Assembly: GCF_001619985.1 (NCBI RefSeq)
Contig: NW_017264194.1
Location: forward strand, 1-64,000
Length of the DNA: 64,000 nucleotides
DNA from: Xylona heveae TC161
Lineage: Eukaryota; Ascomycota; Xylonomycetes; Xylonales; Xylonaceae
Direction of reading: 5' to 3'
Below, in pieces: positions 1-64,000 of this stretch. The position numbers and the translations under genes are program-made. Below the pieces are notes generated by a model, which was not told where the DNA came from, did no database searches, and saw only the letters and a program-made list of their open reading frames with translations. Every line of letters begins with the position of its first letter. The stretch's first letter is position 1.

Positions 1-102
1 ACTGCAGTAACAAATTAAACTATGGTTTGATAAATTCTTACTATATAAATTCCTAAGTCTAACCCTTTGGAAAAAGTAGAAAAACCCTCTATAATAGAAA
101 CC
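1..102. repeat. Left copy of ~100-bp direct repeat
   Basis: This stretch is almost identical to 1910-2003: one palindromic repeat unit followed by a non-repetitive tail ending in CCCTCTATAAT. The two copies bracket the retroelement fossil and the tandem array. The right copy ends where ordinary non-repetitive DNA begins. The tail may therefore be the outer end of a larger repetitive element, with the array as its subterminal repeats; that is inference. The left end of the window cuts this copy. Confidence 0.8.
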
Positions 103-1462
103 TCCCAGACAAAGACAAAACTGGACCTGGACAGATACCTCCCAGAAATCATTACTAGGGAAGTCAGTTGAATGTCATCAACCACCTGCCATAGAGCAGG
201 TTAGCACCTCATTACAAGCATGCTGAATGTGAGGTTTAAGGGATGGTTTAGCCTACACAATTGAGGACAATTGCTTCAAAAGGAGAGGGCAATTGTCATG
301 GTGGCTGGGTCTAGACCAGCCTGACCAACAATGGCATTGCTCCAGACCCTTATAAGTGCCTAGCATGTCACATGCATGACAGCCACAGGATAGTCCAGTG
401 GCTATATGCTACATATATATCATGGAGTAGAACACTCTGCCAAAGGGCAAGCATTCTACTTTTGTTACATAGAGCCTAGCTATCACTCCTACTCTACTTT
501 ATTCCAGCTTGCAACCACCCTGCATATCTCAGGTATCACTACACAGTTACGAGGCAAGGCCCTTACAGTTGTATTAAATCCTAGGTATAGCCTTATAGTA
601 ATAAGCCATGCTTTAAGTGTTTCTCTCTTTTCATTAAATTTGTCTAGTGCTACTACTTTGACATTGACTTGTTAATGCTATGTTACTAATTGAGCTTGAA
701 GTTCCATGATCTACTTCTTGAGTGTCATGACTACTACTGTGGTCATTCTAGTAGTAGTTGTTCCTAAATTACTAGATATAACAAAATGCCTTTACTAAAT
801 TATCTTTATCCTAATGTTAAGTAGTTCTTCTGTTATAGTAATACCTATAGGTAGGTGTTAGGTTATATCTTCCTAGATAGTTCCCTGTCAGTATATCAAG
901 GGTTCTTACCTAGTAATATAGTGTCCTGCAATATTATTTAATGATAGGAGTGATATAAGATAATATAATAATTCAGGTCTAGTAGATAAAGTAAACAATA
1001 AGATTATTATTGTACTATTATCTAAATACTAATAACTAAATACTATAAAGCAATAATGCTAAAACAATAATGTCAAGAACTACATAGAATAATTCTAGCT
1101 ACATAGGAAAACCATCCTCCTTATATAACAATCTATTCTGTACTAATTGTACTTGATTACCTTGATCACCTTATGATTACTTGCAATTACTATGATTATT
1201 ATTTCTGCTATTGTTTTCTGCCTTCCTATCTTATCATCATGTAACCTCTTGTCTTGTAATATTATATAGTATACCATGCCTCTATACTTCATAAGTAGGC
1301 CCTGTGCCATCTGTTACTAACTCTTGTAACCATCATTATAAAAATATATATATATGGCCACTTTGAGGCAAGAAGGGTAGCTCCCTAGTAATTAGTCTCT
1401 TGAATTACTATCAATAAGAATAATATCTTGTTCTACTCATCTATATACCTATAGTTCCAACA
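103..1462 (-). mobile_element. LTR-retrotransposon fossil (truncated, decayed)
   Basis: On the minus strand a TGTTGGAACTATAGG-type end at 1462 looks like the start of a fungal LTR, with a TATATAAGGAGG-like promoter stretch near 1120. Further in, around 500-710, a short stretch reads like part of a gag protein (a KAWLIT..LYLGF-like run). No pol region and no second LTR are seen, so it cannot be assigned securely to Ty1/copia or Ty3/gypsy. The copy is very AT-rich, truncated and broken in several places. It looks old and affected by RIP. The 103-400 part is less AT-rich and may belong to a different repeat. Confidence 0.55.
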
Positions 1463-1960
1463 TTCTTACTATGGTAACAAAATAGTTATATTAAACTATA
1501 GTTTGATATTTGTCCAACTAGAGTAATTTCTTACTATAGTAAGAGTAGTAATAAATTAAACTATAGTTAATATTTATTCAACTATAGTAATTTCTCACCA
1601 TGGTAACAAATTAGTTATATTAAACTACAGTTTAATATTTGTTCAACTAGAGTAATTTCTTACTGTAGTAAGAGTAGTAACAAATTAAACTATAGTTGAT
1701 ATTTGTCCAACTAGAGTAATTTCTTACTGTAGTAAGAGTGGTAACAAATTAAACTATAGTTGATATTTGTCCAACTATAGTAATTTCTTACTACAGTAAC
1801 AAAATAGTTATATTAAACTACAGTTGACATTCATCCAACTACAGTAATTTCTCACCATGGTGACAAATTAAACCATGGTTTGATATTCATCCAACTACAG
1901 TAATTTCTTACTGTAGTAACAAATTAAACTATGGTTTGATAAATTCTTACTATATAAATT
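1463..1960. repeat. Array of ~60-bp palindrome-bearing tandem repeats
   Basis: About eight diverged units of roughly 55-65 bp. Each carries a TTAAACTATAGTTTGAT-like palindrome, then a (T)CCAACTA.AGTAATTTC spacer and a CTTACTATAGTAA-like palindrome. Palindrome cores vary as CCATGG, CTATGG, CTATAG, CTGTAG and CTACAG, that is by C-to-T or G-to-A changes. No ORF of note. The array directly abuts the LTR-like end at 1462. Confidence 0.85.
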
Positions 1961-2003
1961 CCTAAGTCTAACCCTTTGAAAAAAGTAGAAAAACCCTCTA
2001 TAA
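1910..2003. repeat. Right copy of ~100-bp direct repeat
   Basis: Matches positions 1-102 with only a couple of differences. It ends at CCCTCTATAAT, after which ordinary gene-flanking DNA (the promoter of the next gene) begins. Confidence 0.8.
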
Positions 2004-2220
2004 TTGCACTGCATTGCCTTCATTGATCATTAGCTCAACGCCTGGTGAAAGTAGGTAAATGCTTTAATTTGCTTCAGCTTACTTAAAGTCTTTTACGCAC
2101 AGTGTATTGCATGATCGGGTCGACTACTTTGGAGTAGCTAGTGATTCTGGCGTCGACAGCTGCCTCAACCGACTCGAAGCTGTGAGTCTATGCTTGTAAG
2201 AGCATTCAACGTTAATCAGA

Positions 2221-4018
2221 ATGGACCACGAACAACCACCTGCCGAGAAGGCCGACACCGTCATCAATGGTGGCATTGACTCGATCGAGGAAGAAGCTAA
2301 ACCAATCGATCCTCGCGTGGAGAGACGAGTGTTGCGGAAAATTGATCTCTTCTTGATGCCTGCAATGGTCATTGGTACGTAGATTTACATCCTATTTGCT
2401 GTTGACTGCACTCACACAAGACAGGTTACGGATTGGTCTATTATGACAAGGTATAGCTCGACTCGATCAAGATCCATGCCTTTCTGTCAAAGTCACTAAC
2501 TAAAACATGCTGTTTGAAAAGGCACTCCTTGGCAACGCAGCCCTCTTTGGCATGACCGCAGATCTTCACCTCTCTGTGAAGGACACTTCTGTCAATCCAC
2601 CCGTCATAAATACATCTAGATTGAGTTGGGCCACATCTATCTTCTACTTCGGCCAACTGGCTGGCTCTTTTCCTATGACATACACATTGCAACACTTCAA
2701 CACAAAGGTTGTGCTCGGCCCCATGGTCATGATTTGGGCCATTATTTGTGCAGCTACTGCAGGAGTGACAACCTGGCAAGGGCTTCTAGTACAGCGATTC
2801 TTTCTCGGTAAGAGATCAAAGTTCTAGTAATACTCTGTTGACTTCTGCTCTGACACTAAGGAAATTAGGCTTTACTGAATCTGTCATTCCGACTTGTTTC
2901 ATGGTGACCGTCAGTGGGTTTTACACTCAGCAAGAGCAATCTTTACGACAAAGCTGGTGGTGGTCGGCTACTGGATGGTTTACAATCATCGGGGGCGGTT
3001 TTAGTTATGGTTTTGCTCAGATTGATAGCGGTGGTCTAAAACCCTGGCAGTACATCTATATCTTTGCCGGCGGCTTGACCTTCCTCTTTGGCATTTGGTG
3101 TTTTTTCATACCCAACTCACCTCTCACTGCATGGTTCCTGACACCCGAAGAGCGGACTGTGGCCGTTGAGAGACTGCGAGCTGGGCAGACTGGGTTGAAA
3201 AATAAAAAATTGAAGCCGGCTCAGCTTAAAGAAGCAGTCTTAGATATTAAGATCTGGCTGATAGCTATTACAATGGCCTCGGCGTGAGTTACAAACTTGT
3301 CTTCACTTGGATTATACTAATATTGCTTTACAACAGTTACACAGTTAATGGTGCAGTGGCTGGTTTCGGGCCGTTGATTGTATCAACCTTTGGCTATTCC
3401 TCACTTGAGAGCATTCTATTCCAATTCCCGCTTGGCGCAATATCTGGCTTTGGAATTGTGCTGCTTGGCTGGTTATGCTCGCGGGTGCGAAACATCCGGG
3501 TAATATCCTTGATTTTGTGTTGTCTCCCCGTGATCGCAGGCTATGCCATGATATGGAAATCGACTTGGGGTCACAGGCCCGTTGTGCCGGTCGCTGGATA
3601 TTCTCTGCTTGGTTTCTTTGGTCCAGTAGTTGCTATTATCATTCTACTCGGAGCTGGTAACGTGGCTGGTGACACGAAAAGGAGCTTCACAGCATCTACA
3701 ACTTTTGTTGCTTATTGTGTAGGTAATATCATCGGGCCACAGTTGATTAAAAGTCAAACAAAGGCCCAGCACTATCCAGAGCTTTGGACCGGCTTAACCA
3801 TCTGGTATGTACCATACAAAAACCCTTATATGTTTGGAAATATACTTACGGCTGGTAGCTATTGTATTGCTATTTTATCTGTTTCTATTCTTTATGTATT
3901 ATTGTCACGGGAGAATAAGAGACGTGATTTACTAGGTTTAGATGAGAACGAGCGTGGAAAGTTAGGATTCAAAGACCTGACTGACAAAGAGAATCTTTAC
4001 TTTAGATATATATATTAG
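2221..4018 (+). CDS. Dal5-type anion:cation symporter (MFS, ACS family)
   Basis: The plasma-membrane carrier family includes yeast Dal5 (allantoate/ureidosuccinate) and Tna1 (nicotinate); the substrate cannot be read from sequence. My model has six exons: 2221-2374, 2425-2450, 2522-2807, 2869-3283, 3337-3804, 3859-4018, giving 502 residues. The start at 2221 gives the usual acidic tail before VLRKIDLFLMPAMVIGYGL. Typical family stretches are YYDKALLGNAA, LSWATSIFYFGQLAG, the TM4-5 QRFFLGFTES stretch and the terminal DLTDKENLYFRYIY. The last intron (3805-3858) is easy to miss because the unspliced frame stays open; splicing restores the TICYCIAIL helix. The last exon is AT-richer than the rest, possibly from the repeats nearby. 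The gene looks intact. Confidence 0.9.
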
Positions 4019-4237
4019 AGTAACTAGTTTATTACTTTTAATACAAGCTGGGCATTAGAATTGAATAACCTATTATAAATTCTAGTAGTAAATTCTAGTT
4101 ATAAATCCTAGTTAGGGTGTCCGCTGGGTGTGGTAGGGAACCGGTGGTTTTTGGGTGAGTCCTAGTGCCCCGACCCGGCAGGGTTATCACCGAGACTAAC
4201 CTTGGTTAGTGCCTGTTCTAGATGAAGAACTAATGTA
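4019..4237. other. Intergenic, possible repeat fragment
   Basis: AT-rich 3' flank of the carrier gene. It is interrupted at about 4105-4220 by a GC-richer block with GGTGTCCGCTGGGTGTGG and CCCCGACCCGGCAGGG. The abrupt composition change suggests a fragment of another repetitive element. No ORF. Confidence 0.4.
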
Positions 4238-4550
4238 TTCCCAAGCGACCTGGTTGCCTAAGTGGATTGATTACTAGGTTGCCTTGTAATTCTATAAAAT
4301 AACAATACAACATAGTACAAATGAGAATGTAGTAAGAATAAAGCTAGCTATAACTTTTCTTGAATAAATTCTCTTTTAATACAAAACACTTGTACATAAC
4401 TTATAATATAGATATTTATATCTAGAAAATTATGCTTAATTTTAAGTTAAAAGAGCAAAAATATATTGAGATAAAAATTTTATAAAAATCATAGTTTTGT
4501 ATAAGATTTCTACCTGTTTGAGTCGCTTGAATGTTCAGGTCGCTTGGGAA
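4238..4550. mobile_element. MITE with 15-bp perfect terminal inverted repeats
   Basis: TTCCCAAGCGACCTG at 4238-4252 is the exact reverse complement of CAGGTCGCTTGGGAA at 4536-4550, giving a 313-bp AT-rich element with no ORF. A second CAAGCGACT copy lies just inside the right end. This fits a non-autonomous Tc1/mariner (pogo/Fot1-like) element, but a clean TA target duplication is not seen, so the family is tentative. Confidence 0.75.
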
Positions 4551-4756
4551 TTATGTTACATTAATGAAAATGGCTATACTGCCGACAGAAGTCCTTCGCT
4601 TCAGCTTGCTGACGTTTCTTCCCGCCACGCTTATTAGGCTACTGCCCTCGCAAATTCTCATCGCGACCTCTAATCCTTTCTTCTAACTCTTTCACAGCTT
4701 CAATTTCATATCCGTGGAAATACAACAAAAATTTTCCTGCAGACTTATTTCAACTG

Positions 4757-6640
4757 ATGGATGCCTTGAGAGGTGATAATTTTGATGTTTCGGTAAAGCG
4801 ACTCGTTGATGGCTTTGACGCCTTGTATCAGGAGGTGCAATTGCTCTCCTTGAAGCGGAACCAGCTCGAGCAGAAGCTCAGCGAAGCACGACAAACGGTA
4901 AGTGTCATGCTAGGCAGAAGTTATCTTATGCCGCCTCTCTTTTTCCTGATGAGACAACCATTTAGCTCTAGATCTCTAGCTACTTTTGTAGCGGTGACCG
5001 ACAACATACACAAACTCTGACCTTTCAATCTACCATTTTATCTTTTGGCCCGCTCTTTTCATTCTTGGGTCATGTTGCTGACTTTGACTCAACTGCAGTA
5101 CCTTGATTTTTCTGACAAATATCGCTGGACTCTGAATGACGAGGACAAAGCTTCAAATCATGATTTTCTAAGAGAAGACGAGGGCCCTCAACCATCGACC
5201 TCCAATAAATTATTGAATCTCCAAGACCTGGCATGGCCTGGCTCGATCTCGGCCGAGAAAGCCTATAATGTGATCATTTCTGCCGTCGAAGCTCGTGATC
5301 GTATTGCTGTCTCCAGGGGTTGGCCAAGCAACAGCCTGCTCACCTCCAAATGGGGCCACGACATACCGGATGGGCACGGGAACACGTTCGTTAAAGAACT
5401 CGACTCCGGAAGTGGAAGCCCTTCCCTTGGCACACAGCCCGCACCTCAAATGTTTAGCTGTCGGCGATGTGATAACCCATTCCCATCAAAGAAATCTCTT
5501 CGTAAACACATCCGTGCGAAAGGGAGGTGCGCGACTCCTACCGGGAGTTCTGCAAAAATTCCTGAAGCTGGTACCGGCCAAATGTCGAGCATCCCAAAAT
5601 GTCCGGTCTCCGGTATATCATCGGCCACGAATCCTCACGTTGCAAAACCTGGTGAGGCGAAAGCTCTGGGCGAAGGGAGAACACAATGCCCATTTGCTTC
5701 GATGCAAAAACAGATGATGTCTTCTCAGGCTTCTACAAGTGAATTACAGAAGCCCCAGCTCCATTCGTCGCCCGCGAACGACAAGGATGAATCCGTAGTT
5801 GACGCTAAAGACCCAATTGCCGTGGAGGCTCTTCAACATGAGCATATATCGCAACCTCACTCTTCAGCAGGCTCTGCTTCCCGTTGTCCCATCCGTTTCC
5901 TTAGTCAACATTCTCCCGAGGAGGTTGCCCAATATTTTGAAACCCACAAGCATGAGCTCCCTCGCAGTCATGAGATTTGCGTCAAACGTTACCAAACCAA
6001 TGAACAGAGCATCCGAGAACTAGACGCGAAGTATGGTAATCTGGTGAGCATGATTCAAGGCCTTGGGATGAAGCATCAGCCGCTTCTTCCCAGATCCCCG
6101 GCGAATGAGTTGAACGCCGACAAGAGTGACTCGGATGTCATGGTACAGAAATGGGCCAAGACTGTTGCGTCGAGTCTGGAAAACGATGAACCGGCCAAAG
6201 TAGATGGACCAGAGGCTGGCGAGGAGCAAAGGGAGAGTCATTTTGATCGCCCAATGAAGGAAATCAGAGTTGGGGAATCACCGAGCCGTCCATGGGGAAT
6301 CGCCGTGCCTGCCGCTAGCTCGTTATCAACTGGTCGGTCCTTTCAAACGCATTCAAGCCCCGCTAAATCCGCCACATCTTCAAAGTTGAAGCTGCATAAG
6401 AGAGCACCCTCAGACAGAAAGCAGCCCAGTTCTTTGTGCCAGGACAACGTGTCTGCAGATCGGCCAGACAGTCCTGATACACCTCAGACGAAAAAATGCG
6501 ACAGCAAGCCGCGGGTTTCATCTCGGAGACCTGCAAAGAAAGGCTCACGGTCCATGTCGAAGAACATGATTTTCACTGGCCCTGTCTTCTTCGGCTACAG
6601 TGAGGACCAGGCTATTCGAATCCTACAGCAAAGCAAATAA
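4757..6640 (+). CDS. Zinc-finger protein with three Cys-Pro motifs
   Basis: Two exons, 4757-4897 and 5099-6640, joined by a 201-nt intron (long for this window), give 560 residues. The N-terminus (about 15-45) is a predicted coiled coil. The conserved segment YLDFSDKYRWTLNDEDK follows directly after the splice. At 168-191 there is one finger-like motif C-X2-C-X12-H-X6-C (C2HC rather than C2H2). Three Cys-Pro motifs follow near residues 215 (KCPVSG), 244 (QCPFAS) and 310 (RCPIRF). The last opens a conserved block about 70 residues long (SPEEVAQYFETHKHELPRSH and onward). The C-terminal third is Ser-rich, basic and disordered, ending in a conserved-looking FTGPVFFGYSEDQA. Cys-Pro pairs can be heme-regulatory motifs; here that is only suggested. 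A regulatory role is inferred; I do not recognise the gene. Confidence 0.8.
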
Positions 6641-6935
6641 GACATGGACGAACGTTAGTTGTCGGGATATGTGCTGCTGAAGCAATGCAATCGCAATTTT
6701 TGTTGACAAAGGATGTATCATAGTTCGCAGTCGATGATAATAACAGAAGTAGTCTTCCGTGCCACAAGGCTCCAATCTCAATACCTTAACACCTATCGAA
6801 TTTGACCCTGCGCGATAAAATTCTCCGAAGAGCAGTATTAGCATTATATCCCTCTCAATTCTCACCATTGAGCATTTCCTATGTAATATTCTCTGAGTTC
6901 TCTGGTACATGATACCGAATAAATTTGAGAACCGG

Positions 6936-7989
6936 TCATGGTTTGCTTGCAAGTGCTTGGATGAGGCCTCTTTGCTCTTTTTTCTGCCTCTTCTTGGCCA
7001 ATATCTCGATGGCGTCATAATCATCCATGCGCGGATCATCCTCAGAAACGAGAAGTGAGCTTATCGCGGACGATAGGCCCAGCGAATTTAAAGCCGGCAT
7101 AATGCCAGCGCGGAGCTCTAGTAGAGTTCCTGGCTCCGACGCCTGTTCCTTGCGAGAGAATGAGCATGTCGTTGAGAGCTCCAGAAAGGCCACTGCGAAG
7201 GCAATCCAATGGATGGTGCTACGTGCTGTCAACACTTGCGGAGGGGCCCTGAACTCGATGGTGCCCCTCTGATACAGAATGTTCCTTAGATTCCAGGTGG
7301 CATGCCTGCTGGGGGAGAATAGGGAAACAATGTCTTCCATCGTTGTAGTAGCGTCTACTCGATCAAATATCCTTTTGAAGCTTTGGCCACTCTCTCGAGG
7401 ATATAACTCTGTCAACTCCTCGCTCATCTCGACATTCGGACAGCACCAGTTTGCATTCCGGCGGTACACCGGTAGGCATTTCTCAATTGCTTCTTGGAAG
7501 TATATGCAAGCTTTCAGGATCGGCTTCGTGTTCACAATGGAGAAGTCACTATCGGCCCGGCTGATATGGACATGTGTCCCACATGATGCATCCTTTACTG
7601 TTGTAAAGTAAGTGTCAAGTATTTGAAAGACCAAGGAAAGTTCTTTTTGCCAATTGCTATTGAGAGGAAATGCGGGGGATACGATCTCTGTCGCATCTAA
7701 AAAACATTTAGTGCTTGTAGTATAATATGGCTCATAACATACACATGTTTTCATCTGCCTCGTTGACTGATTCATCATATATGATGAACCAGTGCTTGCC
7801 ATCAGATTCTCGGTGGGAAGTGATTACACCGAGGGACTCCTCTCCTAGCCTTTCAGCAACAAACCTGTGTACTGCTGCACGATTGTGGTCTTTGTCCCTT
7901 GCTGTTGTCGGGACGTCGATTAAATCAATGTGAGTAGAAGGCTTTAACTTGATAATGGTCTCAATCTCAATGCCAAATTTATATGACAT
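6936..7989 (-). CDS. Putative amidoligase (fungal COOH-NH2 ligase family)
   Basis: Two exons on the minus strand, 7989-7743 and 7696-6936, with a 46-nt intron, give 335 residues. Family signatures are FGIEIE at residues 5-10, YATEIVSP restored across the splice at 83-90, SCGTHVHIS around 120-128 with the paired His, and GTIEFRAPP near the C-terminal third. Amidoligases of the glutamate-cysteine-ligase-like superfamily make amide bonds with ATP; the substrate is unknown. The C-terminus is basic (AKKRQKKEQRG). It is convergent with the zinc-finger gene (295 bp between stops) and lies 139 bp downstream of an unknown gene on the same strand. No truncation is seen. Confidence 0.85.
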
Positions 7990-8128
7990 TGTGAATAAGT
8001 GATTAAGCTTCTGAACCCAGTATCTATCTCTGTAACATACAAAGAGTAAAAGGGCATCATGTTTACGAATTAACGTAAAAAAGCAAAGTAAACAATAAAT
8101 GATTCAATAGGGAGGAGCGACCAAAAGG

Positions 8129-8641
8129 TTACATATTGCTGTTTCCCGGAACAAAGTATGCTCCTCTTCCTACCCCATCCACGTTGACCCCAATCCTTTC
8201 CATCGGTGTCTTGGCCTCCAGTTCAAAACGAACCTCTACTGGGATACAGCAAACCTGAACAGATTCATTATTTGTAGATGAGTCCACGGTGGCTGTCGTT
8301 GTGGACGGAACCGATTCTAGATTTCCGGCTTTTTTGATTTTTTCTGGAGTATTCAACAGTCCCCGAAGGACCAGGTAAGTCATCAAGGGCTGGACTGGTT
8401 TATCATCGACGTCGTGGAAATGATCCAGGAATCCGAACTTCGGCTGGCTATAATAGCTGTCGTCGTCCATGAATCGCCGTCTACCCTCTGGATGCTCCCT
8501 AGCAGCCGCAAAAAAGGCCCGCAATTCCTGTCCCGATCGATAGTACGGGTAATTAGGAAGATATTTGTAAACGTCGAATTTCTCTTCGCTTTTTGCTGCC
8601 TCTGGGGCCTCTCCTGGAGTGGACATTCTAGGTTGTACCAA
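8129..8641 (-). CDS. Small hypothetical protein next to amidoligase
   Basis: A single-exon ORF of 170 residues. A second in-frame ATG 15 bases in could be the true start (MSTPGEAPEAAKSEEKFDVY). It has a conserved-looking core at about 27-95 (YLPNYPYYRSGQELRAFF, FMDDDSYYSQPKFGFLDHFH), then a Ser/Thr-rich stretch and a small C-terminal segment (VRFELEAKTPMERIGVNV). There is no signal peptide or membrane segment. It has no recognisable family. It is not an AIG2/gamma-glutamylcyclotransferase, which might have been expected beside an amidoligase. Same strand and short spacing (139 bp) allow a link with that gene, but this is inference. Confidence 0.6.
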   Translation of the reverse strand: MVQPRMSTPGEAPEAAKSEEKFDVYKYLPNYPYYRSGQELRAFFAAAREHPEGRRRFMDDDSYYSQPKFGFLDHFHDVDDKPVQPLMTYLVLRGLLNTPEKIKKAGNLESVPSTTTATVDSSTNNESVQVCCIPVEVRFELEAKTPMERIGVNVDGVGRGAYFVPGNSNM

Positions 8642-9398
8642 TTCAGTACTTTAATGGAGGGATCAACGAGAGGCTAAAATACCTTTGTTGAATCCGATAC
8701 TTGATTCTTTATCAGTTGAATAGGTCCTATGGGCTGATAATGTGTACAGACAGATCAGCACTCTTGAAGTGTAGAAGCACTTAGACTATAGGACTGAAAG
8801 CTCAGATGAAATAGTACTTTCTACGTGCGAGACTGCCCAGCAAATAACAGATGTTTTAATAGAATATCTTGATATGTTCTGGGTGATGAATAGAAATGAA
8901 CAAAAGATGCAGATACGGTATAGCCCTGCGGACTTTCACATCTATATAATAGAGCTCGCGCATACTATACTCAACCGAGAATACATGACTCATCTGTCTA
9001 GTTGAGATCAAAACAGTTATTGACCGGTTATACACATAGGCTATTCACACTTTAGCGTCTACGGCGCCCTTCTACTCTTAAGTAATTCAGAGGTGTAGCC
9101 ACGTCGCAATTTCACGATTTAAAATTTTCAGAAATGTACAACTTCATTGTGGGATCAAGGCGAAGGGCGTTGTAAGGATGGACTATTATCATTACGAATC
9201 TAAATGCTTTATGAAAAACTGCCTACTTGCTCTGAGGCTTCGCGCTTGCTTGTATCTCGCAAAGAAATGCATAGGCGGACAAAGAAAATGGTATCTCCAC
9301 AGCAAACGTATGACCGAAAAGTGAATCAATGTAAAAATGTTTCTTGAAGTGGATAAGGGGATGGGAAATGATGGAAAGGAGACAGGGAATATAGTCAT
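8642..9398. other. Intergenic, 757 bp
   Basis: Holds the presumed promoter of the 8129-8641 gene and the 3' end of the serine-rich gene. A TATATAATAGAGC stretch near 8943 is TATA-like. No conserved ORF or RNA gene is seen. Confidence 0.5.
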
Positions 9399-12300
9399 TT
9401 AATGTGTGACGCTTTGGCGCCATTGGTCAATCCTATCCCTCTGCATTGATGGGACCTGGGGGAGCTGCATCATCGAAGCGTTTCCACCAAAGCCACCACC
9501 CATACCCCCGTATGGCATGCCCTGATTGAACATGTTTGGTTGGAACATCATGCTCTGGTTCATGTTCATAGGCTGCTGCATCGGAGCCGGAAAGTAGCTA
9601 CCGTTTGTATACGGAACGCCCATGTTCGTACCTAAAGTGGGCGAGAAGAAAGCATTAGGGGAGCCGAGCTGGTATTGAGACATAGGAGCAGAGTAATTCT
9701 GCATCATGTATCCGCCATTATACGCATTGGCCCCGTAAGGGTTTGCAGCCATGCCGTACTGGTTAAAACCTGGTGCAGGTGCCACGCCAGGAGTATTGGG
9801 AAATTGCGGGTACATGCTTCTTCGAGCCGCGCGTCCTCGAGTCTTCTGTTCGTGTGATGCTGAGCGTTGACCTTGGGTGACGCCAAGCATGGTAGAAAGT
9901 CGGTCTTGGGATGATGAGCGCTGACCAGCGCCGAGCATGGTAGAGAGCCGGTCTTGAGATACAGAGCGACCACCTCTCGCATTTGGAGCACCGAGCATCG
10001 TGGACAGCCTATCTTGAGAGGAAGAGCGCTTGATTGGTACGGGATATGCTTGCAGAATATCGGCCATACTTCGAGTAGCCTGAAGACGTGGGCGTGAGTT
10101 TGCTTCATTCTCCCCGCCAACGTCGTGTGACTGGGCTTCTCTTTCAGCCTGGAGTCTCTTTTTCCGTTGACCAAGGGTCTCCTCAACAGCTTCAGGCTCT
10201 TGCTTTGCCACATCTGCTTGCTCATCTTTTCCAGACTTTGCCTCAGCAATGCCCAACTCGCCCAGCAGTTCACTCGTAAAGTCGCCGCCGGCTGTGTCAT
10301 TATTGATTGGCTTGCTATCAGAGTCGTTGATCAATTGACTCTTTGTCTTCATTCGCTTTAACCTTTGAGCCAAGGTCTCTCCCTCGGGCTCCTCCAGATC
10401 AACGTCGCCCGATCGACCATTGGTATCAAGATTAGATAGAAACATGGTGCTCGCGCGTGCATTGGGGCTTGCATCGCGAAACGGACGACTAGGACGTCGA
10501 AGTCTCTCTCGACGGCGGCTCAAAGGTTCATTATCCTCTAGGTCACGCTTGGCCATGAGACCCAAAGGCCGATCAGCTCCGGACATTGTATTGTATTTGT
10601 TCATGAGCGTATCCTTCCCAGGGAATAGTACTCCCAAGGGTACTTCGTCATCAATTTCATCGCCTTGGGCGGCATCAGGTCGCTCCCACGCAAGAGTTAC
10701 GCGCTTATGCTGCCGAGAGTTCTTCTGTAACTGTGCAACAGCATCCAACTCGAGTAACGTCGAGCGCATACCATTCGGGAAAGCCGTTGCAGCTGTAAGG
10801 TTCCGTTGACGCTGTTGTCGTTTTCGGAGTTGCAGTTCAGCCAAGAGCGTAGTCGGCGGCCCAAAAAACTCATCTTCGAGTTGGCCCTCGTCCGGCTCTT
10901 CTGTTGCGTTAATAGCACCTTCGTCTTCGAATGCAGGACCTGCCGTCCCAGAGCGTCCAAGCAGCGTTGTGTCGTCATGCTGCGCTGCAAGCTCTGCCTC
11001 AGACGGGGCGCCATGCAATGCCTCACTCAGACGTGCATCCGAGCTGGCAAGGCTGAATCTACTACCTTCGCGTCTCTGAGCAATCTCGAGGGTACCCGCG
11101 CTATTTCGTTTCCGAAGAACGTTGGATTGTCGAGATTTTGGAACATCGAGATGACGGCCTACCAAGTCGGCCGAACTCTGACTTGCTCTCTCTTTGCCGT
11201 ATACTTCCTTGCCTACCTGTCCAGCAAATGGGTGGTCCAAGAATGCATTCACTGGTGCCGTTGCCGAGGCATCAAGAATACTGTCCAACGTCGCCACGGC
11301 CGAGCCGCCTTTAATGACGATATCAGGTTCAACGCTGGGCTCTTGAAAAAAGACGCTAGCTCGTAACTGAGGTGGAATCCGGTCGAGATTCACAGTATTC
11401 CTACGATTGCCTTTTTCCTCGTTGCTTTCATCTTTCTTCTCAACCTTTTCCTCACTATGATCAACGCCTTCCAAGAGGCCAGGGAACCAATTGACAGATT
11501 GCCGAGAGGCATCACGATCGAATCCTGGAGCCTGAGATCTTCTCTTATCTCGCGCAAAGCCTGCGGGAATTTTGGATAACCTTTTGGGGAGATTTAATAT
11601 TTCCGGTACCGGGGCAGGATAGTAAATCATGTTTTCTCCTGGGAGAGGCTCTAGAAAAGACATTGGTCGCGAATTTCGATTAAAAGACGGTTCCCGGCTT
11701 GTAGCGGTCAAATAGCCGCTAGTAGATCTGCTCTGTGGTTCCACTGGGTAATGGACACCGTCGAAATCGGTGAACAATGTCCTTGCCTGCTGGTATGTAT
11801 CCGTGGAAGCAGGACGCTCTGGGGTGTCCAAAGTTGCATTTTGATCGTGCCGCGTGACATGACCCTTCTGACTCGATGGCGACGTGTGCTCGTGCGGGTC
11901 GTCGTCGGCTGCATGCCGGGCGGCAGAAGATGGCGAGCGGATTGATGTTGTGCTTCGTGTACTTTGGAGTCCGGGAGAAGTGACCATCGAATCAAGCGGC
12001 CGGCCTTCTAATTCGGGTTCGGGGAGATTGGCTAGACGCGACCCGTGAGATGTTGGCCTACCAGCGTAGGAAAAGTGAGAGGATGATCCGGAGCGGATAG
12101 AGCCCTTTGGGGAGGTCACGTATGCGCTGGACGAATATCCACCATGTCTAGCATGACTGTTTACTCCAACGATAGAACTCGATATCGACCCGGTTGAAAA
12201 TTGGTGACTGAATGAAGGAGTCTTGGAACGACCGCCATTTGCCTGCGAATCGTGCAAAGAGGACCTTCGACTAGCAGATTTGCGTTCTTCTTCCTTTAGT

Positions 12301-12920
12301 TTCCGTAATTCCTCTCCAATATCCGAGCCCATGCTCAACCGCTCCGCGCTCCGTTCGAGCCGTTCCACATTGTCGATATAGGCACCCTGTATAGACTGAA
12401 GTCCTGGCTTTGGATGTTGACGGCTCATTGATCCCTCGGAAGAATATGTTCTAACCGTCATGGTTGGCTCCGGAGAGGACGTACTGGAATCCATGCTAGA
12501 GAGCTTTTCCTCTGTGTCTGCAGTTGGAGTTGGCTCGTGTTGTTTGCCTCTTCTAATGCTCTCTTGTGAAGAACTGTGGTCACCATCCGACCCCTTACTT
12601 TCCACATGCTCCTTGTGGCTAGCGTTTTCGTTGCCGGGCTCGACTGGTATGGGCTCCTCGTAGTCATCTTCTTCCAATAAATCATACTTTTCAGGCTTGG
12701 ACGCGGGAGATTTAGGTCGTTCGCTGAAATGATCTTCCTCGGCGGAGGCAAAGCTTTCTCTCGACTCTGGACGTGGTTCTGCGGTCGCATCTTCCTTATC
12801 GTTTGTGCTTTCGTGCCCCGTGTCATGAGTAACCGCACGGTCTGGTCGCGTGCTCGTCACAGAAGACTCGTCGTCGGACAACTGTTCATGTTCTCTCTGA
12901 GCGATGGCATTGTATGCCAT
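9399..12920 (-). CDS. Large disordered serine-rich protein with SQDRLSTMLG repeats
   Basis: One uninterrupted ORF of 1,173 residues. Nearly all of it is low-complexity: acidic and Ser-rich at the N-terminus (LSDDESSVTST), with Ser/Arg/Pro-rich middle parts. A more ordered, conserved-looking stretch lies around 425-460 (ENMIYYPAPVPEILNLPKRL). About residues 960-1015 hold three copies of SQDRLSTMLG in short succession. The last ~130 residues are rich in Asn, Gln, Met, Gly and Tyr (prion-like composition) and close with a conserved-looking DRIDQWRQSV. There are no membrane segments. Such proteins in fungi are often cortical or cytoskeletal scaffolds, but no function can be assigned. A gene this long without an intron is unusual among its neighbours. 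Confidence 0.85.
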   Translation of the reverse strand: MAYNAIAQREHEQLSDDESSVTSTRPDRAVTHDTGHESTNDKEDATAEPRPESRESFASAEEDHFSERPKSPASKPEKYDLLEEDDYEEPIPVEPGNENASHKEHVESKGSDGDHSSSQESIRRGKQHEPTPTADTEEKLSSMDSSTSSPEPTMTVRTYSSEGSMSRQHPKPGLQSIQGAYIDNVERLERSAERLSMGSDIGEELRKLKEEERKSASRRSSLHDSQANGGRSKTPSFSHQFSTGSISSSIVGVNSHARHGGYSSSAYVTSPKGSIRSGSSSHFSYAGRPTSHGSRLANLPEPELEGRPLDSMVTSPGLQSTRSTTSIRSPSSAARHAADDDPHEHTSPSSQKGHVTRHDQNATLDTPERPASTDTYQQARTLFTDFDGVHYPVEPQSRSTSGYLTATSREPSFNRNSRPMSFLEPLPGENMIYYPAPVPEILNLPKRLSKIPAGFARDKRRSQAPGFDRDASRQSVNWFPGLLEGVDHSEEKVEKKDESNEEKGNRRNTVNLDRIPPQLRASVFFQEPSVEPDIVIKGGSAVATLDSILDASATAPVNAFLDHPFAGQVGKEVYGKERASQSSADLVGRHLDVPKSRQSNVLRKRNSAGTLEIAQRREGSRFSLASSDARLSEALHGAPSEAELAAQHDDTTLLGRSGTAGPAFEDEGAINATEEPDEGQLEDEFFGPPTTLLAELQLRKRQQRQRNLTAATAFPNGMRSTLLELDAVAQLQKNSRQHKRVTLAWERPDAAQGDEIDDEVPLGVLFPGKDTLMNKYNTMSGADRPLGLMAKRDLEDNEPLSRRRERLRRPSRPFRDASPNARASTMFLSNLDTNGRSGDVDLEEPEGETLAQRLKRMKTKSQLINDSDSKPINNDTAGGDFTSELLGELGIAEAKSGKDEQADVAKQEPEAVEETLGQRKKRLQAEREAQSHDVGGENEANSRPRLQATRSMADILQAYPVPIKRSSSQDRLSTMLGAPNARGGRSVSQDRLSTMLGAGQRSSSQDRLSTMLGVTQGQRSASHEQKTRGRAARRSMYPQFPNTPGVAPAPGFNQYGMAANPYGANAYNGGYMMQNYSAPMSQYQLGSPNAFFSPTLGTNMGVPYTNGSYFPAPMQQPMNMNQSMMFQPNMFNQGMPYGGMGGGFGGNASMMQLPQVPSMQRDRIDQWRQSVTH

Positions 12921-13346
12921 TGTCAGACTACCAGGAGCAACTCTAGTCCAATAAGGTTGACATTAAACAATCAGGGGAAAAGAATATAATGCTCGGATGC
13001 CGGGGAGAGGAGTTTTGGCGCACTTTTTGGGGGCTTCGGGAGTGACACCGTTGAATGTTGACAATTCCCAGTACGGGGGTAATTAACGTCGGGAAATGCC
13101 AATTCAGGGAGCCGATCTACAGCCAAAGGGGGGACCAATCACAGTGAAGTGACAATAATAGCAGCTTAACCATAGCCGGAAGGAAACTCTAACCGATCCC
13201 CAGATTCAATAGGACCAGGATGGCATACACATTCGTAACTACAACCCCGCGATAACGCAGGCTTCGTTCATTCAATGAGATGATAATGAAGATTTCCACC
13301 TCCTCTCTGCTCTCTTTATCTTCGCCGATATCCCTTCACGGTGTCG
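12921..13346. other. Divergent promoter region
   Basis: A 426-bp region between the divergent serine-rich and kinase-like genes. It includes a G-rich stretch (GGCGCACTTTTTGGGGGC, 13017-13034). No other feature is recognised. Confidence 0.5.
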
Positions 13347-15599
13347 ATGGCTGGCGACCGCTCGCCAGACTATAAAGCCCTCTTCCTGAGGGCCGAGGAA
13401 GAGCGGAGACAAGAAGTAGAGTTGCGGAGACAGGCGGAAGAGCGGCAAAGACAAGCTGAAGAGCAGCAAAGACAAGCTGAAGAGCAGCAAAGACAAGCTG
13501 AAGAGCAGCAAAGACAAGCTGAAGAGCAGCAAAGACAAGCTGAAGAGCGTATACGTGAAACCACGTTCGGAGAATTCATACAAACCTGCCACAGCTTACT
13601 ATCCAGACCGTTACAAGTTGAGATTACGTCTCATTCTACGAAAGGAACAATACCCCCGCCCACTGGGAAATACTGCCCAACAAGGCTCCTCCCGTGGCCA
13701 GACTGTGCCATTCAGCAACAGCTGCTGTTCAACTCTGTTTGCGGTTACCTACAGCCAGCGGGAGAAGACCCACCACAACTGTTTTCTCCATTTCTTCACC
13801 TAGAAGGTCTTGGGCGACGGCTTTGCAGCCGGAAGCTGAGCAGTGAAAAGGATTTGGAAATTTACGAGCGATTCGCGGTGGAAGATCATGTGCATGATAT
13901 TGTCGCTGAGTTGTGCAAGATACCCAGGGCTCAACGGGAGTTTCGTCTCGGCGATGGAGTCAAGTTCGACAATCATTCCAATACCCTGGATGAGGTCGAC
14001 ATTGGCCCGTCAGAGACAAATGACACATCAAATTTCCAAAATCCCAGACCTGATCAATTTTGTATCCATCGAGTCAACGGCACCACCAATACCCTTCTCA
14101 CCACCGTCGAATACAAGCCACCCCACAAACTCTCTGTGGAAAACCTTCGCGCGGGCCTTCGTCCTATGAATCTCTGGGAGGAAGTTGTTCAACGAGACAC
14201 TATTCCAACGGATGAAGCTGGAAAATTGAAGTACAACGCCGAACTGCTGGCTAGCTCGGTCCTGGCCCAAGAATACCATGTGATGATCCAAGAGGGCCTC
14301 GAGTACTCCTACGTGACCAATGGATTCGCCCTGGTCCTTCTCCGTGTGCCATACGACGATCCAAGTACGCTTTATTACTATCATTGCGAACCCAACTTGG
14401 ATCTGGATCCTGAGGACGATCGGGTATTTCGACAACCGAAATCCGCCATTGCCAGGGTGCTGTGCCTGTGCTTGATGAGCTTTCGCTCTCGTTCTCGTGG
14501 GCAGGCATGGCGGAATGCTGCAAGGGCCCGATTGCATATATGGAAGACAAGCTTTGATCACATATTGTCACAGATTCCCAATGAGGAGCTGCAACGGGCA
14601 CCTCCCGACTCAGGATATATAGCTTCTGAAGATACAGGTTCCGAATATCTGCCATCCTCCAATTCGGTGTCTCCCACTATCCAGGACCGTCGAATACCAA
14701 CGCGATCTCAGACTGGGTGTGCGCCACCGGACGCAGCGCATGGCCCAGAGCTGATGGACTCTTCAGATTCCGATACTAACCATGCCGAGTCTGGACGGAA
14801 GCGGGGTTTCAGCCAGGTGGAATCTCCATCTCCTCGCCCGTTGTCCCGGCAAAGCGGCTCCCGCAATGATCCAAACAGTCGGAATCAGCAGCATGCAGCA
14901 CAATTTTGCACACAACGTTGCTTAATTGGCCTGCAACAACAGGATGCACTGGATGAGAATTGCCCAAATGTGGAGCTCCATCGACAGGGTAAAGACGGCA
15001 ATCAACATTGTATTACTGCAGAACGCCTCGTGCAGTTGATCAAGCAGCAGCTGGACAAAGATCTTGATAATAATATTACGCCCTTGGGAATTTGTGGAGC
15101 GTACGGCGCGCCGTTCAAGATCACGTCCGTCGCATACGGCTACACTATTATTGGAAAGGGCACGACATCTCGACTTTGGAAAGAGGTCTCGCGCGAAGCG
15201 GAGGTGTACCAAGTTCTCCGGAAAGCACAGGGCTCGGCAGTTCCTGTCTTTCTTGGAGCAATTAACTTGAAAAATGTCTATTTCCTCCATGGAGCCGGAG
15301 AGATACAACACATGCTGCTTATGGCTTACGCAGGAGAAAGTACAAGCAATCTCCAGCATTCACGGGCGCTGACTCGTGAACTGTCAAGGTCGAGGAAGGA
15401 AATCCGCAATTTGGGTGTTGTGCATCAAGACCTCCGGCCTGACAATATTTTATGGAACTCTGAACTGGAGCGGATACTTATAATTGACTTTCATCGGTCC
15501 GAGCTGGATCTTCGACTGATGAAAAAGCCGGTGGGGTCTCTGAAGAGATCATTGTGCAACACACAGGAACAGAAGGTGAAGCGGCTTCGTGTGCTGTAA
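13347..15599 (+). CDS. Fungal orphan kinase-like protein with heptad repeats
   Basis: Single exon, 750 residues, starting at the ATG at 13347. Residues about 15-70 are a highly charged coiled coil built on a perfect RQAEEQQ heptad. The middle (about 90-400) is a conserved fungal region (LEGLGRRLCSRKLSSEKDLE; FRLGDGVKFDNH; VEYKPPHKLSVENLRAGLRP) with no known biochemical role. A Ser-rich linker follows. The C-terminal part is kinase-fold-like: a Lys in TIIGKGT, REAEVYQVL, the catalytic-loop motif VVHQDLRPDN near residue 693 and IIDFHRS in place of DFG. The altered DFG leaves activity uncertain, although HxD and N are present. Related proteins form large lineage-expanded families in Eurotiales. 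Target and pathway are unknown. Confidence 0.85.
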   Translation: MAGDRSPDYKALFLRAEEERRQEVELRRQAEERQRQAEEQQRQAEEQQRQAEEQQRQAEEQQRQAEERIRETTFGEFIQTCHSLLSRPLQVEITSHSTKGTIPPPTGKYCPTRLLPWPDCAIQQQLLFNSVCGYLQPAGEDPPQLFSPFLHLEGLGRRLCSRKLSSEKDLEIYERFAVEDHVHDIVAELCKIPRAQREFRLGDGVKFDNHSNTLDEVDIGPSETNDTSNFQNPRPDQFCIHRVNGTTNTLLTTVEYKPPHKLSVENLRAGLRPMNLWEEVVQRDTIPTDEAGKLKYNAELLASSVLAQEYHVMIQEGLEYSYVTNGFALVLLRVPYDDPSTLYYYHCEPNLDLDPEDDRVFRQPKSAIARVLCLCLMSFRSRSRGQAWRNAARARLHIWKTSFDHILSQIPNEELQRAPPDSGYIASEDTGSEYLPSSNSVSPTIQDRRIPTRSQTGCAPPDAAHGPELMDSSDSDTNHAESGRKRGFSQVESPSPRPLSRQSGSRNDPNSRNQQHAAQFCTQRCLIGLQQQDALDENCPNVELHRQGKDGNQHCITAERLVQLIKQQLDKDLDNNITPLGICGAYGAPFKITSVAYGYTIIGKGTTSRLWKEVSREAEVYQVLRKAQGSAVPVFLGAINLKNVYFLHGAGEIQHMLLMAYAGESTSNLQHSRALTRELSRSRKEIRNLGVVHQDLRPDNILWNSELERILIIDFHRSELDLRLMKKPVGSLKRSLCNTQEQKVKRLRVL
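13441..13548 (+). repeat. 21-bp in-frame tandem repeat
   Basis: About five near-identical 21-bp units of the type AGACAAGCTGAAGAGCAGCAA, each encoding one heptad (RQAEEQQ) of the coiled coil. Such a young perfect array probably varies in copy number between strains. Confidence 0.9.
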
Positions 15600-15982
15600 C
15601 ATTATTATCGTCGAATATTGTTCCGGATCGGCCTCATCCTTCCGAGTTGAAGTTGGACCTGGCAGCTTCTACCGTAATCAGCGAGTTCTCATCTCCGGGC
15701 GTATAGATAATTAGTTCTCAATTGGATAATCTTATAGACATAAAACACGCATTGTTGTGCTATACATTACTTTATATTTCCCCTGCGCATATTGTGCCCG
15801 GACAAAGCAAGTGAACGTACTTGGTTTGGGGTTCTGAATCTTTCCTGTCATTTCACGCCAAGTAGAGACTTTCATATAGACTATCAAGTTAATCCTCGAC
15901 AATATTTACTACTCAGTGATCATATATGCACCGTTCAGTATGCAAATGGAATATCTAATAGGGAAGATAATGCTAGGTTACG
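15600..15982. other. Intergenic between convergent genes
   Basis: A 383-bp 3' region between the kinase-like gene and the carrier gene. It is AT-rich and no feature is recognised. Confidence 0.5.
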
Positions 15983-17535
15983 CTAGAATTTCGTCTTCAG
16001 AGACCAGCCTTGGCAAATTCCTCGGGCAAGAGCAAATGCTATGGCTGCTGCAAGATACAGGACTCCTCCGAAAATAATCAGTCCCTCATAACCTCCATGA
16101 TCTCGTTGCTGGATGGCTCCTGCGATGGGAATGCCAGTAAGCGTGCCAATGCTAGAAATAGTAAAAGTGGTCCCGTTTCTTTTACCATAGTCCTCAGTAG
16201 CGCACACTTGGGAGATGCACACGGGCGTTAGACTGATAGCCGCTCCGCTCCAAAAGCCAAAAAAGACTGCATAGCAGATGATGGCTGGCGTGCTCTTCCC
16301 AGCGCTGAGCCATAAAGCCAGGGTCAAGAGTGCGCAAACAATAGAGGTCAGAACCATCACGTTGAAACGGCCCACTCGATCCGCGACTAAACCAGGTAAG
16401 AAGCGTCCTGGAACGGCACCTAGATTCAGAAACACAATGAGCGCGTACGAAAGTTCATTATGCACACCAACATGAACAGCATAAGATGCAATGTAAGTGA
16501 TCGGTATGAATACAGCAAATTCCACCAGGAAGACTGCAATAGTTGTGGAGGCATACTTGACATCCTTGAGTGCTTTGAAATCAACAGACGCGCCGGCGCT
16601 TTTATTAGGCGGCAGTCTGGTTTTCAAAAGGATACATGCGAGCAAGCATAATACGGCACTTAAGAGCGCTATGATACGGATTGCCCAAGGAAACCCGATT
16701 TTGGGGGCCGCAAAGAGGATGATGATGGGAAATATAACCCCTCCAAGCCCACCAGCAGTACATGCAATGCCCGTGGCATATCCTCGACGAAGGTTGAACC
16801 AGTGACCAACTGACGAAACTGCAGGTGTAAAGAGTGCGGATGCTGAAAGACCACCAAGCACACTGAAGGAGAGAAAAATTTGATAGTAAGCTGGAGAAGT
16901 ATTGGTTAGCGATAATTTCAGACGAAGAGGATTTCCCCAGTGAACGTAATACATGCCTTCGCTGAAACTAAGGCAGATAATTGCTGCAACTATCCCAATG
17001 GAGCCCGGAATAATGATATAATTAGGTCCATATGCGTCAAATATTGCTCCTTGTATTGATGATTTAGTACCATGCATTAATTTTTCTTCTCCTCCAGGGA
17101 GATTAAGACAAGGACCGACCAAATATAAAGTCCAATTATCTACTCACCCGCTTGTGCTCCAGCAACATAAAGAAAAAATCCATAGGCTCCAAAAATCCAG
17201 CCAACGCTTGATTCCGAATAACCCTCAAGTTGATGAGCGCTGACCCAAGCATGTAAAATCCCGAGGCTGTTCAACAGGCCCATAGAGGGAATCATAGCAG
17301 ACCATGATCCTAGCACGACCAGCCACGCCCTCACCCCTCCTTCGGGATAATCTGCACTCTCTGACGCAGCTGAAGCTTGTGCTATGAGAGCTGGGTTTGG
17401 TGGTTCTTTGCCTTGCAAGCTAAAATCAGATGACTGTAGCGGTGATTCAGCCTGCCTATCTCTAGTGCAATGCGTAGACCGGACGTCATTTGGGCAAAAC
17501 TCATCGCCAGGTCCACTAGGCTGAAACAGTCTCAT
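15983..17535 (-). CDS. Monocarboxylate-transporter-like MFS protein
   Basis: Exon 1 is 17535-17148 and the remainder is 17049-15983. Left unspliced further, this gives 484 residues. It is a 12-helix MFS carrier of the fungal monocarboxylate (MCH/MCT) type: PEGGVRAWLVVLGSW at the start of TM1, IFDAYG after the first splice, then NLRRGYATGIACTAGGLGG, GAVPGRFLPGLVADRVGR and NGTTFTISSIGTLTGIPIAG. The family usually reads LSFS.xYYQIFLSFSVLGG, whereas here about 22 extra residues interrupt it. These match a 66-nt in-frame GC-AG intron at 16891-16956, with a GCTAAC branch point; splicing it gives SEAYYQIF and 462 residues. The substrate is unknown. No known regulator lies in the promoter stretch. 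Confidence 0.88.
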
Positions 17536-18070
17536 TTATCAAGGACTGAGAAAATATTATTATATATAATAGCATCGGTCATCTCTCTTTTTAAATTGAT
17601 GAATGAAATGATAGAACCGTCCCAGACGAAGGAGACCCAATATTCGGCAGGTTGGGTGGGTCTTCGGTTAGACAATGGGCTTGTTGACGTCTTGCGCCTT
17701 CTCATGACATCGGGAAAGTGATCTCTTATCACTGTATGCCGCACAAGGTCAAATCTCGTACGGAATTTGCTGAGTCCATTCTCTAGATGGGATTGACCAA
17801 ATGCTGAAAAGTTCTCGCACAAAAACCAAGAAATCACTCAGAACTGCTTGCAATTTATCTTTAAAAGTGTAGTCAGGATGAGAATGAGAATCCAAGTAAT
17901 TTGATTATGTATGTTCATGGGGTATTTCATATTTCAGCAGTCCATTCGACCACTATTTGCTACTAAAAGAGTTCTTTATAAAAGAATAGAATATTGAGTT
18001 CATCTTCAATGTCATGTAAATGATCAAACATTGGTCGCATAAGGTACATAACTCATAAATTGTAACAAGA
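17536..18070. other. Intergenic, 535 bp
   Basis: Upstream region of the monocarboxylate-type carrier and 3' flank of the homeodomain gene. It is AT-rich and nothing else is recognised. Confidence 0.5.
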
Positions 18071-19904
18071 TCATGTATCAAGCAAGTCCGTGAAAGCCCT
18101 CTGAGACGGCAGAACTCCATTTCTCAAGAAGCTCAAGACCGATGAGTCAAACCCCCAGTCACCTACCCATTGATCCATATGAGAGCCGTTCTTGAAATGG
18201 ACTGCAAGGTGGTTTGCACGTGCTCCCCAGGTGGGTAGAGAGGAGTTACAGAATCCGCAACGACTGCGCACATCTTCTCCCGCATCGCGCCAGGTGTCGA
18301 GGTCTGCTACAGGAGGTTTGGTGCAGCCGTGAAACTTTCGCAAATGCTGCCACAGATAATCCTTGCGCCTGAATGATCGCTCTGCTACTGGCTTTTGGGA
18401 GCAGACGTAGAATTCATGCTGTTCCCAGTGATCATGACTGGGTGATAAAGTATCGCAATATCGGCACACAGATGGTTGGGGAATGGAAGGTTGAAGTTCA
18501 TAGAGATCGGGTGTGCAGACCCAAGATTCGAGGGAGAGATGGACACTCTTCTCATGCCTACACCAGTCGTGTTTTTTTTTGAAGGATTGAACACAAAATG
18601 TACACTGGTATTGGTTTTCTTTTCCCACCTGTCGCTGCCGTTCTCGCCGTCGTATAGAACGTGATCCGCGAGCAGGTAAAGGAAACGGTAGTATTTGGTC
18701 CTGGGAGGAGTTATAACTCCATGCCGATGAGAGACTTGACGATGAAGCGTCTGAAAGTCTGCCTCCCAAGCTGGAGACAGAGGAAGCAAGATCCGAGGAC
18801 GCCTCATCGAGAGAAGATGGATCCATCAGGGAGAGGTCAAGTAGGGACGGGTCAATACAATGGTCAGATTCCGAGGCGGAGGAGGAAATAGCCCTCTGGA
18901 TGGCTGACTCTGGAGCTGGCTCATCTTCCGGTGGAGACATGCGCCATCGTTCAATGGGAGTCATTGAAGCCAATTTGCTAGTAGGCATAGGGGATCCAGC
19001 ACGAAAGACCCGCGGCTTTGATAAACACTGAATCTTTTGCTTCTGACGCCGACGAGCATTGGCAAACCAAGTGGATATCCTCTTTTTGGTAAAGCCGGTT
19101 CGCTGTGATAGATGAGAGGATTCTTCTTCAGAAGGGTAGGGATATTCCTCGTGCTCGTGGAACCATTCCTTGAGAATTCTGGCACCCTTTCGCACAAAAT
19201 GTTTGGGTTCTTTTCCCTTTGCCGGGGTCTCTATGTCGTTGTTAGGGTTTCCCTTTTCCTGCTTCACTTGGTCAGAACTTTCTTGATGGAGGCATGTAGT
19301 CCCTTACTGCATCTTCCGTGTGCTCAGGAACGCCATGGAGGTGACCCAACACAGGAGATAAGGTTTCAAACTCGGACGGGTGGCGCTTTTCTCCCTGGGC
19401 AAGACTGCACTCCCGAAATAGAGCAACGCAGCTTGAACATGATGTGACCGGATTCGGATTGGCAGGCGTGGTCCTTATTATGAGGCACTGCAGACGATGC
19501 TTCCGGCAGTAAGTACAGGGGACTGGAGGGTTATATGCGCCATCTAGCCATTGCGAGACATTACTTAATCCCCTCCGAGGCGTAGGTTGATTAATAGTGC
19601 CTGACAATAAGTGTGTATAATATAGGCCTTCTTGATTTGTTCTTTGTAATGCTTCAGCTGCATCCTCTCCATGAAGCTGAAGCACCTCTGGTGACTCAGC
19701 GTTGTCATAAGGTATCCAAAAAGGCCATCCTCCATCAGACGAGAGATTGAAGTTATTGAATGCATTCAAAGCAGACGACGGCTGACTATCATCGGGGCGA
19801 ATTTCTGAATCATTGAGATGAGATATATGTAGTGACTCAGACTCTTGAATAGGTCCCCTTGGTGGAGAAGATTGTAGATAGTAGGGCGTTTCTAAGTGGT
19901 CCAT
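18071..19904 (-). CDS. Zn2Cys6-like / TALE homeodomain / C2H2 transcription factor
   Basis: Two exons, 19904-19308 and 19258-18071, with a 49-nt intron, give 594 residues. The intron was chosen because GTAAGG at the donor and TTCTGAC..GCAG at the acceptor join the two frames exactly. Residues 130-166 show C-X2-C-X6-C-X15-C-X2-C-X6-C, the spacing of a fungal Zn2Cys6 cluster. Residues about 215-272 form a TALE-type homeodomain with the PYP loop insertion and recognition helix ISTWFANARRR. Around 417-440 is a C2H2 finger (CTFCVQSFKKKHDWCRHEKSVH), followed by Cys/His pairs resembling weaker fingers (CRYCDTLSP..., CGFCNSSLP...). A Ser-rich linker separates the domains. It is a nuclear DNA-binding regulator by domain content. 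It lies directly downstream of the ammonia-lyase fusion on the same strand; control of that locus is possible but unproven. Confidence 0.9.
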
Positions 19905-20364
19905 ATATCTGACCCTTGTGAAAGAGGCACTTAGCGGCGTATAAGATCGATAAAGGTAGATTGTTGGTCAATTCAAGGCCGAATTATCAGTACAGTATAT
20001 TCTCAACATTCAGTTCTCGATAGCATTGCATAAGAAGATTTTTTCAGCCGTAATGGATTGTCATTAAAATTTGACTTCAAGCTGTTAGTGGTTGGTCCAT
20101 CACGTGATATTTCACTTTGCTGCTCTGGGTCGCCTATTTTGCATCCTGTGGACAACCCCAACGCCTATCAAACTGTCCTGTACTTTTACCCGTCGTATAG
20201 CGAATAACAAGCTAAATTTTAGGCAAGGCGCGTCGAATGCTATAACAATACATGTAGCTGCTGTATCCCACCAAATGCCATGCATCTCTTTTACCTACTC
20301 TACGATTAATCTGAAATCGATTTTACAAATGCCATGATATTATCAGATCTAACAGCACCGCGCC
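19905..20364. other. Intergenic, 460 bp
   Basis: Promoter of the homeodomain regulator and 3' flank of the fusion gene. A CACGTG-like core (CATCACGTGATA, 20098-20109) is present, a possible bHLH-type site. No ORF. Confidence 0.5.
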
Positions 20365-22689
20365 TCAGGAACAAAACTCATGAATGAGCTCCGTATACAC
20401 TTCCTCCATTTCGTTAAGGCTATTGACCTCGACCCATTCTTCCTTACTATGCAGGCCTGCACCGTCAGGACCGAACACGACTGCCGGGATTCCAGCTTCG
20501 CCCAGCAGGGCTGCATCACACCAAAAGGCGCCGCTCTGGACTGGAAGGTGACGTCCCAAAACAGTAGATGAGCATGCAACCATTCTCTTTACAAATGGGT
20601 CGTTAGGATCCAGTTTCTGTGCGGGCCGAGAAAGCGTTACACGAGGAGCGGTGTATCTGAAGCGCGGATCCTCCTGGGAAATACCTCTTAACATTGCATC
20701 GAGGTCGCTCAAGATTGATTCCTCAGATTGTGCGGAAACGGTGCGGAACTCGACTGTGATGGTGCATTTTGCGGGATAGGAGGAAGGTTCTTCGCCACCC
20801 CGTATCAATCCGCAATGTAAGGATGCCTGTCCTAGGGTCTCGTCAACAGGCAATTGTTGCTGGTATCGTTCCAGTGATTGCAGAAACCGCGCTGCAAGGA
20901 GGATAGCATCTTCTCCCTCGTCAGGTCTTGAGCCGTGTGCAGCGACTCCAAGAATATCCAACTCGACCCAGACAAAGCCTTTGTGCGCGATAAAAACTGT
21001 GCTCGAGGTCGGTTCCGGGATGATAGCGACATCTGCACGCCAACCTGCGTCCAGCAAATCCCGAGTCCCTTGGGAGGAATCTTCCTCGTCCGATACGGCG
21101 GCCAGGATCACGTCACCCTTAAGAACATGACCGGCTGCTTTTGTGGCCGACACAGCAGCTAAAGCAGCAGCTAACCCGCCCTTCATGTCCAAGCTACCTC
21201 TTCCCAAGATAACTTGCTTGCCATCTTTTTCGCCTAATGATCCTGAGAGGGGATCCCTTTCGTAGCTGGAGAGACTGACAGTGTCAACATGGCCATTGAA
21301 CATCAAGGATTGGCCGCCTCCACTACCGCGGAGGACACCGACCACAGATGGTCGTCCGGTAACGGGTTCGATGCGGTGATATTCAATGTCACGATGGGCA
21401 AACCAGGCTTCGAGGTAATTGGAGATCTGGCCCTCCCCGGCCCCGTCGGCCATAGAGAGAGTAGGATTCGAGGAGTTGATACGGACGAGAGCTTGAGTCA
21501 AGCCGACACCGTCGTCCATCGATACATCCCAAGGAGTCATGTAATCTCGTGCGCCCTCTGTGCTGAGAAGAACCACGACAGAGTCTTTGTTGAGAAGCGA
21601 AGCGGCTTTGTCTGATTCAGCTAAATGCCATAGTGCTGCCAGTGATGCGCCTCCGCATGGTCCAGCAGCGACGGAGTGAGAAGAAAGATATTGAACTGCG
21701 CGGTGACTTTCGTATGATGACACTGTTATACAAGCGTCGGTCGATTGCTGCAGCTCAGGCCACCCAGTTGAGGAAACGGTTTCGCAATTCATCCCGTCCA
21801 TTATCGTTGAGGAGCTTTGAACTGTCACTGACCGTCCAGCAGTCAGACTAGTATGCAAACACGGCGCAGAATCTGGCTCTACAGCAAGCACTGAGACGGG
21901 TGTTTCTCGAGATTTGCAGTATCTCACTACAGCTTGTGCCAGACTCCCGACACCGACAGGAGTAACCATAAGGCTGCTGGACAAGCCAAGAGAGCCAAGT
22001 TGCTCCTCGATCTCAAAGAACATTGTCGAATACCCCTCTACAATCCACGACGGGATATCAGTGTAGCCTTCTAATGGTGTATCTTGTATGAGAAGTGCTC
22101 CATCAGTTGCTCGCGTCGCCCTTGATGCTTCCTGTACGGCTTGATCGTAGTCTCCCTTGACAATGACCAGGGAAGCTCCTTCAGCTGCAATGAGACGCCG
22201 CGTACCTTCATCCATTGCATCGGGTACGAACACTTTTGCTGTAATGCCCAGGAGCCTTGCCATGAATGCAACTGCTCTTCCATGGTTGCCCTTCGTTGCG
22301 GCAATTAGGGTGATTGAGCGTTCCTTGGCTTTTACAGAGAGGTCATTCAAACTAGCTGTCAATGGAAGTTCGAGGTTGGATGCCAAAGCTCGATAACATC
22401 CCCAAGACGCTCCAAGAACCTTGAATGAGGGCAATCCAAAACGATTACTTTCATCTTTGACGAAAATGGCGCGGACGCCTAATTTTGCCGCAAGATCTGG
22501 TAAAGAAACGAGAGGGGACTGAGAGTATTTGGGAAGCGACCGATGGAATTGGTCGAGGCCCTCAATTGGTGAAAACTGGCAGCGCTGGCCCGCTGCTGTA
22601 GGGTTGAAATAGATTGGCCGACGTGAAGACATATTGCGCAGGAAGCAGAAAGCGCGTCTCGATATGAGTGTATCAGACTTTGTATGCAA
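20365..22689 (-). CDS. Diaminopropionate ammonia-lyase / M20 deacylase fusion
   Basis: An intronless ORF of 774 residues; a start at 22632 (MSSRRPIYF) would also fit. Residues ~25-390 are a fold-type II PLP enzyme like bacterial diaminopropionate ammonia-lyase (YgeX/DpaL), which converts 2,3-diaminopropionate to pyruvate and ammonia: VKDESNRFGLPSFKVLG with PLP Lys90, ATKGNHGRAV, IQDTPLEGYTDIPSWI, glycine loop TPVGVGS and STEG near 376. Asp203 matches E. coli Asp189, but Lys133 replaces Asp120. Residues ~395-774 are an M20 metallopeptidase of the ArgE/DapE/YgeY group with complete-looking zinc ligands: GHVDT (His467, Asp469), LDMKGG (Asp501), DEED (Glu535/536), PEPT (Glu559), dimer-domain His585 and His747. 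The predicted path is deacylation of an N-acyl diamino acid, then ammonia release. No signal peptide. Divergent from the amidase gene at 23336. Confidence 0.92.
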   Translation of the reverse strand: MHTKSDTLISRRAFCFLRNMSSRRPIYFNPTAAGQRCQFSPIEGLDQFHRSLPKYSQSPLVSLPDLAAKLGVRAIFVKDESNRFGLPSFKVLGASWGCYRALASNLELPLTASLNDLSVKAKERSITLIAATKGNHGRAVAFMARLLGITAKVFVPDAMDEGTRRLIAAEGASLVIVKGDYDQAVQEASRATRATDGALLIQDTPLEGYTDIPSWIVEGYSTMFFEIEEQLGSLGLSSSLMVTPVGVGSLAQAVVRYCKSRETPVSVLAVEPDSAPCLHTSLTAGRSVTVQSSSTIMDGMNCETVSSTGWPELQQSTDACITVSSYESHRAVQYLSSHSVAAGPCGGASLAALWHLAESDKAASLLNKDSVVVLLSTEGARDYMTPWDVSMDDGVGLTQALVRINSSNPTLSMADGAGEGQISNYLEAWFAHRDIEYHRIEPVTGRPSVVGVLRGSGGGQSLMFNGHVDTVSLSSYERDPLSGSLGEKDGKQVILGRGSLDMKGGLAAALAAVSATKAAGHVLKGDVILAAVSDEEDSSQGTRDLLDAGWRADVAIIPEPTSSTVFIAHKGFVWVELDILGVAAHGSRPDEGEDAILLAARFLQSLERYQQQLPVDETLGQASLHCGLIRGGEEPSSYPAKCTITVEFRTVSAQSEESILSDLDAMLRGISQEDPRFRYTAPRVTLSRPAQKLDPNDPFVKRMVACSSTVLGRHLPVQSGAFWCDAALLGEAGIPAVVFGPDGAGLHSKEEWVEVNSLNEMEEVYTELIHEFCS

Positions 22690-22748
22690 TTATGAATCAA
22701 CTATGTCGGGGATGATAGACAAGCAAATACTATTTATATTACATATAG

Positions 22749-22773
22749 ATATATATATATATATATATATATT
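22749..22773. repeat. (TA)n microsatellite
   Basis: About twelve TA dinucleotides, 60 bp upstream of the fusion gene start codon. Confidence 0.9.
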
Positions 22774-22964
22774 GAATTCTGATATTCTAATCTCTGAGTC
22801 AAACGGTCGGGCAATAATTGAAGTACGTAATTGGAAGTATTCTGGACTGTTGTTGGCTGGGAAGAAGGGAAAAAAATTTGAACAGACGCCTTCCACGGAC
22901 ATAAGATGCGCCTTCTGACAACACATTTCTCTGGGGAGGATTATGGTCCCTGGCAGCGATATAA

Positions 22965-22985
22965 CTATAACTAAGTTAGTTATAG
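22965..22985. promoter_or_regulatory. 10-bp perfect palindrome with 1-nt centre
   Basis: CTATAACTAA-G-TTAGTTATAG. It lies 276 bp upstream of the fusion gene start and 351 bp upstream of the amidase start, so it could be a dimeric operator serving both. It could also be a remnant of a palindromic repeat of the type seen at 1463-1960, which shares ACTATAGT-like cores. Confidence 0.5.
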
Positions 22986-23335
22986 CTGCCTACGGGTTCC
23001 AGTTTAGTTCAGCCGTTTAAGCGAAGAATTGGTATTAGTCTAACCGTCTAGTCATAGTACTGATACCAGACTAACGGAACTTTGATAAGCTCACCTGACA
23101 TGACCCCAATGTTATCAGAAGGCGCTGTTGTGATGGTTGAATCTGTGGAGCTGACGATAAGGTGTGTTGCCATCAATTGTATTCGGTACGCTGCGAGCAG
23201 CGCTGATATATAAAGCAAAGTGGGTTCTTTCCAAGTTTTGCCGAAGCAGCCCTTGCCTTGCAATTACTGCCCTACGTATAGGAATTTGGACTTTCAATAG
23301 AGTAGTGCATCCTTAATTGTGGCATTATCCACAAC

Positions 23336-24894
23336 ATGCAAGCAGCGAAAGGCGGTACTCGCATTATGCACACCAACCCCACGAGACTTTTGTCAAAGAT
23401 TTCGCGGCGTAATTTATCTGGGCTTAGAATCAACTCAGATAGGCTTTGGGAAACTCTGCATGAAACATGCAAATGGGGTGCAGCTCATCGATATGGCAAG
23501 TATGTACCTGACAGGTTTTTGATCGCAGTTTCGCATTTCAATCATAATCTGATACAGAAACAGGGGGCCTACGGAGACAGGAATGGCCCGCTTGACTCTC
23601 ACAGATGAGGACGCACACGTTCGAAGGTGGTTGGCTGCCGAGGTCACGAAACTGGGATGCTCCCTTTCGATAGACCAGATGGGAAACATGTTTGCACGAC
23701 AGTCAGGGAAGCTTAAATCATCTGCCCCAATGATTGCAATGGGAAGTCATCTTGACACACAGCCTCGAGGAGGTCGTTATGACGGAATCCTTGGAGTAAT
23801 GGCCGCATTGGAAGTACTCCGAACGATGAAAGAAAATGGGTTCCAGACCATTCATGATATTGGGCTTGTAAATTGGACAAAGTATGTACACGGTAACTAT
23901 CTTTGATTGCATATGGTTCTAGCTAACTTAATTCGTTACAGTGAGGAAGGAGCTCGATTCCCCAGATCAATGTGTTCTTCTGGCGTGTGGGCAGGTGTGA
24001 TCCCAATTGAATCGGCCTGGAACCTGCATGATATCCATGACAGCAGCACAACTCTTCGATCAGAGCTTGAAAAACATGGGTTTCTGGGAAGCATGGCTTG
24101 CTCCAGTAATGCAGCGAATGGGACGTTACTCGGAGCGCATTTTGAACTGCACATCGAACAGGGTCCAATTTTACAAGATAGCAACAGATCTATTGGTGTC
24201 GTCAAGGGCGCCCAAGGATACAGATGGCTGACCTTTAGGGTCCTTGGACGAGATGCTCATACCGGAACCACGCCGCTCAGTGCTCGACAAGACCCTTTAC
24301 TCGCTGCATCCAGAATGATTATTTCCTCTCACGAAATTGCCAAACGGTACGACGCATTGGCATCGACCGGTGTGCTTAAATTACCATCAAATGCCTCTAC
24401 AAATACTGTCGCCTCGGAAGTCACATTTACTCTTGATATCCGGCACCCGCAGGATAGTGTTGTCCAATTTGTCCAGGAAGAGTGTTTGAAATCCTTTTCG
24501 GCCATTGCATCACAGGACGGACGGGGAGTAGCATTTGACTGGACATTGGACACCGACTCTCCCGCTGTCCAATTTGACAAGAACTGTATCAGTTCTATCG
24601 AGGCAGCTGCAGATGCACTGGTTGGCCCGGATAAGCGGATGTCAATGACAAGCGGTGCCGGACATGATAGTGTCTACACAAATAAACACTGTCCGACAGC
24701 TATGATCTTTGTCCCTTGTCGAGATGGGGTCAGTCATAACCCAACGGAGTATTGTAGTCCAGAAGATTGGTATGTTTTTCTAGCCATGTATGGTTGATAA
24801 ACTCAGATTCTGATTTTTATATAGTACTCTGGGCACCCAAGCTTTGCTCGAAGCAGTAGTGCATTACGACCGACACCACATGGGGGCGACTTGA
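23336..24894 (+). CDS. M20 hydantoinase/carbamoylase-family amidase
   Basis: Four exons, 23336-23499, 23564-23881, 23942-24769 and 24825-24894, give 459 residues. The first ATG leaves a basic N-terminus (LLSKISRRNL) that might be a weak mitochondrial presequence. Family signatures are WGAAHRYGKGPTETGMARL (restored by splicing), GSHLDTQPRGGRYDGILG with zinc His/Asp, WTNEEGARF (restored by splicing) with catalytic Glu, FELHIEQGPIL, GRDAHTGTTPL in the dimerisation domain and SGAGHDSVY with the late His. The family hydrolyses N-carbamoyl amino acids, ureidopropionate or allantoate-type ureides, releasing ammonia and CO2; the exact substrate cannot be read. It shares a promoter with the ammonia-lyase fusion, suggesting the two act on the same compound or its derivatives. 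The gene looks intact. Confidence 0.92.
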
Positions 24895-25629
24895 GCACAG
24901 GCCATAGGATGGTCTCAAGTTATTGCAGGCGCAGATTGACCCAGGAAAGGGTTATTATAGATGGAATTTCATTTTGAATAGAGCTTCAGGGCGGCTTTTA
25001 GCCTTTCACCCCGGAAAAGGCTCCGACTCGGAACTATCGATTGGAGACTTGGAGCCTTTAAAAAACTGAATTAGCTCGAAATTATTATCTGAGTATTATC
25101 TTAATTTATTTTGAAAAGTTGTAATAATTTACGACTGGGATTGAGAAAGTAATCTTATCAATATAATCAATTTTAATTAACTGATACGACATATAACCGC
25201 ATGCCAAGACTTTGGAATACGAGGTTTTAGGTAATAACATCAACAGCCTGTCTTCGAATATTTCCCAGTCTTCTTGCTTTGCCTCCACAGAGAATATGTC
25301 GGCGCATCCGGATACCGCTCGTGGCCTGACGCTCTACAAGAGCACCAGCAGGTGTACAATATGTCAACACTAGATCCCTGTTCGTTACTGGTCCCACATG
25401 TGGCTCTCTCATTGCCAATTCTGCTTGGCCCCTCATCCCTGAACTGAATTACCAATGATCTCCACATTATTTAGACTCATCCGAGCCATGCCAAGACAGC
25501 ATTAATTTCCATTCTATCCGCAGGCCGCAGGCATGGACCTCTGGCTTCCGTTTGCTTAAGAACCTGCTGCGATGTGACCTCCAATATACAAGACGTAATC
25601 CTATCAATTTAAACACGTCCCTGGCAGCT
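24895..25629. other. Intergenic, 735 bp
   Basis: 3' flank of the amidase gene, a very AT-rich stretch (25070-25190), then the presumed promoter of the GH76 gene. No ORF or RNA gene is recognised. Confidence 0.5.
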
Positions 25630-27236
25630 ATGAAATCCACAGGGCTGATATGCTTCCTAGGTTCGGTGCTCCTGGGCGCTAGACTGGCCCTAACCATCGA
25701 ATTAAACATTGATGATGACGGTACGTCGACTATCTCTCTCGATCGTGAACAGTCGACGTTGAAACGCCTATTCGCATCTTTCGAGGGGGAAAAATGTTTC
25801 GTTGCACAACGATATGGAAGCTGATCGAGACGTGGCAGAATCTATCAAGTCTGCGGCTTCAACTGTCGCATACGGTATGATGAAGTACTATACAGGCAAT
25901 CACACCGGTGACGTCCCAGGAAACCTCCCAGCGCCATACTATTGGTGGGAGGCTGGTGCGGCCTTTGGCGCCATGATTGACTACTACTACTACACCGGCG
26001 ACACCACTTACAACGATGTCACCACGCAGGCCATGTTGTGGCAGATGGGCCCGAACCACGATTACATGACCCAGAACCAAAGTAAGACGGAGGTATAGCA
26101 TCTCGAGAAGATAGGTGCAATACAAGAATGACTTTTGCTGACGATTATGATGCATATAGGGCAACGATGACCAAGGTTTCTGGGCTATGTCGGCCATGGC
26201 GGCTGCTGAACATAAATTTCCAGACCCGCCAGATGGCCAGCCAGGCTGGCTTGCTCTTGCACAGGGCGTCTTCAACTCTCAAGCTGTGCGCTGGGACAAT
26301 GAATCGTGCGATGGGGGCCTGCGGTGGCAGATATTTGTGTTCAACAATGGCTACAACTACAAGAACACTATTTCCAATGGCTGCTTCTTCAACCTTGCGG
26401 CGCGACTAGCCAGGTATACTGGCAACAATACGTACTCCGAATGGGCAGAGAAGGAGTGGGACTGGTCGTCCAAAGTTGGTCTAATCAGTAAGACCTATCA
26501 ACTTTTTGATGGTACAGACTCCAGCATTGACTGCATCCATGTCGACATGATGCAATGGTCGTACAATGCTGGCGTCTATCTGCTTGGCGCTGCAGCCATG
26601 TACAACCTTGTATGTACAATGGGAACTTCACAATGGATGGCCAAACTGACTTGTGTGCAGACGGGCGAGGATCGGTGGAAGGAGCGTGTCGACGGCATTC
26701 TCAACGCCACGAATATCTTCTTTGCCGAAGATCCACCCAACGTAATGTATGAGGTTGCATGTGAGCCCAAGGGCACTTGCAACACAGATCAGCGGTCATT
26801 CAAGGCTTTTCTGTCGCGCTGGATGACTGCCACCACGAAGATGGCACCGTGGACATATGACTACGTTATGACACGGATCCGAGCATCTGCCCAGGCAGCA
26901 GCAGCACAGTGCAGTGGAGGTACTGATGGTGTCACATGCGGTTTGAAATGGACAGAGGGCTCAAAATGGGATGGCAGGTATGGTGTCGGCGAGCAGATGG
27001 CCGCCCTGGAGGTAATCCAATCATGCCTCGCCTCCAGGGTTGTCGGACCAGTAAACAGCACTGATGGTACAAGTAAGGGTGATCCATCTGCTGGCAGTGG
27101 TGATAACGGAGGCAACTATTCACCTACGGGAGAAAAGGATGATCCTGTGACTTCAGGAGACAAAGCTGGTGCTGCCTTGCTCACAACGGTTGTCCTGATC
27201 GGTGTCATTAGCTGTACGATCTGGATGGTCCTATAA
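25630..27236 (+). CDS. GPI-anchored GH76 endo-alpha-1,6-mannosidase (Dfg5/Dcw1 type)
   Basis: Four exons, 25630-25720, 25839-26092, 26160-26609 and 26661-27236, give 456 residues. Residues 1-20 are a signal peptide (LICFLGSVLLGARLALT). The GH76 domain follows: PYYWWEAGAAFGAMIDYYYYTG, the catalytic Asp pair in GNDDQGFWAM (restored by the 26093-26159 intron), NNGYNYKNTISNGCFFNLAARLARY, MQWSYNAGVYLLGAA and YEVACEPKGTCNTDQRSFKA. A Ser/Gly/Asp-rich linker and a C-terminal hydrophobic tail (AALLTTVVLIGVISCTIWMV) form a GPI-attachment signal. Dfg5/Dcw1 proteins act at the plasma membrane and wall, transferring GPI proteins or alpha-mannan/galactomannan into the wall. The first intron is 118 nt and the others about 50-67 nt. 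No defect is seen. Confidence 0.93.
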
Positions 27237-28149
27237 GATTTTTTATTACATGTAGAATTGGATCGGAGTCTATAATTTAGGGATGATCTCATTTGAGTTC
27301 CTTTTGGTCTATGGGTTTATCAACCTTGAATGTTCTTAGCACATATATAGCGGGAAAGATATTTGGTTATTAAGGATATACTGAATGGTAATGTTACAGT
27401 AACGAAGTCTAAAAGATTAAGAGCAGAAAAAGACGAATTGAAAAGTGAAAATACTTGATAAGGCCGATCTCCATTGCTTTCGCACAGTGGCACAGGCGTA
27501 GTGGAGTATAAACTTATCTCGCGCGGGCGAAACTCGGACTGCTCGCAGTTTCCTCGTTCCAGCGCACTGGACCTTGAATCCACCACTCCACTATTGCCAA
27601 CTAATGATTTTCTTGTCCCTAAATGAACCCTAAATTACAGCTCTAAACCTTAGATTTTAAATCTCATGCCACTTCATCTTTCATCCATCCACGCCAATGC
27701 GGACCAGCATCCCTCGCGTCTACGGTCTGACACTTTCGGAGACGAAATCTCTTGGCAAACCTCAGAAGTTCAGAACATGACCCAGGTTGCCAGCAAACCA
27801 CCATAATATGTCACAGCGTCAACTTTGTGACTCATCGTTGCAGCGATGCAGCGATCGTGATCTTACCATTGCTGAACCCCAGAAAAAAAATCTATATTGT
27901 AGCAAAACCCTGTCATATTTATATAAATGCTCTGTAGTGTGTAGATGTATTTCTGGACTGCTGGGATTTAAGATGACAGACGGCATCGCTCAAAATAGAG
28001 CGAAAGAAGGAAAGAAAGACAGAAAGAAAGAAAGAAAGACGAAAAGAAACATGTCATTGAGTACATTTAGCGTAAGATAAGACTCAACAATGAACGCAGA
28101 CGATGCGTGGTTTGCAGGCAGAGGCCAAATGACCGACGTCGGACGAGGA
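27237..28149. other. Intergenic with GAAA microsatellite
   Basis: An AT-rich 3' flank, then a purine-rich simple repeat (GAAA/GAAG units, about 28001-28050). No gene is recognised before the DUF3632 remnant. Confidence 0.5.
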
Positions 28150-29143
28150 ACCATGTGCGCCAGACGAAGTGGAAGCATTGAAGCAGTATCTCTGCGGTCA
28201 AACAAGAGCCGACGTGGCTGCAAAGCAAATCATGAACGTTGAACTTGACTGACTATCAAACACCTATCAAGGATGAAATCCGGCGAGTAGCAATTCTTCT
28301 TGAGAATGCCATTATAGAGCTCGAGGGACAGCAGCTCCGAACTCCTCCAACTGGTTGAAGCCGTCAAGAGCTTACCGGAGGATGAAATGAACGTTCCCCA
28401 AAAGCAGAGAGAGGAATACAGAAACTGGCCAGATTATCGAAAGCGGTTTTATTATTTCGATTTTGGGTGGAACGAAGCGGTCGAAAGTAAGTTATCAGAA
28501 CTGTTGTATAAGTATCTAATGGATCTCTGACATGCTTTGTTTTGTAGGGTATGAGAACACGGGCGATGGGGACTTTGATGAAAGGCGCAAATATTGTCGC
28601 GACTCGCGAATGGGCAAGTGTAAATGCCTTTGAGGCATACGACAGTCTCCAGGCACAAGACCCAGAGAAATTTGTATTTAATACTTCTCTGATTTCTTCA
28701 GCCCTTGAGGTCCTGAGGATGAACCTTGGAAAAAAGGGTGGCCGGAAGATTATTTGCCCACGGAAGAGGACTATGATTTTTCCATCTTGGATGTATGTTA
28801 TATTCGGGAGTCAGGACTTTTTTTTTTTTTTTTGAAAAGACACTAGCTAAAGATATTCTGGCACGAGAGGATACCGGCAGCTGCTCAATGGTTACTAATT
28901 GTCGGACATCGGACACATAAATCTATTAGTGATGAGAGATACTTTGGTCCGGGCCGAACAGATTTGTGGCCACAAGAAGAGCAACGCCTGAGCAAAGGCC
29001 GATGGCAGCTATGGATAGAGAGGCTAAGGTGGGTAGCACAGCAAGCTGTCCTGTATCCGGAAACAAGAGAAGATACAAGAAGATGCGCAGAGCTCATGAA
29101 ACGACTTGACGCGAACGAGTTGAGGGAGATGAAACAGGGATAA
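28150..29143 (+). pseudogene. DUF3632-like gene remnant
   Basis: Pieces of a fungal DUF3632-type protein lie in order but in different frames. First is DEVEALKQYLCGQTRADVAA (about 28156-28215), then LLENAIIELEG, then SSSELLQLVEAVKSLPEDEM through YRKRFYYFDFGWNEAVE. An apparent intron (28488-28547) is followed by YENTGDGDFDERRKY, then EWASVNAFEAYDS in the next frame, and DEPWKKGWPEDYLPTEEDYD in the third. After a second apparent intron (about 28795-28851, with a T15 run) comes IFWHERIPAAAQWLLIVG to the stop at 29141. A stop and frame changes lie around 28245-28320, with further shifts near 28600 and 28715. The gene is therefore probably dead, unless assembly errors or unusual introns explain the shifts. 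The family's function is unknown. Confidence 0.7.
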
Positions 29144-29226
29144 ATCTCGAATGGATAAAGCTTTGTCCTGTTATTGTACAATTAATGTATCTAGCCCATA
29201 TAGGTCAAATACAGGACACGGTGCCC

Positions 29227-31131
29227 TTAATGCATAGCTAGTGGTTCGTCATCTTCATGAGATATTCCGAGCGACTTGCCCTTGATGGCAAAAATGGAGG
29301 CTAAGAGGCCGATGCCCGCAAGGCCAACGCAACACCATAAACCGGTACTATATTGCTTTATCAATCCGTGGCCCTTGTCGACATCAACCGCTTGAACAAT
29401 TGCGGCAGCCAAGGCCAGAGCGACTCCAGAGCCGATTTGGTACGCAGTGTTGACCTATGTACCGCGAAAATCAATGATTAGTCAACCCTTCGAAATTTTT
29501 AAATAAATGTATGCAAAAAAAAAAAAAAAAAAAAAAAAAAAAGAAAAAAAAAAGAAATGCTTACCATTCCGCCACACAGGCTCTTCACATTCAAAGGCAC
29601 ACTGGCAAGCATAATACTCGTGACTGTGCAATATCCAATCGAAACGCCTATTACACTTATTACTGAGGACGGAAAGGTGTGTTTCCAGCTATATTGAAAT
29701 CAGTAAGCTGTAGTCTATGGTAAGGTGAAGTGTAAGTATGATGTACGCACAAGTTGATGTCTCCTTCAGAGATGAGGCACCCTGGTATAGGCGCAATAAC
29801 GCAGAGTAGCATTCCAACAATCATCAGCGTTTTCGCCTTGACCTTTTCAAGAACTTTACTCATAGACATGGACGTGATGAAACCAGCAGCGCCCATGGGC
29901 AAGAATCGAACAGCCGTATCTCCGGCTGAGAGCTCATTAACCTCCTGGGAGATTAAAACCAGGTAGTAAATGATTGCTTGGTAGCTGCCGTACATGACTA
30001 ATAAACCGGTTAGCTGAGGTCTATCACATATAGTGTCGCTACCATACCAAAGCCAGAGACCCATAATCCCGCAAAATTTGGAATCTTCCAGAGAGATAGG
30101 GGCATAATTGGATTTCTGACTTTCTTCTCAATCAGAGTAAAGACTACAATCAAAACGACTGATCCAATTAGCAGAACAATAATAAATGCCTTGTTCCATC
30201 CGTATACGCCGCCGCTTGACAGGACAAACGAAAGAAGAATCAGTCCAGTTGTAGAGACGGCCGCTCCAAGAATATCAAGGCGTGGCTTCTCGACCCCTTC
30301 GAGGCGGTCCCGCGGAAGGATGAAGAATCCTGCAATAGCCAAGCCGCCGGTGATAACAACAGAGAGACGGAACAGGTATCTCCATCCGAGTGACGACGTC
30401 AAGAACCCTCCAAAGATGAGACCAGTGCAGAATCCAATGGCACCAGCTGCTCCATAGATTGAAAGTGCCCGTGTTCTCTCGTGCGTGACGAAGTAGGAGC
30501 TGATTATACCAATGGCAGACGGAACGGTCATGGCCGCTCCAATACCTTGAAGTGCTCTGAATATCGTGAGCTGAATATACGATGTCCCCAAGCTCGTGGC
30601 GATGGACCACACCGTAATCCAGAATAAGCCAGCACATAGCATATGCTTTCGACCATATCTGAAATGAGGTTAATTCCAAATATCATTCAGCCAAGAGAGG
30701 CAAAGAAGATTCTCGTATGATGTCACACACCTGTCGGAAAGAACTCCGGCTAAAAGCAAGAAGCCACCAAACGTTAGAGTATATGCCGAAATCATCCACT
30801 GTAGGTCCCCAGATTGCACATCCATTTCCTTTTGTATGGCCGGCAGAGAAATATTAACACCAGTCATGTAGACGTTGTCTAGCAGTTGTGAGCCACCTGT
30901 GATGATGAGAATTAGAATCCCTCTCCAGGATTTGATTGTTCCTATTTCGGGATATCTTGTAGAAGGTTGAATATCCCCCTCCGGAAATGGATTCTCTGAA
31001 TCAGCATTTGGCGATGGCGGCCGTGTAGACGGATTGCTGCTAAACTCGACTGCCGCTGCCTGTGTTGCAGATGAAGGTCCAGTCCTGGCGGCTTCTGGTC
31101 TTTGAACATCTCTAAGCTCATAGGTCGACAC
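29227..31131 (-). CDS. DHA2-type MFS multidrug/toxin transporter
   Basis: Five exons, 31131-30731, 30658-30048, 29997-29751, 29688-29565 and 29454-29227, give 536 residues. A hydrophilic Ser/Pro-rich N-terminus of about 65 residues precedes the helices. Family marks are LDNVYMTGVNISLPAI in TM1, TLTFGGFLLLAGVLSDRYGRKH (loop 2-3, restored by splicing), FRALQGIGAAMTVPSAIGII (motif C region), GWRYLF and GSGVALALAAAI near the end. This is the H+ antiporter class with roughly 12-14 helices that exports drugs or metabolites; the substrate is unknown. Intron 4 contains a long A-rich tract (T-rich on the coding strand). The upstream region is 1.2 kb. No partner biosynthetic genes are seen. Confidence 0.9.
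29516..29554. repeat. Poly(A)-rich tract inside an intron
   Basis: About 39 nearly pure A residues on the plus strand, read as T on the coding strand. The tract begins roughly 10 nt downstream of the 5' splice site of intron 4 of the DHA2-type carrier. Its length is likely variable and error-prone in assembly. Confidence 0.9.
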
Positions 31132-32337
31132 ATGATGATTTTTGCCGTCTTCGCGATGGCCACTTGAAAGAAATTAGCCGCTGGCATCTCGGGGAAAGAT
31201 TCAGATGGTCCAAGTCTAACCTGATCGCTGAAGCATTTCGCGTTAGATTTTGCATGTCATCCAAGTCGCTACCAGCTTGAAATGACGTGCGTCTCCTTTG
31301 GCCAGAATATCCATCGCTGGCAGCTTCTGGCGGTCGCAAATGTGCGACCGCAGGTATGTGATGAGAGCCCATGACTGGAAGTTATCTTCGCAACCACAGA
31401 TTATTTACAGGATTGATCTGAAGCTCCCGAGAGTTGACTTCCAAAGCTACTACAAGACTTTTTGGATTTGCGTCATACATGCAATCGGTGGCTCACCGCA
31501 AGCCCAGATCCGCAATTGTCTTGGCAGGCAATACACGTGAGCTAGATGTAATGATCGATTTCTGCAGGTGCAACGAAAAGGGAAATATTAATTTATAATT
31601 GAGAAATCTAAGCGGTGAAAAAGATCGATCATTGCGACGGCGTTAAATTTCTCCACGACGTTCAGCCGGGGTCTTGAAGATTCGGGCGTATCAAAGTTAT
31701 CGCAACTCCCACGTCTGTGGGGTCGGTGCAACAATCCCCCGGCGCCGGCTTTTAACCGATCCCCTAGGATCGAATGGACAATTTATGCACAATCTAAATA
31801 ACTATATGCCGACTTTGAAGACTCCTACTCTCTATCCAACAAACCAAGCTTCGCAAGATCAGGATCTTTTACTGTTAGATATTTCGATCCTCGAGCACAA
31901 ATCACACTATAGGCATGACTTTATCCGGCACACCCAGCTTTGATCATTCTTCTTTTCTGAGTACACTTTACATTCCTACTTTGACCTCTACGATCATTTT
32001 GGAGGCCACTATATATCGAATAGAAATACAACACCCAGTCCAGCACGCCCGCAAATGACCCATGACTCAAACGCACGACAGCATGACATTGAGATGGGCA
32101 CACGTAAAACAAAATGACAGAAAAATGTTGCGAGAGAAGTGAAAAAGAAAAACTATCCGGAGATGACGCACGGCTAGACGCTCCGAAAAGTGCATGCACA
32201 TGATAGAGGATGTAAAATGATGCCGAGAGTATAGGTACAGGAGTTTGACGCGATTCTGTGGAAAGAGAGAAAAGCAGTGGAATAAGAAAGTGTGATAAGG
32301 AAGTGAATGAAAAAGATATTCATGTTCATGGTGTCTC
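31132..32337. other. Intergenic, 1.2 kb
   Basis: Promoter side of the DHA2-type carrier and 3' flank of YME1. Short ORFs here look random. No RNA gene or repeat is recognised. Confidence 0.5.
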
Positions 32338-35059
32338 TTAAAGGGTTGCACCTCCATCATCTCCTCGCCCCGGTGGAGGAGGAGCGCCTTCGCCGCCAGC
32401 GCCTTTCAGACCCGGTGGCATAAGGGATTCCGGTAGTTTCAAAGGGACATTTGGCAGGCTTGTGACCCTGTCCGGTAGTTTCTCTCCACGAAGAACTTTC
32501 TCCATTTCTTCTTTGTTGAGAGACTCGTACTCGACAAGGGCATTGGCTAATATGTCCAGCTCTTTTCTCTTGCTCGTCAAGAGGCGCGTTGCTCGATCTC
32601 TGCCTTCCTCGACCAGTCGTCGAACCTCTCGCTCAATCGTTTGCTTGGTCTCGGACGACAGCCGAGCATAGTCGGTATTGAGATCAACATTTCCGATGAG
32701 GTCAGACATGCCCATCTGAGTCACCATGGCATAAGCGATTTGCGTAGCCTTTTGAATGTCCTAATATCTGTCAGTTTCGTATTGCAATACACCTTAAGTT
32801 GGGATTGAACCTACCGATGCCGCTCCGCTTGTTACATTCTCCGGCCCGTAGACGAGTTCTTCGGCAACTTTTCCGCCCATGCAAATGTCAATGTGAGCGA
32901 GATACTCCCGCTTGACCATGGAAACTTTGTCGAGCTCGGGGAGCTGGAAGGTGATACCTAGCGCCTGACCACGAGGCATGATGGTAGCTTTATAAAGAGG
33001 GTCCGCGCCTGCAGTGAACATTGCAACCAATGCATGACCACCTTCATGGTATGCGGTCATGACCTTGTCCTTTTGTTGAATAACAGCGCTCCTCCTTTCG
33101 GCACCCATCAAAATCTTGTCCTTGGCCCATTCAAAATCCATCATGCCAACTTTCTTTGCCTTGTTGCGACTGGCATGAACTGCGGCTTGGTTGACGACAT
33201 TCTCCAGTTCAGCGCCCGAGAAGCCAGGGGTTCCTCGAGCAATGACAGCGGCATCGACATCCGTTCCGATTTGAATATTCTTCATATGATGCTTCAGAAT
33301 CTCAACGCGGCCACGAACATCCGGGAGCGGTACCACCACATTGCGATCAAATCGACCAGGGCGAGTAAGGGCCTTGTCGAGCAGCTGAGGAAAGTTGGTG
33401 GCAGCTAGGAAGATGACTCCAGAATTTTGCTCGAAGCCATCCAGGTCCGTGAGAAGTTGGTTCAAGGTCTGCTTGACATAGGCCGCGTCTCTTTCATTTC
33501 GCTTTCCACCAATCGCGTCAAGTTCGTCAATGAATACAATGGCTGGGGCTTTTGCGCGGGCGGCATTGAAAAGTTCTCGCACACGCTTTGCACCAACTCC
33601 AACGTAGACTTCATCGAACTCGGAACCAGACATGAAAAAGAAGGGGACACCAGCTTCTCCAGCTACCGCGCGAGCAAGGAGTGTTTTGCCTGTCCCTGGA
33701 GGGCCAACCAAAAGCACACCCTTGGGAAGCTTTCCACCGAGGCTAGAGAATTTTTCCGGCGCCTTCAAAAATTCGACAAGCTCCTGAAGCTCCTCCTTGG
33801 CCTCATCGCATCCGTGAACATCGCTGAAGCGAACGTTTTGATGCTCCGGTCGAGCCTCGTTTGTCTGGCTTCCTCCCACTTTCTTTAAGATTCCAGTGGT
33901 CTCGATAACGACGGTAGCAAGGACGAGGGAGAAGTATGCAACGAGAGCAAAATAGAGAAGAAATTTTGCCCATTTGAAGATTGTGCCTCCAATCGATTCC
34001 TCTACGACGACATATAATGGAGATTCCTTGGCACCGGTACCTTGGGCGCCTCTGTTTCGCGCAAGTGCAATGTTGCCGCCCCTGGACTGCGCAGCGACTG
34101 CATGACCAATGGCCTGGAGTTGATCAGTGCTGAGTGCCCCAGACGATCCATCTGCTCCTTTGTTGGAAATGATCGCCGCAGCTTTTTCTGACTGACCAAC
34201 TTTCTCGAGAGCCCGGAGATATGTCGTTTCACAGGCAGGGTTGGTAGCATACCGGCCGGTCTGATACCTCTCTACAATGATGTCCGCCATGTTGGCACGT
34301 AATAGTGCCGTATAGAAGGCGTTCTGGGCAGTGGCGCTCTGGGGGTTGTTGTTTGCCGTTTGTTCCATGTGTGCGAGTAGGTTCCTGGAAGAGCTGCCAG
34401 CGGAGAATGATCGTTGATGTGGTATGCTCCAAGGAAAAGGTCTCATCATTGGTTTATTGAGACCAAAAGCGGAGATTGAGGAGTATGGACGAACGTTTCG
34501 AATGTTGTTTGTTAATCGCCAGGCCAGCGGGTTGGCTTTTTGGAGGGTGGATTGGTTGACTGTGGCGGTATGAGGTCAGCTGCAAGACAGACAAAGAGAC
34601 GCTAATTCCCTTTTAACTCACATGCAAACCTATTTCCAACATCATGTTTTCCCCCAAAAATGGCTGGCGATGACTGAGCCCGCAAAGCGGCTAAGGGAGC
34701 ATTGTTCAAACACTCCGGAAGGACAGGCTTTGTCGCTCTCAGAGCCTGTGCGCTTGAACTCAATTGCTTGGGCGAAGTTGCAGCTGACGTCGCACTTCCA
34801 GTCTGAAATCCATCTGACGACGGTGATCGAGTCCCGTTCATGTGCCGTCGATTCGCGGCGGTGGATGGGACTGGGGTATGCCGACTGCCAGCCTGCCAAG
34901 GTGTCAAGAGTGCAGAATGCATTAATGGCCATAGCTCCGTAGTAGCAGAAGCCACATTCTGATATGATAGTTAGGTCAAAAATCCATATAGTGCAGTCAA
35001 AAGAGGTGCGTCAGGAACAAAAAGCTAACCTGGAAACCTATGGGTGCTTGGAACGCCAT
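32338..35059 (-). CDS. YME1: Mitochondrial i-AAA protease YME1
   Basis: Four exons, 35059-35030, 34958-34622, 34559-32815 and 32760-32338, give 844 residues. The tiny first exon encodes [11 protein letters not shown] basic, Ser-rich presequence runs to about residue 130 ([19 protein letters not shown]). A helical N-domain and one membrane segment ([19 protein letters not shown]) follow. The AAA+ module has Walker A GPPGTGKT, pore motif [12 protein letters not shown], Walker [13 protein letters not shown] and second region of homology RPGRFDR. The M41 protease site is [12 protein letters not shown]. The C-terminus is Pro/Gly-rich. The enzyme sits in the mitochondrial inner membrane facing the intermembrane space and degrades unassembled or misfolded inner-membrane proteins. 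The length is close to that of other filamentous fungi and all key residues are present. Confidence 0.95.
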
Positions 35060-36132
35060 GTTGGGAGCACGAGCGGGCGCTGAGGCCGCGCCACAAGAGA
35101 ATGTGTTAGAGGGGTGGCCACTCTTTGGAATAAATCAAGTCATGAAGAACAACTTTGGAATATGGAAACGCAATCAAGCGTCGGACTTCCGGCGGAGAGG
35201 ACAGTGAATGGTTAGACGGTTGGGCCGGATTGGTGTTTCGTTGATAATGATGATGAGGCAACTCCGAGGTTTCGAACCTCAAAAGCCGCGAAGGCGGTTC
35301 CGCCCGCCGATCCGCCGAGTTCGGAAGCCAGAACATACCACTGACGCAACAGGCAGGTCACGTGGACAAAAACTGATGACTAATTTCGATGGCCTCAAAA
35401 AAAGCCATACGAACATGTTCATCGGGGGACTCCATTTCCCAAAAATACGACAAATGCCTCAGAGTAATGAGCATTGATTTCTTTCTAATATAGCAGCTAA
35501 ATGTGACAGGTACTGCGCTATGCACTAACGTGAAACACACATAATTGCACGCAAGCATGAACATGCGCCCGAAGTTGAAGTCGCCCAAAAGTGAAGAGTC
35601 GCTAGCAGAAAACCGCCTTTTGGAGTCTGCAAAAAAACCCATGTAATGTCAGTCACCTGCGCCCAGATGTAGCAGTTCGTACAGAAGAGGAAAATATAAG
35701 GCGACTGGCATGACATGAAAGATTCGACGTTTTCCGCTCGTTTTTTTTCTTTGGCCGCCAGAACAAAAAAGAATAGACCGTACCCAAAATGATATAGCTA
35801 TAGCAATAAAACGCGAGTACAGCAGTCAGATAGCCACCCAACATGACATCATAAATTCGTATCAACAGCAAAGCAAAATGAGGGACATGCAATACTGCCA
35901 CTCAATTTTTACTCGCCAAAAAAACGGCCATCAAGTCGTTAGGTGAGAATCGAAGCGAGATGCGTGGCGGTGGAGGCGCAAAAAGAAAAAGGACAAGAAA
36001 TCATTAAAGTGTATGCATGCAGAGTGCCAAGAAGAATCGTCAAATGTCAAGGCAGAAGAGCTGAGCCGGATTGGCCGGAAAATTGGTTCCAAAAGGCCAT
36101 TCGTTTTCCGATGGACAATATGCGGAGAAAGC
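35060..36132. other. Intergenic, 1.07 kb
   Basis: Promoter of YME1 (35060-35400) and a long 3' region, probably 3' UTR, of the C2H2 factor. GAGGTTTCGAACCTC (35263-35277) forms a short hairpin but no tRNA can be folded around it. No ORF of interest. Confidence 0.5.
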
Positions 36133-37676
36133 CTAGAAAATCGAAGCTCGCTTGCTTGGCAGCGGGATCGAGTCGTCCTCCTCTTCTTTGATCCACCATT
36201 CTGAATTGTTTCGAGTGCTGAGGATTGAGCGTGGTTGCGCTGTGGGAGGCAAGCCAGGAGCAACTGCCATGGGCGGGTGATAAGGCATGGTGTCATACCA
36301 CATTTGCGGTTGCTGGTGCTGCTGGACGCCATAGTCTTGGGGTGGGGGAATGCTCATTTGCGGCCCAGTTTGTTGGGGGCGCGATTGAATCAAATTCGAG
36401 GGCGCCTGAATTCCATGATAGTGGGGTGGCATATTTGCATCTTGCACATAATAATTGACTTCGGGCATATTATTCTGAACATGAACGTAGTACATGCCGT
36501 GGGGATGCACTTGTTCACTGGTCGCAGACGATCCCGAAGACAGAGCACCGGGGCTGCTTTGCACCATATGGGCGCCGTTGGCCGGGCTCTGAGAGAGATC
36601 CGGCCCATGCTCTGATGACGCTCGTAGGACCTGGGCGGCAGCAAGGAGATGATGCGGCGTCGCATGCATTGGCACTTCCAACTCTGAGCCAGCAGCCGCA
36701 TACTGATGCTGGGGAGGATGCTGAAATTCTCGACCGACTGAGCCTTGCTGCTCATAGAGAGGTGACTGGGGAATTTGGGAATAGCCCGGCGGGATAAGGC
36801 GGGTGTTGTCTTGCGCTGGTGCCAAATGTGCGGGAAGGCTGAAAGCTCCAGAGCCCATTCCTGCCGGGAGATGCGTCGACTGAGAGACAAAGTTTGCCGA
36901 ATTAGATCGTCCAAAAGAAGGCCGCGTTTGAGCATGACGCATAGTTCTACTTTCAAGCGTCGAGGGTTCGGGAGATGATTGGGGCGTCGGTAGCGATTCA
37001 GTTGATTCGGAAACCTCGCCGTCCGACATTTCGGTCGACGCAGCCGCTTCGTGAGTACGGGCGTGTTTGGTCAGGGTTGTCTTTCGACAGAAGCTTTTGA
37101 GGGGCTATTAGAAAGGCAAAGCCAACATGGGGCGGTGTCAACGTACCTCTTGTCGCAGTCCGCATAGGGGCAGCGGTAGGGCCTTTTGCCAGTATGGATA
37201 CGGCGATGCCTCGCAAGGCTCGACGACTAGGTATGAAAGTTCGAGTCAGGGCACGGATAAATGAAAAAGAACGGCGTTCATGTTATGTGGGTTCCTACAT
37301 CGGAGAAAGCTTTGCCGCAGTCGGGATACAGGCACTGATGAGGCTTCTCGCCGGTATGCGTCCTGATATGGACGGTTAACGCACTTCTTTGGATGAAGCT
37401 CTTTCGACATTGGTCAATGTGGCAGGTAAAGGGCCTCTCGTTGGTGTGAATGCGATGATGCCTCTGCAGGTCAGACTTTCGATTGAATTGCTAATAAAAA
37501 GCAAATTACCACTCGTCAGTGCCTCTGAGATTCTTGCTAGAAAAAAAGATTCGGCTTATCTTCCAAGTTTTTTTTTCTGGTAAACTAACCTTGCCGCATC
37601 CCGGTTCTGGGCAATTGAATCGTGGTGCCGGTCTGGACGATACGGTGCGGTCTTCAATAATCTCCATAATGTCCAT
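36133..37676 (-). CDS. Four-finger C2H2 transcription factor
   Basis: Four exons, 37676-37590, 37490-37299, 37226-37147 and 37093-36133, give 439 residues starting [18 protein letters not shown]. Four consecutive C2H2 fingers occupy about residues 23-140: [50 protein letters not shown] and [21 protein letters not shown]-type linkers join them, and introns cut fingers 1, 3 and 4. The remaining ~300 residues are Pro/Gln/His/Ser-rich and disordered, an activation-type composition, with an acidic KEEEDDSIP near the end. The frame stays open upstream of the ATG to an AG at about 37734, so an extra 5' exon is possible. It is a sequence-specific nuclear regulator by domain; targets are unknown. Introns lie inside finger codons, as is usual in conserved fungal C2H2 genes. 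Confidence 0.88.
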
Positions 37677-39410
37677 GACGGCAAATTCGACACGATCTTG
37701 AGCAAAGCAGCGGGTTGGTGTAAATGTGCGGGGCCTATTAGAGGGAAAGGCGATCAGGGGATGGTGATGGGCGTGCTTTCAATCTCAGGGGGCTATGCAG
37801 TAGCGCGTTTTTAATGATAGATCTCAAAGGATGATATCCTGTAACGAATTGGAAGGGGCGAAGATGTAATGCACAACAACTCCTTGGCATGAATGCTTGG
37901 CTGCAAAGCAATGCAGAACAACGAGATGCAGAACACGACTTTCGCAAGACACAGTATGGCCACCAGAGGAAAACACCACCGGTTGAAGAGCAAGGAAAAG
38001 GAAAGCGGTCGGCGACAGAAGGCGAAGCAGAGATTCGCCAAGAGCGAGCGCTTTAGGCAAAAATAAGAATCGTATATGGGAGCGAATTCGAATTCGAATT
38101 GGTTCCTCCCGATCCGGTAAATCGGGACGGGGATATCTTGTAAATAGAGGCACGCAAAGTTGTACACGCCGGTTCTCGTCCAAAAATGCGAGGCTTGCGA
38201 CAGCCAGGCACGAGGGTGGCCGTATGTTTATCCACAGCACCGGCACGCAAGAAAACTGATAAGAGACGAGGGAAAAGACGTCTTCCTTCTGGGCAGAGGG
38301 CTACCGGTTTGCCTCAAAATAACGTTACCAGTGAACGATCAACTTGCCACCACCGATGGGGCAAAAACAAAGGAAAGTAAAAGAGGTGTAAAGGAGGAGA
38401 GATGGAGAAGATGGAGGTTGAAAGAGGAGAAAGGTGAGGGACAAGGAAAGGCGGGCGGGTAGGACAGCGAAGCCCCCCGGTAAAAGTATAAATTCACAGG
38501 GACAGTGGGACAAGGATGGTTTTAAAAAGGCGATGCTGAAAGGGTCGGATCAGAAAGTACCAAGGTAGAGTACGAAGTACTGTAGTAAGTAAGAAAACGA
38601 AGAGAGAGAAAGAAAAGAGTGGAGAGCGAGCGAGGGAGAGCAGGGAAATGGGGGATGCAGGATCGCCAGGCTATGTAGAAGCGGCGCGATCGACGGCCGG
38701 GGGAAGTGGTGGTAGTGGTGGAGATGGTGTTTGATTTGTTACAGGGAGGGGCCAAAAAAAAACCAACGGCGGCTGGGGGGGGAGGGAGGAGGGGTGGTGG
38801 TGAAATAGAGGGATTCTGCAGAACCTCCGAACGGGCAAAGAACGTGGAGAGAGCAGATGCTCTCGGTCAAACACATCAGCAGCCCCTTGACTCGCGACGA
38901 GCTGATCGGTGGCTTGATTTTAGCCCAATCATCCGAAATCCCTTACTACACACAACACGACCAATCGAAAAAAAGGAACCCGAAAGGCTGAAGCGAAGCT
39001 TCGAGCCAGGAGATGCTAGATGCAAGCTGTGTGTGTCAACAGTCAAGGTGAGGCGACATGGAGAGAGAATCAACAAGAGAGAACACTTTGGAAAACTTGT
39101 GCGAATCATGAGAGCGACCAGTATTGTCGTCAAGAAAGAGTCATTGTAGTGTGTTAACTATTACTTGACCGTAAGGAAACAGAACACCATAGAAATGGGT
39201 GGGTGGACTACTAGACGACAGGTAACAGCTTCTTCTACAGCGATACTCCAACAAAGTTCAGCGTAGTTGAGTGTGTGGTGTGGTGTGTGCATGTGTGCGC
39301 GCCTGCATGAGAGAAGTGTGTACCTCTGTAGGCGTCCAATAATGGCGTGCCCTCTTCGTAGCTTGAGCTCTGGAGAGCAGCGAGCGAGTAAATTCTTTCC
39401 TCTCGTCCTC

Positions 39411-39443
39411 TCTCACTCACTCTCTCTCTCTCTCTTTTTCTCT
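39411..39443. repeat. CT-rich microsatellite
   Basis: A run of CTCACTCACTCTCTCTCT type followed by T5 and CTC, inside the gene-free region. Confidence 0.9.
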
Positions 39444-40965
39444 TGTTGAGAGACGAAGCTGGGGCAGCAAGGTCGTGCAGCTTCTCATACGGCAGTTTCC
39501 AGTGAGGCGCACAGGGTCTGGGGGGGTGGGTGGGGGTGGTGGAGGTGGAGGTGGTTTTGCAGCTTTTGAAATGGAAAAGAAAAAAAAAGGATGGCATCTC
39601 CCAGGTAGGTGGGGTCTGTAACGCCACGTCGAATTACTTTCCACCTACCTATACCTAGCAAGAGCTCAACCGGTAGCGGTACGCTGCCGCTCGCCGGATG
39701 GCGGGCGGTGGGGAAAAGGCACAGGGCAAAGGCCAAAGGGAAAGGTGAGACGAGAGCAGCAGCAGCAGCAGCAGCAGGAAGAAGCAGCAGGAAAGGAGCC
39801 GCAGCGATCATGAACCCACTGGGGTCGTCCAAGGTGCTGGCACGCTACCGTCGCTCTTCCCCAGCGACACAAACAAGTCATGGTACTTCAGACGCGGTTC
39901 GACCCGCCGTCGCCGTACTACCGTGCCGTACAATACAGCATTTGGCACCCAAAAGCGAACCCAAGCGGGCGATGTGATGCAGCTGCAGGCGAAGAGGAAA
40001 TGAAAAAACGCAGGGTTGAGGGGCCTTGGCCAGGGTGTGTCACTTTAGCACGTCAATTTAGAGTCTGGTCAGGTCTAAGTTAGTTGATCCGTGTCGTGTA
40101 GCCCTGGGGGTCCCAAAGCCAGAGAGAGACCCGACCTTCCCTCCATTGGCTGCGTCCTTGCGAGCTTACCAACACACCGGGGCGAGGCGGTCAGCGAAAG
40201 CCCTTTTTCCCATACGTACCGGAGTAGGTAACTTAGTAATAACAAGACGGTCATGATTCCTCTACTAGTAATTATTGTAATAATACTCGATGGTATGAAA
40301 ATAATAAAACTAGCCAACTACTAGGTCGGTAGCGATAATAATATAAGGAAACGTCAACGCGGGAAGTTAAAACACCCAATTCAGCCAACTCCCCCATTTC
40401 CCTGCCAAACACTAAACCGAAACACGACCCCGTCCCATCTTTTTCAGCCATAATAACAATATCTCGGAGGTCGAGCGATTAAAAAGAGGGCACCATCGAA
40501 CCAATGTTGGAATGGGGCATTCAGAAACCCGGAGGCGCCCTAGCTAACCGTATGCAGCGCCTTTGACGAGACGAGAGAGCGACGTTAGTCGACTTTGATC
40601 GTAATATCACAAATTTTAATTCATTGCTTGGTCGGCCATCTATCTCCTCGCGAAAGGAATGGGTGTGTTTTGCTCAAGGCCTTTTCTGCGTCCGCCACAC
40701 GTCCCAGATGGCGTTCGTTTTTTCGCACTTTTGTGAGCCAAGGGATATCAGCTAGACTCTGTATCGAAATACGAAGCTATGCATGAGCACCAGGTAATAA
40801 CCAAACGCTCCCATAACGAGACCTCTGCACGAAGGGAAAGGATTGAACTGGTCATGTACCGTACAGCCCTCTCATACGGCCAGATTCACCTTTCAACGAT
40901 ATTTGCCTTGTCCGATCCATTTCTGTGCATAATTTAAGATGACATTTATCCTCACGATAAAAATG

Positions 40966-41000
40966 AAAAATAAAAATAAAAATAAAAATAACAAAAATAT
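40966..41000. repeat. AAAAAT simple repeat
   Basis: Four to five AAAAAT-type units (AAAAATGAAAAATAAAAATA...) with no associated ORF. Confidence 0.85.
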
Positions 41001-44000
41001 TTCTAAAATTTCAAAGAAGAGACTCTAGTTCAATATCAACATCAACAAGTTCCAAAGTTTCCCACATATACTCCTTCGAGCGTCAAAAGGAAAAAGGAAG
41101 CCATGTTGCATAAGCAAAAACAATCAAAGGGCCACCTCCCTGATGTAACTCTACGATGAATTCTTCTTCCTACCTACTTACTTACCCCTGCTAGAGAGCT
41201 CCCCTTGCTCCTTCAGTTTTCGCTTGAACAGGTCGCTGATCGGCAATCCCCACAACGCCGATCGACCGCCGCTGGTTAAACGACGATGCGAGGTGCAGAT
41301 AACGAGGCTCCCATCGTTCTTGAACTAAATTGATTCCCCGTTTTGGCAATTCGTTCGAGCTTACGCCTCCGAACTGGCCCTGAAGCCCTTTAGCGCGGTA
41401 CTTTATCGCCGCGCGGCAGTAATACTTGCTGACACGGCTTGACAGTACCCCGGAGTGCAGGGTGGAAGGATATCAAATAGCCCAGCAACGTGGTGCTTAC
41501 GTCTTATCAGCATGCCGAGAAGCCGCCGAAACCTCCATGCTTTCAGACGATGGGAGCGGTGAATCCCTGTCCACAGGGGAGGAAACAAACAAAGGCGGAT
41601 CCTCACCAAGATACTAGTAAAGGAGGTTCACCATGCAAGCTCACCTTCAAGCTCGATGAGATGGAGTGAGATGGGCTATGATGGGTGTAGCGTGAGCCCA
41701 GACAGCCCAGCCCCGATTTCATCCTTGACATGTCGCCCTTACCAGCGCTAAGGAGGAACGGGTCGAAGCAATCCTCAATCACTGCCCTGGGGCCGAGCGA
41801 GTAGCGAGAGGCTCATGTGGCAGGAGCGTGGTGGTGATCACGATGACAAAAGAGTTGGCACAACAAACGAATGAGAGCGCCGCTTGATCGGTGGACCGAG
41901 GGACCTTGATCTAGGCGACTGCCTTTCTAATCACATTCCAGCTTTTGCTGTGCCATGTTTTTTTCCGTCCTCGATTGCCCTACCTCTGTAGTTGCACCCC
42001 TTTGCAAGCCTAACAGCAATGCAGTTAGGACAAGAAGCGCGATTTCAAATGAGAAGGGAACAAGTCCCAGCTGCGCTGTACCGGTCCGGGTACATGACCT
42101 ACATACGCCTTGCCACTCCCCATCACACATGGAGATGCAGTAGGCGGGAGAGAAGCGGACAGAGCATCACTGTGCCGCTAGCTGGGACGTATAGTTAATT
42201 ATCAGGACTGGGCAGACCAGGGTGAGTTGCTTTCGTTTGAAAATTTAACTCGCTGCCAGGAACACGACAGCGCTTTGAACTTCAAAGCTTGACATTGAAC
42301 CGTGGAACCAGTATCGCGGGTACGTTCGGCAACGCGGGCGACCACATTTTCGCGGGGAATGGAAGAAGGCGGAAAGGCCATAAATGTTAAAAGACGCCAG
42401 AACAAAAGCACGCCCATGCCGAGCAACCGATTCGTCAATTGGAGCCAGCCTTTCAGAGCCATGAGGGAGCAGGGGACCTCACATGCAGTGTCATGCTCTA
42501 CTTGCCTGCATGCGAAGCGACGGTTTGAGAGAGGGAGAGAACATCTTTGGCTATCCCTTTGGTGGTCCAACCTTCCGAGAAACCTCGAGTGTAAAGTGTG
42601 GCAAATACGGCCAAGCTCAATAAGATACCAAACTCATCGATCGTAAATTTCTCATCGACCGAGTGACTACCTACGGTATGTATAACTTACTATCGCTGCA
42701 CTATAGGTGGCTTTTCGCTGCAGCCAAGTTTCAAGTGTTGGAGCGACCATGGGTAGGGACACCATGAAGGCGCTCGACTTAAAATTGCTCTAAAACCAGC
42801 TGACTGAGCCGCTAGATGTAAACGAGTTGCGCAATCAATGAACCTTCGTGATGGGTAGACCCCTTGGCAGTCTAAATAAGTCCAGGGACGGCGCAAGTTA
42901 CCGTTTGGGTTGAGACGACATTCAAGTACTAACTATACCTTGGATAGCTACCTACCTTACCCAAGGTCAGTCACTGAGCAGGGTACTGCTGTGCCGTAAC
43001 CTGTGGCAGTGACGATAATCAACACAATCCATCTAGGTCAATTGGCACACTTTGGGTCAGCCCACCAGATGGATCAAAGCAGGAAAAAAAAAAAAAAATA
43101 AAGCCTGTCATCACTTCTCAGCAGCGTGGTTGGCATTTGTCCTTGGTTGGAGATGGCACTGGGTATTCTTCTGCCAACCAAAATAACCAAGGGCGAGATG
43201 ACCCAGTAGTTAGGACTCACGTATGTCATCAATGGGGTTTTAGTTGGAAAGCCCCGCAAGATTAGTGTTGGATCGCTTGAGATTTCCTCCTCTACTACCT
43301 GTAGCGCATTGCTTTGCCCAATCACTACCGTTTACATCTTCAACGTGCATGATTGGCGTCCTGCAGTGCATTACGACCACAAACAGAATATACTTACTCT
43401 TGCACTGTATGAAAATCAACCATCGATGATCATTAATGAGACGTCTTTAGCAGATGCTGGGACATTGTATAAGCTGCGAGAGATGACACCATCATTTTGC
43501 AAACTTCAAACGCATTTGACCCGATGGCAAATACAAAGTCAAATTGAAGCATTTTCGTGGTAACAAAGGCGACGGGAGGGAGGGCGGCCCCGAGGACGGT
43601 CCGGCGGCCTGGGCCTTCGCTGGGCCAGAGTCAAAAGACCGCATAGTCCGGTGTGGACACCCTCCGTCATAGAAGAAGAGGGCTTGATGATGACGGCAGC
43701 CCATTCTTTTCAAGGCGATGAAGAGAACCCCCCAGAGAAGCCAGATTGATTGTTATCACACGTGAGCCAGGTCTACCAGTCGTTGCTCCTGTGCCAACCT
43801 ATCGGTCGCTCGACGAAATGTCGCACAACCGTTCCGTGTATGTAAGGTTGCTCCGTACGAGTCTGGAACAATATTGCAGATAAGCTTGCAACGGCAAAAC
43901 AAATCGCTGGGGGGGAGATGTAACACAGATATGGGGAAACTGGAAAAGCCGTTCAGTGTTTTCTTTTCGGGTAGCCGTGGTGCAGTAAGAGAGTGAGGAA

Positions 44001-45503
44001 AGGTGGCATCTGTCCCATGGACCTAGTTAGACTTAAAAACTCTCTCCATGTCAATTATTCTTCCTCGTCAGGAGTGATGCAGCGCCCTTGATCATGTCGC
44101 CGGAGCCTCATGTCGAGGAGCGTCGGGTACGAAAGTGGCCACAATACTGACGTGCTGCAGTCGGAGAAAGGCAAAAAAAGAGCAGCGGCCCTAAGACAAC
44201 GAGAAGGAAATGCAGGGGATGGCGCGATTGAGCTTTCAAACCCCATTGTCTGTAGAAGAGTTGCTTGCAATCAACCTAAAGAAGTGGTGGCACACATTGA
44301 AACTTGACGCGGGAAGTTCCATTTTCTCTTAGACCAGGTGGTCGAGACATGGATTACACTGCAGCTGAGCTTCATAGCCGATTTGAACGCCATGGGGTAC
44401 AGTATATGCCGAGAGATGGCTGACTGAGGCCACCGATGTCTCCCTGTAAGTTTACGTGACCAAGTCCGTTGAATAAGCCTCTTTGGTGGGAGGCAGTTTA
44501 ACCCACGAGCCGCTGCCATGGAAAGTGCCCACTATACCATGGCCGAGGAAGCGGTATCCCCCGCAATTTGTCACTAATTGACCCCGAGATCTTTGCTCAA
44601 ATCAGCATAAACCATGGCTTGTTTCGTTCCTCATGACATGCGAACGAGCCATTGTGGCGGCCATCCTCTGCTGTTAGCACATCCCCCGGTCTGTGTTTGG
44701 AGGTAAGGTACGAGAGATTCTAGTTTCATTTCGGATAAGACTAGCCAAACAAAGCAATTGTTGGAGGAAATGAGAGAGACGAAAATAAAAATGTGAGCGC
44801 AATGTGACAATCATGGCCGTCGGAAAATGTCCATTGTAGAGCCGCATTGAAAGGCTAGCTCCTGAGCAATGGAAACTAAACCAATCTATTACCATTGGGT
44901 AGCACAACATGACAATGGACTTGGCTTAAATGACATGGCAGGCAGCTGCACCGCCAAGGATGCCGCAACGCGCAGATCAAGCCGTCTTTGGGCTTGGTCA
45001 ATGACATGCTCTATTCTTTTCCCGCGTCGAGGCGAGCTGCCATGCCACCACGTCAGGTATTTCCGATGGCGCAGACCTGGAAGAACAATGAGAGAGCATT
45101 CGGATTAAATCATCCCAAGGAACAGATGGGTATATATTATATATACTGCGTACGAAGTAGGCTACTCTGTGACTAGCTGCATATCTCAACCGACGTGATA
45201 GCGTCGAGAAAGGGCACTTGCATATTGTGAGCTGCCGGCCCATGACCCCAAGCAACGATCCTAGTGCCGTTTTGCCTCTCCCACCAATCAATTGCGATGG
45301 CTGATCCCATCAAAAAGTTTCGACCTAATAGCTGGCACTCCAGGCGTCTTGTATTCCTTGATTAGAACATATACCTTCAAGAGCACTTCAATTGTACAAT
45401 GAAAGCAAGAATGATAGTGCAGAACAACTTCCAAACCAATCTCGGAAAAAGAGGAACTGAAGAGGAGATTGACTTTCCCAGACGCTCTCACCCCATCTTC
45501 GAT

Positions 45504-48500
45504 TTATCCTTTTGCATTCCATTTGTCGTTATACGCATTGACTGCAATGGCAATTTGTCGGTAAATCCAATTCCTAGAGCTTTCGTCCTGAACCGGGACA
45601 AACGGTCCGTTCGTTCCGCCCTTCAAGGTAATGCAAAGACCGGTCCGCTCCTTGGAAATGGTTTGGATGTCTTTCAGCGGAACGTCCCACTCCGTTTGGA
45701 GCTTCTTTGCCTTTACCAGCATGATCCGGTTATAGGTAAGCATCACAAAGAGTTCCTTCCCCGAGAGCTCCAGATGTGCAATGTAGTCTTCGGTGAAGTA
45801 TTTGCCATTGTCCAAGGTCTTAAGCCAAAATTGACCGAGGGCCTCCCTTTGCGAGTACGGTCTTACAATACCATCTTGTCCAATGAAGCGCGTGAGACGG
45901 ACACGGTCAAGGCCTTCTTGATCGAAGACAGTCGTAGTGTTTCGTACTCCTTCCGCAACACCTGTAAATTTGTAAGCATCCTGTTCTTCTCATCCTCTCA
46001 AATTGAAATGACTTACTAGAAGCTAAATCAAATGCGCCAATGGCAGGTTTCGTTGCGAGACCCAAGAAGCCCTTTCCGACACCTTTGACGAAGCCCGGAA
46101 GACCTTCCTTCTCGGCGCCTTGGAGCGGGTGACGAGCGAGGCCGCCAACACCACTGGCTAAACTCGTTGCGAAAGCGTTTCCACCTGTTGTGACGCCATA
46201 GAGAGCATGTTTCGGTCGATTTCTGGATTTTGACATACGGCGCTGATCTTGGTATTCCTTATCTAGGGTTGCAGCCGCCAGACCTTTGGACATGCTTCCA
46301 GTGAATTTGGCCATGCTATCCGAGAATCCAAACACAGACTTTTTGACAAAACTCGAAGCCCCTTTGGCAATACCAATGCCCAGTTCTTGAGGACGATCGG
46401 TCATCACCAGACCCTGGTAAGGTTCGTAGAAAATATCCGCTACACCAGAACTAACATTGTTGAAAAGGCCTACCGGGTTACCGAGGAAATCAGCCGAACC
46501 GAGAATAATGTGGATTTGACGGATCACCTCCTGCGTATAATGACTTTGAATGTTCTGCATCAAAGCTGGGATTGATACTCGTGCGTTCTCCAGCATCAAA
46601 GCATTCAGTCTGACAGGGGCATCGTTAACATTTCCAATCGACATAGTCATAACGTTTACAAAAAACATCATGGGATTGGAATTGGCCATCGTATCCTCTG
46701 CATTGATTCTTTCCGTCCGCACGAAGGATAAGTCCAACTGGGCGGGCTGGAGATGCAGTAGCTCAAAATAGACATCCTGGCCGTGTTGTTCTTGCTGTGG
46801 TTCTGGGATATCGAGATGGTCGTCACAAAGCTTCCCGTCCCGCTCTTCTGCCCAAGACGCACCAGGGATCTTAGCAAAGTCCAACATCGCAAAGATGAAA
46901 TCTTCGTCAATTTCCAGGGTCATTTGTTGCAACAATACTGTAAAGTATTTGATATATAGGACGCCGTACGAATCGTCCTTGACCCTTGTCACCATAGTGT
47001 GGAATATTGGATGAGCTTCCATCTCCTTCCCAGTCTTCGGTACCACACTTGGGTACAGAAGGATGGGAAAAATACCACCATAGAGCTGATTGTCGATTTG
47101 AATCCATTTGATTGTTGAATTCAACGTTTGATAGAGCTTTGATTCGCTGTATTTGACCTCGATTTCTCGGAATGTAAGGTAGAGTAGTTCCTTCAAATGC
47201 TTGTTCACAAGAGATATTCCTAGACCGCTGAACCGAAGCTGAGCTCTGAACGTCACGTCTGTATCGATTTCCTTAACTTCAAACCCTGTAGCGACACTGG
47301 CTTGTGAGGACTTGGCGGAGTTTTGTTTGTATAAACTCTTAGAAGGGTTATAGTTCGAAAGAATAAGAGTCTGAGTTGGACCTTCAGCGGCAACATTCAG
47401 ATCAATAGTTTTCTGCTGAGGTGAGCCCTTGGCTATGGGAACCTTCATGGGGAGCAAATTGCCGATTTCTGCAAGTTTGACATGTCTCTCCCTCCCGTTA
47501 GCACTAATGATAATTTCCTTTGACTTCGCTGCGGGGTAGTCCCAAGCATAAGGCATGATACTTCTGGGTGGCAGCCGATAGCGGATTGGGCGCCATCCAG
47601 AGCCGCGATCCTCTTCATCTTCGTCGAGATTTGGGTTCTGAGTCAAAGTCAGTGCGTGAACAACATGCTATTGGAACTTGCACATACGCTCTGGTAGAAC
47701 ATAAATTCTGTATCGCTCTCATTTCTCATGGAAAAGGGCCAATGTTTGGTCTCTAGGCTTAAATGCAGGAAGATGGTCGACTTCTCCATAAGGATCTCTA
47801 CCCGGATGAGCCTCTGTCGCTGTCCCGCCTTTGCAATCTTGACATGAACGCTGCCGACGTTCGAGATGAAAAATGGCGACGACCTAGATTCAATTAGACA
47901 AAATGTGTGCACTTTAAATAGAACTACTGACCATTGGTTGTTCATGCCCGGGAAGCAAAGGCAAAGCTGTTTTTCCACGCCTTGTCTCAAAAATCTGAGA
48001 GGCAACAGTCCCCCTGGGCTGATTGTCATGACCTCAGAAGAGCCGGGCTCACGTATATTCAAGTCCTCATTGAGCTTGTTTTTGAGGATGAATCTGGGTG
48101 CAAGAGTCACGACTTTGGTCAAATTGTACTAGCATTTGTTAGCAAAATGATGTATGAATGAGAGCATAAAATTTACCTTGCCCTCTCCCTCATCGACTGA
48201 GACTCCAATGTGCATTTCCGTTTTGCTGGTCTGTGATGGTAGCGCAACATCAAAAGTACTTCCAATGGCTTCAAAGCTCTGCGGTTTACTCCAACCAGTA
48301 TCGCCAACCTTGATGAGAGCTCTGTTTTTACGATCATCGGTAGGGTAGGAGAACATATAGGGTTGAACACGTCTTGCATCTCGATCAGCAGTCTCGTTAA
48401 AGTTCTGACCTGCTGCCGACTTGGCGCTTCCGAGGAGTGATTTGCTCCGGATGTTTAGATCAAGGCCTGTCTTGTTCAGGACAAGATATGGACTATAGAC

Positions 48501-51500
48501 GGCAACTTTAAATGCACCGCCACTATCCGGAATGTTGCTATATCTGGTCAGCAAAAGGGATATTCATATAGCGGGAGCACACCCACTAATAATGTAGTTT
48601 GAGCCTCAATGGAAGGCCTTCAGCGTCCTTTACAGTAATGGTATCCTCTCGTCGGAAGTCGTCCTGATTAGGAGAGTTGATGATTGAAAATTCACTCTGT
48701 TTGAAGACGGTATCCTCCATATGAATGCTCATCAGTAATAGATGAGACAGCTCAATCACATGCACGGGGCTAACACCGCCCTTACGCAAAAAGTTTGTCC
48801 AGTCCTTCTTTGTATTCTTATCGTAAATCCGGTACTTGAAGTCATACGGCAGCAAATTTTGAAGTTCGATCGGGGCTGAGAGCCGAATCTTCATATATGG
48901 ATACACACTAAATGAAGTGAGCAGGTGAGGATTCAGAATTGAAACCGGTAGACTTACCTCGTCAAAGGGTCATTTTTATCGAAGATTGCACTCATCTGGA
49001 AGTAGAATGGAGGATTCTGGTCGCTACCTTCGCTGCAACAGGTTATGGTCCTGATCGGTCGCTTGAGGAGGTCTCGCCAGTAAAGACGCTCATTCGACCA
49101 GGTGTAACCGAATCCTTGGTCTGGTCGGACGGTCAACGAATGCATGAAAGCAGCACCTACGGGTGCGGGTCGACCCTCTCCCGGTAGAATCTTTTCGATC
49201 TTGAGAAGGTGTCCATCCTCAGGGCTGTAGACGCCAATCTCAACAGGGATTTGCGTCTTGTTCTCTACCAGAAGCGGAGATCGGAAGGTTATGTATTTGA
49301 CATTATCGGAGCCGAGTCTAACATCAACCAGGAGTCTGTGTAGAATCTTGTCTTTTCGAGGCTTGAGGTTGTATAGTGTCTCGCCTTCTCGATTCACCGG
49401 AATACGATCGATGCTATCGAACCCACTCCCTTCCAGCTTGATTCCCACAATACCCGAGCCGCCTTCAGGCGACAAATTTTCTCGAACAGCAGTGGGATCT
49501 TCAAATCGCCAGGGGCTTTCTTCGCCGTCCGAAAGTTTCGCAGCGGAAGCCTCATCTCCACTGCCACTTTCGGCCCATATGTTCATTGCAAATCCCGTAT
49601 GATTTCGAACCTTATAAGGGGCATCTGATCCTCTTGGCTTTGCCAAAACGTCTTCGTCTGTGGAAAGAAATTGTGCTGATTTGGAGGCGAGGGCAATAGT
49701 TGCGGCAGTAACTGTGAGTTCAAGCATCTTTCGTGAATAAAGCTCCACTGAAAGCCGGTCGGGATTCTGGTCTTTCGACATGTGGAACCCGAGCTGCCAT
49801 GGTTCAATCAAGGGCTCCCACGCTGATTTGGAGAAATTATAGATGTTGACGAACATGTCAATGTTGGTATCCCCGCTCATTGCTCCAGACCAGTCCCGTA
49901 CCGACACATTAAAGTTCCTGATGCTCCAATCAAGCAGAGGAAGCTCGTGAAGGTCTCCAATCAAGACTACTCTGATGCCCTGGATCTCAGCAGTGAGCTC
50001 CTCTCTCTTCATTATAGCGGTTGCCTCGGCCGACTGGTCCCTAGAAGAAAGCGCAGTCTGATGAGTCGCTGCTGATTTCGCAGATTTTGTGATCACTGTA
50101 GACGTGCGTTTGGCAGTCAAGGATTTCCGTTTTGGTCCAATTGTAGATGAGCCCTTGATTTCTTTGAGCTTTTTAGGCTCGGTGTCCGTGATCTTGGGCT
50201 GATCTTTGCTAGACAATTCCGATGCCTTATTGACAATCTGGAGGGCAAGGAGGATGTCACGAAGTGACAGTCTGAGTACGAGCGGCTCAATATCAACGTG
50301 AATGCTGGTAAGACTTGAATTCTTTCCTTGTGAACGAGTATCCATAGACATGTGGATGCTAAAATCGTCCAATATGCGAAGCCGGTTCGTCTCGAATTGG
50401 TCCATACGGCAGAGGAACATGCCCATCTCCAATACCTGCAGGGTAAGCGCATGCTGTTGCGACATCAGTATCTGCTTCGTGCCTAGAACAATGGCCTCTG
50501 AGCTTCCTAGTGAAGGGTTGGCGATAAGAATGACCTGCGCATCCACAATATTTGCACGGAAAGATATGCTCATCGAGCCTGATTCCTTAGGTTGATCGTG
50601 AGAAATAGCACGCTCGTTTGGGGTCTCGCTCTGAGCGTCCGACTGCGCGCTTAGTGCGCTCTCGGCCTCGTCAGCGGTGATTTCCTCCATTCCTTCTCCT
50701 TCAAGATCGGCAGGTTGGTCCGATGCAAAACTAGCAGTGAGAAACGACTGGAGTGCAAAGAGGTAATCGATTGCGAAAATGATACGTGGGCTGTCGATTG
50801 TGAGCATGGCAATGAGATTACGCTCCTTGCCTCCGGAGATGGAAACGCTTGCCATAAATTGTTGTTTGACATCGTTGTTGATCAGTGACATAATCTTTCT
50901 AAATTTATTCGTTTCTTTGGCTCGACTATCCTTGACAGTGAAGGAATGAATGAGAAGTTCGGACTCCAGAGAACCGTCACTGACCATGCGAAGTTTCACA
51001 TGTGTATTATTCAGTGAAAACTTCGTTAGACTTGCCGCATTGAGGTCGCCAACAGGTTTCCCTTCCGGGCCTAGAAGAAGTTCTAATCCGATTGTTTTGA
51101 CCTTGAAGACGAAGTCAAGCTTTGTCCAACTGTCAGCCGCAGTGCCAAGCTCAGGGCCAAGATCGGCCACAGGTCCTTCGTCAGTTCGGTCAATGTTGGC
51201 CTCTGCTACCGCCTTTGCAGGCTGGACAACATCATCTGGAAGTTCCTTTACTGCCTCTCTTTCGTCTTGCTCAGGGTCAGCGGCAAAGGCGGCTGGCACG
51301 GAGCGCGAAAGCTCGAGGAGGAATTTGAGCTGGGCATCAGTAAGTCGAAGGTTGATGTCTGACATTGCCCCCTCAATCTCCAAATCAGGTCGTTCCGCTC
51401 CCGGCTTGTGCTCGGTATAATTGACCTTGAAATCGATGTCAACTTTGTCAATGAGCTCCAACTCCTCAGATAGGTCGTCTTCATAGTGAAAATCGGATGT

Positions 51501-54500
51501 AAGTCGAATGTTGCGAACCCCAGCGGAAAGATGATTGACGACCTCAGGCTCGCTTGAATCATCCAGCGGTACAAATTTATTGTTCGCGTAAATCTCTCCG
51601 AGGTATGCGGTCAACAGATCCCGTTGAGGCTTATCAAGAAGAGTAACCCGCGGAAAGACTAAGATTGGCGTCCTCACTAATATATCAAAATGCATCTTGT
51701 TGGCAGTTTCTTGGATTTGACTAGCCTGGTTCGCAGCTGCCTGGCGAGCAGCATTGAAAATTGCCTGCATCTTTCCAAATTTGACGAAAAAGTCGATAAT
51801 TTTACGGAAAGGCTCGGTGAGAAAGTTGACCTTGATTGAACCTGAACGCAAAAAGACTGAAGAATCATAGCCAGGGTATGATGGGCTATCGGCATCGAAT
51901 GTTTCGTAGCTGAAGTCGGCCAATTCGTCGCCTTGTATTGTAACGAGTTGCCTTAAAGGAGAGTCTGTCGACGCTCCCTGGTTAATGTCGTCAATCAACG
52001 AGAGATCGCCTAATCTTGCACCGATACGCATTGCCTTGCCCATCAAGAAAATCCCCACGTCCGCCGTGTTCAAGCTCATAGTAGCCAGCCGCACACCATC
52101 GTTATTCAAGATAAGGACAATGCTCTGTAGCTTCACCTTTAATTTGATCTTCCCTGCTTGAGGCTCGGCTTCCTTTGCCAGTTCCTTCTCATGTTCGGAT
52201 TCGGCACCATCCTCCTGCGGAAGGCCAGCCTTATCGCGGGGAGGGGAGCTTTGATCCGTGAACGTCACCAGGACAAAGTCAAGGAGAGTTAACAATGTCT
52301 TCCTCGTAACAACAACATTAATGGTTGAGATTGCTGCTTCCAGGTTCGTCTCTATTCCTTCGTACTCAGTCATGAACGTCGGAGATTCCGGCTTGACCTT
52401 GGTGAATTTGACGTGAATAAGGTCTTCTGGAGCACTCGAGTCGGCACCTTCGGACGAGATTATGTTCTTGAACTCTGCGCGAGGATCCTCTTCTATGTTG
52501 TCCTCAATGCTCAGCGAGCGAAGAAGCACTTCGGCCACCATATCAAAGGGTCGCTGGTAGAAGTCAAACTGGAAATGCTCCGCAACAAGTTCTACCAATA
52601 GTTGGTCAGGCTTTTCGCCATCCGGATCGGACCTAAATAGTGATCCTTGCAAACGATCAACAGTAAATTTGAATTCAAAATTACGCTGGCGAGCAACGAT
52701 ATTTGCGTCCGGTTTCCCAGGTGATGTCTCTTCAAACCTCTCGCTTCCCTCATTATCTGTCTCATCTTCTTCGAGGAGAATCTCTCGCTGTTGAGCAGAA
52801 AACTGAAAGGACGTAGACCGTTGTCGGCTAGATGCATCCACAGTTGCCGCGCCTTGGGAGGTTGTCGGCTTGACTGCGGTCCTTTCCTTATTGTCGAATG
52901 GCAATTCATCGACTTCTCCGAGCTTCGGAATGGCCACATCAATAAGCCTCATCAAATTCTTATACTTGGCATCAGAGACCGAGGCATGGAGGACTGGAAG
53001 GTGGCCGGAAATCTTAAACCGCGTGAGGTCAGTTGCTTTCGGGACTATCGAATTCTCAATTACAAAATCCATATTGATGCGATCGATGATATGTAGATTT
53101 TTAGTGTCGTCCTCAGTCTTAAGTTGGCGTTTAGTGTCGTGGATGGATGGACCAATGAGGACCTGAGTAGAATCCAGCCGCAAAAGGAATTTGTCATACA
53201 TAAGCCCTTCAAGCCTCTTGTAATCTTCGTCGCTATACTGTTGTTTCTGCTTTGATTGTATCTCACGCAATGTTTCCTTGTCAACAAGTTCGCTGCTAAG
53301 GCTTACATGTCCGGCATCAAAGATAAGACATTGACAGTCCTTCACTTTGACACTCTCTGGGATGATTATCAGCGGCGCTTGAAGATCGAGCTGAGCATTG
53401 ATTGTCTTGTGTTCCTCCAAGGCGAATTCGAGTCCGGCGCGAGTCTGTTGTCTAATGCCTTCAACTGTTGCCCCAGCTGTTTCCATTAATGCACCAACTG
53501 ATTCCATGTGGCGCTGAGGAGGTTTGAAAAATTTGGCAATTTCAACGATGAATTGAGGATTATAGATGATCTCCATGCTTTTCAGCTTCATCATTAGCGC
53601 AGAGTCAGCACTTTCATCCAGCGGATGCTGCTCGAACTGGAGTTGGAAGAATGGGTCTTCTTCCGGGTCCGTGGGCCTGGAATTATCATTCAGGGCATCC
53701 TCCTCATCCGACAGCTCTCTTGAAATTGTCTGATCTGGAACCTCCCCGGCTGCCTTTACACGGACTATTTGAGGGAACAATGTATCTGCAGTTGTGCCAT
53801 CATACAGGCGCATACCTCCTAAACTGAGCTGGGCTAGGAACGAATCAGGGCGCTGGAAAAACTTGGCACTGAAAGCATCGAATACCAAATGAAGGATTTC
53901 ATTCGCATTTCCGTGGGGATTCCTCTTGAGTGTGAAGCTGCCTGTCCTTAGGCTCGTCTCGACTTGGAGTTTAATGGACTCCCGAGGGAGGGATACGCTC
54001 TCAGCGATAGTCTTCTTCTCATCCCAGTCAATGGCCTCGTAAAGTTCTTTCCGTTGTTGTTCAGTCATGACGGGACCTTCCTCCTCGGTGGTTTCCTGCT
54101 TTTGTTGCTTGGAGCCCCATACCCATGAAGTCCAGCCCGAAGACTGCTGCGCTGGTTTCTTTGTGCCAATGTTCTCTTTGCGTAACTGATTTCTCGCCAG
54201 TGATCTCCAAAACCGAAGATCCTCATAGGTAAGCTTTCTCTCAAGGGCGTTATAGTCTTCGAGCTCAGCAGGAGAGAACTTTTCATCCTTCTTCTTCTTC
54301 TTGAAGAGCGCAATGTATTTGACGCGGTCGTCCCTTCGCTCCTTGAAATAGCTCCAGGTCCATCTTCTATTCCGTTCGTGAATTTTGCTCAATACAGCAT
54401 CACCAGCAAACTTGAGCCATGCCTTGGGGTCCTCCTTTGGGCTAGCTTTTGGTTGGAGTTTTCTGTATTCCTGGTGCCGAACAAAGTAGTGGAAAAGATC

Positions 54501-55439
54501 CACCATCATTAATGCATCGCGATATTGATCTTCATCCAGAATAAATCCGAGTTCATCAAAAAGAAGGCGCGCCTTCAGTTTGGGTCGATCCAATTTACCA
54601 GTCTTGTCCATCTCGAGCCCAGCCCTCCCACTGACGGGTTTCAGAACAAATTGATGGTCTCCAATGGTTGGGCTGTCTGCCCTGACAATCATTTCGCGAA
54701 ATTTATTCATAAGGTCTTCATGATCCGCGCCTTGAGCTTCGGCGCCGACTTGCCCTCCGGTGCCAGTCCCAAGCAGGCTTGAATCGGTATCCCAGTACAT
54801 GGCCAGCGCATCCAGTGAAGCAAGTTTGTGAGTTGTGCCTGAGGTTGTTTGAATAAAAGTGGGTTTCCAGTCCGCATCTGTGCTTACGGCACTGAATTCT
54901 TGCAAGGTCAAGCCAAGAGCAAAGGGATGGCCAGCGGCAGAGATAGAGTCTTCATAACGAATGTGGATATTCTTAATCGTCACTTGCAGATTATCAACGA
55001 TTGCCGTTACTAGGCTCTCCGTGAAGCTTTGTGTCTTTTGCTGCTCTTCCTGGCTCAAGCCTTCCGTGCTCCTCTCCTTGAGGAGTTCAGCGCTTTCAAG
55101 CTTTTCCATTTTGACGGCGTGGGCTCGCCTTTCCTCTTCTTCAGGGTCATATTCTGCGTCTTCCTTGGGCGCGGCGAGGAGGAAGACATCTTCGATGTTT
55201 ACTCGAACGGGTTTGCCCTTCAGATTGGACCAAGGTATTGACAATGTCAACTGTCCTAAATGGCCCTCCACTACATTCAGAGGCAATCGAAACTGATCAA
55301 GGGCTTCACGGCGGAGTTCGAGGTTTCGAAGCTTCACATCACCAGACCAGATGCCGACATTCAGTTGCTTGGCATCAAAGTTCTGGACGTACAGGCCCAG
55401 GAAGCGGTTGAGCAGGTTGGCAACGAGACCTTCGAGCAT
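45504..55439 (-). CDS. VPS13: VPS13 bridge-like lipid transfer protein
   Basis: Seven exons give 3,211 residues (yeast Vps13 is 3,144): 55439-48958 (one 6.5-kb exon), 48907-48587, 48537-48177, 48128-47932, 47883-47688, 47637-46017 and 45961-45504. The N-terminal chorein domain starts MLEGLVANLLNRFLGLYVQNFD. Repeating beta groove segments with acidic/Ser linkers fill the middle. The adaptor-binding (VAB) region lies about 1,900-2,500 (LKLHYYNIPDSGGAFKV restored by splicing), then the VPS13_C/APT1-like part (NPVGLFNNVSSGVADIFYEP; SFVKKSVFGFSDSMAKFTGS). A PH-like domain ends the protein (GKYFTEDYIAHLELSGKELF). VPS13 moves glycerolipids at membrane contact sites (ER, vacuole/endosome, mitochondria, prospore membrane). 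All six introns lie in the 3' third and are 39-59 nt. The frame is intact. Confidence 0.96.
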
Positions 55440-56804
55440 TGTGAAACGGGATGACCGTGACCCTGGTCAGGGCGTGCGGGGGTTTACGTTATCGATAATA
55501 GAATTGAAGTGAAGAGATCGTAAACGTCATCAGAAAAGGAAAAGAAGGTCTCCTAAGAGTAAACTATCAGCGGTATGTTGGGTCTGTCAGCCATGAGATG
55601 AAATCCGGTGAGAGACTGATTCGATTTCGGGACGCAAGTGAAAGTCGCTTTGATGTGCCAACGTCAGTATCGCGACGCAGTCTTCGGCCGAGTGGGCGTC
55701 AGTACTCTTCCACAGGTAACAGCACAACAACGAGCCTAGATGAGAGCAAAATCAACACGTTGATGCACTTCTGAGTCGTGTTTGAAGACTTTGATGAGCC
55801 AATACGAACACGGCCGAGAGCGATTACCTGACGTCGTCCGGAGATAGCTGATGAAGGCGGTCGGGATTTGAAGAAATCACTAATGGAAACTTATGTCAAG
55901 CTAGGGTCCGCGGCCAGGAAACCTGATGCGCAACGCGAACTTTACTCCCGGTAAGGGAATCGCCCCCGTAAGTGACATTCTAGTACCGCAATGTATCTTA
56001 GAGCTAAAGCTTGGTAAATAATTCGGCCGTTAAGCGTGACGGCAGGTTCCACTACTTTCCAGTACTTTACTGATAATCTCATCGTCAAGTCTCGGGGAGA
56101 CATTGAACGGCATTGATATTGATAAAGCTACAGCTTCTTGCTCGGACATTACCGTGTTCGTAAGCAATTCTATTTCGGAAGTTAGAAATTAGTCAATACC
56201 GCATTGTTTCTTTTGTTGAGATTAAGTTGGATTGTATGCTACTGGAAATTGGCGACAAGCACTGACTCCGTATAACTGTATGTCGGTCGTTCCAAGCGCC
56301 CCGCTTCGTCCGTTAATTTGCGACCCAGAAGTGACGTCATGTGAACGGAACGCTGCACGGTAGCTACCTTACTCCGACAGGTAGGACGCCTGACCAGCCA
56401 CCCCCAAAACAATCACCGAGGTACTTGGGAAAGTAAGGGGAAATACGAAATCCAAAAGTTTCTCTAGTAATATTTAAGCTGTTAATTAGCGGCTCAAAGA
56501 CCAAGGAGGTACTTAATTATGAGGTAACGCGGGCTGCATTCTCCTCCCGGCAACAAACGTCAGATCCTTCTACCTCCAGGACCTACTTGAACGTCAAGGC
56601 CCGTTTCCTGCTCGTCTCAAAATTCTTTTTATTCCTTTGAATTGCCGAGCCCGCTGTCTCAACCCATAAACTGGATATCCATACGGTTGTTTACTTGAGT
56701 AATCTGGCTCAATTGACCGTCTTGTTTTTGAGCTTCGTGTGTTGATAGCTCTCTTATTAGCTCAACAGCTCAATAGCATTGAGCTCTCGCGACTTTTCCT
56801 AGCA
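55440..56804. promoter_or_regulatory. Divergent promoter of VPS13 and DUF3429 genes
   Basis: A 1.36-kb region. It contains a palindromic CRE-type site TGACGTCA at 56332-56339 and a second GACGTC core near 55831. These are candidate bZIP (AtfA-like) sites. The 56550-56800 part is CT-rich, as in many fungal leaders. No ORF. Confidence 0.45.
56332..56339. promoter_or_regulatory. CRE-type palindrome TGACGTCA
   Basis: An exact 8-bp CREB/ATF-type site about 470 bp upstream of the DUF3429 start and 900 bp upstream of VPS13. Which gene it serves, if any, is not known. Confidence 0.45.
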
Positions 56805-58064
56805 ATGGCTGCTCGCACCCTTCTCCGTCCAGGTGCCATACGGCATTTGGGAAGCACCTCCACTGCTTTCTCCCCTCCGATGCGCCGCTATTTGTATCAG
56901 CAGAGCGGTGGTCCCCTTCCAATAATTTCCTTAGCAAATCGCACTGTGCCTCGAAGAGCAGGTCGCTTCCCTCTCCCCCAGGGCCCCCATTCAATTCAAA
57001 GATGTCAGATTACAAGCACAGGCGTCAGGATGGATAAGATAGACGCAAAGGCAGAAGAAAAGATTGCGAAACAAAAGATTGAACCAGACCCAGCGCATGT
57101 CTCCACCGCTTCATCCGTACGGCCGGTATTGAGCGAGCTTAGCCAAGGAGATCAGGGAAAGGAGACCGACATGTTGGCAGGAATCAGAACGGACTTGGTA
57201 TGTAGTCTTCTCGATAATGTATCGTTTACTTAATCATCAGCTAGCTAATTTGGATCTATCCCTTAGTCAACAGTCAAGGACACTTTTGCATTGAAGGAAG
57301 TTCCTCGAGAAGCGTATTATCTTGGGCTGGCCGGGGTTTTGCCATATCTTGCTACATCGCTCACGACAGTCTACCTCGCTTGGGATGTAAAATATGCAGC
57401 TGAGGCAGGTACTGGCTTCCTGCTTTCTGGGCCAACGGCCGAGGCATTTTTAAAATTTCTCGAGCCTATTCAGATCGGTTACGGCGCCGTGGTACGTATT
57501 TTGCTAACCATCAAGGGATGCTGAACTGCCGACTAACCCTGTCTGAAGATTATTTCCTTCCTGGGCGCTATCCACTGGGGCCTGGAATATGCAGGCTACG
57601 GCGGACATCACAGCTACCGCCGTTATGCAATCGGCGTTCTAGCTCCGGCCATTGCATGGCCGTCTGTGCTCATGCCAGCCGAATACGCGCTTATTTCACA
57701 ATTTGCCGCCTTCAACCTTCTATATTTCTTGGATGCTAAGGCTACCGTGAGGGGATGGACGCCTCCCTGGTACGGCACTTACCGCTTTGTATTGACCTTC
57801 ATCGCCGGAGCCAGCATCGTGGTTAGTCTTATTGGCCGAGGCGAGATTGTCAACATGCTGGGACATGCTCCGTCGGCCGGCGACAAAGTGAATCAACTCA
57901 AAGAAACACAGACTACAAGCCTGGAGGAGGAAGAGAATGAGAAGCGGGCGCATCTTGCGACCCAGGAGGAAGAGAGCAAGGCCGAGGAGAGCAAAGATGA
58001 GGAGAGCAAAGACGAAGAGAGCAAAGATGAAGAGAATAAGGAGGAAGGGAGCAAGAAGGAGTAA
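56805..58064 (+). CDS. DUF3429 membrane protein, probably mitochondrial
   Basis: Three exons, 56805-57197, 57267-57491 and 57549-58064, give 377 residues. I chose the ATG at 56805 because it opens a typical basic presequence (MAARTLLRPGAIRHL); an in-frame ATG at 56739 would add 22 residues. The DUF3429 domain covers about 140-310 with four to five membrane helices: YYLGLAGVLPYLATSLTTVY, IISFLGAIHWGLEYAGYGG (restored by splicing), RYAIGVLAPAIAWPSVLM and YRFVLTFIAGASIVVSLIGR. The C-terminus is a highly charged tail with KDEES repeats encoded by 15-bp DNA units (57972-58035). The domain is shared with animal TMEM69; its molecular role is unknown. Mitochondrial location is inferred from the N-terminus. 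Confidence 0.88.
57972..58035 (+). repeat. 15-bp in-frame repeat coding KDEES units
   Basis: Four imperfect 15-bp units (GAGGAGAGCAAAGAT type), each giving K-D/A-E-E-S/N in the acidic tail of the DUF3429 protein. Confidence 0.85.
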
Positions 58065-61545
<3,481 letters not shown>

Positions 61546-64000
61546 CGACGAAAACGAGCAAAATTTTGGGAGTACGGCATGGTAATCTTCTTCACCGGTA
61601 TATAGCCCTTTTTTTTTTTTCTATCTTCTCTTCTTTGCCTGGGGAGAAATGTTGCTTCTGAGGGTCTCTCAATCATGTATATCATTGTCCGCAGATACCC
61701 GTGGGACATGTGTATATTAGGATTTTCTTTGTTCTCTCGGCGTAGATACGAGTGCATAATAATCAATGTAGTATACTCTAATAGCAGCTCCTTGCTTCAT
61801 TCCTGTGCGGATTGTCCAAGGCCTTTTTGGCAAGGGCCTTGTAAAGCGATACACTCTCCCTAGTGGTTATGAAGGCACCAGGATAGGAACATGCATGCTT
61901 CTAGTTGCTTTCCCTAACCGGAGAGTTTGGGCCGTTGCAACCTCCAAATAGAACAGCAAAACCCTGCATGAATTTGACCAAATTCAATACGTTACCTCCA
62001 CCTGACCTCGGTAGATGGAATTGCTTTTCAGCTGAGAATTTGGGGGCGAAGCTAAATACTCATCGCCAAGAAAATGACTCGATATTTGCGATGAACCGCC
62101 AACCCGCCCTAGTTGACTACTTCCGTGAATCGAAGGTTACACCCATATGACCTGCGAACCGCAAGAGCAGTCGAATCCCGCTGATCTTCTGCTCCTCCCT
62201 TGGGGTGAGTCTCGCTACCCCTAGCATTATTCAGAGACAGTGGACGGAGCTATTTCAATACATGTTTACGACACAGTGTAGGTTGAGCACAGAGAAATAT
62301 TCTGACAGACTGGATCTGGATATTGACTTTGACAAGCATTGTCCCTGTGTGGCGCCCAAAAGTGAAGAGGTGCAGAGTCGCCCGTTCAATCGGAAAATAC
62401 CCCAGTTTGGCTCCCCAGTCTTGCAAGGTCCGTATGGAGTCGCCCTTCGTTCCAGCTTTAGCTTCCTAGAGATTCATCTTGGATTTGTCACGGAAGAAGG
62501 AGCTTGCACTTGAGCGGCGCAATCGCTGGTCTAACAAGGATCCGCTTCGTACGAAGACCGAATGTGAGTCTCCGAAAAGATGTGCTATTCTCTGCGAGAA
62601 ACTTACCGCCTGACGCGTCGCGTCAGCTATGGCTATTTCCGCTCGAATCTGGACCACTGCATTATTCACCAGTAATTTAATTATCTTTCTGGGGTGTTCC
62701 CTGCCTTCTCCCCGTGGGGCCCAGCATTACAACCCCACGGATTTGTTCCCACCATAGCGACGGGTCAATGCGGGTGGCTCAACGGTCTCACACAATCGCC
62801 GCATATGCTGAATCGATATTCTCCACTGTCCACCGCTAGCACCTAAGATACGGGACCTCGTTCGGCAAGGAAGGCATATCTTTTGCTCATTTCCCAAAAC
62901 ATCGTCTCTACTGAAGAATGCCCTTGCAGAGACCTATCATCCTAGCGCTGGCTCGTGCGAGAGACTAGCTCCAGGGTGACAATTCTATTATGAGGGCAAC
63001 GAAGATCCGGGGCGACTGCCTGCAGCGCCCGTTCGGTCGTCTTCCCGGTATGATGGGTCTGCTTACGACAACCTTGTTGTTTATCACATGAACTTTGAGT
63101 ATCACCGCATGCGTTATTTGCTTTTCCCTTGACTGTTGCACGCTCCTTGTTTCCGAATTGAGCTCTTGTGGATCGCGGGGCTTACATCGAAGGCTTGAAT
63201 TTGGGCATGTTTACTCTCGCCCGCTCCCATCCCCAGCCAGTTCCACCTCCTTGAAGCTCTATTTTTGACAAAGCAAAGGGCAACCGGTTTTGAAGCATTT
63301 CCGCGCTGGCAAAACATGTTCCGCATCCCTGTCTAAACATTTTGATGAACCTTACCCTGAAGAAAAGTGATAATTTGCTAGCTTTTGCTATCCTGCGCTG
63401 GCAGACCTCTTCCGGTCCGTGCAAAAGCCTCCCTCCCTTTATTTTTCTTGCTCTTCGTCCTATCCATTCCCCATGCTTGCAGGATCCACCAACTACTTCA
63501 ACGACGGGGTCAACGGGCACGCGTTGGCCCCTATGAAATTTGCAAAGGCGATTCTCAGTGCTTACGAAATTTTCTTATTGTTAAAGTCACTCGACGACTA
63601 ATTACCAATGAATCAACTGCGCAGCTCGGTGCCATAAAATATGTGTACCGCACAAATTTGTGCTCGTTTATACAACCAAAATCACAACCCACGGATCATG
63701 TTGCCGATTCGGCACCGCTTCCTTGTATCACCTTCTACATGTCTTCTTAGACATTTGTCATTTCCATTCAAAAATGATGAGCACAATAGCAATGACCACC
63801 TCGCTCTGATCATGATGATAGTGTAGGGTACATATGGCGCAAATGTTCCTCGTACCTTGCAGAATCTCGGGTCGACTGACACAAAAAGTCTGCGCCAAAT
63901 TCTCTTGACCGCTAGAAATTCAGCCCTGCTATGCAACTCTTTTTTTTTCTGACCCCTGGGGTTTCTCGGCTCTCGCCTCAAATGGCAAAAGAACAGCTGT
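61546..64000. other. 2.45-kb region without a convincing gene
   Basis: Starts with the 3' region of the glycerol kinase gene (T-rich near 61610). Beyond, all ORFs are shorter than about 120 codons on either strand, with no family-like sequence. Composition is not strongly AT-shifted. It could be the long regulatory region of a gene beyond the window, or a decayed gene. GACGCGTCGCGTCAG at 62612-62626 contains a short palindromic core. Confidence 0.5.

Follow-up and report, generated by a model that had tools for sequence, protein, structure and literature searches.

Genes and features of the locus

The window, meaning the whole 64,000-nt stretch of Xylona heveae DNA that was analysed, carries a gene in which a PLP-dependent lyase is fused to an M20 metallohydrolase. 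A carbamoylase-family gene diverges from it across a shared promoter region, and genes for a homeobox factor and an MFS transporter lie close by (Table 1). The first-pass annotation had described the fusion as a single intronless frame of 774 codons. The frame is indeed uninterrupted from 20365 to 22689 (minus strand), with 774 codons before the stop and no intron, but it opens at a TTG immediately after a TAA; an ATG appears only at codon 20 (22632), giving a protein of 755 aa. The starts of homologues coincide with this ATG (N-terminus resembling MSSRRPIYFNP). Since homologues begin there and span 93-100% of the 755 aa, the 57 bases at the 5' end of the frame are probably untranslated.

Table 1. 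Coordinates of the fusion gene, its aligned catalytic positions and neighbouring features in the window.
Feature	Position	Strand	Evidence
Fusion gene, N-terminal lyase half and C-terminal M20 half	20365..22632	-	frame, Pfam, homologues
PLP lyase half, residues 1-366	21535..22632	-	Pfam, NCBIfam, alignment, Foldseek
M20 half, residues 372-755	20368..21519	-	Pfam, NCBIfam, alignment, Foldseek
Lys71, aligned to E. coli YgeX Lys77	22420-22422	-	alignment
Asp184, aligned to YgeX Asp189	22081-22083	-	alignment
Lys114, aligned to YgeX catalytic Asp120	22291-22293	-	alignment
Divergent promoter region between fusion and carbamoylase genes, 703 bp	22633..23335	.	gene models
Perfect inverted repeat CTATAACTAA-G-TTAGTTATAG, putative regulator site	22965..22985	.	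sequence
N-carbamoyl-amino-acid hydrolase / allantoate-amidohydrolase-family gene, 461 aa	23336..24894	+	exon model
Homeobox (KN) transcription factor gene, candidate regulator	18071..19904	-	Pfam; frames 18071-19267, 19272-19904
MFS transporter, candidate uptake protein	15983..17535	-	Pfam match 15983-17122; 17140-17535 is an assumed upstream part

Pfam places PALP at residues 36-357 (E 3.5e-60), Peptidase_M20 at residues 444-751 (E 5.6e-27) and M20_dimer at residues 548-650 (E 7.3e-18). As one 755-codon frame holds two independent domain matches, chance can be ruled out. An AlphaFold2 model built from an 89-sequence alignment has a mean pLDDT of 93.2 and a pTM of 0.88. In Foldseek it aligns to 7uoi and 7rsf (DapE/ArgE) as well as to 4d9i and 5ygr (the E. 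coli and Salmonella diaminopropionate lyases), each alignment covering 364-405 columns.

The carbamoylase gene was modelled as four exons (23336-23499, 23558-23881, 23942-24769 and 24825-24894) and contains the motifs GSHLDT, YDG, NEEG, LHIEQG and SGAGHD. With TIGR01879, whose cut-off is 204, the frame 23907-24797 (largely exon 3) reaches 204.9, a result that assigns the hydantoinase/carbamoylase family, the substrate being predicted. A search of the organism's own genome for this family returned two exon matches, both at this locus, and none elsewhere. Two fungal gene models tie the carbamoylase to the fusion: P0077 of Talaromyces atroroseus joins it in front of the lyase-M20 protein, and P0111 of Aspergillus flavus comprises its front part and most of the fusion. 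The homeobox factor is likewise a conserved neighbour, being joined to the fusion in models P0099 and P0116; it and the carbamoylase gene are the only neighbours whose linkage was seen to be conserved. A GH76 gene is also annotated nearby.

The fusion in other fungi

Searching with the whole protein, 7,995 candidates were scored, of which 878 matched at E <= 0.001; the best 120, the window's protein included, were considered. The other 119 are 61-71% identical to it across 93-100% of its length, and PF00291 and PF01546 occur together in all 120. Organisms named among them are all moulds (Penicillium, Aspergillus, Paecilomyces, Talaromyces, Rasamsonia and Malbranchea), the A. flavus protein being P0010. 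The fusion is real and conserved in fungi; the two-domain architecture, which the first-pass annotation had proposed to look for in fungal proteomes, is not peculiar to X. heveae. That annotation also knew of no characterised fungal enzyme of this design. Screening of the open-access literature by title and start of abstract agrees with it, in that no paper was found on the function or laboratory testing of a fungal lyase-M20 enzyme, and the fungal two-domain enzyme is apparently uncharacterised.

A search with the M20 half retrieved many proteins of about 546 aa that also carry both domains (e.g. Fusarium graminearum P0360, Biscogniauxia P0309 and Sodiomyces P0296). Those inspected start inside the lyase half, and we infer that they are gene models truncated at an intron. 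Further fungal proteins consist of a lone lyase, a lone M20 domain, or a lyase followed by some 80-117 residues of an M20-like start, as in Blastomyces, Emergomyces and Emmonsia; some fungal gene models end early, and two of P. maclennaniae (P0126 and P0265) are split. In a lyase tree of 102 rows, picked as diverse subsets, the fungal rows form a single clade (SH-aLRT 99) within which fused, lone and cut rows are intermixed, a pattern compatible both with a single fusion followed by losses and with repeated changes. This tree excludes P0111 (a chimeric model), fusion pieces outside 345-380 aa, and lyase-half proteins that lack the end motif or carry a tail of 14-70 residues. Another quick tree took in 18 of the 62 proteins of 530-660 aa.

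The lyase half

Both catalytic halves had been called complete in the first reading, and they are: the two Pfam domains are present, and the lysine and the M20 motif residues are conserved. The PLP-binding lysine of the FK motif, numbered 90 in the 774-codon frame, is Lys71 of the 755-aa protein. It is kept in 119 of the 120 fusions (best 120 of 878 matches), and a search with the lyase half listed 120 proteins, all of which have both Lys71 and Asp184. With the NCBIfam model PRK08206 (diaminopropionate ammonia-lyase) this half scores 288, above the cut-off of 276, which is likewise exceeded by all five other fungal members scanned. With the equivalog model TIGR03528 it fails, scoring 220.7 against 532.25.

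In the E. coli enzyme, Lys77 is said to act on the L isomer of diaminopropionate and Asp120 on the D isomer. The fusion lacks this second catalytic residue, having Lys114 instead. Among the best 120 of 878 fusion matches the position is occupied by Glu in 73, Met in 29, Lys in 14 (including the window's protein), Asp in 2, and Gln and Ala in one each. Across the 120 listed lyase-half proteins, position 114 is Asp in 58, Glu in 44, Ala in 16, and Lys and Met in one each, and the best 80 prokaryotic loci described below have 77 Asp and 3 Glu. Because a lysine stands where E. coli has the catalytic Asp120, the lyase half is predicted to be active on the L isomer only; given that the position is also variable across the fusions, substrate or stereochemistry may differ. 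PMC4000059 names K77 and D120 as potential catalytic residues of the E. coli enzyme, and according to PMC12507026 E. coli YgeX accepts both diaminopropionate isomers. Relative to YgeX (PDB 4d9g-4d9n) and its Salmonella homologue (5ygr), the fungal lyase is alike in fold, in its equivalents of Lys77 and Asp189 and in its PRK08206 score; it differs in having Lys114 for Asp120 and in lying far under the TIGR03528 cut-off, and YgeX is a separate protein.

The M20 half

Residues H448, D450, D482, E516, E517, E540 and H728 are each found in 119-120 of the 120 proteins (best 120 of 878, the window's own included). By analogy with M20 structures, we take them to be metal ligands and catalytic residues. 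The best-scoring model for this half is TIGR01910 (ArgE/DapE), at 212.4 bits for a cut-off of 217.6. Among relatives, P0003 (224.1) and the M20 protein of the bacterial locus L009 exceed that cut-off and P0010 (199.6) falls below it. The best structural matches of this half, 7uoi and 7rsf, are DapE/ArgE as well; the fungal domain differs in being linked to a lyase.

The first reading had labelled this half YgeY/ArgE-like. Its best-scoring model makes it ArgE/DapE-like, but it is not a YgeY equivalog, since it reaches 122.7 bits with PRK13004 (YgeY) against a cut-off of 321. It is about 25% identical to E. coli YgeY, which forms a long branch of the M20 tree outside the fungal and lyase-linked clade. 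What the two share is the M20 superfamily and a position directly after the lyase.

Separate lyase and M20 genes in bacteria

GTDB genomes were scanned once, giving 430 matching stretches, of which 331 were relatives; the analysis kept the best 80 loci. By their record titles these are actinobacterial, except for one archaeal MAG (L063). Lyase and M20 genes are separate in them, no lyase-M20 fusion being found among the 80; long called frames in L012 and L053, candidates for bacterial fusions, were read as overlapping frames in GC-rich DNA. In 17 of the 80 loci an M20 gene lies directly 3' of the lyase on the same strand, starting at most 400 nt from the end of the match, and in the remaining 63 no M20 gene directly follows. 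Lyase-then-M20 is the order of the fusion halves and also that of E. coli ygeX-ygeY, whose adjacency the first-pass annotation had stated correctly. The nearest bacterial case to a fusion is L081, one of the 17, in which lyase and M20 occupy one frame with a single TAA between them. In L064, a locus beyond the 17, the M20 gene is downstream of a carbamoylase gene. The pairs of Arthrobacter (L057) and of a Rhodococcus MAG (L009) are 45-48% identical to the fusion in the lyase and 42-43% in the M20 domain, with the same order, an amino-acid permease (AA_permease) nearby in both and a carbamoylase in L057; unlike the fusion, they consist of two separate proteins.

LysR regulators are found near the lyase in L009, L055, L057, L061 and L064, and a Na/alanine symporter in L029. 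L127 encodes in direct succession a lyase, a polar amino-acid ABC transporter, an M20 protein and an aminotransferase, a layout of open frames that L128 repeats. Other loci, for example L080 and L066, have no neighbours of the LysR or amino-acid transporter type. From the regulator and transporter genes we infer that such loci serve the uptake and breakdown of an amino acid.

Co-occurrence of the two genes was followed in further genome sets. Six of 148 genomes had a match at 1e-55, five of them to the lyase only, and of ten matching genomes in another search four had the lyase only and one the M20 gene only. A set of 396 genomes from a single phylum gave 14 M20 matches at E 1e-45, spread over 13 genomes; a lyase was present in the 1.5-kb flanks of four of the six best matches (three of five once the centre genome, chosen for its pair, is excluded) and of none of the eight others. 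The proposal that the halves act as a genetic unit is supported, both by the 17 loci and by the joint action of the E. coli enzymes described below.

Of the 80 best loci, 7 have a carbamoylase match, which in five is the lyase's immediate neighbour on its strand. The third exon of the window's carbamoylase gene, used to query 149 genomes, found a match at 1e-25 in 66 of them. In the two top-ranking rows a lyase is close by (G650 within 1.4 kb, G002 within 3.4 kb), G002 being L057, a locus known beforehand as lyase-linked; a third lyase-linked carbamoylase, G643 (107 bits), stands far lower in the table. Twelve genomes chosen for carrying the lyase yielded 23 carbamoylase rows, and among the top 9 of these 8 are lyase-linked, at distances up to about 3.4 kb, the linkage being assigned by hand from contig coordinates. 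Row 8 of this table (G665) is on a contig other than that of L013, and the linked carbamoylase of L064 is absent from it.

Phylogeny and origin

In an M20 tree of 48 rows (support given as UFBoot/SH-aLRT), 13 fungal M20s form a clade (100/100) nested in a 27-row clade (98/95) together with 14 bacterial ones. Thirteen of these 14 are lyase-linked and L120 stands at a contig end; the labels of L112, L113 and L120 were given by hand, the lyase being about 2.7 kb away in the first two and out of view in L120. The 11 M20s whose 1.5-kb flanks contain no lyase all lie outside the 98/95 clade, three of them sharing a second clade with eight linked ones. L044 (partial) and L114, L119, L121 and L124 (repeats) were left out. 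We conclude from this tree that the fungal M20 half derives from the lyase-linked bacterial lineage.

In a lyase tree of 58 rows the fungal clade (100) lies among actinobacterial lyases; those of L129, a uricolytic-like cluster, and of L132 fall outside the fungal/actinobacterial clade. Of the four trees, three come from quick searches. Support is weak at many of the deep branches, and the E. coli outgroups are long ones. The fungal gene set most likely came from an actinobacterial cluster, taking the presumed direction of transfer, and two consecutive genes of that cluster most likely became one frame. The data demonstrate the architecture, the conservation of the motifs, the co-occurrence of the genes and an ancestry shared with lyase-linked bacterial genes.

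Proposed function and alternatives

We give slightly better than even weight to a bifunctional catabolic enzyme, derived from an actinobacterial cluster, that would free and degrade L-2,3-diaminopropionate, its substrate and chemistry being deduced. The C-terminal metallohydrolase would act on a derivative of L-2,3-diaminopropionate and strip off its N3 substituent, which, as in albizziin, would most likely be a carbamoyl (ureido) group. The N-terminal lyase would then eliminate ammonia from the freed diamino acid, yielding 2-aminoacrylate, whose hydrolysis would give pyruvate and a second ammonia. The divergently encoded carbamoylase would remove an N-carbamoyl group, probably from N2, at an upstream step, and the two proteins together would convert ureido-diaminopropionates to pyruvate. 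The first-pass annotation had predicted removal of an N-acyl or similar group; as a carbamoylase adjoins the fusion, a ureido group appears likelier than a simple acyl. There is precedent in E. coli, where YgeY hydrolyses the 3-ureido group of albizziin (N3-carbamoyl-diaminopropionate) and, together with YgeX, turns the compound into pyruvate (PMC12507026). In both versions of the published pathway the last steps are ureido hydrolysis by YgeY and then YgeX, according to PMC12990295. Counting against the proposal are the low PRK13004 score of the M20 half and its roughly 25% identity to YgeY, the variable residue at the Asp120 position, the absence of an adjacent M20 gene at most bacterial lyases, and the many fungi in which a lyase or an M20 protein stands alone or gene models are cut short.

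More tentatively, moulds may possess an uncharacterised ureido-diaminopropionate route (diureidopropionate, albizziin) that would correspond, in a eukaryote, to the final steps of bacterial reductive uricolysis. A lyase/M20/carbamoylase cluster of actinobacterial derivation would run it, with lyase and M20 joined in one protein and the carbamoylase taking the place of YgeW/UacY. What would be new here is the eukaryotic fusion of a known bacterial gene pair, with a chemistry that looks predictable. Widely sequenced moulds (Aspergillus, Penicillium and others) carry the two-domain enzyme with no described function found, and the 2025 work on YgeX and YgeY makes its substrate directly testable. 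If confirmed, the proposal would explain the use by moulds of ureido- or acyl-diaminopropionates, perhaps among them legume toxins like beta-ODAP, and would provide a clear eukaryotic case of fusion between two paired bacterial genes.

The enzyme could instead serve the catabolism of plant non-protein amino acids, its M20 half cleaving N3-oxalyl- or another N3-acyl-diaminopropionate (e.g. beta-ODAP of grass pea) and the carbamoylase serving another step. ArgE/DapE enzymes, whose model fits the M20 half best, are amide deacylases, and A. flavus, which has the fusion, is a close relative of A. oryzae. Fermentation with A. oryzae is reported to lower grass pea beta-ODAP (title of a reference in PMC7590051). 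However, such a role leaves unexplained the carbamoylase neighbour, which is also part of two fungal gene models and occurs close to bacterial lyases, and the spread of the enzyme through many moulds and Actinobacteria suggests a commoner substrate; we consider it rather unlikely. It seems still more doubtful that the lyase half has drifted towards another beta-substituted L-alanine or a hydroxy amino acid, diaminopropionate not being its physiological substrate. The lysine at the Asp120 position, its variability among the best 120 fusions compared with the 80 prokaryotic loci, and the low TIGR03528 score would fit such a drift, but the PRK08206 scores of this and five other fungal members, together with the retention of Lys71 and Asp184 in the listed proteins, argue against it.

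An assembly or annotation artefact joining two adjacent genes, a concern of the first reading, might be suspected from the separate genes of the best 80 prokaryotic loci and from split fungal models such as P0126 and P0265. Its probability is negligible: the frame is continuous, and the presence of both Pfam domains in all of the best 120 of 878 matches excludes it. It is very improbable that the fungus has a complete reductive uric acid pathway of which this locus forms the last part. The last two enzyme activities are, by homology, those of the E. coli cluster, and the bacterial cluster L129 has carbamoyltransferase, YqeA-like and XdhD-like genes alongside a related lyase. The reductive uricolytic cluster of E. 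coli and C. difficile would share the final two steps with the fungus (ureido compound to diaminopropionate to pyruvate, on the chemistry proposed here), but it is bacterial and anaerobic. As described in PMC12507026, it includes XdhD, YgfK/UacX, SsnA, HyuA and YgeW/UacY. When eight E. coli pathway proteins were compared with the window, only YgeY matched, and only at the M20 half; SsnA, YgfK, HyuA, YgeW and XdhD had no match in the 64 kb at 1e-3, and a uricolytic cluster at this locus was rejected on that ground. The lyase of L129, moreover, lies outside the clade of the fungal and most actinobacterial lyases. In the organism's own genome SsnA, compared with no positive control, has no match, and YgfK has a partial match only; HyuA-like matches lie on C7, C12 and C14 only, and a uricase of the oxidative route is present.

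Relatives of the two halves outside the fusion

In the bacterial locus L081 (1973-4249), the lyase and M20 genes lie in the same frame and are parted by a single TAA. A second M20-dimer protein is encoded downstream of the lyase and carbamoylase genes in two other prokaryotic loci that carry a relative of the fusion's lyase, L061 (10204-11355) and L131 (3750-4958); neither of these proteins matched the fungal M20 half at 1e-8. Among fungal homologs, seven lyases of 439-457 aa from Blastomyces, Emergomyces and their kin (P0156, P0158, P0166, P0169, P0174, P0188 and P0201) stop 82-101 residues past the lyase, inside the beginning of the M20 half, and represent either cut gene models or decayed genes.

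The bacterial locus L129 (1-9346) contains an SsnA-like fragment, the lyase, a carbamoyltransferase, YgeW-like and YqeA-like genes and XdhD-like pieces, a set that constitutes a uricolytic-type cluster. In the L132 cluster (1273-10218), the lyase and carbamoylase are accompanied by a YgeY-like M20 protein, an SSF symporter, a GntR protein and an Amidohydro_3 protein, the latter being of the same family as C. difficile UacY (PMC12507026).

Surroundings of the fusion gene

The palindrome core TAACTAANTTAGTTA occurs without mismatch at a single place in the window. The fusion locus, situated about 20 kb from an end of the contig, is possibly subtelomeric; the first 2 kb of the contig (1-2000) are AT-rich, with a GC content of 0.324.

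Features in the vicinity of the fusion gene
Feature	Position	Remarks
Long open frame	13341-15599	QAEEQQR repeat stretch close to frame start
(AT)n run	22749-22772	Upstream of fusion gene
Perfect palindrome, 21 bp	22965-22985	Arms of 10 nt; divergent promoter separating fusion gene and carbamoylase
Carbamoylase N-terminus	23336-23440	Ser/Arg-rich and basic

Judged by eye, the N-terminus of the carbamoylase may resemble a mitochondrial presequence. The A. flavus gene model P0111 has the same basic, Ser/Arg-rich N-terminal character.
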